64,000 nucleotides of DNA from Elephas maximus indicus (taxonomy: Eukaryota; Chordata; Mammalia; Proboscidea; Elephantidae), in NCBI RefSeq assembly GCF_024166365.1, contig NC_064825.1:104980480-105044479 (forward strand), given 5' to 3'. A program made the position numbers and the translations under genes. Position 1 is the first letter of the stretch. Every line of letters begins with the position of its first letter. The notes under the pieces are model-generated. The model worked only from the letters and a program-made list of their open reading frames with translations. It was not told the DNA's origin and did no database searches. Below are positions 1 through 64,000 of this stretch, one piece after another.

Positions 1-877
1 TAACCGTTATGTGGCAGCTAACTTCAGTTAAAAATGTTTGCTTAAAATAGAGATCATATTGTAAGGGCACTCACCACAAATACGACCAAATCAAAGTACT
101 GACTGTATGTCACTAGAGTATAGAAGTGTGTTGAGTTGTGGGACAAGCAAAGAGGAAATGGAAAGCATTGCGGATCCTTAAGACTATGCCCAAATAATTG
201 CTACAGGGAATAATGTGCAAAAAATTTTATAGTAATCTGATACATTTCGAAGTCCAGGCTCTTCAAATTTAGTGAGAGATTCATAAAGAGTGAACAAACT
301 TTGAGGCAGGAAGATCCAAACTTCTAATAGTGGAATATCATAATATTTAGTGAGATATTCCCGAAGAGGGGTTATTTTTGGTGCTATATAGATCATAGTG
401 TAAAGGGATTCACAATAAAGATTACCAACTCTAAGTACTGATTCTATGTCAATTTAATTATCTTCGCCACCAGAGGATAAGTTTCTTGACAGCAGACATC
501 CTTCCCCTGTTTGTCACGCAGACCTCTATATCAAGTACTGTCATGTTTTAAAAAAGAAATACTAAATGAATGAAAGACTGTTGGGCCTCTGACTTATTTA
601 TAGAAGATCCACTAAGATTTAGAGATAGAATTTGTCTACTGTAGGCACAATCCAGTCATCTGAGAAGAACTAGAATTGTTAAGGGTAGGCATATTTGAAT
701 CTTTGGAAGAGAATCTCAGTAGACATTTGTCAATGTTTCTTATGTATAAGCCACTGTAGAAGATAAATGGTGCAGAAGTGCTCCATGACCTAATGGACAT
801 ACTCATAATTTCATGATTTCATTACAGGTTTGTTCTCCTGAGCTCCCATCTCTGAAACAGGTCTTACAGAAGAGTAA
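1..877 (+). other. 5' flank of first OR in unit A
   Basis: Non-coding sequence matching 32344-33256 upstream of the intact OR. The similarity across the whole flank shows that promoter-side sequence was copied together with the coding exon. I see no further gene, tRNA or recognisable repeat here. An upstream untranslated exon is expected for mammalian ORs, but I cannot place it. Confidence 0.6.
812..827 (+). promoter_or_regulatory. Putative 3' splice acceptor before OR coding exon (unit A)
   Basis: The motif TTTCATTACAG ends at 827, 50 bases before the ATG at 878. The same motif sits at the same distance before the OR at 33257. Mammalian OR coding exons are usually joined to upstream untranslated exons, so a conserved acceptor here is plausible. 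No transcript evidence is available. Confidence 0.35.
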
Positions 878-1893
878 ATGGGACACAGAAACAATGTAAC
901 AGAATTTGTCCTCCTAGGACTCACTCAGGATCCTGAGGGCCAAAAAGCATTATTTGTCATGTTTTTGCTCATCTACACTGTGACGATGGTGGGAAATGTG
1001 CTCATTGTCATGATCATTATTGTTAGCCCCTCCTTGGACTCCCTCATGTACTTCTTCCTTGCCTGTCCGTCACTAATAAAGAAAAAAAAATTTTTTTTTT
1101 CTTTATGGATGCTGTTTATTCCACTGACATTTCTCCCAAAATGATTGTAGACCTACTCTATGATAAAAAGACTATTTCCTTCCCAGCTTACATGGGCCAG
1201 CTCTTCATGGGACACTTATTTGTTGGTACTGAGGTCTTTCTTCTGGTGGCAATGGCCTATGACAGCTGTGTGGCCATCTGTAAGCCACTGCACTACTTGA
1301 CCATGATGAATCGACAGGTTTGCATTCTGTTGCTGGTGGTGGCCTGGGTTGGAGGATTTTTGCACTCTTTGGTTCAACTTCTCTTTGTGTACAGCCTCCC
1401 ATTCTGTGGCCCCAATGTCATTGATCACTTCAGCTGTGACATGTACCCGTTATTGGAACTTGGTTGCACTGACACCTATTTTATAGGCCTCACTGTTGTT
1501 ACCAATGGTGGAGCCACCTGTATGGTAATTTTTATCCTTCTACTAGTCTCCTATGGGGTCATCCTAAGCTCCCTGAAGACTTACAGTCAGGAAGGGAGGC
1601 GCAAAGCGCTGGTTACCTGCAGCTCCCACATCACAGTGGTTGTCCTCTTTTTTGTCCCCTGTATTTTCTTGTATGTTAGACCTGTTTCCAACTTTCCTGT
1701 TGAGAAATCCATGACTGTGTTGTATACAGTTATCACTCCCATGTTGAATCCTCTGATATACACCTTGAGAAATTCTGAGATGAAAAAGGCTATGGAAAAA
1801 ATCTTAAGTAAAAGGTTAACTACAGGTAGAGTAAAAATGTGTACCCACACTGAAAATATCATTGCTAATTCTAAAGCAAGAAATAGGCAATAA
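878..1893 (+). pseudogene. Olfactory receptor family 4 (OR4A-like) pseudogene
   Basis: Class II odorant receptor, a seven-helix GPCR of olfactory cilia, now broken. The first 66 codons hold the N-terminal glycosylation motif NNVTEF, TM1 and the start of TM2 (YFFLACPSL). A 29-base insertion of A then T residues, compared with the intact paralogue at 33257, then shifts the frame. From 1105 the rest is open to the stop at 1891-1893: TM3, the ECL2 cysteines, KALVTCSSH and the TM7 motif [12 protein letters not shown]. The TM3 motif reads [10 protein letters not shown] instead of [10 protein letters not shown], so the arginine needed for G-protein coupling is lost. The long C-terminal tail ending near NSKARNRQ resembles human OR4A16 as I recall it. 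Subfamily is assigned from memory. Its partner in unit B is open. Confidence 0.88.
1078..1104. repeat. Palindromic A/T insertion inside OR coding sequence
   Basis: AAAG, nine A, ten T and CTTT form a near-perfect inverted repeat just before the codons for MDAVYS. The paralogue at 33257 has only CTC at this point. The net gain is 29 bases and causes the frameshift. Confidence 0.85.
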
Positions 1894-2072
1894 ATGATCA
1901 CAATGAACGATTAAGTCAATTCAATGGATTCTCTACGAATACTTCACTTTATTAATGTAAAGACATCCAAAATACAGAATAAATTACTCTTTGGGGTTAG
2001 AATTAAACTAATAGAGTTATTCTGGAGGCTAGATAAAGGGCATATATATTTTTAATATTATAAATAAAAATA
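1894..2072 (+). other. 3' flank of first OR (unit A)
   Basis: Sequence matching 34181-34425 downstream of the intact OR. It ends at the L1 nest, and bases 2063-2072 (AATAAAAATA) are probably the left target-site copy. Confidence 0.55.
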
Positions 2073-3567
2073 GGAGGCTGAGCCAAGATGGCAGAATAGA
2101 CAGGCACTTCCAGCGAGCCCTTTTTACAACAAAGACCAGAAAAAGAAAGTGAAACAAGTATATTTGTGACAAGCTGGGAGCCCTGAGCTTCAAAGACAAG
2201 CTTAGAAAATGAACTGCCTATTAAACAAGGTCTTCACCTACCCACATCAGGGACCTAAGGACTCGTAGCTCCACTCAGGTCACCCAGCCACCTGTGACAG
2301 GGGTCCAAGGATAACTGGTACTTCCCAGTCCTTACAACCAAAAAACTTTGGGTGCCCACATTCCATCTTCAGAGCCCACCCACTGCACGCTCTAAGGAAC
2401 AGGGATGCACTTTCCTCAGAGGCACTCGTGGGTTGGTTCTCAGCCCTCTACCTTGTTCAGAGTGTGACCCCCTCCTGCAATCAGATTCTGGTACATACAC
2501 TAATCACCCTGCCCCTCTAAGGCTGTAGGACAAAGCCTGTAACACACACTTGATGATCAGCTACCTGGAAACCTGAACTGAATTCATACAGGAAAAGCGA
2601 ATACTTTCCTAGACTGATACACCTCATAACAGCTCTAGCCATCTGGGGACAGGACATCAGAACTCCAAAGGCAAAAATAACCAAGCTAACTCACTCAAGT
2701 AACCCATCTGGGTATATCAAAACAAAACAAGAACCTACGACACAGTAAGCAAGCATAAACTAATACAATAACTTATAGATGGCTCAGAGACAGCAGTCAA
2801 TATCGAGTCACATAAAGAAACAGACCATGATCACCTCAACAAGCTCTCAAAGCAAAGAATCCAGGGATCTTCTAGATGAAATTGTATTCCTGGAATTACC
2901 AGAGACAGAAAACAAAACATTAATATACAGAACCCTTCAAGACATCAGTAAGGAATTGAGGCAATATGCAGAGCAAGCCAAGGAACACACAGATAATGCA
3001 ATTGAAGAAATAAGAGGGATTATTCAGGAACATAATGAAAAATTTAATAAACTGGAAAAACCCATAGACAGACACCAATCAGAAATTCAGAAGATTAACA
3101 ATAAAATTACAGAATTAGACAACTCAACAGAAAGTCAGAGGAGCAGAACTGAGCAAGTAGAAGCCAGGATTTCTGAACTTGAAGATAAATAAATTGGCGT
3201 TAATATATTTGAAGAAAAATTAGATAAAAGAACTAAAAAAATGAAGGAAACTTAAGAATCATGTGGGACTCTATCAAGAGAAATAACCTACAAGTGATTG
3301 GAGTACCAGAACAGGGGAGGCATAACAGAAAATACAGAGGGAATTGTTGAAGATTTGTTGGCCGAAAACCTCCCTTATATCGTGAAAGATGAGACGATAT
3401 TTATCCAAGATGCTCATTGAAGTCCACATAAAGTAGATCTTAAGAGAATGTCACCAAGACATATTATAATCAAACCTGCCAAAACCAAAGATAAAGAGAG
3501 AATTATAAGAGCATCTAGGGATAGACAAAAAGTCACCTTTCAAAGAAGAGCCAATAAGAATAAGCTT
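2073..3567 (+). mobile_element. L1 fragment: 5' UTR and partial ORF1
   Basis: Starts with an L1 head carrying a YY1-like CAAGATGGC motif. The ORF1 start at 2779 reads MAQRQQSISSHIKKQ, matching ORF1 of the complete L1 at 43257. It stays open for 137 codons covering the N-terminal and coiled-coil region, then stops at 3190-3192. Recognisable ORF1 sequence continues out of frame to 3567, where a second L1 head begins. Its 5' UTR lacks about 550 bases that the neighbouring head (3706-4262) still has. Confidence 0.8.
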
Positions 3568-5872
3568 GGAGGCGGTGTCAAGATGGCGGAATAGACAGAT
3601 GCTTCTGTCGAGCTCTCTTTACAACAAAGACCCGAAAAAAACAAGTGAAACAAGTATATTTGTGACAAGCTGGGAGCCCTGAGCATCAAAGGCAAGCTTA
3701 GACAACAAACTCAGGAGCAGGGGAAGAAAGTGACTGTTCAGAAGTGGAGAGGAGTTACCAGACCTGAATCGCGGTGAGCCTTCAGGCACCATTCCCAGAG
3801 CTGCCGTGGCGGTGGAGGCAGGCTGGTCCTAGCATTTGGCCGCAGTTTCCTCAGAGAGAAGCAGCCAGCCACACAGCCCACTCACCTGAGGAGAACGGGG
3901 CTCTCGGCAAAAGCTAAGTATTTGCGTATATTTTGCCTTGCCCCCCCCACCCTCAAGCCGGCTTCAGCGGCTGTATCCCTAGGCCTGAGATAGACCCTGG
4001 TGAGCACCTAGAGCCATCTTCCTGGCCTTGGGGAAGGAAAAAAATTGCAATGGGGGGAAGATAATTTGCTAGCTCTGTTAACCAGGGGAGCTCAGGACAG
4101 AAGTGGCTCCTGTCCAGGCATAAACCGTCCTTGAACCTTGAGCACCTTTCCCTCCTGCATGGACCTGTGTGGGCCTACTTTGGGAGAATAGGCCCTTGTT
4201 GGTAAACTTCAACTATTTTCGGTGTGCTGTGAAGAGGTGGGTGTTTGATGTTTGTCATTGCTTTGCCTATTAAACAAGGTCCTTACCTACCCACATCAGG
4301 GACCTAAGGACTGGTAGCTCCACTCAAGTCACCTAGCCACCCGTGACAGGGGTCCAAAGATAACTGGTACCTCCCAGTCCTTACAACCAAAAACTTTGGG
4401 TGCCCATTCCCCCTCTGCAGAACCCACCCAGCAGCACGCTCTAGGGAACAGAGACGTGTTCCCCTAGAGACACTTGAGGGTCGGTTCTCAGCCCCCTGCT
4501 TTGTTCAAAGCATGACCCCCTGCTGCAGTCAGATACCGGTATGTACGCATATTACCCCTGCCCGTCTAAGACTGTAGGACAGAGTCTGTACCACACACTT
4601 GATGATCAGCTACCTGGAAACTTGAGCTGAATTCATACAAGAAAACTGAATGGACTCCTAGACTGACATACCTCGTAACAGATCTAGCCAGCTGGGAACA
4701 GGACACCAGAGCTCCAAAGGTGAAAATAATCAAGCTAGCTCACCTAAACAACCCATAGGGGCATACCAAAACAAAACAAAGCAAGCAGCTATGACACAGT
4801 CAGCAAGCACAAACTAACACAATAACTTATAGATGGCTTGGAGACAACAGTCAATATCAAGTCACATAAAGAAACAGACCATGATCACCTCCACAGGCTC
4901 TCAAAACAAAGAATCCAGGGATCTTCTAGATCAAAGTGCATTCCTGGAATTACCAGATGCAGAATACAAAAGTTTAATATACAGAACCCTTCAAGACATC
5001 AGGAAGGAAATGAGGCAACATGCAGAACAAGTCAAGGAACACACAGGTAAAGCAAGTGAAGAAGTTAGAAAGATTATTCAGGAACATAATGAAAAGTATA
5101 ATAAGCTGGAAAAATCCATAGACAAACAGCAATCAGAAATTCAGAAGATTAACAATAAAATTACGGAATTAGACAACTCAATAGAAAATCAGAGGAGCAG
5201 AATTGAGCAAGTAGAACCTAGAATTTCTGAACTTGAAGATAAATCACTTGGCACTGATATATTTAAGGAAAAATCAAATAAAAGAACTTAAAAAAAATGA
5301 AGAAACCTCAAGAATCATGTGGGACTCTATCAAGAGAAATAACCTACTAGTGATTGAAGTACCAGAGCAGGGAGGGATAACAGAAAATACAGAGAAAATT
5401 GTTGAAGATTTGCTGGCAGAAAACTTCCCTAATATTGTGAAAGACGAGAAGATATCTATCCAAGATGCTTATCGAACTCCACATAAAGTCACCAAGACGT
5501 ATTATAATCAAACTTGCCAAAACCAAAGATAAAGAGAGAATTATAACTCAGAAAAACCCAGTGCCGTCGAGTCGATTCTGACTCACAGAGACCCTATAGG
5601 ACAGAGTAGAACTGCTCCATAGAGTTTCCAAGGAGTGCCTGGTGGATTCGAACTGCTGACCCTCTGGTTAGCGACCGTAGCACTTAACCACTACGCCACC
5701 AGGGTTTCCAATTATAAGAGCAGTGAGGGATAAACAAAAAGTCACTTACAAAGGAGAGCCAATAAGAATAAGCTTGGATTACTTGGCAGAAACTGACAAA
5801 AGAAAAACAGGAGAGGAAGCAAATAACCTGAAAAAGAAATGAGGTGGGCAATATTACAACAGGCCCAACTGA
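3568..5872 (+). mobile_element. Second L1 fragment: 5' UTR, ORF1 and a scrap of ORF2
   Basis: A new L1 head (GGAGGCGGTGTCAAGATGGCGG) starts directly after the previous piece. Its 5' UTR is about 1.26 kb. ORF1 begins at 4833 (MAWRQQSISSHIKKQ) and is open for 152 codons, after which the frame shifts. An AfroSINE interrupts it at 5547-5709. After the SINE, ORF1 sequence runs to about 5790 and then jumps to ORF2 sequence matching codons near 383-405 of the complete L1 (5795-5872). An internal deletion of over 1 kb is therefore present. Confidence 0.75.
5547..5709 (-). mobile_element. AfroSINE inserted in L1 ORF1
   Basis: Read on the minus strand it starts GGAAACCCTGGTGGCGTAGT, a tRNA-like head with A-box and a TTCGAATCC B-box. 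It ends GACTCGACGGCACTGGGTTT, the tail shared with RTE. Target-site copies AATTATAA lie at 5539-5546 and 5710-5717. Confidence 0.92.
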
Positions 5873-6771
5873 AAGTGTGCGTCAGCATTGTATTCTTTCA
5901 CCATACATATTTAATCTGTATGCTGAGCAGATAACCCGAGAAGCTGGGTTAAATGAAGAACGGGGCATCAGGATTGGAGGAAGACTCATTAACAACCTGT
6001 GTTATGCAGATGGACACAACCTTGCTTGCTGAAAGTGAAGATGATCTGAAACACTTACTAATGAAGATCAAAGAACACAGCCTTCAGTATGGATTACACC
6101 TCAACATAAAGAAAACCAAAATCCTCACAACTGGACCAATGAGCAACATCAGGATGAATGGAGAAAAGATTGAAGTTGTCAATGAATTCATTTTACTTGG
6201 ATCCACAATCAACAGCCATGGAAGCAGCAGTCAAGAAATCAAAAGACGCATTGCATTGGGCAAATCTGCTGCAAATGAACTCTTCAAAGTGTTGAAGAGC
6301 AAAGATGTCACCCTGAAGACTAAGGTGCACCTGACCCAAGCCATAATATTTTCGATCACATCATATGCATGTGAAAGCTGGACGGTGAATAAGTTGACGC
6401 TTTTGAATTGTGGTGTTGGCGAAGAATATTGAATATACCATGGACTGCCAAAAGAGCGAACAAATCTGTCTTAGAAGAAGTGCGGTCAGAATGCTCCTTA
6501 GAGGCAAGGATAGTGAAACTGCGTCTTTCATATTTTGAACACGTTGTCAGGAGGGATCAGTCCCTGGAGAAGGACATCATGCTTGGCAGAGTACAGGGTC
6601 AGCGGAAAAGAGGAAGACTCTCAACAAGGTGTATTGACACAGTGGCTGCAACAATGAGCTCAAGCATAACAACGATTGTAAGGATGGCACAGGACCGGGC
6701 AGTGTTTCATTCTGTTGTGCATAGGGTCGCTATGAGTCAGAACCAACTCGATGGCACCTAACAACAACAAC
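5873..6771 (+). mobile_element. RTE (BovB-like) LINE, 3' half
   Basis: Translation gives the RTE reverse-transcriptase core and C-terminus across three frames: QHCILSPYIFNLYAE, then a YADDTTLLAES-like catalytic box (seen as MQMDTTLLAESEDD in one frame), LNIKKTKILTT, EFILLGSTI and SYACESWTVNK. It ends with GCTATGAGTCAGAACCAACT followed by CCTAACAACAACAACAA, the tail of RTE-class LINEs. It is 5'-truncated and broken in at least two places. The left flank is L1 ORF2 and the right flank is a different part of L1 ORF2, so simple target duplication is not seen. Confidence 0.82.
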
Positions 6772-7245
6772 AAATGCTCATCCAAAGACTTCGCCAAAAG
6801 AGTAAAAAGACTACCTACAAACTGGGAAAATGTTTTTAGCTATGACATTTCTGATGAGTGCTGATCTCTAAAATCTACGTGATACTGCAAAAACTCAACT
6901 GGAAAAAGACAAATAACCCAATTAAAAATGAGCAAAAGATATGAATAGACACTTCTTAAAGAAGACATTCAGGTAGCTAAGAGATATGTGAGGAAATGTT
7001 CACGATCATTAGCCATTAGAGAAATGCAGATCAAAACAACAATGAGATTTCATCTCACTCCAACAAGGCTGGCATTAATCCAAAAACACAAAATAATAAA
7101 AGTTGGGGGGGGGGCTGTGGAGACATTGGAACACTTACACACTGCTGGTGGGAATTTTAAAATGGTATAACCACTTTGGAAATAGATTTGGTGCTTCCTT
7201 AAACAGTCGGAAATAGAACTACCATGAAATTCAGCAATCTAAACT
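6772..7245 (+). mobile_element. L1 ORF2 C-terminal fragment
   Basis: Matches the complete L1 from about 47786 (ATGCTCATC...AAAGACTTC) through [15 protein letters not shown] to the ELPYNPE region near 48240. Coding frames are broken. A related fragment follows at 8543-9000, so this stretch of ORF2 is present twice in the nest. Confidence 0.75.
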
Positions 7246-8410
7246 GAAGGCTGTGGTCTTTGATCTTCATTAGTAAGTGCTTCAAATCCTCTTCACTTTC
7301 AGCAAACAAGGTTGTGTCATCTGCATAACACAGGTTGTTAATGAGTCTTCCTCCAATCCTGAGGCCCGTTCTTCTTCATATAGTCCAGCTTTTCGGATTA
7401 TTTCCTCAGCGTATAGATTGAATAGATATGGTGAAAGAATACAACCCTGATGCACACCTCTCCTGATTCTTAACCAATCAGTATCCCCTTGTTCTGTCCG
7501 AACAACCCCCTCTTGATCTATGTAAAAGTTCCTTATGAGCACAATTAAGTGTTCTAGAATTCCCATTCTTTGCAGCGTTATCCATAGTTTGTTATGATCC
7601 ATACAGTCGAATGCCTTTGCATAGGCAATAAAACACAGGTAAACATCCTTCTGGTATACTCTGCTTTCAGCCTGGATCCTTCTGACATCAGCGGTGATAT
7701 CCCTGGTTCCACCTGCTCTTCTGAAACTGGCCTGAATTTCTGGCAGTTCCCTGTGGATATACTGCTGCCTCAGTTTTTGAATGATCTTCAGCAAAATTTT
7801 ACTTGCATGTGATATTAATGATATTGTTCTATAATTTCCACATTTGATTGGATCAGCTTTCTTGGGAATAGGCATAAATATGTATCTCTCCCAGTCAGTT
7901 GGCCAGGAAGCTGTCTTCCATATTTCTTGGCATAGACGAGTGAGCACCTCCAGTGCTGCATCTGTTTGTTGAACACATCTCAATTGATATTCCATCAATT
8001 CCTGGAGCCTTGCTTTTCGCGAATGCCTTCAGAGCAGCTTAGACTTCTTCCTTCAGTACCATCAGTTCCTGATCATATGCCACCTCTTGAAATGGTTGAA
8101 CATCGACTAAATTCATTTTGGTATAATGACTCTGTATATTGTTTCCATCTTCTTTTGATGCTTCCTGCATCGTTTAATATTTTCCCCCATGGAATCCTTC
8201 ACTATTGCAACTCGAGGCTTGAATTTTTTCTTCAGTTCTTTCAGCTTGAGAAACACCAAGCTTGTTCTTCCCTTTTGGTTTTCTATCTCCAGCTCTTTGC
8301 ACAAGTCATTATAATACTTTACATTGTCTTCTGGAGCCGCCCTTTGAAATCTTCTGTTCAGTTCTTTTACTTCATCATTTCTTCCTTTTGCTTTAGCTGC
8401 TCGACCTTAG
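7246..8410 (-). mobile_element. RTE (BovB-like) LINE, endonuclease-RT linker and RT, inverted
   Basis: On the minus strand an open stretch (7998 to 7282) encodes a reverse-transcriptase region: ASWPTDWERYIFMPIPKKAD, GNYRTISLISHASKILLKII, QASFRRAGGTRD, AYAKAFDCMDH and RRGVHQGCILSPYLFNLYAE, followed by ASGLEEDSLTTCVMQM. The motifs correspond to RT blocks 1 to 4 of RTE elements. It overlaps the RT part of the sense piece at 5873-6771, so the two are separate copies rather than one element with an inversion. Upstream linker sequence extends to 8410. Confidence 0.82.
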
Positions 8411-10330
8411 GAGCCCAAATACAAGGCATAAACAGTATACAAAACATTGTTAAGAATGCAGAGGAAAAGCTAGATAACTGGGAGCTCCTGAAATTCAAAC
8501 ACCTATGCTCATCAAACTCAAGGGCACTGGGTGGTTTTTTTTATGCTCATCCAAAGACTTCACCAAAAGAGCAAAAAGACTACCTACAGACTGGGAAAAA
8601 GTTTTCAGCTATGACATTTCCAATCAGCACCTGATCTCTAAAATCTACATGATTACTGCAAAAACTCAACTACAAAAAGAAAAATAACCCAGTTAAAAAA
8701 TGGGCAAACGATATGAACAGACACTTCACTAAAGAAGACATTCAGGTAGCTAACAGATACATGAGGAAATGCTCATGGTCATTAGCCATTAGAGAAATGC
8801 AAATCAAAACTACAATGATATTTCATCTTACTCCAACATGGCTGGCATTAATCCAAAAAACACAAAATAATAAATGTTGGGGAGGCTGCGGAGAGATTGG
8901 AGCACTTATACACTGCTGGTGGGAATGTGAAATGGTACAACCACTTTAGAAATTGATTTGGCACTTCCTTAAAAAGCTAGAAATAGAACTACCATATGAC
9001 CCAGCAGTCCCACTCCTCGGAATATATTGTAGAGAAATAAGAGCTTTTATACGAACAGATATATGCACACCCATGTTTATTGCAGCACTGTTTACAATAG
9101 CAAAATGTTGGAATCAACCAAGGTGCCCATCAACAGATGAATGGATAAGTAAATTATGGTATATTCACACAATGGAATACTATGCATCGATTAAGAACAG
9201 TGGAATCTGTGAAACATTTCATAACATGGAGGAACCTGGAAGGCATTATGCAGAGTGAAATGAATCAGTTGCAAAAGGACAAATATTGTATAAGACCACT
9301 ATTATCAGAACTTGAGAAATTGTTTAAACCGAGAAGGAAACATTCTTTTGCAGTTACGAGAGGTGGGTAGGAGGGAAGGTGGGAGAGGGGTATTCACTAA
9401 GTAGATAGTAGATAGGAACTACTTTAGGTGACAGGAAAGACAACACACAATACAGGCAAGGTCAGCACAACTGGATTAAACCAAAAGCAAAGAAGTTTCC
9501 TGAATAAACTGAATGCTTTGAAGGCCTGTGTAGCAAGGGCAGGGGTCTGGGGACCATGGTTTCAGGGGACATCTAAGTCAATTGGAGTAATAAAATCTAT
9601 TAAGAAAACATCCTGCTTCCCACTTTGAAGTCTGGTGTTTGGGTCTTAAATGCTAGCAAGTGGCCATCTCAGATGCATCGATGAGTCTCGATCCACCTGG
9701 ATCAAACGAGAATGAAGAACACCAAAGACACAAGGTAATTACGAGCCCAAGAGACAGAAAGGGCCACATGAACCAGAGACTACATCATCCTGAGACCAGA
9801 AGAACTAGATGGTGTCTGGCTATAACAAATGACTGCCCTGACAGGGAATACAACAGAGAACCCCTGAGGGAGCAGGAGAGCAGTGGTATGCAGACCCCAA
9901 ATTCTCATAAAAAATCCAGACTTAATGGTCTGACTGAGACTAGAAGGACCCCGGTGGTCATGGTTCCCAGACCTTCTGTTGGCCCAGGACAGGAACCATT
10001 CTCGAAGCCAACACTTCAGACATGGATTGGACTGGACAATGGGTTGGAGAGGGGTGCTGGTGAGGAATGAGCTTCTTGGATCAGGTGGACACTTGAGACT
10101 ATGTTTGCATCTCCTGCCTGGAGGGGAGATGAGATGGTAAAAAAAAAAATAAGAGGGGGTTAAAAAAAAAAGGTGGCAAAATGGACACAAAAAGAGAGAG
10201 TAGAGGGAGGGAGCGGGCTGTATCGGGGGAGAGTAATTGGGAGTATGTAGCAAGGTGTATATAAGTTTTTGTGTGAGAGTCTGACTTGATTTGTAAAATT
10301 TTGCTTAAAGCACAATAAACATTAGAAAAT
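8411..10330 (+). mobile_element. L1 ORF2 3' end and 3' UTR
   Basis: Starts in ORF2 at a position matching [13 protein letters not shown] of the complete L1 (about 47689). It runs through the cysteine motif region ([18 protein letters not shown] at 8875-8930), passes the point where the young L1 has its early stop (here RCPSTDEWISKLWYIHTMEY), and then the 3' UTR with a purine-rich GGGAGGG stretch near 9365-9392. It ends AATAAACATTAGAAAATAAA. A 29-base SINE stub interrupts it at 8514-8542. Confidence 0.82.
8514..8542 (+). mobile_element. Minimal 5'-truncated AfroSINE stub (29 bp)
   Basis: AACTCAAGGGCACTGGGT plus a T-rich tail equals the last bases of AfroSINE (AACTCGACGGCACTGGGT plus T run). 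It is flanked by exact 9-bp copies ATGCTCATC at 8505-8513 and 8543-8551. The complete L1 at 47785 shows the empty site. This is a bona fide but almost tail-only insertion. Confidence 0.75.
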
Positions 10331-11409
10331 AAATAAATAAAACTAACCTCACATGGTAATTTTGTTTTTCTGAGTACATACCAAAACAGGACTTTCTTTT
10401 AAAAAGAGAAAAAACAAATTACTTTGGAAAATTTTGTATCATTCAAATTAATGAGGAAACAATTTGGCAAATACTTAGAACAAATTTCTGAGGGCAAAAG
10501 TATGATTTTAATATTTTACTGTTCATTATTCTATTAGCACAACAGCTACTTTGACGCTCCAGTATGCATTTTGTGCTTAAGATTACTTCTGCTCCTCTGT
10601 TCAGTGCCTGTGCATTTGCAATTCTGCATATTTTAGTGGGACATGACGTTGTGTTTGGTTTGAGACACCATCAGTGAGCAAGTTTGATAGATGGGATGTG
10701 ATTGATGAAGAAAACTCATGAGTTCTTGATTAGAGGACAGATAGTACTCTTTTACTTTAGATTTGAAAATAATATTAATCAGAGTTATAAACATATTTAC
10801 ATTTTTCCTCATTAGTTATTATGTGCATTTTTTGTGATTCTTAAAAGATTAGATAGAGCTTCTGATTTTATCTCCACGAAATTGAAGATATGGAAAGAAA
10901 TGTGTTATTTTGCATAAACAGCACTTTCCCTAAAAGTTGTATTAAACTTTAAGGCTTTTTTTATGTAGAGACTTAGTAATGATTTGTTTGGTAAAAAGAA
11001 AATTTTGTTTTTTTCAATTTTATGTAAAAAAAGAAAAGTTTTTCTCAGCCTACCGCCCATCCAGGAGCATCCCAAAATCAGAAAGCAGAAAGAATTTTCT
11101 CAGTGTAGTATGGAGCATTATCTATGTTTAACAAGAGTTTACTTTTCCAACTAAAACATAGACTTTAGAACTTTTCTTATTTTTAAATTTTAGTAATTTT
11201 TCACGTATACCCAGCAACATATGCAATTATTTGTAAATCTTGTAGTCTTTTACCTAGATTATCAATATCATTGAAACTACCTGATTCTACTTCTCTGATG
11301 CCATTTTTCCACATCTTCTCAGAATTAATCCTAATCCTAATTTTTTAATCATAGTTAAAAATAATTTAATTATGTCTGTATGTATCCTTAAAGTATATTG
11401 TTTAGATTT
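10331..11409 (+). other. Unit sequence without recognised features
   Basis: Matches 34,430-35,495 in unit B. AT-rich, with no open frame of note and no repeat family I can name. Confidence 0.6.
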
Positions 11410-14400
11410 TCTTATTCCAGTAGTTTCGTTATGGAATATTTGGTGTTGTCTATGTGTAGGATCATATCATTTGCAAATAGAGAGAGTTTTACCAATTCAT
11501 TTTCGATCTGGATGCCATTATTTCTTTTTCTTCTCTTACTGCTCTAGCTAGGACTTCCAGTACAATGTTAAATACGAGTGGTGATAAAAAGCCTCCTTGT
11601 CTTGTTCATGTTCTCAGGGGGAATGCTTTCAGCCTCTCTCCATTGAGAATGATGTTGGCTTTTGGTTTTGTATAGATGCCCTTTATTATGTTGAGGAATT
11701 TCTCTACTATTCCTATTTTATTGAGAGTTTTTTATCAGGAATAAGTGTTGGGCTTTATCAAATGTCAACTGTGTTGTCATGTGGTTTTTTCTTTTGTTCT
11801 ATTTATATGATGGATTACGTTGATTGATTTTCTAATGTTGAACAATCCTTGCATACCTGGTATGAATCTCACTTGGTAGTGGTGTATTACCTTTTTAATG
11901 TGATGCTGAATACTTTTGGCTAGAATTTTGCTGTGCATTTTTGCTTTTGTGTTCATGAGAGATATTGGTCTGTATTTTTATTTTTTAAGTTTGTATGTTT
12001 TCCTGCCTTTAGTATCAGGGTTATACTGGCTTTATAGAATGAATTTGGGAGATTTCCTTCATTTCTATGCTTTGAAATAATTTGAATAGTACTGGTGTGA
12101 GCTCTTCTCTGAATGTTTGGTAGAATTCTCCAGTGAAGCAGTTGAGGCCAGGGTTTTTTTGTTGGGAGTTTTTATTTTTTACCCCCTTCGATCTCTTCTC
12201 TTGTTACACATTTTTCCGATTTTCTATCTCAGTTTTTGTAAGTTTAGGTAGGTAGTGTGCTTCCAGAAATTTGCCCATTTCCTCTAGTTTCTCAAATTTG
12301 CTGGAGTACAATTTTTCATAGTATTCTTTTGTGATCTTTTTTGTTTTAGTTAGGTCTATCGTAATGTCTCTTTTCTCATCTTATTTGTGTCATTTGTTTC
12401 CTCTTCCTCTCCTGTTTTTCTTTTGTCAGCTTGTTCAATGCTTTGCCGAGTTTTTGACCTTTTCAAAGAACGAAGTTTTGGTCTTGTTGATTTTTTTTTC
12501 CTGATATTTCATTTATTTCTGCTGTAATCTTTATTACTTCCTTTTTTCTGTTGCCTCTGGCCTCTTTTGCTGTTCTCTTTCTATTTGTTCAAGTCATAGA
12601 GCTAACATTTTTATTTTTGTGTGTTCTTCTATTTTGATGTGTGCATTTATTGCTATAAATTGACCTCTGAACACTGCCTTTGCTGTGTCTCAAAGGCTTC
12701 GATATGATATGTTTACATTCTCATTTGATTCTAGGAATTTTTTGATTCCCTCTTAGATTTCTTCTATTACCCAGTGGTTTTTAAGGCAGATGTTATTCAA
12801 TCTTCATGTATTTGATTTTTTTTCCCTTGCTCTTTTCTTGCTGATTTCTACTTTTATGGTGTTGTGATTAGAATGTTTTGTATTAGTTTAATGGTTTAGA
12901 TTTTATTGAAGGTTGTTTTGTGCCTAAAATGTGGCCTATTTTGGAGAATGTTTCCTGTGCATTGGAAAAAATGCACACTTTGCTGCTGCTTGGTGGAGTG
13001 TTCTATATATGTCTATGAGGTAAAGTTGGGTGATCATGGCCTTTAGATCTTCTGTATTTTTGCTGTGTTTCTTTCTAGATGTTCTGCCCACTATTGAGTG
13101 ATGTGCTGAAGTCTACTACTATTAGTGTGGAACTGAACATTTCTCTTTTCTGTACTTGTAGAGTTGGTTTTATGTATTTTGGAACCCTGTCATTGAGTGT
13201 ATAGATATTTATTAAAGTTTTGTGTTCTTGGTTGATTGTCATTTTAATCATTATATAATGCCCTCCCTTGTCTTTATGATCAGTTTTGCTGTAAAGTCTA
13301 TTTTATATGAGAGTAATATTGCTACACCTACTCTTTTTTGGTTACTGTTCGCCTGATATATTTTTCTTTTTTTTAATTTTTCGTATGTTTATGACTTTGT
13401 GTCAATGATATGTCTTTTGGAGACAGCATATAGGTGAATTCTTTTTAATCCATTCTGCCACTCTCTGTCTCTTTATGGGTGCATTTAAGCCATTAACATT
13501 CAGTGTGATTTTCGATAGATACCCAACCCCAGTGCTGTTGAGTCGATTCCGACTCGTATCGACAGTATAAGACAGAGTAGAACTGCCCCATAGAGTTTGC
13601 AAGGAGGGCCTGGCAGATTTGAACTGCTGACCTTTTAGTTAGCAGCCATAGCACTTAACCACTATGTCACCAGGGTTTCATAGGTATGAGTTTATTGCCA
13701 TCTTGTTGTGCTTTTCTTTTGTGGTGCTGACATTTTCTTTGTTCCTCTTACTTTCCTGTGCTGAGTTCCTTTTGTTTGTGGATTTTCTTTCATTATCATA
13801 GGTTTTGTTTTAATGAGTCTTTATGTGTTTCTTCTTTTTTTATTGGCATGGTTAGGTTTGTTAACTTTCTTTGTGGTTTCCTTGAAATTTACCCTTAACT
13901 TCCTCAGTGTGAATCAGTCATTTATTACTTGATATTGCCTTGAATCCCTTTCCATCTGAAAGTTCTATGTCTGTCCCATTTATTCTCCATTTTTATTGTT
14001 TTGACATTGTCATCATTTACTAATAGGCATTCCTGTTTTCCTTTCCATGTATTTAGCCTTGTTTTAATATTGAGAGTCCTTTACCTACGTTGGTATCTGG
14101 CTGGTGCTGACCTATGTCCTAGACTCTGGTTGTAGTCTGATGTTGCTGGTTCTCTCACAGATAGTCTCCCTTTAATATTTCTTGTAAGTTCGGTTTGGTT
14201 TTTTTAGAATTCCCTTAATTTCTGTTTATCTGGATATGTACTAACTTTGCAATCACATTGTAGAGTTTGCAGGATATATTCTTAGTTGGCAGTTTTATCA
14301 ATTCAAGGTTTTATATATGTCATCCCCATCACCTTCTTGCCTGAACTGTTTTTGCCAAGTCATCAGAGTTTAATCTTATTTTTCCCATTTGTAAGTGACT

Positions 14401-15965
14401 TTTTGTTTTTCTAGTGCTCCTTTCAGGATTCTTTCTGTCTTTGGTTTTGGCAAGTGTGATTATGATATATTGTGGTTACATGCTTTTGGAGTCCACCTTT
14501 TTGGGGTCCTTTGAGCATATTGGATGGTCAGTTTTTCATCTTTCATGCTATTTTGGAAGTTTTCTGTCAGCAAATCTTCAACAATCTTCTCTGTGTTTTC
14601 TACTTTCTCCCCTGTTCTGAAACTCCAATCACGTGAAAATTTTTGTTCTTGATTGTATCCCTTAAAATTCTTAATTTTTCTTCATTTTCTTCACTATTTT
14701 TTCCTCAAAGTGGTGTCCATATATTTGTCTTCAATGTTGCTGATTCTGTCTTCCATTGTTTCAAATATGCTTCTAAAGCCTTCTGTAGAGTTGTCTATTT
14801 CTGAACTTTTGTTATCTTTCTGATTTCTAGTTGCCTTTTTTTTGCATAGTTTCTAGTTATTTATTGTGATGAGTTGTTCTTGCATTATTTTCCTGAATTC
14901 TTCCATATTTTTGTGTTTGTTTTCCTTGATTTTGGTTGTGTTTTTGTGGGTTTCATCTGTTATTTTTCCATGATTTTATGTATTTCTTACCTTTTTTTTT
15001 TTCCCTGTGTTTTTCTTGATCTCTTTCCTAATGTCTTGGAGAGCTCTAAATATTAGTATTTTGAATCATCAGGTAGTTCCACTGCCTTTTCTTCTAACAG
15101 AAGTTTATCTGATTCTTTATTTTGCTCACTTGCTGGAGCCATCTTGTCCTACTGTCTCTGAGTCATTCAGTTCTTATTTTCTTTATTTATTGATTGCATA
15201 TTTTTTGCTTCATCCTATATTTATCTTTTCTTTTGATGTCAGTGTGGGTAGGCTCTTGCACACCTTGTCTGGTGTGCAGGGCAGCAGCAGTCAGAGTGAG
15301 TCCACTTCTTTCTACACTGATTTGATGAGGTGGGTGAAGGCAGACTGTGTGGGTGCTATTTCTTTCAGATGTTGGTCCAGAGGTATGGGAGCATTCACAG
15401 CTCCTCACCACATGGATGGGGGTGTCAGACGGGGTGTGGTACAAGATTACTTCCCACCTTTCAGCCATTAGTTGAGTAGTGGGAGAGGACATGCAATGCG
15501 AGTCTGGGGTGGAGGTGTGCCTGAGTGTCAAGGATGCTCTAGCCTTGGCTTCTGGGTTGGGGCCCAAGCAAAGGGAGAGAAATGGCATGTGGGGCAGAAG
15601 GGTGAGGTGTGGAAAAGCTTGTATTTCTGGGTAGCAAGTGTTCTATATCCTGTTGTGAGCTCTGTGAAGTTGCTTTCCCATCTTCCCTGTTTTGGGTCAT
15701 TGCTGGCTGTGCTTCAAGATGCCAACAGAGTTCATATTTGTTGACAGGAGACCTCCCTTCATGTCTCTCCTGGCTCTCTGTTTTCTGTCAATATCTTCTT
15801 TCATTCAGTATTTGACGTAGTTCCTTACCTCTTCATTTGATGGAAAAAAGTTCCAGGATTGACGTTTGTATCTGTTTTACTTCGTTTTTTGGGTCTTTGC
15901 TACAGAGAGATAGGATGGTGGTTCTGTCTATAGCATCACGTTGGCTGAATTCACATGATTCATTT
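11410..15965 (-). mobile_element. Older antisense L1 (unit A)
   Basis: Read on the minus strand it goes from 5' UTR (about 15965-15060) through ORF1 remains, the ORF2 start ([20 protein letters not shown] near 13400-13530) and the ORF2 endonuclease and RT regions to about the YADD box near 11440, where it is 3'-truncated. Many stops and shifts are present. An identical arrangement lies at 35500-39850, so it predates the block duplication. An AfroSINE interrupts it at 13521-13679, in unit A only. Confidence 0.82.
13521..13679 (-). mobile_element. AfroSINE in old L1 (unit A only)
   Basis: Full-length head-to-tail match to the other copies. The plus strand reads CCCAGTGCTGTTGAGTCGAT at the left and ACCACTATGTCACCAGGGTT at the right. 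The corresponding place in unit B (near 37,548) reads straight through L1 sequence, so it inserted after the duplication. Flanks ATAGATA and ATAGGTA are the likely target copies. Confidence 0.9.
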
Positions 15966-16270
15966 TGTAATATGGATATCCATTTGTTCAAATACCCATT
16001 GCTTATAAGTGTTTTTCTTCCCTATTGAATTTAATGAAACTTTTTGAATATATATGAGCATATACTGTGGTTCTATTTCTAGACTCTGTGGTCAATTTTG
16101 TTCAACTATTTGTCTAACTGAAGAAGCATAAGAGAGTATTAGTTACATTTGTTTTGTAGTAAATTCTAAAATCATGTAGTGTTATTCTACCACTTTTATT
16201 TTCAAGATTATTTTAGCTGTAGGACCTTTTCATTTTAATATATATTTTAGAATCTCTTTGCTCATTTCTA
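15966..16270 (-). mobile_element. Ancient L1 ORF2 fragment
   Basis: The plus strand has the antisense pattern of a very old L1 ORF2 C-terminal region (TGGATATCCATTTGTTC, then TGGTTCTATTTCTAGACTCT, then TTGTTTTGTAGTAAATTCTA). Shared with unit B at 39,850-40,050. The younger antisense L1 appears to have landed beside or in it. Confidence 0.55.
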
Positions 16271-16800
16271 CTGTTCCTATTAGGCATTGATGTATAACCA
16301 ACTACCCTAAAACTTGGTAGCTTAAAAAACGTATATTATTTTTTGTATCTCACATTTTTAGGGGTTAGAAATTTAGGCAGACCTTGACTGCTCAATTTTG
16401 CTCCATATGGCATGGAGCTAGTTCAGTGTTTGATATTCTGCTAATGGCCTTACTTACAGTGGGACCAAGATGACTTCACTCAGATGAATGGTGCCCTGAC
16501 AGGAATGTCTTGAAGACTGGGCTCTGCTGGATCCCTCTTCTTCTCCATGTAGACCTATGTAGAGAAGATTTCTCCAGCGAGCTTGTTAGACTCCTTAAAT
16601 GGCTACTCATGGCTCTCAGAGGTAGAAGGCAGAAGCTGCCAGGCTAGGTAAGGTCTATCGCCCCAAATGGCTCAACATTCTGTGATAGTCTAGTGATCAA
16701 GCCAGCCACAGACTTGTCCAGATTGATAAGGGTGAAGAAATTGACTCCATATCTTTGGGCAGTGTTAATATAACAAGAAGAAAAGCATAGGATAGAAGAT
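16271..16800. repeat. Ancient interspersed repeat, family not assigned
   Basis: Contains the pattern TAACCAACTACCCTAAAACT...TAGCTTAAAAAA typical of a common old mammalian repeat whose name I cannot fix. The first 270 bases are missing from unit B. Confidence 0.4.
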
Positions 16801-17480
16801 ATTGTGTCCACCTTTAGAAATACAATTTATACTGTATAAATTGTATACAGTATACCTATGATCACAATAACACACATACTCACACAGGCAAGGTACATTC
16901 ATCCTCTTCATCAACATCTTATCCCATCATGGCATCAGCTTGTAGTTCAGGACTTCAATTTCTAAATCCATATCAGGTATGGATGAGGCTCCTTGGGTAC
17001 AGTTCATTTCATACAGCTCCTAAATTATTGTTTCTCTATATTTGAAGCTATATGAACTGCAGTCATTCTCTCTTCCACACACACTATATACAATGGGAGG
17101 GGATGCAAGATAACCAAAATACACACTACTTTTCAAAAGAGTGGAAAGCGAAAGTTATGCAGTGTGTAAAAGTTAGTTTGAAAGTATTTTAATTTTCTCT
17201 TGTTCCAAAAGTATTTTTTAAAGAAATGCTGAGTAGAATTCATTGAATAAAGCTATATATGAATTGGGGGGGGGGGAGGAAGATTTATCTTATTTAAAGT
17301 ATTGATTAATTTAACAGGTATTATGTTATTCTGATTTTTAATTTTGTGTGTGTCTCTTCCAAAAATTGTGTTATTCAAAGGTTTCTTCCACTTCTCAGTT
17401 GGCAAAAATATTAGCATACATTTGTTTATAATATCCTTTTGGAATATATAGAATCTGCAGCGATGGCCCATTTTTCTCTA
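16801..17480 (+). other. Unit sequence with inverted repeat and G run
   Basis: Matches 40,310-41,190 of unit B with indels. Holds a quasi-palindrome at 16821-16855 and an 11-base G run at 17265-17276 (a shorter run near 40,982 in unit B). No gene seen. Confidence 0.55.
16821..16855. repeat. Quasi-palindromic insertion (unit A only)
   Basis: TACAATTTATAC, one T, then GTATAAATTGTA is a perfect 12-bp inverted repeat. It is followed by ATACAGTATA, which pairs with TATACTGTAT. Unit B has TACAATTTATACCGGTTTAC here, so the second arm looks like a templated inverted copy. Confidence 0.7.
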
Positions 17481-18180
17481 CCAAATCTGGCAGTTTGTTT
17501 TTCCTCTTATTTTTTAAATTCCTTTTGCTAGACAGTTATCCATTTCATTAGTCTTGTCAAAATCGGACTCCTAGTTTTATATATTTTCTCTATTTTTTAA
17601 TTAATTTCTATAGAAATGATTTCTCTTTTATATTTACTGTTTCGATTCTACCATATTCTCCAGGTTTATTTTGCTCTTTCTAGCTTCTTGAGACATTTTG
17701 AGGGTATGTTGATGATTTTTTACAAAATCTTGTAACTCTCTTTTTCATCTTTGCTTAAGAATTATGCTGTGTGTAGAAATTAGTTTGAATGTATTTTAAT
17801 TATGAGACATATATCTGTATGATATAAGTCCTCTTAAATGTATTGTAACTTGTTTTGTACTGGAATATTGTCTATTTTGGTAAATGTTCCATGATGACTT
17901 TGTGATAAATAGAATAGTCACACATTTCCTTTCTGTTTTCTATTGCCATACCATTACCTTACTTTTGTCTTTAATGGTTTAATACAAAGCTTTAGATTCA
18001 GATAATCATTACACAGCATTTTATTCTACAAAGTATAACTTGTCATTTTAGAATTATTATAGGAATTTTGGGTTCAGTTTTATAATCAGGTTTAATGTTA
18101 AGAGATAATTGTATACATATTCTTCTTGCAGTATAAGTTGCTGTGAAGTTTTTTTATCATTTCCTTAAAATGAATTCCAA
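17481..18180 (-). mobile_element. Ancient antisense L1 fragment (unit A)
   Basis: Shows the antisense pattern of old L1 ORF2 (CTCCTAGTTTTATATATTTT, ATTAATTTCTATAGAAATGA, GTATTGTAACTTGTTTTGTA). Partner in unit B at about 41,200-41,870, which keeps about 250 bases lost here. Confidence 0.5.
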
Positions 18181-18689
18181 AATGAAATTTATATCTATAA
18201 TTATATTCCAATCTAAAAATATTTATTTCTATAAATTTCTTCACCATGGAATATAGGAAATTGTCAGTTTAATCACACTTTCATGGACGCTGGCTAATAA
18301 AATTGTATGAACTATTTAAAAAATTGGAGCTAGGTGTTTTGACTTGTAAATAGACACACTCATGTGATTTTTTACAATAGGGATTGATTACACAGGGAAG
18401 TTAGATAGTGGGGGAACCATCAATGTATGTAATGAATTTCATTGCTGTAAAGACAAAGCAGCCTGAAGGAGAGCTGGGACATGCCACAGAATCCTTCAGC
18501 ATACATTTTGAAGTGTAATTAAGATAATTTGGGGCCTGCTAGTAACAAAGATCTAAAAGAACTGTGACATTAACAAGGTAGAGTTTTGATTTTTTTGTCT
18601 TAAAAGAAATACAGAGTAGATTGATTGAATTTAGTCCCAAATGCTTATGGACACTAAATTCTTCTACTCAGTAATTATTAACTCTTGAC

Positions 18690-18945
18690 TTCCATGTTAT
18701 TTAATTTTTTTTAATTTCTTTGTTTTGGAGAAAGTATACTGAGCCAAAGATACATCGTTTTAACAGTTTTTACATGTACAATTCAGTGACCCTGTTTACA
18801 TGCTTCAAATTGTGCTACCATTCTTTATAGTTTCCTTTTCCACATTATTCCACCACAATTATCTTAAACTAACTGCCCTCTAAGTTTCCCATCCAATGTT
18901 TTGATTCACCATTTGTAAATCTGATCTAACATAGATGATTCTTTA
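18690..18945. repeat. Old L1 3'-UTR-like repeat
   Basis: Resembles the common pattern GTACAATTCAGTG...TTGTGCTACCA of old L1 3' regions. The same sequence lies at 42,580-42,810. Assignment from memory only. Confidence 0.4.
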
Positions 18946-19130
18946 AAAGAGCACAATGCTCCAAGCAGAGGTAATTTACAGATTAAAATAATCTATTTTT
19001 TGGTTCATAGAAGACCTCAGGTGATATTTTTGGTTTAAGGTTTAAAGTTTAAAGATTATCTCCGGGAAAAAGTTTCTTGTGCTCACACACATAAGTTGAG
19101 TTTTTCTGCATCAACAGTGAACATGCTCAA

Positions 19131-19510
19131 AAGGAAACAAAGAAAAAAAAATCCCTTTTACGGTAGCATCTAAAAGGATAAAATTCTTAGGAATAATTTT
19201 AGCAGGGAAGTGAAAGACTTCTACACAGAAAACTGTAAAATAGTACTAAAAGAAATTAAAGATAACCTAAATAAATGGATTGTGTTTGAATCTACATATT
19301 TCATGCTCATGGATTGGAAAACTCAATATTGTCAAGATGTCAATACTACCTAAAGCAATTAATAAATTTAAGGAAATCCCCCTCAAAATTCCAACAGCCT
19401 TCTCTACAGAAATGGAAAAAAATCAATTCCCAAATGTATATGGAACTGCCAAGGGCTTCAAACAGCCTAAGCAACCTTGAAAAAACAACAGAAGAGGAGG
19501 ACTCTCACCT
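19131..19510 (+). mobile_element. Old L1 ORF2 fragment, sense (unit A)
   Basis: Translates piecewise to the ORF2 stretch equivalent to [20 protein letters not shown] and [19 protein letters not shown] of the complete L1 (here [20 protein letters not shown]). Partner at 49,775-50,155. Broken by several shifts and older than the duplication. Confidence 0.75.
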
Positions 19511-20109
19511 TTCAATCTCTTGATTTCTATTCTTGTGATATGACCAAGGTCACAGGATGACTGTTGGAGCTCTAGACAACTTGTCTGAGATCTAGAGAAA
19601 CATCAAAAGGAACGGTAAAAGGGAGTTTGGGTTCCGGTTGAATCATCTCACTTCCTGCATGTCTTACTTAATGACTTAACTTTTATCTTATAGGCCACCT
19701 TAATTTTCAAAGGATGCTGGGAAATTTAATTTTTTAAAATCTGGGACTATTGCTTTCCCTGGATATATAAGGTCTAACACTAAGGTAAAGGGAGGGGCAG
19801 AAATATAAAGAAGGCTACCAGAACTCTACAATTTCTACAAATTTTCTTTCTTTTTATGCCCATTTCCAAGCAATGGAGTTTCCTCCTCCCACAGGAACAG
19901 AGTTCCTTGAAACTTTGTGTAAAAAGAAACAGTTGGTAATGTTTTCCTCAGAAAGTGCTGTGTGATAAGACTTAGAATTCCTAGGTTTTCAAGGTATTCC
20001 TTTAAATGTTTTATACTTATTTTTTTTTTTTTTATGTTCAATATAGATTTTACCAATTTGCCTGTCTGTGACTCTTTTTGTGACAAACTCAAGACTCTTA
20101 CTGCTAGTG
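19511..20109 (+). other. Unit sequence without recognised features
   Basis: Matches 50,156-50,725 in unit B. No open frame or repeat family recognised. Confidence 0.5.
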
Positions 20110-20535
20110 TGATATATTAGTTTCCTAGGGCTTCCATAACAAAATCCTGCAAAGTAGGTGGCTTTAAACAACAGAAAGTTAGTCTCAGCTCTGGAGGCAG
20201 AGGTTCAGCATCAGGATGTCAACTCTGTTGATTTCTTCTGAGGCTTTGATGGAGATCTGTTCTACTCCTCTCTCCTACCTTCTAGTAGCTCCAAGAATTC
20301 CTGAGTTGCTACAGCAGCATCACATGGCATCCTTCATCTCGCTCTCTTTGTCTCTGTGTGTCTTCTCTTTTATAAGAGCACCAGTGTGACCCACCCTACT
20401 CCAGTAAAATCTCATATTAATCTAATTGATAACATCTTCATAGACCCTATTTACAAACAGTCATATTCACAAGTACAGGGGCTTGGACTTCAACATATGT
20501 TTGTGAGGGACACAACTTAATCCATAAGAGGTGAG
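20110..20535. repeat. Ancient interspersed repeat, family not assigned (unit A)
   Basis: Begins TTAGTTTCCTAGGGCTTCCA and ends GGGACACAACTTAATCCATA, both patterns of a widespread ancient mammalian repeat. I do not name the family. The same copy lies at 50,727-51,140. Confidence 0.6.
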
Positions 20536-23248
20536 AACCCTGCTTTACATGCATTTAAATTAAGCTTTCAATGATTTGTTCTGAAATTAACTTCTTAGTC
20601 CAGTGGGAGTAGTTCAGATGTCATTTGCAAAGGTATAACTTAAAATTACACATTCAACAGGTTTGCCTATTTTGAAGGTCATGATTTAAAAAAGAGAATT
20701 GTTACATATTCAAATTCTTTCCATTCTGGACTCTTCCCTTTGGATGGTTTGACCTCAGGTTGTACTTTCGTGATTTTTCTCCCCTGAGTACCTGGTCCTG
20801 TAAATCCTGTTCTATGTGGGTAATTATTCTTGTAGCATCTCTCGAGATGCAGAACCTACTCTCAAAATTATGATTAAGGTCCCAATGAGTTTAATGATGG
20901 AAGAGTAACCCTTTGAGATGCATCACTGAAATGACTCAGCAATATTTTTTGTATTTCAAATGTAAATAAAAGGTCCAAAGACTCTTATGTCACCACAGAG
21001 AGTGCTTATCTATATGAGTATTTCCATGACTTTGTTCAGGAACTGAGATGTCGGACTCAACGTGTAACAAAATATGAAAATGAAATTATTCTCCATCCTT
21101 CAGGTAAACCAAAGTTTAACTATGGAAGAAATCAGGCCAGTATAACAGATTGAGAATCAAAATGTTGTAAAGGCTATTTCACTTCTAAACCACAAAATGC
21201 AAAATATTTTTCTAAACTATTCGCAGTTCTCTCTCCCACAAAATTTACTTTGTATTTATTTATTTTTAACCCCATACCACTTATTTAACATTTGATTTTT
21301 TTAGGACAAATTAGGCAAGTATTGGGTTTTTCGACTCTCTTTGGTTATAATGAAGATTCAGACTTCTTTTGGTTAGAGGACATTTTTGATATTTGTATTA
21401 GGAGTCCCAGTAATTGAAAAGGTAACAATTTTATGAAAGATTGAGAGGAGACAGACTTCCTGAAGCATGGAAAGTTTGGATAGAGAGGAACATTTCTAGT
21501 CCAGCTGATGGTGCATGTACTGTCTTACTGTCTGTGTCCACAGAGACGGCATCAGTGTATGAGGCTGTTATCCTTTAGGACAAGGGAGAAGGCACCACAA
21601 TCCAGAACTTGGACTGAATGAGTGTTTCATTATGCAGGTAACCCAGGAAGTGTCTTGACACATAAGAGTCTTCACTGAGGTTTATGTCATGCCAGAGTAC
21701 ATTGGTAGTGTGACTTGGAAAGTCATAGTCTTTTAAAAGTTCTCCTGAGTGATTCTGATAATCGGCCGTATTAGAGAACCTTTGTGGTCGATAAAAATAT
21801 GGGGATTGACTTAACTCTGTAATACCCGTTTGGGTATGTTCATACTGTAAAGATCTAGAGTATATTTACGTCCTCTAACATCAATACTCTTAGAAACTAA
21901 TTTCAAGGTAAGTATTTGGGGGTTATTTTAATGGACAGAGATTTGTAAATCTCATAAAAGATCAATGGAAGTTCTCGGTAATCTGTTAATAATTAGAGTA
22001 TGATGTAAATCTGTAAACTTTGAATGAGTGACTTTCAAGGACCTAAGATAATACTTATCCACGCAGGTTATTATTTCAGTTCATAGGAGTGATAAGTTGG
22101 GTAAGAAGAGGACTGAAATTGATCAGTAGACTTAGCAAATAGAAGGTGTTTTTATGAAGAAGAACAGAGAATTGGGTTGCTTGTTTTAAAAAAGACGTGG
22201 AGTAGAAGCCTTAATAATTTAAACAATGAGGATACTATACTGTATAAATATAGTGAAGAAAATTGTTACTGTAGGAAATGGAGGAGACAATTACAGGAGG
22301 AAGAGTGACAAAAAGGATGGGATCTAGTGCACACACAGAGGTTTTAGCAGAAACAGAAAATCCATGTACTGTGAAGAGGTCCAGCAGAATTATTATGTCA
22401 GATAGGGAAGTAAATGTCAACAGAGATTTTAAAAGTAACTAGATATCATTACTAGGACTATTCTAAGAGATAGCAGGGCTGGTTAATATTGATGGTATTT
22501 ATGATATAGCTTTGTGTGAGTGTGTGTGATCTTTTTCTTCTTTTCCTTGGGATCTCTTCTCTCATCTCTTTCACTCCTGCACACACATCACCAGTAAAAA
22601 AGTCAACTGTTTACAACAAAAATTGAATCTTTCCATGTGTTATTCATGCTCATATAATTATTTCTGTTTTATAATGGTATTATACATACTTTTATGCTTA
22701 TTTCTATGTTCCTCAGCAGTACTTTGTCAGTACCAGTTTTTGAAATTGTGAAATATGACCATTGGGGATTTCAGTTATTAGTTAAAAAGATTCTACCTCT
22801 CCTAGAATGTAGAAAATGAGCGCATTTACTAACATGAAATTGAGTATTAAGTAAATCTTCCTTTGTTTTTATATTAAAGCTTTATTCTACTTATATTTTA
22901 TTTTTATAAATAGCATTAACCATATAAAACCCACTATATACAATTTTATTTTCTACCAGATGTGACAAGTTAGTGTGGTAGCCCTATTTATTTTATAATC
23001 TACTCCTTTCCCCTATGTTTCTAATTACGTTTTTGTCTTTCGTTATTTGATAAGATCACTGAGGTTATGGGCCATATTTTAATTAGCCTTGTATTCTTAA
23101 AATATTGTACAGAGCTGAAACATAATAAATCATAATGCCTATTATGAATGAATAAACAGATTTTCTGGGTATTTCATAGAGTCACTAGTCATTATAATTT
23201 TATGTAAATATGTCCTGAACTCTGAAATAAGGACACATAGAAGAACAT
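20536..23248 (+). other. Upstream region of second OR (unit A)
   Basis: Matches 51,141-51,958 and 55,993-57,873 of unit B, which are split there by an L1. The empty target TAGAGGAC lies near 21375. No coding region seen, and the short open frames are uncorroborated. The OR promoter and non-coding exons should lie here or further up. Confidence 0.6.
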
Positions 23249-24190
23249 ATGGAACAAAGGAAAAATGTGACTGAGTTTGTCCTCTTGGGGCTCACTCAGA
23301 GTCTCCAGGGTCAGAAAATATTATTTGTTGTGTTCTTGCTCATCTATATTGTGACAATAGTGGGCCACCTACTTATTGGCATGACTGTAGTGGTCAGCCC
23401 AACTTTGGATACCCCTGTGTACTCCTTTCTTGGGCACTTATCATGAAAAAAAAAAATTTTTTTTTTTTTTTTATGGATGCTGTTTATTCTACTGCAGTTA
23501 CTCCAAACCTGATTATAGACTTACACTATGAGAAGAAAACAATTTTTTTCCAAGCTTGCCTGACCCAGCTTTTTTCAGAACACTTATTTGGTGGTTTTGA
23601 GGTTTTACTTCTGATGGTCATGACCTATGACCGCTATGTGGCTATCTGCAAACCCTTGCATTCTATGACCATCATGAACCAGCGGGTGTGCGTTCTGCTG
23701 CTGCTGGTGACCTGGGTTGGAGGGTTTCTGCATGTTATACTTCATCTTCTCTTTGTTTACCATCTTCCCTTCTGTGGTCCCCATGTCATTGACCACTTTT
23801 GCTGTGACATGTGCCCCTTATTAAAACTTGCCTGCACTGACATCTATGCCATTGGTCTCACTGTGATTGTCAATGATGGGGCAATACGTGTGGTCATTTT
23901 TATGCTGTTACTCATCTCCTATGGAGTCATTCTGCATCCCTGAGGAACCTTAGTCAGGAAGGGAGGCACCAAGCCTTATCTACATGTGGCTCCCACATTA
24001 CCGTGGTGGTCCTCTTCTTTGTCCCTTGTATTTTTCTGTATATGAAACCTCCTTCACCTTAACAATTGAAAAATTCTTGAGTGTGTTTTGCACTGTTTCC
24101 ACCCCTATGTTGAATCCCTTAATCTATACTCTGAGAAATGCAGAGATGAAAAATGCCATGAAAAAGCTTGGGACCAGAAAAAGAAAATGA
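23249..24190 (+). pseudogene. Olfactory receptor family 4 pseudogene (second in unit A)
   Basis: Begins [18 protein letters not shown] with the usual N-glycosylation site, then TM1 and the TM2 region. A 26-base A/T insertion at 23446-23472, relative to the sister copy at 57874, shifts the frame just before [11 protein letters not shown]. The next part is open from 23473 to 23943 and keeps [10 protein letters not shown] intact, the ECL2 cysteines and SYGVIL. A one-base loss near 23935 and another near 24054 break intracellular loop 3 and the TM6-7 junction. The C-terminus recovers [19 protein letters not shown]. At least three frame disruptions make it non-functional. It is closer to family 4 groups A and C than to others, judged from remembered human sequences. 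Confidence 0.87.
23446..23472. repeat. A11-T16 insertion in OR coding sequence
   Basis: Eleven A followed by sixteen T lie between TCATG and ATGGATGCTG. The sister copy reads TCAGTAATGGATGCT. The position is the same codon as the A/T insertion in the OR at 878. Confidence 0.85.
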
Positions 24191-25044
24191 GGTCTTAGAC
24201 AAATGCACCACCTACTTTCGAGAGAAAACTGTCCCTACCAGGAAAACAAAACAAAACACTGAAATCCACTGCCATCCAGTGAATTCCAGGGAGGCTGCAT
24301 GTAATTATTTAATTGTAGTAAATATTTCCTCACGTCATCATGACTGGGCATGATGAAAAACATTTATTAGGATGCTTCCAATGATTTTTTGAAAATATAT
24401 TTTTAAGAGTTTCATTTCCTTGGGAAAATATACATACTTTTTTGGTGTAGAATAATTCTGTTGAGTCTATAGATTTATGTTGCATGTGATGACTTATGCT
24501 GCAGCTAGTGCCAGAAATTTATTTTAGTTAATCTCATGTCTCTTTCTTAAATAAATCTAATCCTTTTTCACAACTAATAGTGTTCACGGCTGATTTCAGA
24601 ATAATACATATTTGAAATATGGCATAAAATTATGTTTCACTCCACCCCATACAGAGATACCTCATATTATATTAGAATTTTATATTTTTATTTTTGTATC
24701 TGTAAGATCTTTTAAATATGTAGTTTTCCATATATTGGTTAGCATGTTAAGGTTTATATAAAAAATGCTTCAGAATTCTAAATTAATCATAAGGAGGCTA
24801 AACATACAAAAGGAATGTGAATGAATAAGGCAGATAGGCAGAAAAATGACTCAACCTTGCTCTTCTTTTCCCAATTGGGAAATCATCTCCTCAAGTGGAG
24901 CAGCTTTGTTTGGTATTATATTTTCATAAAGATGATGCATTCATCTTCCAATATCTTTTAAAATATCTGATGAAGCCTTTCTTATTTTTCAATATCCCAT
25001 CTCCTTCTTGCTCGTAGTATTTCATGGTCTTCTAAAAGATCCTA
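24191..25044 (+). other. 3' flank of second OR (unit A)
   Basis: Matches 58,792-59,656. A possible AfroSINE 3' stub lies at 24265-24292 (CACTGCCATCCAGTGAATTC), which pairs with 58,862-58,889. Nothing else is recognised. Confidence 0.5.
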
Positions 25045-25210
25045 AACCAAAAAAAATAAAAACCTACCTGTTGCCAATTTTGACTCATAGTAAGCCCATA
25101 GGACAGGGTAGAATTGCCCCATAGGGTTTCCAGGAGTACCTCGGGGAATCAAACTGCCTACCTTTTGGTTAGCAGCTTTAGCTCTTAAACTCTATGCCTC
25201 CAGGGTTTCC
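25045..25210 (-). mobile_element. AfroSINE (unit A, shared)
   Basis: Diverged copy with tail at left and tRNA-like head at right. Target copies AAAAGATCCTA and AAAAGGACCTA flank it. Partner at 59657-59823, so it predates the duplication. Confidence 0.88.
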
Positions 25211-26519
25211 AAAAGGACCTAGACCCTGCCTTTCACATGGAAAATTAGCAAAACCCGTAATCACTGATCTTCAAATATACACTCCAGAATTCGGCACTGG
25301 ATTACTTTGCATGATTTCATTGTCTAGAAAGATACTGACCATTCATGCTGTTTCCATTCTCACATCTCTTCTTACAGGAAAGCAGATTATTTGGTAATAA
25401 AGAGATTGGAATATATTGTTTTATTTGACAGAGGCCTCATTCATTACATTTTAATGAACATATCTTATTTGAATCAGGCTTAAAATATTATCTGCCCCTG
25501 AGATAGTAGGAAACTTGTGGTCAAAGACGCTCGTGGTCCCTGCCTCCCCTATGTAGGCCTATTTTATGATGGTTTAATGCGATGATAGGGATTGGACCCA
25601 TTTCACAGTAAAGCACACTGTATGCATGAATTTGTATCCTGGCATTTATCTCCAGTATTATTCCATGGCCATTTCTTATACCACCTCAACCCTTCCTAAC
25701 AATATTCATCAAATAATATCAAACATTTGTTTGGTCTGAGTTAACATAACTACACCCTCCACTTTTCGTTATTCAGTCGATTTTCAAATTTGCATAGTTA
25801 TATCAAGTGATGAGATAAAAATCTAGTTAATTACCTATTTATGTTCACAATTTATAAGTTACCTGAAGATGGAAAAGTTAATTATTTTTGTGCTCTCTCT
25901 TTCTTGTGCAATGTGTGGGATATAGAATTCATGCCAGAAACTTTGTAAATTATTTATATTTTTGAATTCTCAATCTATTGGAATCAGAATTTTTAGTGAT
26001 GAATTTTGATGGACTCCTCATGTATTAAATACATGTACCGGTTTTCCTTAATATTTGCTACAAATGTTTATCTTACCATGTTTTTCATATTATGAGTGTT
26101 TTTATATACAGATGTTCTAAATAAAAATTCTGTTAATTTTTGAATTCTTCATTTACTTATACTTGGAGAATTCCATTCTTTTTCATTGCCTTTATACATT
26201 TAAATCTTTTTTTGTTTTGCTTTGTTTTGTAAATAACTTTTCAAATAATTCTGTTTTCAAGCCATCTAGAATTTATTTTTATTTGCGGAAAAAGAATATC
26301 TATACCTACTTTCTCCAAATTGCTAAAATATTCTGCCAGCATAGCTTATTAATTATTTTAAGTACAAATTTAATTTTTTTCTGTTAATATGTTGTTTTAT
26401 ACATCTTTAAAAGAATTAACCTTGTCTTCTACTTTTTTTTTTTTGGTTTATTTCTCTGCCACTAAAATGCACCCTTTCAGTAATCAAATATTTTTAATGT
26501 TATTTATACCTGCTCCTCC
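25211..26519 (+). other. Unit sequence without recognised features
   Basis: Matches 59,824-61,150. AT-rich, no gene recognised. Unit B has an A/T-run insertion opposite about 25,575. Confidence 0.5.
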
Positions 26520-26685
26520 CAAAAAAGAAACCAAATCCATTGCCATCGAGTTTATTCTGACTCCTAGCCACTCTATAGGACAGAGCAGAACTGCTCCATA
26601 GAGTTTCCAAGGAGCAGCTGGTGGACTCAAAATACCAACTCTTGGGTTAGCGGCTGAGCTCTTTGACTACTATGCCACACCCATC
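26520..26685 (-). mobile_element. AfroSINE (unit A, shared)
   Basis: Tail AAATCCATTGCCATCGAGTT at left, body CTATAGGACAGAGCAGAACT, and head ending in GCCACACCC at right. Partner at 61151-61319. Confidence 0.85.
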
Positions 26686-29675
26686 TATTTAAGAACTCTC
26701 TTTTGAAAGCAAAGAATTTTGTTTTTCTTTCAGGAAGTTAGCATTGCATTCATATCACTAAGCAACAGAAATGGAAATCTTGCCAGAGGTTTCATTTGTT
26801 CTGAAAATTATACTTATGAATATGATATACTTCCCCTCAGCCACATCCCTGGACATACATCTGTACGTACAATTTTGTTTTAATTAAGGAGTTTTGTTAT
26901 GCTGCTCAGTCTTTTAGTGAATGGCCCTCTGACATCAAGCATGACGTAAAGGGCGCTCATGGTGTTATTTCCTTGTGTCCTCATGAAACGCAATGCCCTT
27001 ACACTAGCTGTCTTTCAAATAGCATGCATGTTACCAGTGTATCAGGGAATTTCTGATTCCTGCCTCCTAGTGTTCATCACTGGGTGACAGTATTAGACTT
27101 CCGCCAGTCTCTCCATGTGCAAATGTTCATGTAACAGACATTTCCAAAGTTATCTGAGCACTAGGATTATGGCTTTCTAATGCAAAAGCTGTACAAAGAA
27201 AAAGAAGAATGGATACATCTGAATTGTGGTGTTAGCAGAGGATATTTAACATACTATGAACTGCCCGAAGGTTGTAATGAATTAACTTACTCTGAGTATG
27301 ACCATGTCTAAATTTTATCTCACAGAATTGTGACAGTATGCTAAGTCAATCCTTGAGGAAAAATGTAAATATATATTTCACTTCTTTCCACATATAACTA
27401 TGCCTAACATTTCTCTGATTCTAAAAGTTCATTTGGAAGCAGCACAGTATGGAAATTGCAGTTAAATTTTGAAAGAGTAATGAACTGTTGTTGATAATAA
27501 GACAGATTATAATGTAAAAATTAAAATCAAGTGATACTGCTCAAAAACACACTCATACACATAAACTAACGTAAATTCACATATGCATTGAAAGTCAGGG
27601 TGTTTCAGTTAGGGTGCTTTTGGTTGCAAATGACAGAAAACTCAACTAAAAACTTTTTCAACTATAAATGTTCTTATTAATTGGTCATCATAACTATAAA
27701 CTTCAAGGTTATGGCAAGCTTCCGGGTTAGTTGATAAAGTGTATCAATTTTGTGTAAAGGAGCCATACACGCAAGCAAAATTTAGCTTACTCTAAGTTAA
27801 TGTTCCAGTTTGAAGTCCTAGTCAAGATGAGTCTTGGTCCAACTGAGAGCAAAGTGATTAAGACACATCCTCTTGGATCAAGAATTAAACCTTCATGTTG
27901 CAACTATTCATGAAATCAATTGCTGATTGTGTTTGAGAAATAGATCATCATGCCTCCAGCTGACCTAGATTCAGGCTTAGATCAACAACATCTACTCCAG
28001 CCCAGAACTGCAGAACTGTGATTATCTGCAGGTTCAAGAAATGGAAGGTAAATTTCAGTAACTTTCCTAGTGCCAATGATCTCTGCCTCTGAACCATAGG
28101 GTTTATTGGGTATAATCCCTCTAACAGTCAGAGTAAGGCCTTCCTTTGCTAGGAACATGGTTAGTCAAGAGAATCTGGGACTTGTTCTCCCTTCATTGTG
28201 GAATAAATATTATCTACTTTATCTAAAGATTTATTGATATAAAACTCATAATTTATCATTCACTTTTAAAATTTTCTCTTCATATTACAGACTTTTCTCA
28301 TACTTGCTTGTCTGCTACTTTTTTTTGGCAAGACTCAAACCTTTTTCCTCTAGGGATTGTCTAGGGAAGAAAACTGTCCAGGAGAGGTAACTTCATTTGA
28401 ATTTCTTCCAAATATTTAACAAACAAATTTATAATGAACTTGCATTGTCTTTCATTTAAAACAGTGATGATGTAAAAAGCCACACACTATGTCTGCACAT
28501 ATAAATGGAAGAATTATTTCCTAAGAGAATGACCCAGAAGATTTCTAAAAATTCAAATTCCTGTCCAGGCTGGAGACTCTCTTTCATTGGCATTTAGTCC
28601 TGTAGATGGTTTCTTGTCATATTTTCTCTTGATGCATATCTCTCCTTGCTTGTAGGAATCTGGAAAGTCATGATTTTCTGGAGTGAGGTTGGAGAGATGT
28701 AGGGGCATTCTTCTAATGAGGAAAGAAATGGTCTTTGGATATGCTTTTTGAATGACTGAATTGCTGAAAATTTCTGTTCCTATCTGTGAGAAGCTCTGGC
28801 ATTGGCTTTTCCAGGAAGTTAAATCCCAGCCTTTACCTTGTTAGGTACAGAATTAATGACTAAGGACATAAGTATTACCTTAAATCCTCAGTCAAAGTAA
28901 AGTAATTTTTGGTTGCTTCATCGTAATTGATTAAAAAAAGAAAAATTCAAATAACTAATCTCAATGATTTTTCCTTTTTTTGTGTCACTAAACAATAGGC
29001 TTTGCCAGGTTAATTTCCATTATTTTGCCCAGTTTTTACATAGTCATGCAAACATAGCATCTTCATTGTTCTTCTAGCACATTTTCCCAACAGGTGAGAA
29101 CGTTCAACTTTTTACTGTTACTTTTAAATATCTTCGTGTTCCAGGCATCCACATATATACTTCTACAGTTATCTGAAAAAAAAATGGAATGAGGGGCAGC
29201 TTGTGTGGAAGTGTGAAGAGTGCAGCGACTTGGAACTGTTTCTGGGCCCACTGATTAGATGCACATTGCCATGTGTTCTGTGATTTCAGATAAATACATG
29301 AGATATCTACAATTACTCTCAATGAAAGAAGCCCTGATTTTCAGGACTAATGACAAGGACCAAGAGGTGAGATTTTGAAACATCTGACAGAGGACACTCA
29401 TTAAAAATTTTATGTGATATACAGAAATAGAGCTAGTTTGTTAAAAATATTTCATTAGATTAATTGCTAATTTGTAAAATTAAGCAAGAGAAACACAGAA
29501 ATTAACCAGAACCTACACAGTGTATTTCCCTTTAGTATTTTATCAGATAGACGTTTACTGTCCATTTGCCAGATAACAAAAGAGGTATGCTATGCATTAC
29601 AAGGAAGTCAGTAGGTTTGTAATCTTGGGTCATAGGATATGTGATATGTTAATAAAGATGTATAATTGATTTCGA
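26686..29675 (+). other. Unit tail, no gene recognised
   Basis: Matches 61,320-64,000 as far as the window allows. Contains an RTE relic at 27225-27290 and a probable ancient repeat at 27,598-28,140 (pattern TCAGTTAGGGTGCTTTTGGTTGCAAATGACAGAAAACTCAACTAA split over both units) that I cannot name. Confidence 0.5.
27225..27290 (+). mobile_element. RTE LINE relic (unit A)
   Basis: GAATTGTGGTGTTAGCAGAG followed by ATATTTAACATACTATGAACTGCC matches the RTE copy at 6408-6450 (GAATTGTGGTGTTGGCGAAG...ATACCATGGACTGCC). Partner at 61862-61925. Confidence 0.65.
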
Positions 29676-29867
29676 TGTATTTGAGCTAAATCAAAAACCA
29701 AACCCGTTGCCGTCAAGTGGATTTTAACTCATAGCAACCCTGAAGGACCGAGTAGAAATGCCCCATAGAGTTTCCAGGGAGCAGCTGGTGGATTCAAAGG
29801 GCCGACCTTTTGGGTAACAGCCATACTCTTAACCACTGTACCACCCAGGCTCTGTATTTGAACTAGA
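29676..29867 (-). mobile_element. AfroSINE with clear target-site duplication
   Basis: SINE body 29691-29852. The 15-base flank TGTATTTGAGCTAAA is matched by TGTATTTGAACTAGA at 29853-29867. Any unit B partner would lie beyond the window. Confidence 0.9.
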
Positions 29868-29981
29868 AAGTTTAAAACTATGTATTATATCAAGTGTGTC
29901 AGGGTGTAAAAAAAAATGTTACGTCTGGAAGTTTGGTATATGCTCTTAAGTATGAATATTTTAAATTATGACAACAAACTT

Positions 29982-30018
29982 TATATATATATATATATAC
30001 ACACAGATACATACATAC
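29982..30018. repeat. (TA)n/(CATA)n microsatellite
   Basis: TATATATATATATATATAC followed by ACACAGATACATACATACAT. Confidence 0.85.
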
Positions 30019-30144
30019 ATATATCTTTTTGTATATATAAAAAATTATGACAACCATAATGAGGTATACATATATATACCTTTTTTTATTTATTCAAAAA
30101 GAAACTGGTAATGAGGAAGTGCCTTGCCTACTGCCACTTAGACA

Positions 30145-30176
30145 TACCCAGTAATCCAGTGCCATCAAATTGATTC
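30145..30176 (-). mobile_element. Possible 5'-truncated AfroSINE stub
   Basis: CCAGTGCCATCAAATTGATT matches the SINE 3' tail (CCAGTGCCGTCGAGTCGATT) and nothing of the SINE body follows. Confidence 0.4.
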
Positions 30177-31545
30177 AACATATGAAACTGCAATTGTAAT
30201 GCAATGTAGAGGTTATTTTTGTTACTATGACATTTTAATTTCTATTTGTAAAAAGCCATGTTCTTTTAAATACTAATTAAAAGATTTTTTTTCTAGAAAG
30301 GTGTAAACTTAGAGGTTTAAGTTGACAGCCTAGTAATTATTTTAGTCTTTATAGTATTAAATCTTTGAGGACTTAGACTATAGTGGATACTTTACATACT
30401 GGTTGTTTTACATGGAAATAATTTAGCTGGCCAATAATATATTTATTTCAGTGAAATCCAGCATTGATTATTAATAACATTAAGGGCACTAGACCTTGCA
30501 GAAAAAAAGTAGTTAAAAAACGATTAGATATAAACTATCTTTACCATTATATTCATCAACAGCTGTGCCTTTATTAATCTACAGCTTCAAAAATGATAGA
30601 ACTCCTGAATCACCCAGACATGCAGAGTGGTCAGGACAGCTGGTTTCTAAAAGAAAGCTCAAAGTTCTTCTGGACAGGTTCTTTCACCTCAAGCAAATCA
30701 ATAAAATGAGATCAGCTTGTCTACATTTGAGGAGTAGCAATTCAGCAATTTTTTTGCAAGAATGAATAACCCTAAAGATCGTGTTTCTATCTGTATATGT
30801 CTATTCTCTCTTATTTGAGTTTGTCTTTAACCATAAATGCTAGGGCCTCTGGGGGATCAACGTTCTTCTTTTTTTTTCTCCTTGAATTTTCTTTTCTTTT
30901 TCCTGTTTTCCTTCCTTTCCTTTCTTTTTCCTTCTCTCCTTTCTTCCCATCTTCTCTCCTCTGCTCTTCTTTTTTTTTTTCTTTTACTCTCGTCTCCCTA
31001 CTCCCCTTCCTTTCCTTTCATCGTTTATTCTTTATTTTCTAGGATGGGCTCTGTGTTTATTTGTAATGGTTTCCCAAGAAGCGTCCTAAGTTCAGGGTCT
31101 CAGAGGTTGACCTTCCAGCACTTTTTCAGTACAAGAAGTCTTTCTGGAGATTTCTTAAGAAAGCTATCCTCACTTAACACATTAACATCCCCATTACCTG
31201 TGTATATTAATTTCTTAAATACAATTTCTCTGCTTCTTGATTTAATTCTTCTTTTCTTTCATTTTCTACTGTTTAGGTCTCCATCTGATGCGTGGGTGCA
31301 AGTTTTTCCTTTTTTTCTGCTTAACTTTTATCAATATACATACCGTGACAGGTAGATATTATGATACATATTCAACAAAATAGATAATTCCTATAATGTA
31401 CAGTTTTATTCAGTGTCCAAAAATGTGTATCTTTGAGTTATAGATATATAACATTCTTTTTATAAGTAATATACTTATTCCTAATGTGACAAAGATCCAG
31501 ATGATTTGTTCTGATCAAAGGTCCACAGAAAAACATTCAAGAACA
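30177..31545 (+). other. Inter-unit sequence, low complexity
   Basis: No gene or named repeat, apart from a CT-rich tract at 30862-31040 built of CTTTC, TTCC and T runs. Open frames across the tract are composition artefacts. Confidence 0.55.
30862..31040. repeat. Polypyrimidine (CT-rich) tract
   Basis: About 180 bases almost free of purines on the plus strand, with blocks such as TTCCTTCCTTTCCTTTC. Confidence 0.85.
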
Positions 31546-31549
31546 ATAA

Positions 31550-31795
31550 TAAAAAGCTATTGTTTATTGATTCTTTATCAGGATCCAGCAGCACTCTAGG
31601 CACTTTACATGTAAAAACACACACACACAAATTTCAGAGATATGTATGACTGGTTTCCCTATTTTACGAATTATGAAACTGAGGCAGAAAGAGGTTTATG
31701 AAGTTGCACAAGGTCACAGAGACAGTAAGCGGTGAAGGTGGAATTCAAACACAGACAGCGTTGCCCCAGAGTACGAATTATTCATCATTGTGCTG
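31550..31795 (-). mobile_element. MIR SINE
   Basis: The plus strand carries the MIR core in reverse: CTAGGCACTTTACATG, then ATTATGAAACTGAGGCAGAA, then TTGCACAAGGTCACAGAGAC and AGTAAGCGGTGAAGGTGGAA. These match the MIR consensus as I know it. A CA microsatellite sits inside near 31,615-31,630. Confidence 0.8.
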
Positions 31796-32342
31796 TGCGG
31801 TCTTTCCAAGGGTGTCCTGGGCCTTAAACAGGCGCACACTGAGTGAGAAAGCTAACCATTATTTGGTCACTTGAATGATCAAATTCCAACACTGGCTAGC
31901 ATTTTTTAAAGCAACATTGATGAGCTTGGAGATTGTTGTTTAGTTACAAATATGTAAATAGAAACATCCAGCAGAATAAAATAAGATGGGGTTTCACTGA
32001 TAGTATCATAGACAGTTGGACTAGAAAGGATTCTAAGATCATCTAGTTTGAATCTTTATTTTTCAATGAGTAAATTGAGACAGATTTGAGACTAAATCTA
32101 GAAAATAACTAAAACTCATACCTTCTTACACTGAGTTTGGATTTTTCCTTTGACTATGTTCCTTTTCGGAATGTGGAGATTGAAGTTCTGATTCTGACCA
32201 CTCTCAGTGCTTAAGAAGTATTATATATAAAGCCCTCTTCCGTTGTCCTGTACCTCTCTTTACAGCCTCTATTTTCTCCCCCATGGCTACCCAGCTCACC
32301 TGCAATGGATTTGAAGAATGCTGGCTGCTAATGTACTAGTTG
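31796..32342 (+). other. Sequence just before unit B
   Basis: No gene. The pattern at 32,005-32,095 (GACTAGAAAGGATTCTAAGATCATCTAG split, then AATTGAGACAG) resembles an ancient mammalian SINE-like repeat that I cannot assign. Confidence 0.4.
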
Positions 32343-33189
32343 TTAATTTCTATGTGTCAGTTAACTTCAGTTCAAAAATGTTTGCTGAAAATATAGATCA
32401 TATTATAAGGGTACTCACCACAAATACTACCAACTCAAAGTACTGACTGTATTTCAATAGAGTATAGAAGTATGTTAGGAGTTGTGGGATAAGCAAAGAG
32501 AAAATGGAAGGCATTACAGACCCTTAAAAAGAGACAGACAATCTATGTCCAAATAATTGCTACAGGTAAGAATGTACTAAAAAATTTTGTAGTTATCTGA
32601 TGCATTTCAAAGTCCAGCCCCTTCAAATTGAATGAGAGATTCATAAAGACTGAAAAACATTTGAGGCAGGAAGTACCAAATTTCTAATAGTGGAATATCA
32701 TAATATTTCGTGAGATATTCCTGAAGAAGGGTTATTTTTGGTGGTATGTAGATCATATCGTAAGGGACTCACCACAAATATTACCAGCTCTAAGTACTGA
32801 TTCCATGTCAGTTCATTTGTTTACAGTTTATCTTCGCCACTAGAGAATGTTTCTTGAAAGCAGAAATCCTTTCCCTCTTTGTCATTGCTGACCTCTGTGC
32901 CAAGAACTGTCATGTTTTATAAAAGGAGTATTAAATGAATGAAAGACTGTTGGACCTCTGACTTATCTTCTCTATAGAAGGTCCACTAAGATTTAGAGGT
33001 AGAACCTCTTATTCATAGGCCCAATCCAGTCATCTGAGAGAAAGTAGAATTGTTAAGGGAAGACATACTGGGATCTTTGAAAGAGAAACTCAGTAGATAT
33101 TTCTAAATGTTTATTATGAATAAGCCACTGAACAAGATTAATAATGAAGAAGAGCTCCATGACCTAATGGACATATTCACAGTGGTGTT

Positions 33190-33205
33190 CATGATTTCAT
33201 TACAG
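33190..33205 (+). promoter_or_regulatory. Putative 3' splice acceptor before intact OR
   Basis: TTTCATTACAG ends at 33205, 51 bases before the ATG. Conserved in sequence and spacing with 812-827 in unit A. Confidence 0.35.
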
Positions 33206-33256
33206 GTCTTGGTCTTCTGAGCTCTCATCTCTGAAGTAGGTCTTATAGAAGAGTAA

Positions 33257-34180
33257 ATGGGACACAGTAACAATGTAACAGAATTTGATCTCCTGGGGCT
33301 CAGGCAGGATCCTGTTGGTCAAAAAGTGTTAATTGTTATGTTTTTGTTCATCTACATTGTGACAATGGTGGGCAACCTGCTCATTGTCTTGACTGTTGTT
33401 GTCAGCCCCTCCCTGGGCTCCCCCATGTACTTCTTTCTTCCCTATCTGTCACTCATGGATGCTGTTTATTCCACCGCCGTTTCACCCAAAATGATTCTAG
33501 ACTTACTCTGTGATAAAAAGACTATTTCCTTCTCAGCTTGCATGGGCCAGCTCTTTATAATACACTTACTTGGTGGCGCTGAGATCTTTCTTCTGGTGGC
33601 AATGGCCTATGATCGCTATGTGGCCATCTGTAAGCCACTGCATTACTTAACCATCATGAATCGACAGGTTTGCATTTTGTTCCTAGTGGTGGCCTGGGTT
33701 GGAGGATTTTTGCACTCTGTGATCCAACTTCTCTTTGTGCACAGACTCCCCTTCTGTGGCCCCAATGTCATTGATCACTTCTTGTGTGACCTGTACCCAT
33801 TATTGGAACTTGCTTGCTCTGCAAACTATTTTATAGGGCTCACTGTTGTTGCCAATAATGGAGCCATCTGTATGGTAATTTTTATCCTTTTACTAGTCTC
33901 CTATGGGGCCATCCTAAAGTCCCTGAAGACTCACAGTCAGGAGGGAAGGCTCAAAGCCCTGTCTACCTGCAGCTCCCACATCACAGTGGTTGTCCTCTTC
34001 TTTGTTCCCTGTATTTTCATGTATGTTAGGCCTGTTTCCAACTTTCCCATTGACAAATCTATGACTGTGGTTTATACAATTATTACTCCCATGTTGAATC
34101 CTCTGATATACACTTTGAGAAACTCTGAGATGAAAAATGCTATGGAAAAAACCTGGAGTGGAAAGTTAACCACGTGTTGA
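33257..34180 (+). CDS. Olfactory receptor family 4 (OR4A-like), intact
   Basis: Single-exon odorant receptor of 307 residues, a class A GPCR that would couple to Golf in olfactory cilia. The ligand is unknown. N-glycosylation motif NVT at 6-8; GN of TM1 at 39-40; PMYFFL at 56-61; TM3 cysteine C95; [10 protein letters not shown] at 116-125 with the DRY arginine at 120; ECL2 cysteines C167, C177 and C187; SY in TM5 at 215-216; KALSTCSSH at 233-241; [12 protein letters not shown] of TM7 at 278-289. The ATG aligns with all three paralogues. Length is normal for the family. The tail stops at 307, whereas the unit A partner reads on about 28 residues to NRQ. Odd residue: D at 11 in TEFDLLGL, where V is usual. 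It is the only OR in the window likely to be functional. Subfamily is from memory of human OR4A proteins, so no symbol is given. Confidence 0.93.
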
Positions 34181-35499
34181 ATAAGAATTTGTGTCCACAC
34201 TGAAAATATCGTTGCTAATTCTAAAACAAGAAATAGGCAATAAACTATCACAATGAACAATTAAGTCAATTCAATGGATTCTCTAGGAAACTTCCCTTTA
34301 TTGATGCAAAGACGTCCAAAATGTAGAATAAATTATCTTTGACGTTAGAATGAAAGTAATAGAGACATTCTGGAGGTTGGATAAAATCCATAAGTATTTT
34401 TCCTGTTATAATTAAAAATAAAACTAAGCTAACATTGTAATTTTATTTTTCTCAGAATATACTGAAACAGGGCTTAGAAAAAAAAAATTATTTCCTTTTA
34501 AAGATAGAAAAAAACAAGTTACTTTCAAAAATTTTCTATCATTCAAATTAATGAGAAAACAATTTGCCCAGTTCTTAGAACAAATTTTTGAGACCAAGGG
34601 TGCGGTTTTAAGATTTTACTGTTCATTATTGTATGAGCACAACAGCTTTTTTTAGCTCCACTGTGCATTTTGTGTTTAAGATTACTTCTGTTCCTCTGGA
34701 CAATGTCTACATATTTATAATTCTGCCTGTTTTAGTGGGACATGAAATTGTGTTTGGTTTGAGACACCATCAGTGAGCAATTTTGTAGATGGGATGTCAT
34801 TGGTGAAGAAAACTCAATCTAGTTCTTGATTAGAGGACAGATACTACTCTTTCACTTTGTATTTGAAAATAACATTAATCTAAGTTATAAACATTTGTTT
34901 TCCTCATTAGTTATTATGTGTATTTTTTGTAATTCTTAGAATATTAGAGCTTCTGATTTTATCGCCATGAAATTGAAGATATGGAAAGAAATGTGTTATT
35001 TTCCATAAGCAGCATGTTCCCTAAAAGTTGTATTAAACTAAAATACATTTTTACATAGAGACTTAGAAATCATTTGTTTTGGTAAAAACAAAATTTTGTT
35101 TTTCAATTTTATGTAAAAAAAAATAAGTTTTTCTCAGTCTACAGCCCATCCAGGAATATCCCAAAACCAGAAAGCAGAAAGAATTTTCTCAGTGTAATAT
35201 GGAACATTATCTATGCTTAACAAGAGTTTACTTTTCTAACTAAAAGAAAGATTTTAGAACTTTTCTTATTTTTAGATTTTAGTTTGTACTTTTTCATGTA
35301 TATCTGGCAACGTGCAATTATTTATAAATCTTGTAGCCTCTTACCTAGAATATTATTGATATCGTTGAAACTACCTGATTGCACTCCTCTGATGCCATTT
35401 CTTCACCCCTCCTCAGAAGTAACCCCAAACCTAATTTTTAAATCATAGTTAAAAATAGTTTAACTATGTATGTGTGTATCCTTAAAGAATATTATTTAG
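34181..35499 (+). other. 3' flank of intact OR
   Basis: Matches unit A 1894-2072 and 10,331-11,409. The empty site of the unit A L1 nest lies near 34,420. No gene recognised. The first 60 bases still resemble the longer C-terminal tail of the unit A copy (NSKTRNRQ readable after the stop). Confidence 0.55.
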
Positions 35500-38400
35500 G
35501 TTTTCTTATTCCAGTAGTTTCCTTAAGGAATATTTGGTGTTGTCTGTGTGTAGGATCATATCATCTGTGAACAGGAATCATTTTACCAATTCCTTTTCAG
35601 TTTGGGTGCCATTATTTCTTTTTCTTGCCTTATTGCTTTAGCTAGGACTTCCAGCACAAAGTTAAATAGGAGTGATGATAAGGGCCTCCATGTCTTGTTT
35701 GTGTTCTCAGGGGGATGCTTTCAGCCTGTATCCATTGAGAATGATGCTGGTTTCTGGTTTTATATAGATGTTCCTCAAATTTCGCTACTATTCCTATTTT
35801 ACTGAGGGTTTTTTTAATCAGGAATAAGTGTTGGGCATTATCAATTGTCAATTGGCATTATCATGAGATTTTTTTCTTTCGTTCTTTTTGTATGATGGAT
35901 TATGTTGATTGATTTTCTAATGTCGAACTATCCTTGTATACATAGTATGAATCCCACTTGGTAGCATTGTGTTACTTTTTTAATATGATGCTGAATTTTA
36001 TTGGCTAGAATTTTGCTGAGCATTTTTGCTTTTATGTTTTATTTTTTATATTTGTGTGTTTTCCTGGCTTTGGTACCAGAGTTTTACTGGCTTTATAGAG
36101 TGAATTTTGGGAGATTTCCTTCATTTCTTTGCTCTGAAATAGTTTTGAATAGTACTGGTGTGAGTTCTTCTCGAATATTTGGTAGAATTCTTCAGTGAAG
36201 CCGTCCAGGCCAGGGTTTTTAATTGTTGGGAGTTCTTTTTTTTTTTTTTTTTTTAACCCCATTCAATCTCTTCTCTTGTTATGCATTTTTCAGATTTTCT
36301 ATCTCAGTTTTTCTTCATTTAGGTAGGTAATGTGTTTCTAGAAATTTATCTCTTTCCTCTAGTTTCTCGAATTTGTTGGAGTACTATTTTTCGTAGTGTT
36401 CTGTTATGATCTTTATTTTAGCAAGGTTTGTTGTAATGTCTCTCTTATTTTCTTTGGGTTATTTGTTTCCTCTCCTATTTTTCTTTTGTTAGTTTGTCCA
36501 GTGGTTTACTGAATTTTATGATTGTTTCAAACAACAAAGTTTTGGTCTTGTTGATTCTTTCTGGTTTTTTTTTTTTTTTTTTTCCAGATATTTCATTTAT
36601 TTCTGCTCTAATCCTTGTTATTTCCTTTCTTCTGTTGACTGTGGCCTCTTTTTGTTATTCTCATACAGCTATCATTTTTATTTTGGTGTGTTCTTCTATT
36701 TTGATGTTTGCATTTATTGCTATAAATTGACCTCTGAACACTGTCTCAAAGGCATTGATATGATATCCTTACATTCTCATTTAATGCTAGGAATTTTTTG
36801 ATTTCCTCTTTGATTTCTTCTATTAATCAGTGCTTTTCAAGCAAGATGTTATTCAGGTTTCATGTATTTAATTTTTTCCCTTGCTCTTCTTTTTGTTGAT
36901 TTCTACTTCTATGGTGTTGTGATTAGACAGAATGTTTTGTATTATTTTAATATTTTGGATTTTATTGAGGGCATTTTTTGGCCTAAAATGTGGTCTATTC
37001 TGAAGAATGTTTCATGTGTGTTGTAAAAAATATTCACTTTGCTGCTGTTTGGTGGAGTGTTCTATATATGTCTCCGAGGTCAAGTTGGGTGATCATGGCC
37101 TTTAGATCTTCTGTATTTTTGTTGTGTTTCTTTCTAGATGTTCTGTCTTTTATACAGTGGTGTGTTGAATCTTCCACTATTATTGTAGAACGGAGTATTT
37201 CTCTTCTCCATGCTCTTAGAGTTGGTTTTATGTATTTTGGAACCCTGTCATTGAGTGTATAGATATTTGATTGTCATTTTAATCATTGTATAATGTCCTC
37301 CCTTGTCTTTCTGTTCAATTTTGCCTTAAACTTTACCTGAGAGTAATATTGCCAGTCCTACTCTTTTTCAGTTACTGTTTGCTTGATATATTTTTTCTGT
37401 CTTTTAATTTTGAGTATATTATGTGTTTTTGTCAATGTTATGTCTCTTGTAGGCAGCATATTGATGAATTTTTTTTTTAATTCATTCTGCCACTCTGTCT
37501 CTTTATGTGTGCTTTTAAGCTATTTACATTCAGTGTAATTATTGATACATGGGTGTGAATTTATTGCTGTCATACTGTGCTTTTCTTCTGTGGTGCTGAC
37601 GTTTTCTTTGTGCCTGTTACTTTCCCATGCCAAGTTCCTTTTGTTTGTGGATTTTCTTTTCTTCTTTCGTTACGGTAGATTTTGTGTTTACTCTTTATTA
37701 TTATTATTATTTTATTTGGCTGGTTAGGTTTATTAAGTTTCTTTGTGGTTTCCTTGAATTTTACCCTTATCTTCCTTAGTCTGAATCAGTTGTTTATTAC
37801 TTGATATTGCTTTGAGTTCCTCTCCATCTGAAAGTTCTATACTTACCCATTTATTCTCCTTTTTATTGTTTTGACATTGTCATCATTTATTGATTGACGC
37901 TTCTGTTTTACTTTCTGAGTCTAGCTTTATTTTAGTATTGAGAGTTTTTACCTAGGTTGGTATCTGGCTGATGCTTACCTATGTCCTAGACTCCGGTTGT
38001 TGTTTAATGTTGGTTCTCTAACAAAAGGTCTCCCTTTAATGTTTCTTGTAAGTTTTTTTTTTTTTTTTTTTTAGAATTCCATGAATTTCTTTTTATCTGG
38101 ATAAGTACTAATTTTGCTATTTTATTGGAGAGTTTTGTAGGATATATTATTCTCGGCTGTCAATTTTATATATATATATGTCGTCCCATCAATTTCTTGC
38201 CTGCATTACTTTTGCCAAGTAATCATAGTTTAATCTTATTTTTCCCCTTTGTAAGTGACTTTTTGTTTTTTTCTGGAGCTGCTTTCAGGATTCTTTCTTT
38301 ATCTTTGGTTTTGGCAAGTGTAGTAATGATATATCACGGTAACTTCTTTTGGAGTCCATCCTATATAGGCTTCTTTGAGCTTACTGGATGATCACTTTTT

Positions 38401-39850
38401 CTTCTATCATGCTATTTTGGAAGTTTTCTGTCAGCACATCTTCAACAATCTTCTCTGTGTTTTCCACATTCTCCCCCTGTTCTGGAACTCCAATAACATG
38501 CAAATTTTTCCTCTTGTGTCCCACATAATTCTTAATTTTTCTTCTTTGTCTTCTCTAATTTTTCCTCAAAGTCGTATCCATATATTTGTCTTCAATATCA
38601 CTGATTCTGTCTTCCATTGTTTCAAATTTGCTTCTTAAGCCCTCTATTAAGTTGTCTATTTCTGAAATTTTATTATCTTTCTGATTTCTAGTTGCCTTTT
38701 TCTCACGATTTCTAATTGTTTATTTAGTGTGATTGTTTTATTCTTGTATTATTTTCCTGAATTCTTCCATGTTTTTGTCTGTGTTTTCCCTTTTTTAGGC
38801 TATGTTTTCTTTTGTTCTTTTTTTTTTTTGATGATTTTGTGTATTTCTTTCCTTGTGTTTTTTTCTGTATCTCTTTCCTAATGCCTTGGAGAGCTCTAAA
38901 TATTACTATTTTGAATTATCAGGTAGTTCCACTGCTTTTTCCTCTACCAGAACTCCATCTGATTCTTTATTTTGGTCACTTGCTGAAGCCCTCTTTTCCT
39001 GCTGTGTCTGAGACATTAGGGTCTTTTTTTCTTTATTTATTGATTGTATATTTGTTTGTTTCATCCTGTTTTTCTCTTTTGTTTTGATGTCATGATGGGT
39101 GGGCTGGACTTGCTTGCTGCTTGCTTGTTGTGATAACGATAGCTCTCACCACTTTGTCTGGTGGGCAGAGCAACAACAGTCAGGGGAAGGCCACATCTTT
39201 CCACACTGATTTGGTGAGGTGGGTGCAGGTGGCCTGGATGCATGCTATTTGCCTTCCAATATTGGTCCAGAGTTGTGTTAGCATTCACAGCTTCTCACCA
39301 GATGGGTGGGGGTTTCAAAAGTGGTGTGGTCCAGGCTTACTTACCACCATTCAGCTGTTTGTCAATTGGTGGGAAGACATGTGCAATGGGAGTCTGTGGT
39401 GGAGGTGTGCCTGAGTATCAGGGATGCTATGGCCTTGGCAGCTGGGAGGGTGTCCAGATAAATGGTAGGAAGTAGCATATGGGGCAGAAGAGTGAGGTGT
39501 GGGAAAGCTTGTTTTTCTGGTTATAAAGTATTTTGTATCCTGTTGTGAGCTCCATGAAGTTCCTTCCTGTCTTCTCTGCCTGGGGTCATTGTTGGCTATG
39601 CTTCGAGGTGGCAGCACTGTTCCATATTAGTTGACAGGGGACCTTCACTTTATGTCTTTCCTAGTTCTCCGTTTTCTGTCAGTATTTTCTTTCATTCAGT
39701 ATTTGACCTGATTCCTTATTCCTTCATTTGATGGTTGAAGTTCCAGGATTGACATTTGTGTCTGTTTTACTTAGTTTTTTGTGTCTTTTCTTCAGAGAGA
39801 TGGCATGGTTCATCTGTCTAGGATGTAATGTAGGCTGGATTCACATGATT
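35500..39850 (-). mobile_element. Older antisense L1 (unit B)
   Basis: Partner of 11410-15965 with the same truncation point and orientation. The ORF2 core reads FADD-region to ORF1 to 5' UTR from left to right. On the minus strand, peptides such as NPGLDGFTEEFYQIF near 36,170-36,215 show the RT domain. Fragmented throughout. It lacks the SINE seen in unit A. Confidence 0.82.
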
Positions 39851-40050
39851 CTTTTTTTAATATGCATATCCAGTTGTTCGAATACCCATTCCTTGAAAGT
39901 CTTTCTCTTCTGTATTGAATTTAATGAAACTTTGTTGAAAATACATGAGCATGTATGTGTGGTTCTATTTCTAGACTCTGTGTTCAATTTTGTTCAAGTA
40001 TTTGTCTAATTGTGCAACAGCGTAACAGAGTGTTAATTACATTTGTTTCG
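39851..40050 (-). mobile_element. Ancient L1 ORF2 fragment (unit B)
   Basis: Partner of 15966-16160. Cut short by a deletion that joins TTTCGTAG to TCCATGTAGACC. Confidence 0.5.
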
Positions 40051-41190
40051 TAGTCCATGTAGACCTATGTAGATAAGGTTTCTCCAGCAACCTTGTTAGA
40101 ATCCTAAAATGGCTACTCATGCCTCTCAGAGGGAGAAGGCAGAAGCTGCCATGCTAGGTAAGGGCTATCCCCCCAAATGGCTCAATGTTCTGTCATATTC
40201 TAGAGATCAAGGCAACCATACAATTGTCCAGATTGATAAGGGTGAAGAAATTGACTCCATATCTTTGGGCAGCATTAATATAACATGAAGAAAAGCATAA
40301 GATAGAAGATATTGTGTCCACCTTTAGAAATACAATTTATACCGGTTTACCTATGGTCACAATAACACACATACTCACACAGGCAGGTACATTCATCCTC
40401 TTTATCAACATCTTATCTCACCATGGCATCAGCTTGAAGTTCAAGAATTCAATTTCTAAATCCATATCAGGTATGGATGAGGCTCCTTGGATATAGTTAA
40501 TTTCTTACGGCTCCTAAATTATTGTTTTTCTGTATTTAAAGATATATGAACTGGAGTCATGTTCTCTCTTTCACACACACAACATACAATGGGAGGGAAT
40601 GCAAGATAACCAAAATAGACACTACTCTTCAGAAGAGTGGCAAGAGAAAGGCTACGGTGCTTACTGTAGTCAGTTGAATTACATCAATTTATTTCAAACA
40701 TTAGCCCAGCTTTTATTCTTAAAATAAAACCTACTTCGTCATATTAGATTTTTTAAATATATGGCTGTATTTGAATTGCTAAATAATACTTGAGAAATTT
40801 TGTGGCTATGTTGATGAATTTTTACAAAACCTCATAACTCCTTTTTTCATCTTTGCTTAAGAGTTATGCTGTTACACAAAATGAGTTTGAAAGTATTTTA
40901 ATTTTCTTTTCTCCAAAAGTATCTTTTGCTGAAATGGTGAGTAGAATTCATTGATAAAGCTATATGTGAATAGATTTTTTTGGGGGGGGAGAGGAGATAT
41001 TAAAGTGTCATTTAACAGGCATCATGTTATTATGTTTTTTTAATTTTGTATATTTGTGCTCAGAAAGTTGTATTTTTCAAAGTTTTCCTCCACTTCTTGT
41101 CAGTTGGCAAAAATATTGGCACGTATTTGCTTATAATATCCTTTTATTATCCTTTTAGAATATACAGAATGTGCAGTGATGGCACTTTTT
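40051..41190 (+). other. Unit sequence without recognised gene
   Basis: Matches 16,544-17,480 with rearrangement. A stretch of about 100 bases at 40,795-40,905 appears in unit A at 17,695-17,805, out of order. Confidence 0.5.
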
Positions 41191-41870
41191 TCTCTAGCAA
41201 ATCTCTGTTTTCCTCTTTTTTTTTTAAATCCATTTTGCTAGACACATTCATTTTATTAGTCTTGTCAAAAAGCAACTCCTAGTTTTATATAGTTTCTCTA
41301 CTGTTAGATTAATTTCTATGTTAATGATTTTTCTTTTATATTAACTGTTTCAATTCTACAATATTCTCTGGGTTAATTTTACTCTTTCCTTTCTAACTTC
41401 TTGAGATAGAAGCTAGTTCATTTTTTAATAATCTTTCCTATTTTCTAATATTGACAATTAAAGATATATATTTCTCTCTAAGCACTATCTAAGCTGCATC
41501 CAATGAATTTTAGTTTTTTTACTATATTACTGTAGACAATATATTCTAATTTTCATTGTGATTTTTTCTTTGATCCATAACTTATTAAGAACTGTGTCGT
41601 TTAATTTGTAAATGATTGGGGAGTGTATAGTTACTTGTTTATTCAAATTTTCTAGCTGAATGTTAATATTATCATACATATTTCCATATGATATAAGTCC
41701 TCTGAAATGTATTGCAGCTTATTTTGTGCTAGAATATTGTCTATTTTGGTGAATGTTCCATGAGGACTTTGTCATAAATAAAAGTCCCACATTTCCTTTC
41801 TCTTCTCTATTGCCATACCGTTACCTTACTTTTGTCTTCATTGGTTTACTATAATTTTTTTGTTTTTATA
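41191..41870 (-). mobile_element. Ancient antisense L1 fragment (unit B)
   Basis: More complete partner of 17481-18180. It keeps the pattern AAGCACTATCTAAGCTGCAT and CCATAACTTATTAAGAACTG of old L1 ORF2 in reverse. Confidence 0.55.
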
Positions 41871-42579
41871 AAGCTTTAGACTCCGATGATCACTACCCAG
41901 CATTTTATTCTACAAAGTATAACTTCTTATTTTAGAATTATTATAGGAATTTTGCACTGAGTTTTATAATCAGATTTAATGTTGAGATAATTGTATACAA
42001 TTCTTCTTGCAGTATAAATTACAGTGAATTTTTAATCATTTCCTTAAAATGAATTCCAAAATGAAATTTATATCTATAATTATATTCCAGTCTAGAAATA
42101 TTTATTTCTAAAAATTGCTTCAGAATGAAATATAGTAATTGTTAATTTAAGCACAGTTTAATGGATATTGGCAAGCAAAATTGTATGAAATGTTTTAAAA
42201 AAAATTGAGGTATGTGTTTTGACTTGTAAATAGAACACTTCTGTGATTTTTGACAATAGGCATTGAATACACAGGAAAATTAGGCAGTGGGGAACCATCG
42301 ATGTATGTAACAATTTTCATTTCTGTCAAGACTGAGCTGCCTGAAGGAGAACTGGGATATGCCACAGAATCCTTCAGCATACATTTCGAAGTGTAATTAA
42401 GGTGGTTTGCGGGCTGATAGTAACAAAGATCTAAAAGAACTGTGGCCTTAACAAGGTAGAGTTTTGATTTTCTGTTTATGAAAGAAACACAGAGTAAGTT
42501 GACTGAATTGAGTCCCAAAAGCTTATGGACACCAAATTCTTCTACTCAGTAATTATTAACTCTTGATTTCCATGTTATT

Positions 42580-42815
42580 ATTATTTTTTAATTTCTTTAT
42601 TTTGGGGAAAGTATACTGAGCCAAAGATACATCATTTTAATAATTTCTACGTGTACATTTCAGTGACATTGGTTACATTATTCAGATTGTGCCACCACTT
42701 TGCTAGTTACCTTACCACATTATTCTACCATCATTATCTTAAACTAACTGCTGCCTAAGTTTCCTATACAATGTTTTGAGTTGCCATTTCTAAATTTAAT
42801 CTCACAAAGATAATT
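42580..42815. repeat. Old L1 3'-UTR-like repeat (unit B)
   Basis: Partner of 18690-18945. The young L1 landed at its right edge. Confidence 0.4.
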
Positions 42816-42845
42816 CTTTAAAAGAGTAGAATGCGGGGGGCGGAG

Positions 42846-42857
42846 CCAATATGGCGG
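42846..42857 (+). promoter_or_regulatory. YY1-like site at L1 5' end
   Basis: CCAATATGGCGG starts 12 bases into the element. The human L1 5' UTR has a YY1 site in a similar place that sets the transcription start. The older heads at 2082 and 3578 carry CAAGATGGC versions. Confidence 0.55.
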
Positions 42858-43256
42858 ACTAGGCAGACGCTACCTTGGATCCCTCTTACAACAAAGACTC
42901 AGAAAAACAAGTGAATCGATCACATACATAACAATCTACGAACCCTGAACAACAAACACAGATTTAGAGACGGAGAACGAACTAATACGGGGAAGCAGCG
43001 ATTGTTTCCAGAGCCTGGAGCCAGCGTACCAGTCAGGTACGGCACAAGCACAGAGAGCTGCTCCACCCCCCTGAACTAACCCCGGGAGGGGGACCAGCCG
43101 GTTCCACGGGTGGCGTGGGACGCAGCTGGTAGGAGAAGTCCCCAGGAGGCAGTGACTGGTCTTGGAGCAGAAAGAGCAGTGTCCGAGCCGGGGAACCGTG
43201 CTGCAGGGATTTGGACTGGACGCAGCGGATTTTCTGGAAAAACTAGTTGCCCAGTG

Positions 43257-44273
43257 ATGGCTCGGAGACAACAATCCGTATCAAACCACTTAAAGAAGCA
43301 GACCATGACAGCTTCTCCAACCCCCCAAACAAAAGAATCAAAATCTTCCCCAAATGAAGATACAATCTTGGAATTATCAGATACAGAATATAAAAAACTA
43401 ATTTACAGAATGCTTAATGATATCACAAATGAAATTAGGATAACTGCAGAAAAAGCCAAGGAACACACTGATAAAACTGTTGAAGAACTCAAAAAGATTA
43501 TTCAAGAACATAGTGGAAAAATTAATAAGTTGCAAGAATTCATAGAGAGACAACATGTAGAAATCCAAAAGATTAACAATAAAATAACAGAATTAGACAA
43601 CGCACTAGGAAGTCAGAGGAGCAGACTCGAGCAATTAGAATGCAGACTGGGACACCTGGAGGACCAGGGAATCAACACCAACATAGCTGAAAAAAAATCA
43701 GACAAAAAAATTAAAAAAAATGAAGAAACCCTAAGAATTATGTGGGACTCTATCAAGAAGGATAACCTGCGGGTGATTGGAGTCCCAGAACAGGGAGGGG
43801 GGACAGAAAACACAGAGAAAATAGTTGAAGAACTCCTGACAGAAAACTTCCCTGACATCATGAAAGACGAAAGGATATCTATCCAAGATGCTCATCGAAC
43901 CCCATTTAAGATTGATCCAAAAAGAAAAACGCCAAGACATATTATCATCAAACTCACCAAAACCAAAGGCAAACAGAAAATTTTAAAAGCAGCCAGGGAG
44001 AAAAGAAAGGTTTCCTTCAAGGGAGAATCAATAAGAATATGTTCTGACTACTCAGCAGAAACCATGCAGGCAAGAAGGGAATGGGACGACATATACAGAA
44101 CACTTAAGGAGAAAAACTGCCAGCCAAGGATCATATATCCAGCAAAACTCTCTCTGAAATATGAAGGCGAAATTAAGTTATTTACAGACAAACACAAGTT
44201 TAGAGAATTTGCAAAAACCAAACCAAAGCTACAAGAAATACTAAAGGATATTGTTTGGTCAGAGAACCAATAA
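43257..44273 (+). CDS. L1 ORF1 protein (RNA-binding chaperone)
   Basis: 338 residues, the same length as human ORF1p. Family role: a trimeric RNA-binding protein that coats L1 RNA in the ribonucleoprotein. Residues about 40-150 form the heptad-rich coiled coil (KINKLQEFIERQHVEIQKIN, NKITELDNALGSQRSRLEQL). The central RRM follows (LRIMWDSIKKDNLRVIGVPE, GGGTENTEKIVEELLTENFP, ISIQDAHRTP, PRHIIIKLTK). The C-terminal domain follows to the end (KAAREKRKVSFKGESIRICS, YSAETMQARREW, PRIIYPAKLSLKYEGE). I chose the ATG at 43257 because MARRQQSVSNHLKKQ aligns with the starts of the two older copies at 2779 and 4833. An in-frame ATG at 43110 would add 49 residues of GC-rich, unconserved sequence. Confidence 0.95.
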   Translation: MARRQQSVSNHLKKQTMTASPTPQTKESKSSPNEDTILELSDTEYKKLIYRMLNDITNEIRITAEKAKEHTDKTVEELKKIIQEHSGKINKLQEFIERQHVEIQKINNKITELDNALGSQRSRLEQLECRLGHLEDQGINTNIAEKKSDKKIKKNEETLRIMWDSIKKDNLRVIGVPEQGGGTENTEKIVEELLTENFPDIMKDERISIQDAHRTPFKIDPKRKTPRHIIIKLTKTKGKQKILKAAREKRKVSFKGESIRICSDYSAETMQARREWDDIYRTLKEKNCQPRIIYPAKLSLKYEGEIKLFTDKHKFREFAKTKPKLQEILKDIVWSENQ

Positions 44274-44736
44274 TATCAGATATCAGCACAACACAAGGTC
44301 ACAAAACAGAACGTCTTGATATCAACTCAAATCGGGAAATCACAAAAACAAACAAATTAAGATTAATTAAAAAAATAAATAAATACACATAACAGGGAAT
44401 CATGGAAGTCAATAGGTAAAAGATCACAATAATCAAAAAGAGGGACTAAATACAGGAGGCATTGAACTGCAATATGGAGAGTGATACAAGGCGATATAGA
44501 ACAATACAAGTTAGGTTTTTACTTAGAAAAATAGGGGTAAATAATAAGGTAACCACAAAAAGGTATAACAACTCTATAACTCAAAATAAAAACCAAGAAA
44601 AACGTAACGACTCAACTAACATAAAGTCAAGCACTATTAAAATGAGGATCTCACAATTTACTAAGAAAAACGCCTCAGCACAAAAAAGTATGTGGAAAAA
44701 TGAAATTGTCAACAACACACATAAAAAGGCATCAAA
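44274..44736 (+). other. L1 inter-ORF spacer with small ORF
   Basis: 463 bases, much longer than the 63-base spacer of human L1. An open frame from the ATG at 44462 (92 codons, lysine- and asparagine-rich, no known domain) ends at 44738-44740, and its stop overlaps the ORF2 ATG as ATGA. That is the geometry expected for termination-reinitiation, the route proposed for ORF2 translation in L1. Whether the small frame is translated is unknown. Confidence 0.6.
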
Positions 44737-47700
44737 ATGACAGCACTAAACACTTATTTATCTATAATTACCCTGAATGTAAATGGACTAAATGCACCAA
44801 TAAAGAGACAGAGAGTCACAGACTGGATAAAGAAACACGATCCATCTATATGCTGCCTACAAGAGACACACCTTAGACTTAGAGACACAAACAAAGACTC
44901 AAAGGATGGAAAAAAAGTATATCAAGCAAACAATAAGCAAAAAAGAAGAGGAGTAGCAATATTAATTTCTGACAAAATAGACTTTAGACTTAAATCCACC
45001 ACAAAGGATAAAGAAGGACACTATATAATGATAAAAGGGACAATTGATCAGGAAGACATAACCATATTAAATATTTATGCACCCAATGACAGGCCTGCAA
45101 GATACATAAATCAAATTTTAACAGAATTGAAAAGCGAGATAGATACCTCCACAATTATAGTAGGAGACTTCAACACAACACTTTCGGAGAAGGACAGGAC
45201 ATCCAGTAAGAAGCTCAACAGAGACACGGAAGATCTAATTACAACAATCAACCAACTTGACCTCATTGACTTATACAGAACTCTCCACCCAACTGCTGCA
45301 AAATATACTTTTTTTCCTAGCGCACATGGAACATTCTCTAGAATAGACCACATATTAGGTCATAAAACAAACCTTTGCAGAGTCCAAAACATCGAAATAT
45401 TACAAAGCATCTTCTCAGACCACAAGGCAATAAAACTAGAGATCAATAACAGAAAAACTAGGGAAAAGAAATCAAATACTTGGAAAATGAACAATACCCT
45501 CCTGAAAAAAGACTGGGTTATAGAAGACATCAAGGAGGGAATAAGGAAATTCATAGAATGCAACGAGAATGAAAATACTTCCTATCAAAACCTCTGGGAC
45601 ACAGCAAAAGCAGTGCTCAGAGGCCAATTTATATCAATAAATGCACACATACAAAAAGAAGAAAGAGCCAAAATCAGAGAACTGTCCCGACAACTTGAAC
45701 AAATAGAAACTGAGCAACAAAAGAATCCATCAGGCACCAGAAGAAAACAAATAATAAAAATTAGAGCTGAACTAAATGAATTAGAGAACAGAAAAACAAT
45801 TGAAAGAATTAACAAAGCCAAAAGCTGGTTCTTTGAAAAAATTAACAAAATTGATAAACCATTGGCTAGACTGACTAAAGAAATACAGGAAAGGAAACAA
45901 ATAACCCGAATAAGAAATGAGAAGGACCACATCACAACAGAACCAAATGAAATTAAAAGAATCATTTCAGATTATTATGAAAAATTGTACTCTAACAAAT
46001 TTGAAAACCTGGAAGAAATGGAGGAATTCCTGGAAAAACACTACCTACCTAAACTAACACATTCAGAAGTAGAACAACTAAATAGACCCATAACAAAAAA
46101 AGAGATTGAAACGCTAATCAAAAAACTCCCAACAAAAAAAAGCCCTGGCCCGGATGGCTTCACTGCAGAGTTCTACCAAACTTTCAGAGAAGAGTTAACA
46201 CCACTACTACTAAAGGTATTCCAAAGCATAGAAAATGACGGAATACTACCCAACTCATTCTATGAAGCCACCATCTCCCTGATACCAAAACCAGGTAAAG
46301 ACATTACAAAAAAAGAAAATTATAGACCTATATCCCTCATGAACATTGATGCAAAAATCCTCAACAAAATTCTAGCCAATAGAATCCAACAACACATCAA
46401 AAAAATAATTCACCCTGATCAAGTGGGATTTATACCAGGTATGCAAGGCTGGTTTAATATCAGAAAAACCATTAATGTAATCCATCACATAAATAAAACA
46501 AAAGACAAAAACCACCTGATCTTATCAATTGATGCAGAAAAGGCATTTGACAAAGTCCAACACCCATTCATGATAAAAACTCTTACCAAAATAGGAATTG
46601 AAGGTAAATTCCTCAACATAATAAAGGGCATCTATGCAAAGCCAACAGCCAATATCACTCTAAATGGAGAGAACCTGAAAGCATTTCCCTTGAGAACGGG
46701 AACCAGACAAGGATGCCCTTTATCACTGCTCTTATTCAACATCGTGCTAGAAGTCCTAGCCAGGGCAATTAGGCTAGACAAAGAAATAAAAGTTATCCGG
46801 ATTGGCAAGGAAGAAGTAAAGTTATCACTATTTGCAGATGACATGATTATATACACAGAAAACCCTAAGGAATCCTCCAGAAAACTACTGAAACTAATAG
46901 AAGAGTTTGGCAGAGTCTCAGGTTATAAAATAAACATACAAAAATCACTTGGATTCCTCTACATCAACAAAAAGAACACCGAAGAGGAAATAACCAAATC
47001 AATTCCATTCACAGTAGCCCCCAAGAAGATAAGATACTTAGGAATAAATCTTACCAAGGATGTAAAAGACCTATACAAAGAAAACTACAAAGCTCTACTA
47101 CAAGAAATTCAAAAGGACCTACTTAAGTGGAAAAACATACCCTGCTCATGGATAGGAAGACTTAACACAGTAAAAATGTCTATTCTACCAAAAGCCATCT
47201 ATACATTTAACGCACTTCCGATGCAAATTCCAATGTCATATTTTAAGGGGATAGAGAAACAAATCACCAATTTCATATGGAAGGGAAAGAAGCCCCGGAT
47301 AAGCAAAGCACTACTGAAAAAGAAGAAGAAAGTGGGAGGCCTCACCTTACCTGACTTCAGAACCTATTATACAGCCACAGTAGTCAAAACAGCCTGGTAT
47401 TGGTACAACAACAGACACATAGACCAATGGAACAGAATTGAGAACCCAGACATAGATCCATCCACGTATGAGCAGCTGATATTTGACAAAGGACCAGTTT
47501 CAATTAACTGGGGAAAAGATAGCCTTTTTAACAAATGGTGCTGGCATAACTGGATATCCATTTGCAAAAAAATGAAACAGGACCCATACCTCACACCATG
47601 CACAAAAACTAACTCCAAGTGGATCAAAGACCTAAACATAAAGACTAAAACGATAAAGATCATGGAAGAAAAAATTGGGACAACCCTAGGAGCCCTAATA

Positions 47701-48366
47701 CAAGGTATAAACAGAATACAAAACATTACCAAAAATGATGAAGAGAAACCCGATAACTGGGAGCTCCTAAAAATCAAACACCTATGCTCATCTAAAGACT
47801 TCTCCAAAAGAGTAAAAAGACCACCTACAGACTGGGAAAGAATTTTCAGCTATGACATCTCCAACCAGCGCCTGATCTCTAAAATCTACATGATTCTGTC
47901 AAAACTCAACCACAAAAAGACAAACAACCCAATCAAGAAGTGGGCAAAGGATATGAACACACATTTCAGTAAAGAAGATACTCAGGCAGCCAACAGATAC
48001 ATGAGAAAATGCTCTCGATCATTAGCCATTAGAGAAATGCAAATTAAAACTACGATGAGATTCCATCTCACACCAGCAAGGCTGGCATTAATCCAAAAAA
48101 CACAAAATAATAAATGTTGGAGAGGCTGTGGAGAGATTGGAACTCTCATACACTGCTGGTGGGAATGTAAAATGGTACAACCACTTTGGAAATCCATCTG
48201 GCGCTATCTTAAACAGTTAGAAATAGAACTACCATACAACCCAGAAATCCTACTCCTAGGAATATACCCTAGAGATACAAGAGCCTTCATACAAACAGAT
48301 ATATGCACACCCATGTTTATTGCAGCTCTGTTTACAATAGCAAAAAGTTGGAAGCAACCAAGGTGA
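44737..48366 (+). CDS. L1 ORF2 protein (endonuclease-reverse transcriptase), C-terminally shortened
   Basis: 1209 open codons. Endonuclease: [12 protein letters not shown] at 13-24, QETHL with E43, YAPN near 110, GDFNT, and SDHKA at the end. [68 protein letters not shown], and FADD at 699-702 with the catalytic aspartates. The C-terminal cysteine motif [18 protein letters not shown] is present. Human ORF2p has 1275 residues. Here TGA at 48364-48366 ends the frame after IAKSWKQPR, and TAG follows at 48382. Past these the same frame still encodes about 60 residues of normal L1 C-terminus (LWYIHTMEYYAS, KHFITWRNLEG, KDKYCIRPLL). The two older copies (9120 and 53130) keep RCPS at this point, so this is a private defect. 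Confidence 0.95.
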
Positions 48367-48599
48367 CCAGCAATGGATGAATAGGTAAATAAATTGTGGT
48401 ATATTCACACAATGGAATACTACGCATCGATAAAGAACAGTGACGAATCTCTGAAACATTTCATAACATGGAGGAACCTGGAAGGCATTATGCTGAGCGA
48501 AATTAGTCAGAGGCAAAAGGACAAATATTGTATAAGACCACTATTATAAGATCTTGAGAAATAGTAAACCTGAGAAGAACACATACTTTTGTGGTTACG

Positions 48600-48629
48600 A
48601 GGGGGGGAGGGAGGGAGGGTGGGAGAGGG
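48600..48629 (+). promoter_or_regulatory. G-rich tract in L1 3' UTR
   Basis: GGGGGGGAGGGAGGGAGGGT then GGGAGAGGG fits a four-run G-quadruplex pattern. Such tracts are a known trait of L1 3' UTRs. The antisense L1 has the complement near 52,890-52,912. Confidence 0.75.
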
Positions 48630-49530
48630 TTTTTTATTGATTAATCAGTAGATAAGAACTGCTTTAGGTGAAGGGAAAGACAACACTCAATACATGGAAG
48701 GTCAGCTCAATTGGACTGGACCAAAAGCAAAGAAGTTTCCGGGATAAAATGAAGGCTTCAAAGCTCAGCGGAGCAAGCGCGGGGGTCTGGGGAACATGGT
48801 TTGCGGGGACTTCTAAGTCAATTGGCAAAATAATTCTATTATGAAATCATTCTGCATCCCACTTTGAAATGTGGCGTCTGGGGTCTTAAATGCTAACAAG
48901 TGGCCATCTAAGATGCAGCAATTGGTCTCAACCCACCTGGAGCAAAGGAAAAGGAAGAACACCAAGGCCACACGACAACTAAGAGCCCAAGAGACAGAAA
49001 GGGCCACATGAACCAGAGACCTACATCATTCTGAGACCAGAAGAACTAGTTGGTGCCCGGCCACAATCGATGACTGCCCTCACAGGGAGCACAGCAGAGG
49101 ACCCCTGAGGGAGCAGGAGATCAGTGGGATACAGACCCCAAATTCTCATAAAAAGCCCAAACTTAATGGTCTGACTGAGACTGGAGGAATCCCGGCGGCC
49201 ATGCTCCCCAGACCTTCAGTTGACACAGGACAGGAACCATCCCCGAAGACAACTCATCAGAAATGAAAGGGACTGGTTAGCAGGTGGGAGAGAGACGCTG
49301 ATGAAGAGTGAGCTAATTATATCAGGTGGACACTTGAGATTGTGTTGGCAACTCTTGTCTGGAGTGGGGATGGGAGGATAGAGAGAGAGGCAAGCTGGCA
49401 AAATTGTCAAGAAAGGAGAGACTGAAAGGGCTGACTCAAGAGGGGGAGAGCAAGTGGGAGTAGGGAGTGAGATGTATGTAAACTTAAATGTGACAGACTG
49501 ATTGGATTTGTAAACGTTCACTTGAAGCTT

Positions 49531-49550
49531 AATAAAAGTTATTAAAAAAA
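49531..49550 (+). terminator. L1 polyadenylation signal and tail
   Basis: AATAAA at 49531-49536, then a short A run that merges with the target-site copy. Confidence 0.8.
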
Positions 49551-49774
49551 AAAGAGTAGAATGCTCAGAGCAGAGGTAATTTACTAATTAAAATAATCTA
49601 TTTTTTAGTTCAAAGAAGACTTCAGGGGATAGTTTTGGTTTAAGATTTAAAACTTTAAGATTTAAAACTTTAAGATTTAAAACTTTAAGAGTGTTTCTGG
49701 GAAAAATTTTCTTGTGCTCATGCATGTAATTTGAGTTTTTCTGCATCAGCAATGAACATACTAAAGAGGAAACA

Positions 49775-50155
49775 AAGAAAAAAAAACTCCCTTTTACAAT
49801 ATCATCTAAAAGAATATAATCCCTAGGAATAATCTTAGAAAGACTTGTGTAGAGAATGGTGCAAAAGGTACTAAATTGATTAAAGATGACTTAAATAAAT
49901 GGAAGAACATTTCAGGCTCATGGGTTGGAAGACTCAGTATTGTCAAGATGTCAATACTACCTAAAGCAATTTATAAATTCAAGGAAATTCCTCTCCCAAA
50001 AAATTCCAACAGCTTTCTTTACAAAAATGGAAAAATCAATCCTCAAATGTGCATGGAACTGCCAAGGGCTCTTAATTGCTTAAGCATCTTGAAAAGGAAC
50101 AGAGTAGAAGGACTCTCAACTTCTAATCTCTTGACTTCCATTCTTGTGGTATGAT
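49775..50155 (+). mobile_element. Old L1 ORF2 fragment, sense (unit B)
   Basis: Partner of 19131-19510. It reads [20 protein letters not shown] then [16 protein letters not shown]. Confidence 0.75.
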
Positions 50156-50726
50156 TATGATCACAGGATGGCTGTTGGAGCTCTGAACATTTTATCTGAG
50201 ATCTAGAGAAACATCAAAGAGGAAGGTAAAACGGAGTTTGGCTTCCAATTGAATCATCTCACTTCCTGTATGTCTCACTTAATGACTTTAACTTGTATCT
50301 TATAGGCCACATTAATTTTCAAAGAATGCTGGGAAATTTAATTTTTTTTAAACCTGGGACTATTGAGTTCCCTGGAAATATAAGGTATAACACTAAGGTG
50401 GTGGGAGCAGAAAATATAAAGAAGGCAACCAGAACTCTGCAATTCCTACAAATTTTCATTCTCTTTATGACTATTTCCAAGTGATAGAATTTCCTTCTCC
50501 CACAGAAACAGAGTTCCTTGAAGCTTTTTGTAAAAAGAAACAGTTGGTAGTGTTTTCCTCAGAAAGGGCTGTGTGATAAGACTTAGAATTCCTAGATTTT
50601 CAAGCTACTCCTTTAATTTTTTTTATTCTTCCTTTATTTTCATGTTCAATACAGATTTTACCAGTTTGCCTGTCTGAAAACTCTTTTCATGAAAAACTCA
50701 AGACTCTTACTGCTAGTGTGAAATAT
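50156..50726 (+). other. Unit sequence without recognised features
   Basis: Matches 19,511-20,109. No gene seen. Confidence 0.5.
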
Positions 50727-51140
50727 TAGTTTCCTCGGGTTGCGATAAGAAAATTCTGCAAAATAGGTGGCTTTAAACAACAGAAAGTTAGTCTCAGTTC
50801 TGGAGTCAGAGGTTCAGCATCAGGGTATCAACTGTGTTGATTCTTTCTGAGGCTTTGATGCAGATCTGTTCTACTCCTCTCCTAGCTCCTAATAGCTCCA
50901 GGAATTCCTGAGTTTCTACTGCAGCATCACATGGCATCCTTCATCTCTCTCTCTTTGTCTCTGTGTGTATCTTCTCTTTTATAAGATCACCAGTGTGACC
51001 CACCCTACTCCAGTGAAATCTCATATTAATCTAACTGATAACATCTTCAAAGAATCTATTTACAAACAGAGTCACATTCATAAGTACAGGGGTTTGAACT
51101 TCAACTTATGTTTGTGAGGGACACAATTCAATCCGTAACA
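50727..51140. repeat. Ancient interspersed repeat, family not assigned (unit B)
   Basis: Partner of 20110-20535. Begins TTAGTTTCCTCGGGTTGCGA and ends GGGACACAATTCAATCCGTA. Confidence 0.6.
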
Positions 51141-51950
51141 GGTGAGAACCCGGCTTTATATGTATTTGAATTAAACTTTCAATGATTTGTTCTGAAATCA
51201 GTATTCTTGGTCCAGTGGGAGCGAGTTCAGATGTCAGCTGATAGGTATAACCTAAAATTACACGTTTGAAAGCTTTGCCTATTTTGGAGGTCATGATTTA
51301 AAAAAAGAGAATTTCTACACATTTAAATTCTCCCCAATCAGGTTATACTTTTGGGATTTTTTCCCCCTGAAGACCTGGGTCTGTAAATCCTATTTTACAT
51401 GGGTGATTATTCTTGTAGCATCTCTGGAGATGCAGACTCTACTCTCCAAATTATGATTAAGGTCCCAATAAATTTAATGATGGAAATGTCACCCTTTGAG
51501 ATGCATCAATTAAATGACTCAACAATATTTTTAGTACTTCAAATGTAAATAAAATGTCCAAAGGTTCTTACATTACCCCAGAGAGTGCTTACCTATGTGA
51601 GTATTTACATGACTGGTTGTTTTAGGAATTGAAATGTTGGAGCCAAAGCATAATGAAATATTAAAATGCAATTATTCTCCATCCTTCATGCATACCAAAG
51701 TTTAACTGTGTTGTAAGAAGTCAGGCCAGTATAACAGATTGAGCATCAAAATGTTGTAAGGGCTACTTCACTTCTAAACCACAAAATGCAAAATGTTTGT
51801 CTAAACTATTCACAGTTCTCTCTTCCACAAAATTTACTTTTTATTTTTTTAACCTCATACGACTTATGTAACATTTGATTTTTTAGAACAAATTTTGCCA
51901 AGATTGGGGTTTTGACTCTCTTTGCTTATAATGAAGATTCGGAATTCTTT
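51141..51950 (+). other. Unit sequence left of antisense L1
   Basis: Matches 20,536-21,372. No gene seen. Confidence 0.5.
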
Positions 51951-54900
51951 TAGAGGACCTTTTTTTTTTTCTTTAATAATTTTTATTGTGCTTTAAGTGA
52001 AAGATTACAAATCAAGTCAGTCTCTCACATGTAAACTTATGTACACCTTACTACATACTTCCAATTACTCTCTGCCTAATGAGACAGCCTACTCTCTCCT
52101 TCCAGTCTCTCTTTTCGTGACCATTTTGCCAGCTTCTAACCCCCTCTACTGTCCCATCTCCCCTAAAGACAGGAGATGTCAACCTAGTCTCAAGTGTCCA
52201 ACTGATGCAAGTAGCTCACTCCTCATCAGCATCTCTCTCCAACCCGTTGTCCAGTTCAATCCATGTCTGATGGGTTGGCTTTGGGAATGGCTCCTGTCCT
52301 GGGCCTACAAAAGGTTTGGAGACCATGACCACTGGGGCCCTTCTAGTCTCAATCAGACCATTAAGTCTGGTCTTTTTATAAGAATTTGGAGTCTGCATCC
52401 CACTGAATCCCTCAGGGGTTCTCTGTTGTGTTCCCTGTCAGGGCAGTCATCTGTTGTGGCCAGGCACCATCTAATTCTTCTGGTCTCAAGATGATGTAGT
52501 CCCTAGTTCATGCAGCCCTTTCTGTCTATTGAGGTTGTAATTACCTTGTGTCCTTGCTGTTCTTCATTCTCCATTGGTCCAGGTAGGTTGAGACTCACTG
52601 ATGCATTTTAGATGGCCGCTTGCTAGCATTTAAGACCCCAGACGCCATACTTCAAAGTGCGATACAGAATGTTTTCTTAATAGATTTTATTATGCCAATT
52701 GACTTAGATGTCCCCTGAAACCATGGTCCCCAAACCTCTGCCCCTGCTTCACTGACCTTCGAAGCATTCAGTTTATTCAGGAAACTTCTTTGCTTTTCGT
52801 TTAGTCCAGTTGTGCTGACCTCCTTTGTATTAAGTGTTGTCCTTCCCTTCATCTAAAATAGTTCTTATCAACTAATTAGTAAATATCCCTCTCCCACCCT
52901 CCCTCCCTCCTCACTCTCCTAACCGCAAAAGAATGTGTTCTCAGTTTAAACCATTACTCAGCATCTTATAATAGTGGTCTTATACAATATTGTCCTTTTG
53001 CAACTGACTAATTTCATTCAGTGTAATGTCTTCCCGGTTTCTCCACGTTATGAAATGTTTCACAGATTCCTCACTGTTCTTTATTGTTGATTAGTATTCT
53101 GTTGTGTGAATATACCATAATTTATTTATCCATTCGTCCACTGATGGGCACCTTGGTTGCTTCCATCTTTTTGCTATTGTAGACAGTGCTGCAATAAACA
53201 TGGGTGTGCATATATCTGTTCGTGTAAAGGCTCTTATTTCTCTAGGATATATTCCGAGGAGTGGGATTTCTGGAAAGTATGATAGTCCTATTTCTAGCTT
53301 TTTAAGAAAGTGACAAATGGATTTCCAAAGTGGTTGTACCATTTTACATTCCCACCAGCAGTGTAGAAGTGTTCCAATCTCTCCACAGCCTCTCCAACAT
53401 TTATTCTTTTGTGTTTTTTGAATTAATGCCAGACTTTTTTGAGTGAGATGGAATCTCATTGTAGTTTTGATTTGCATTTCTGTAATGGCTAATAATTGAG
53501 AAAACTTCCTCATGTATCTGTTAGCCACCTGAATGTCTTCTTTGGTGAAGTGCCTGTTCATATTCTTTGCCCAATTTTTAATTGGGTTGTTTGTCTTTTT
53601 GTGGTTGAGTTTTAGCAGAATCATGTAGATTTTAGAGATCAGGTGCTGGTTGGAGATGTCATAGTTGAAAATTTTTTCCCAGTCTGTAGGTGGTCTTTTT
53701 ACTCTTTTATTGAAGTCTTTAGATGAGCATAGGTGTTTGATTTTTAGATGCTCCCAGTGATCGGGCTTCTCTTCAGCATTTTTAGTAATGTTTCGTATTC
53801 TGCTTATGTCTTTTATTAGGGCTCCTAATGTTGTCCCTATTTTTTCTTCCATGATCTTTATCATTTTAGACTTCATGTTTAGGTCTTTGGTCCATTTGGA
53901 GTTTTTGTGCATGGTATGAGGTATGGGTCCTGTTCCATTTTTTTGCAGGTGGATATCCATTTATGCCAACACCATTTGTTAAAAAGGCTATCTTTTCAAC
54001 AATTAACTGACACTGGGCCTTTGTCAAATATCAGCTGCTCATATGTGGATGGATTTATATCTGGATTCTCAATTGTGTTCCATTGGTTTATGTGCCTGTT
54101 GTTGTACCAGTACCAGGCTGTTTTGACTACTGTGGCAGTATAATAGGTTCTCAAACCAGGTAGAGTGAGGCCTCCCACTTTGTTCTTCTTTTTCAGAAAT
54201 GCTTTACTTATCCGGAGCTTCTTTCCCTTCCATATGAAGTTGGTAATTTGTTTCTCCATCACATTAAAAAATGTGATTGGCATTTGGATTGTAATTGCAT
54301 TAAATGTATCGATGGCTTTTTGTAGAATAGACATTTTTCCTATGCTAAGTCTTCCTATCCATGAGCAAGGTATGTTTTCCCACTTATGTAGGTCCCTTTT
54401 GGTTTCTTGCAGTAGTACCTTGAAGTTTTCTTTGTTTGGGTCCTCTACATCTTCGGTAAGACTTATTCCTAAGCGTTTTACCTCCTTAGAGGCTACTGTG
54501 AATGGTATTGATTTGGTGATTTCCTCTTCGATGTTCTTTTTGTTGATGTAGAGGAATCCAACTGATTTTTTTATGTTTATCTTGTTACCTAATACTCTGC
54601 TGAACTCTTCTATTTGTTTCAGTAGTTTTCTGGAGATTTCCGTAGGGTTTTCTGTGTCTAAGATCATGTCGTCTGCAAATAGAGATAATTTTACTTCTTC
54701 CTTGCCAATCTGGATGCCCTTTTTTTCTTTATCCAGCCTAATTGCTCTGTCTAGGACCTCCAACACAGTGTTGAATAAGAGTGGTGATAAAGGGCATCTT
54801 CGTCTGGTTCCTATTCTCAAGGGAAATGCTTTCATGGTCTCACTATTTAGGATGATGTTGTCTGTTGGCTTTGTATAAATGCCCTTTATTATGTTGAGGA

Positions 54901-56000
54901 ATTTTCATTCAATTCCTATTTTGCTGAGGGTTTTTATCATGAATGGGTGTTGGACTTTGTCAAATGACTTTTCTGCATCAATTGATAAGATCATGTGGTT
55001 TTTGTCTTTTGTTTTATTTCTGTGGTGGATTACATTAATTGTTTTTCTAATATTGAACCAACCTTGCATAAAAAAAAAACCTTGCATACGTGGTATAAAT
55101 CCCACTTGGTCGTGGTGGATTATTTTTTTGATATGTTGTTGAATTCTATTGGCTAGAATTTTGTTGAGGATTTTTGCATCTATGTTCATGAGGGATATAG
55201 GTCTGTAATTTTCTTTTTTTGTGCTGTCTTTAGCTGGTTTTGGTACCAGGGATATGCTGGCTTCATAGAATGAGCTAGGGAGTTTTCCGTCCTTTTCTCT
55301 GCTTTGAAACACCTTTAGCAGTAGTGGTGTTAACTCTTCTCTGAAAGTTTGGTAGAACTCTGCAGTGAAGCTGTCCGGGCCAGGGCTTTTTTTTTTGTTG
55401 GGAGTTTTTTGATTACCTTTTCAATCCCTTCTTTCATTATGGGTCTCTTTAGTTGTTCTACTTCTGTTTGTGTTAGTTTAGGTAGGTAGTGTGTTTCTAG
55501 GAATTCATACATTTCTTTTAGGTTTTCAAATTTGTTAGAGTACAATTTTTTGTTGTAATCTGATATGATTGTTTTAATTTCAGTTGGGTCTGTTGTGATA
55601 TGGCCCATCTCTTTTCTTATTTGGGTTATTTGTTTCCTTTCCTGTATTTCTTTAGTCAGTCTGGCCAAGGGTTTATCAATTTTGTTAATTTTTTCGAAGA
55701 ACCAGTTTTTGGCTTTGTGAATTCTTTCAATTGTTTTTCTGTTTTCTAATTCATTTAGTTCAGCTCTAATTTACATTATTTGTTTTCTTCTGGTGGCTGA
55801 TGGATTCTTTTGTTGCTCGCTTTCTATTTGTTCAAGTTGTAGGGACAGTTCTCTGATTTTGGCTCTTTCTTCTTTATGTATGTGTGCATTTATTGAAATA
55901 AATTGACCTTTGAACACTGATTTCGCTGTGTGCCAGAGATTTTGATAGGAAGTGTTTTCAGTCGCGTTGCATTCTATGAATTTCTTTATTTCTAGAGGAC
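51951..56000 (-). mobile_element. 5'-truncated antisense L1 with target-site duplication
   Basis: Body 51959-55992, flanked by TAGAGGAC at 51951-51958 and 55993-56000. Unit A has a single TAGAGGAC near 21,375. On the minus strand the element begins in ORF2 near codon 270, continues through RT ([57 protein letters not shown]) and the cysteine motif, and ends in a 3' UTR with poly(A), seen as a T run at 51961. Open stretches are 55668-55330, 55312-54905, 54835-53996 and 53960-53091, so at least three frame breaks have built up. It is intermediate in age between the young L1 and the nest. Confidence 0.92.
55062..55087 (+). repeat. Poly(A) insertion with 8-bp duplication inside L1
   Basis: CCTTGCAT, ten A, CCTTGCAT. 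The complete L1 has one copy of this site and no A run. The 18-base gain keeps the ORF2 frame (read as [10 protein letters not shown]). Confidence 0.75.
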
Positions 56001-57873
56001 ATTTTTGATATTTGTGTTAGAAGCCCCAATAATTTAAAAGGTAACAATTTTATGAAAGGTTGAGACAGACTTCCTGAAGCATGGAAAGTTTGGCCACAGA
56101 GAAACATTTCTAGTTCAGGTGATGGTACATGTACTATCTTATTGTCTGTGTTCACAGAGATTGCATCAGTGTATGAGGCTGTTGTCTTTTAAGACATGGG
56201 AGAAGGAAGAACAATCCAGAACTTGGACTGAGTGACTGTTTCATTATGCAGGAAACTCAGAAAGTGTTTTTACACATAAGAGTCTTCACTAGGGTTTATA
56301 TTATGCAAGAGTACATTGGTAGTGTGATTTGGAAAATCGTAGTCTTTTAAAAGTTCTCCAGAGTTATTTTGTTAATCAGCCATGTTAGAGAACCTTTGTG
56401 GTCTATAAAAAATATGGGGGTTGACTTAATTTTGTAATATCCTTTTGGATATTTTCATACTGTACATATATAGAGTATATTTACCTCCTGTAACATCAAT
56501 ATTCTTAGAAACTAGTTTAAAGGGTAAGTATGTGGGGGTTATTTTAATGGACAGAGATTTGCAAATCTCATATAGGATCAACAGAAGTGCTCTGTAATCT
56601 GTTAATAATTACAGTATAATGTAAATCTTTAAACCTTGAATGAGTGACTTTCAAAGACCTTAGATGATACTTATGAAAGCAGGTTTTTACTTCAATTCAC
56701 AGGAGTGATAGGTTGGGTAAGAAGAGGACTGAAATTGTTCAGTAGACTTACCAAATAGAAGGTGTTTTTATAAAGAAGAGCACAGAATTGGGCTGTGTGC
56801 TTGAAATAGATGTGGAGTAGATGGATTAATATTTTAAACAATGGAGATAGAACACTGTAGAAAAACAAAGAGGAAAGTAATGACTGCAGGAAATGGAGGA
56901 AACAATTACAGGAGGACTATTTTAAGAGTGATAAAGAGATGGCATCTAGTGCACACACAGAGGTTTTGGTCATAGAAACAGAAAAGTCATGCATTGTGAA
57001 GAAGAGGTCCAGCAGAATTATGATGTCAGATATTGAAGCAAATGTCAATAGGGATTTCAAGTGTATCATTGCTAGGATTATTTTAAGAGAAATCAGGGTT
57101 GGTTAATATTGAAAATATTTATGATATAGTTTCTGTGTGTGCCTGTGTGTGTGTGTGTGCTGTCTTCTTTTTCATTTTTTCCTTGGAATCTCTTCTCTCA
57201 TCTTTTTCACTCCTGCACACACATCACCAGCAAAAAAGTAAACCATTTACAACAAAAATTGTATCTTTCCATGTTTTATTCATGCTCATATTTTTTTTAT
57301 TTTTTATAATAGTATTGTTCATAATTTTATGCTTATTTCTTTGTTGTTCAACAGTACCTTGTCAGGAACAATTTTTAAAATTACGAAATATGTCCATTGT
57401 GGATTTCAGTTATTAGTTAAAAAGGTTCTGCCATTCATAGAATGCAGAAAAAAAATCTCATTTATTAACATGAGGGTGAATATTAAGTAAATCTTCATTT
57501 TATATTAAAACTTATTCTATTTAGATTTTATTTTTATAAATAGTATTAATTATATATACAGAATTTTATTTTCTACCAGATGTGACAATTTAGTGTGGTA
57601 ACCTTAATTATTTCATAATCTTCTCTTTTCCCCTAAGTTTCTAATTATTTGTTTGTCTTTCATTATTTGATAAGATTACTGAAGTTATCGACCATATTTT
57701 AATCAGCCCTATATTCCTAAAATATTGTACAGTGTTGAAACATAATAAGTCATAATTCCTATTTGTTGAATGAATAAATAAATTATCTGGAGATTTCATA
57801 AAGTGACTAGTTGCCATTATATTTACAGGTAAATTTGTCCTGAACTCTGAAATAAGGACACACAGAAGAACAT
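56001..57873 (+). other. Upstream region of second OR (unit B)
   Basis: Matches 21,381-23,248. A TG microsatellite lies near 57,137-57,162. No coding region recognised. Confidence 0.55.
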
Positions 57874-58791
57874 ATGGAACAACGGAACAATGTGACTGAA
57901 TTTGTCCTCTTGGGGTTCACTCACAGTCTCCAGGGTCGGAAAATATTTTTTGTTGTGTTCTTGCTCATGTACATTGTGACAATAGTGGGCAACCTAATTT
58001 TTGGCGTGACTGTTATGGTCAGCCCAACACTGGATTCCCTTATGTGCTTCTTTCTTAATTACTTATCAGTAATGGATGCTGTTTATTTACTACAGCTACC
58101 CCAAATAAGATTATAGACTTACTCTATGAGAAGAAAACCATTTCTTTTCAAGGTTGCCTGACACAGGTTTTGTAGAACACTTATTTGGTGGTTCTGAGAT
58201 TTTACTTCTGGTGGTCATGGCCTATGATTGATACTTGGCTATCTGTAGACCCCTGCATTATATGATGATCATGAACCAACAGGTGCGTGTTCTGCTGCTG
58301 CTGGTGACCTGGGTTGGAGGTTTTGTGCATGCTATAGCTCACCTTCTCTTTGTTTACCATCTTCCCTACTCTGGTCCCAATGTCATTGAACACTTCTGTT
58401 GTGACATGTATCTCTTATTAAAACTTGCCTGCACTCATACCTATGTCAGTAGTCTCACTGTGATTGCTGATGATGGGGCAATATGTGTGGTCATTTTTAT
58501 GCTGTTACTCATCTCTTATGGAGTCATTATGCAGTCCCTGAAGAACCTCAATCAGGAAGGGAGGCGCAAAGCCTTATCCATGCGTGGCTTCCACATTACC
58601 GTGGTGGTCCTCTTCTTTGTCCCTTGTATTTTTCTGTATGTGAAACTTCTTTCCACCTTGCCCATTGACAAAAATTCTTGACTGTGTTTTGCACTGTTTT
58701 CACCCCTATGTTGAATCCTTTAATGTGTACTCTGAGAAATGCGGAGATGAAAAATGCCATGAAGAAGCTCTCAATTAGAAAAAGAAAATGA
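57874..58791 (+). pseudogene. Olfactory receptor family 4 pseudogene (second in unit B)
   Basis: Sister of the OR at 23249. Starts [18 protein letters not shown] and reads through TM1-TM2 to MDAVY without the A/T insertion. One-base losses near 58089 and 58171 break the frame before TM3. The arginine codon of the TM3 motif is a stop (TGA at 58229-58231, MAYD then stop). From 58235 the frame is open through [21 protein letters not shown]2 and [20 protein letters not shown] to 58681, where a gain of two A residues near 58672 shifts it again. The end keeps a PMLNPL-like and [11 protein letters not shown] stretch. At least four lesions, none shared with the unit A sister. Confidence 0.88.
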
Positions 58792-59656
58792 GGTGACAGG
58801 CAAATGCATCACTTACTTTCAATAAAGAACTGTCCCTTTCAGGAAAACAAGACAAAACAAAACGCTGAAATCCTTTGCCATCCCGTTGATTATAGGGAAG
58901 TTGTATGTAATTATTTAATTGTGGTAAATATTTCCTCAAATCATCATGTTTGTGTCTGATGAAAAACATACATTGGGATATCTCCAGTGATAAATTTTGT
59001 TGAAAATATATTTTTAAGATTTTCTTTTCCTTAGAAAATATACATACTTTTTTGGTGTAGAATAGTTCTGTTGAGTCTATAGATTTATGTTGTATGTGAT
59101 GACTTATGCTACAGCTAATGCCATAATTTTATTTTAGTTGATAGAAGATTCTCTAATTTCTCTTTCTTAAATTAATCTAATCCTTTTTTCACAATTAATA
59201 GCGGTCATTACCGATTTCTGAAAAATACTTTTTGAAATATAAAAATCTTTCCTTTCACCCCATACAGAGATAGCTCATGTTACTTAGAAGCTTATATATT
59301 TATTTTTGTATCTGCGAAATATTTGAAATATGTAGTTTCACTTATATTGGCTAGTATGTTAAGGTTTATGAGAAATAATTCTTCGGAATTCTAAATTAAC
59401 CATAAGGAGGCTAAACATACAAAAAAGAATGTGAATGAACAAGACAGGTAGGCCAAAAAATGACTCAATCTTGCTTCTATTCCCAGTTGGCTAATCATCT
59501 CCTCATGTGGAGCAGCTTTGTTCAGTGTTGTATTTTCATAAAGATGATGTATTCATCTTTCAAGGTCATTTAAAATATCTGATGAAGACTTTGTTGTTTT
59601 TGAATATCTCATCTCCTTCTTGCTCATAGTGTTTCATGGTCTTCTAAAAGGTCTTA
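58792..59656 (+). other. 3' flank of second OR (unit B)
   Basis: Matches 24,191-25,044. Possible AfroSINE stub at 58,862-58,889 (TTTGCCATCCCGTTGATT), as in unit A. No gene seen. Confidence 0.5.
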
Positions 59657-59823
59657 AACCAAAAAAAAGAAAACCAAACCTGTTGCCGATTTCAACTCAT
59701 AGCGACCCTGTAGGACAGAGTAGAATTGCCTAATAGCATTTCCAAGGAGTGCCTGGTGGAATCAAACTGCTGACCTTTTGGTTAACAGCTGTAGCTCTTA
59801 ACCACTATGCCAGCAGAGTTTCC
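59657..59823 (-). mobile_element. AfroSINE (unit B, shared)
   Basis: Partner of 25045-25210. Better preserved body with GTAGGACAGAGTAGAATTGC and a head ending GCCAGCAGAGTTTCC. Flanks AAAAGGTCTTA and AAAAGGGCCCA. Confidence 0.9.
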
Positions 59824-61150
59824 AAAAGGGCCCACACCCTGCCTTTCATATGGAAAATTAGCAAAATCCATAATCAATGAACTTCAAATACACAGTCCAC
59901 ATCTTGACACTGGATTATATTGCATCATGTCATTGTCAAGAAAGATGCTGACCATTCCTGCTGTTTTCATCCTCACATCTCTTCCTAGTGGAACGCAGAT
60001 TATTAGGTAATAAAGAGATCGGAATATATTGTTTTATTTGACAGAGGCCTCATTCACTACATCTTTGTGAACATTTCTCTTTGGACTCAGGCTTAAAATA
60101 TTATCTGCCCCTGTGATAGTAGGAAACTTGTGGTCAAAGGCACTCATGGTCCCTGCCTCCCCTGTTTAGTGTTATTTCACGAGGACTAAAAAAAAAAAAA
60201 TTTTTTTTTTTTAATGTGTTGGGGTGTTGGGTCCATTACACTGGTAAAGCATTCTGTATGCTTGACTTTGTATCCTGGTATTTATCTACAGTATTATTAC
60301 ACCGCTATTTTTTATACCATTTCAACCCTTCCTAAGCATAACACTATTCATCAAATAATATTAAACATTTGGTTGTTCTGAGTTAGTATAACTAAATGCT
60401 CTGCTTTTGGCTATCTAGTCAATTTTCAAATTTGTGTAGTTATATCAAGTGATGAGATAAAAATTCTAGTTAATTGCCTATTTATGTTCACTGATTTATA
60501 AGTTACCTGAAGGCAGATAATTATTTTTGTGCTCTCTGTTTCTTGTACAATGTCTGGGATAAAGAATTCACCTCAAAAACTTTGTCAATTATTTGTATTC
60601 TTGAATTCTCAATCTATTGGAGTTAGAATTTTTACTGAAGAATTTTGATGAACTTTTTGTGTATTAAATACATGTACCACTTTTCTTTAATATTTGCTGT
60701 AAATATTTACTGTACCATGTTTTTCATATTATAATTACGGGCTTTTTTATATACAAATGTTATATTTAAGAACTCTTTTACTTTTTGATTTCTTCATTTA
60801 CATATACTTGGAGAATTCCATTCCCTCTCATTGACTTTATACACTTTAACCTTTTTTTTCTGTCTTGTAAATAACTTTTGAAATAATTCTGCTTTCAACC
60901 ATCTAGAGTTTATCTTCGTTTGTGGTGAAGGAACCTAAACCTGTTTTCTCCAAATGAGTAAAATATTTTGACATCATAGTTTATTAATTGTTTTCAGTAC
61001 TAACTTAATCTTTTTTCTGTTAATATGTCATTTCATACATCTAAAAGTGTCAATCTTTTCTTCTACTTTTTTTTTCTTTTGGCTTATTTCTCTGGCACTA
61101 ACACACACTATTTCAGTAATCAGATATTTTTAACATTATTTATACCTGGT
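59824..61150 (+). other. Unit sequence without recognised gene
   Basis: Matches 25,211-26,519. Contains the A/T-run insertion at 60188-60212. Confidence 0.5.
60188..60212. repeat. A13-T12 insertion (unit B only)
   Basis: Thirteen A then twelve T between GGACT and AATGTG. Unit A reads ATGGTTTAATGCG here, with no run. Confidence 0.8.
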
Positions 61151-61319
61151 CAAAAAAAAAAAAAAAAAAAGAAAGAAACCAAATCTGTTACCATCAAGTC
61201 TGTTCTGATTCATAGTCACCCTATAGCTGCCCTGTAGGGTTTCCAAGGAGCAGCTGATGGATTCGAAGTGCTGACTTTTTAGTTAGCAGCAAAACTCTTT
61301 AACCACTAAGCCACACCCT
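61151..61319 (-). mobile_element. AfroSINE (unit B, shared)
   Basis: Partner of 26520-26685, with an A run at 61,152-61,170 and body CACCCTATAGCTGCCCTGTA. A short internal deletion is present. Confidence 0.85.
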
Positions 61320-64000
61320 TCTATTAGAAAACTGTCTTTGGAAAATAAAGAATTTTGTTTTTCTTTCAGGAGGTGAAAGTTGCATCATTCATATCACTCA
61401 ACAACAGAAATGGAAATCTTTCCAGAGGCTCCATTTAGTTCTGAAAATTATACCTAAATGATAGACTTCCCCTGAGCCACATTCTTTGCCGTATATCTGT
61501 ATGTAGTATTTTTTTTTTTATTAAAGTGTTTTGTTATGCTGTTCAGTCTTTTAGTGAATGACCCTCTGACATCACCCATGAACTAAAGGGCACTCATGAT
61601 GTGATCTTCTTGTGTCTCTCTGAAAGCCCAATGACCTTCCACTAGTAGTCTTTCAAATAACATGCATCTTGTCACTGTATCAGGGAATTTTTGAATCCCA
61701 CCTCTTAGTGTTCACCACTGGGTGGCAGTATTGGCTTCTGCCAGTGTCACCGTCTGCATATGTTTATATAATAGACATTTCCAGAGTTGTCTGAGTACTA
61801 GGATTGCGGCTTTCTAATGAAAAGCTGAACAAAGAAAAAAGACCAAAGAAGAATTGATACATCTGAATTGTGGTGTTAACAAAGGATATTTAACATACTA
61901 TGGACTGCCTGAGGATTGTAATGAATTAACATACTTTGGGTATGATCATGTCTAAGTTTTTATCTCACAGAACTGTGAGAGTATGCTAAGTCAATCCTTG
62001 AAGAAAAATGTAAATATATATTCACTTCTTTCCACAAATAACATTTCTCTAATTCTAAAAGCTCATTTGGAAGCAGAACAATACGGAAATTGCATCAAAT
62101 TTTGAAAAAGCAATGAACTGTTGTTGATAATATGACAGATTCTAATGTCGTAAAAATCAAAATCAAGTGATAATGCTCAGAAAACACACTCATAAATGTA
62201 AGCTAACCTAAATTCGAGGTGTTTCAGATAGGATGCTTCTAGTTACAAATGACAGGAAACTCAACTAAAACCTTTTTGAAATATAAAGGTATTTATTAAT
62301 AGGCCATCATATCCATGAACTTCAAGGTTATGACAAGGTTCAGGATGAGCTGATAAAGTATATCAATTTTGTGTAAAGGAGCCATGCATGCAAGTAAAAT
62401 TTCAGCTTATGCAAAGTTAAGTAACAGTTTGAAGTCTTAGTCAAGTTGGGTCTTGGTCCAAATGAAAACAGTGATTAAGTTAAGAGACATCCTCCTGAAT
62501 CAGGAGTTAAATCTTCATGTTGTGACTATTCATGAAAGCAATTGTTGACTGTGTTTGAGAAATAGATCTTTAAGGTTCCAGCTGACCTAGATTCAGGCTT
62601 AGAGCAACAACATTTGCTCTAATCCAGAAGTGCAGAACTGTGATTATCTGCCGTTTCAAGAAATGGACAGTAAATTTTAATAAGTTACCTAGTCCCAATG
62701 TTCTCTGCCTCTGAGCCATAAGGGTTTTTGGTATTAGACCCTCTAATAGTCAGAGTAAGGCCTTCCTCTGCTAGGAATATGGTTAGGCAAGAGAATCTGG
62801 GGCTTGTTCTTCCTTCATTTTGGAATAAATATTATTTACTTTATCTAAAGACTTACTAATATAAAACTCATAATTTATTATTCACTTTATTTTAAAATTT
62901 TCTCTTCACATCACAGACTTTTCTAATCACTTTGTCGTCTGCTACTTTTTCTTGGCAAGACCCAAGTCTTTTTCCTCTAGGGATGTCTAGGGGAGAAAAG
63001 TGTCCAGGAGCGGTAATTTCATTTGACTTTGTTCCAAATATTCTAACAAACTAATTTACAAGGAACTTGCATTGTCTTTCATTTAAAACAGTGATGATGT
63101 AAAAAGCCACACACTACCTCTGCACATATAAATGGAATAATTATTTCCTGACAGAATGACCCAAGAGATTACTTAAAACTCAAATTCCTGTTGAGGCTGG
63201 AGATACTCTCTTTAACTGGCATCTAATCCTGTAGATATTCTCTTGTTATATTTTCCATTGATACGTACCTCCCGTTGCTTGTAGGAATTTATGGAAGGCC
63301 ACGATTTTCTAGAGCGTGGTTGGAGAGATATAGGGGCGTTCTTCTAATGAGGAAAGAAATGATCTTTGGATATGCATTTTGAATGACTGAATTGCTGAAA
63401 AGTTCTGCTTCTATTTGTGAGAAGCTCTGTCATTGGCATTTCTGGGAAGTTAAATCTCAGCCTTTGCCTTGTTTGGTACAGATTTAATGACTAGGGATAT
63501 GAGTGTTACTTTAAAACCTCAGTCAAAATAAAGTAATTTTTGCTTACTTCATCAAAATTGATTAAAAAGGGAAAATTTCAATAAACTAAATTGAGTGATT
63601 TTTTTTCTGTTTTTTTTGTTTGTGTCACTAAGTAACAGTCTTGGCCAGGTTAATTTCCATTAATTTGCACAGTATCTACAGTCATGTACTCACAGCATCT
63701 TCATTGTTCTTCCCGCACATTTTCCCAACAGGTGAGAACCTTCAACTGTTTATTATTATTTTTAAATATCTTCATGTTCCAGTCATCCACATACGCACTT
63801 CTACAGTTACCTGAAAAAAAAAAAAATGATATGATGGGCAGCTTGTGTGGAAGTATGAAAAGTGTAACCACTTGGAACTATTTCTAGATCCACTGATCAC
63901 CCACACGTTGCCATGTGTTCTGTGATTGCAGATAAATGCATGAGGTATCACAGTCACTCTCAAGGAAAGAAGCCCTGATTTTCAGGCCTAAGGACAAGAA
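61320..64000 (+). other. Unit tail, no gene recognised
   Basis: Matches 26,686-29,360. Holds an RTE relic at 61862-61925 and the unnamed ancient repeat near 62,218-62,760. Confidence 0.5.
61862..61925 (+). mobile_element. RTE LINE relic (unit B)
   Basis: GAATTGTGGTGTTAACAAAG then ATACTATGGACTGCC, the partner of 27225-27290. It matches the RTE 3' region at 6408-6450. Confidence 0.65.

Follow-up and report, generated by a model that had tools for sequence, protein, structure and literature searches.

Probable small hairpin-capable A/T insertions in two olfactory-receptor copies and at a non-coding site of a duplicated elephant region

Copy-specific blocks in two duplicated units

Within the 64,000 nucleotides analysed here (the window) there are three separate blocks in which a run of A is followed by a run of T, each of them specific to one copy of a duplicated region, without target-site duplications and capable of forming a hairpin. 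These blocks are best filed as small independent hairpin-forming A/T insertions, two of them in olfactory-receptor (OR) copies and one in non-coding DNA; the foremost competing reading is an assembly fault. If they are real, they are hairpin-making insertions whose empty counterparts are preserved in the neighbouring duplicate, and one of them is the only frame-breaking change of a receptor.

The window contains two regions that match each other in several blocks, which we call unit A and unit B, with two OR copies apiece. Unit A carries OR1 (878..1893, plus strand), whose frame is broken by its insert, and OR2 (23249..24190, plus strand), a pseudogene in which the insert leads to an immediate stop. 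Their respective partners in unit B are B1 (33257..34180, plus strand), an intact OR of 307 amino acids, and B2 (57874..58791, plus strand), a pseudogene; both are free of the insert, and the empty sites are the codons at 33452-33454 in B1 and 58069-58071 in B2. Identity over aligned sites is 88% for OR1 and B1, 87% for OR2 and B2, and 74% for OR1 and OR2. Three of the four pieces scanned match the Pfam family 7tm_4 (olfactory receptor), namely the intact B1 and the parts of OR1 and OR2 downstream of the insert, and the fourth, the 65 aa of OR1 that precede the insert, has no Pfam match. Neither of 2 pattern-matching stretches from viral contigs and none of 49 from prokaryote genome contigs codes for a relative of B1; mammalian DNA is not expected in either collection.

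The original prediction of an A run followed by a T run in both receptors is borne out, with A9T10 at 1082-1100 in OR1 and A11T16 at 23446-23472 in OR2. Pair alignments with the unit-B copies at 33257 and 57874 return the net gains it gave, 29 nt in OR1 relative to B1 and 26 nt in OR2 relative to B2, and agree with it that these partners lack the insert. In the four-gene alignment the inserts occupy columns 225-253 (OR1) and 228-253 (OR2; all columns are 0-based), so that the same codon is hit in both genes, as had been claimed; it is the codon preceding the ATG of MDAVYS. The runs were further said to lie just before ATGGATGCTGTTTATTC, which is true of OR2, where this sequence starts at 23473 immediately after the insert, and not of OR1, where an extra CTTT intervenes and the start is at 1105. 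The 17-mer downstream of the inserts is conserved sequence of these ORs: an exact copy of it lies at 33455, and a copy with a single mismatch at 58072. By the usual OR topology, the insert site would fall inside TM2, and not at the boundary of TM2 and the first extracellular loop, where it had been placed. Outside the affected codon, the flanks of OR1 and OR2 show no base lost or duplicated relative to their partners. There is no local excess of substitutions around these two inserts (the fraction of background windows with as many mismatches is 0.24-0.76 for flanks of 10-100 nt), and every mismatch within 20 nt of them (4 and 5) is on the left side.

A scan for A-run/T-run blocks returned one array in addition to the two described earlier. 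This third array, S3 (60188..60212), is A13T12, is non-coding, lies outside any OR and is present only in unit B; at its counterpart in unit A (25567..25600, near 25587) the array is absent, with a 22-nt gap in the MAFFT alignment and flanks that align poorly. Substitutions are in excess around S3, where the corresponding fraction is 0.015-0.023 with 10-30 nt of flank, 0.053 with 50 nt and 0.257 with 100 nt, and the poor alignment may be the cause. The block is thus absent from the homologous copy at all three sites. The comparison of copies gives good support to reading the OR1 and OR2 blocks as probable gains and not losses, B1 being intact and B2 insert-free too, and for S3, which has no outgroup, a gain rather than a loss is assumed. 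Because S3 is non-coding and in unit B, the process would require neither receptor codons nor unit A nor an exchange between OR1 and OR2; what S3 suggests is a copying error of a general kind, or a fault of assembly, and not a receptor-specific event. A single old insertion in an ancestral OR, passed on to OR1 and OR2 and lost from the unit-B copies, would agree with the hit at one codon in both genes; it would require two clean losses, as B1 is intact and B2 also lacks the block, and S3 is unrelated to any insertion in an ancestral OR, so that we regard this history as extremely improbable.

Chance, the shared codon and gene conversion

Blocks of this kind are not expected at the dinucleotide composition of the window. 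AnTn arrays with n of at least 9 occur 3 times in the window and not once in 300 dinucleotide-preserving shuffles, and the reverse order, TnAn with n of at least 9, occurs neither in the window nor in the 300 shuffles. If the A runs (15) and T runs (19) that reach 9 nt were placed at random, 0.004 adjacencies between the two kinds would be expected. The two OR blocks and S3 are also the longest palindromes of the window, with arms of 15 nt where the next has 13 (at most 1 mismatch and a loop of at most 4 nt).

The placement of two of the three inserts on one OR codon is likewise improbable, in keeping with the original statement that a double hit is unlikely by chance. Its probability is about 7 × 10-5 under uniform placement and 0.0011 if insertion is limited to TTTA(A)TG sites, of which the two strands together have 102; this motif was picked post hoc, and the inserts themselves help to create it. 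Similar local sequence of OR1 and OR2 explains the shared codon in part only, because of these two properties of the motif and because it is missing in the unit-B receptors. At the insert site these read CTCATGG and GTAATGG and not TTTATGG, and TTTATGG is therefore not established as the original sequence. The incompletely explained coincidence is the chief reason why the finding stays interesting. We consider it improbable that an active process with a preference for certain sites places self-complementary A-run/T-run blocks, about 25-30 bp long, directly upstream of TTTA(A)TG-like sites in this genome and repeatedly silences ORs at one codon.

The shared codon and the similar lengths of the inserts would also be expected if ectopic conversion or templated repair had moved the insert between OR1 and OR2, with slippage afterwards, and OR1 and OR2 share an identical 20-nt stretch where the insert ends on the right (columns 253-272). 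Gene conversion was among the explanations offered originally, and we examined it in the aligned copies through the sites that divide the four genes two against two (n = 129). At 123 of these OR1 groups with B1 and OR2 with B2, 3 support the remaining grouping, and only 3 pair OR1 with OR2 and B1 with B2. The latter are at columns 185, 385 and 414, none of them adjoining the insert (225-253). Column 220, upstream of the insert, and column 273, downstream of it, both carry the normal grouping, which would confine any converted tract to columns 221-272, about 50 wide. OR1 and OR2 are moreover no more than 74% identical, their inserts are unlike in sequence, and S3 has no OR around it. On these alignments, gene conversion between OR1 and OR2 is not supported, and we would give it a low probability.

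Proposed slippage with fold-back, and the alternatives

We tentatively favour, at close to an even chance, independent insertions of self-complementary A/T sequence through slippage and fold-back, a form of short-range template switching. In the germline, slippage or addition without a template would lengthen a short A/T run; the nascent strand would then fold back or switch strand and copy this run, so that a block of A/T sequence complementary to itself is left. The anatomy of OR1 is what suggests the second step. Its palindrome (1076..1106) reads ATAAAG-A9 / T / T9-CTTTAT, with arms of 15 nt that are 100% complementary around a 1-nt loop, and 6 of the pairs lie past the homopolymers and include mirrored G/C (P of about 0.0005 against random flank pairs from the window). 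Since the arms are mirrored beyond the homopolymers, one arm was probably copied from the other; separate slippage of the A run and of the T run would not yield them. The quasi-palindrome of OR2 (23442..23475), CATG-A11 / T16-ATG, has 15-nt arms with one mismatch and runs of unequal length (A11, T16), and its 0 extra pairs past the homopolymers are within chance, as is the 1 extra pair of S3 (P = 0.36). An arm that is the reverse complement of the other beyond low complexity, as expected of a template switch, is therefore found in OR1 and not in OR2 or S3, where the mechanism is only inferred because they lack this signature. The hairpin-driven process proposed originally is accordingly upheld by the mirrored arms of OR1, finds no such arms at OR2 and S3, and, as far as it was meant to be specific to ORs, is disfavoured by S3. 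The z scores of DNA folding are -4.74 for OR1 (0 of 200 shuffles as good), -3.22 for OR2 (2 of 200) and -1.95 for S3 (7 of 200).

A search for pieces of the inserts within 1.5 kb found none longer than 10 nt for OR1 (where the window reaches only about 1.07 kb upstream) and none longer than 9 nt for OR2, and a 13-nt A run is present within that distance of S3. A switch in one step from a nearby source fails for OR1 and OR2, because no piece that is long enough lies close by.

The consequences differ among the sites. The insert shifts the frame in both receptors, with the first stop at 1142 in OR1, 88 amino acids in, and at 23444 in OR2, straight from the insert. OR2 has two more 1-nt gaps downstream of the insert relative to both unit-B copies, so that of the two other settings one is a pseudogene with further lesions and the other, S3, is non-coding DNA. 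In the part of OR1 that is aligned to B1, we found no frameshift or stop besides the insert, and the insert, as the sole frame-breaking change in that part, may have silenced the gene.

This openness of OR1 is also what would be expected if the blocks were faults of sequencing or assembly, in which A runs were added outwards at abutting contig or read ends, or a low-complexity gap was filled, and the A run and T run were then joined. The same shape appears three times in 64 kb and always as A then T, never T then A, which agrees with such joins. The polarised changes of OR1 (18 synonymous and 27 non-synonymous) also differ little from those of the intact B1 (16 and 21), with 82 of the 108 differences between the two genes polarised. 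One recent Asian elephant reference is described as a build from HiFi reads (PMC13185315, as excerpted), a description that is not linked to this window. Against a fault, the window contains no N, the junctions in the ORs show neither duplicated nor lost flank, and the mirrored G/C arm of OR1 is not expected from a low-quality tail. At the near-invariant DRY motif, which B1 and OR2 retain, OR1 has DSC, and it has also lost the stop codon of B1, its frame continuing to 1893 (region 1800-1893); both features are consistent with a decaying gene. We judge an artefact unlikely, while retaining it as the main competitor of slippage with fold-back. If the block recurs at many sites of this genome, the explanation would be a recurrent type of mutation that has gone unrecognised or else an assembly fault that breaks genes falsely, and receptor counts would be affected either way.

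A bare poly(A) or poly(T) tail inserted by L1-endonuclease priming is a further possibility, and long L1-like frames, judged by a look at their protein products, are present in the window. We take the stretch at 43257-48366 to be a long L1-like copy, on the same protein look, with open frames of 338 aa (43257-44273) and 1209 aa (44737-48366), and because these frames are open the element is perhaps fairly young. A LINE of the RTE type is presumably represented on the minus strand at 7282-7995, where a 237-aa frame resembling a reverse transcriptase stays open, and a repeat near 59663-59812 is one that we take to be AfroSINE-like, which would suggest an afrotherian. The junctions of the three blocks were compared for exact direct repeats, with a tolerance for the junction position of 3 nt on the outer side and 8 nt on the inner side of the insert, and the longest are below 3 nt in OR1, 4 nt in OR2 and 3 nt in S3. 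Insertion of a bare poly(T) is known from human NF1, and the target-site duplication of an L1-endonuclease insertion is typically 7-20 bp (PMC3219598, as excerpted). In the NF1 series such duplications measure 6-17 bp in all but one insertion, and the tails are 60-178 bp long (same excerpt of PMC3219598). With exact junction repeats of at most 4 nt, OR1, OR2 and S3 all lack the target-site duplication of an L1-endonuclease insertion, and we rejected them as candidates for one. Priming at two nicks should, by our reasoning, give T then A, the opposite of the observed order. We hold an origin from such tails to be quite improbable.

Relation to described mutations and other A/T palindromes

The two-step reading with slippage and fold-back has its nearest likeness in the short-range template switches described in great apes under the four-point model, which make close inverted repeats, such as OR1 has, and are enriched at poly(dA:dT) tracts, including the motifs T8 and T10 (PMC7954356, as excerpted). 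A single template-switch event can produce a perfect stem (PMC8794818, as excerpted). The blocks differ from the template-switch mutations covered by the excerpt of PMC7954356 in that OR1 has no outside local source of more than 10 nt, and OR2 and S3 give no sign, above chance, of arms beyond the homopolymers. The NF1 insertions attributed to the L1 endonuclease in the excerpt of PMC3219598 are likewise made only of homopolymer and disrupt a gene; unlike them, the A and T runs here are joined, are short and lack a target-site duplication. Among the matches listed from the open-licence literature, titles and abstract openings contain no report of A-run/T-run insertions in elephant ORs.

Correction of a quasipalindrome to a palindrome, described in bacteria and yeast, likewise ends in a perfect or near-perfect hairpin (PMC7954356, as excerpted); such a correction starts from a quasi-palindrome, and the unit-B partners are without an A/T one where the ORs of unit A have their inserts. 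Other A-to-T palindromes in the window were considered as new insertions and rejected, namely 10993-11012 with 35084-35103, and 32576-32593, since each is matched in the other unit by a sequence that differs in a few bases only. The first two are homologous to each other; the unit-B copy is perfect, with a C mirrored by a G, and in the unit-A copy this position is mismatched and the T run is longer. The pair resembles the outcome of quasi-palindrome correction or of decay.
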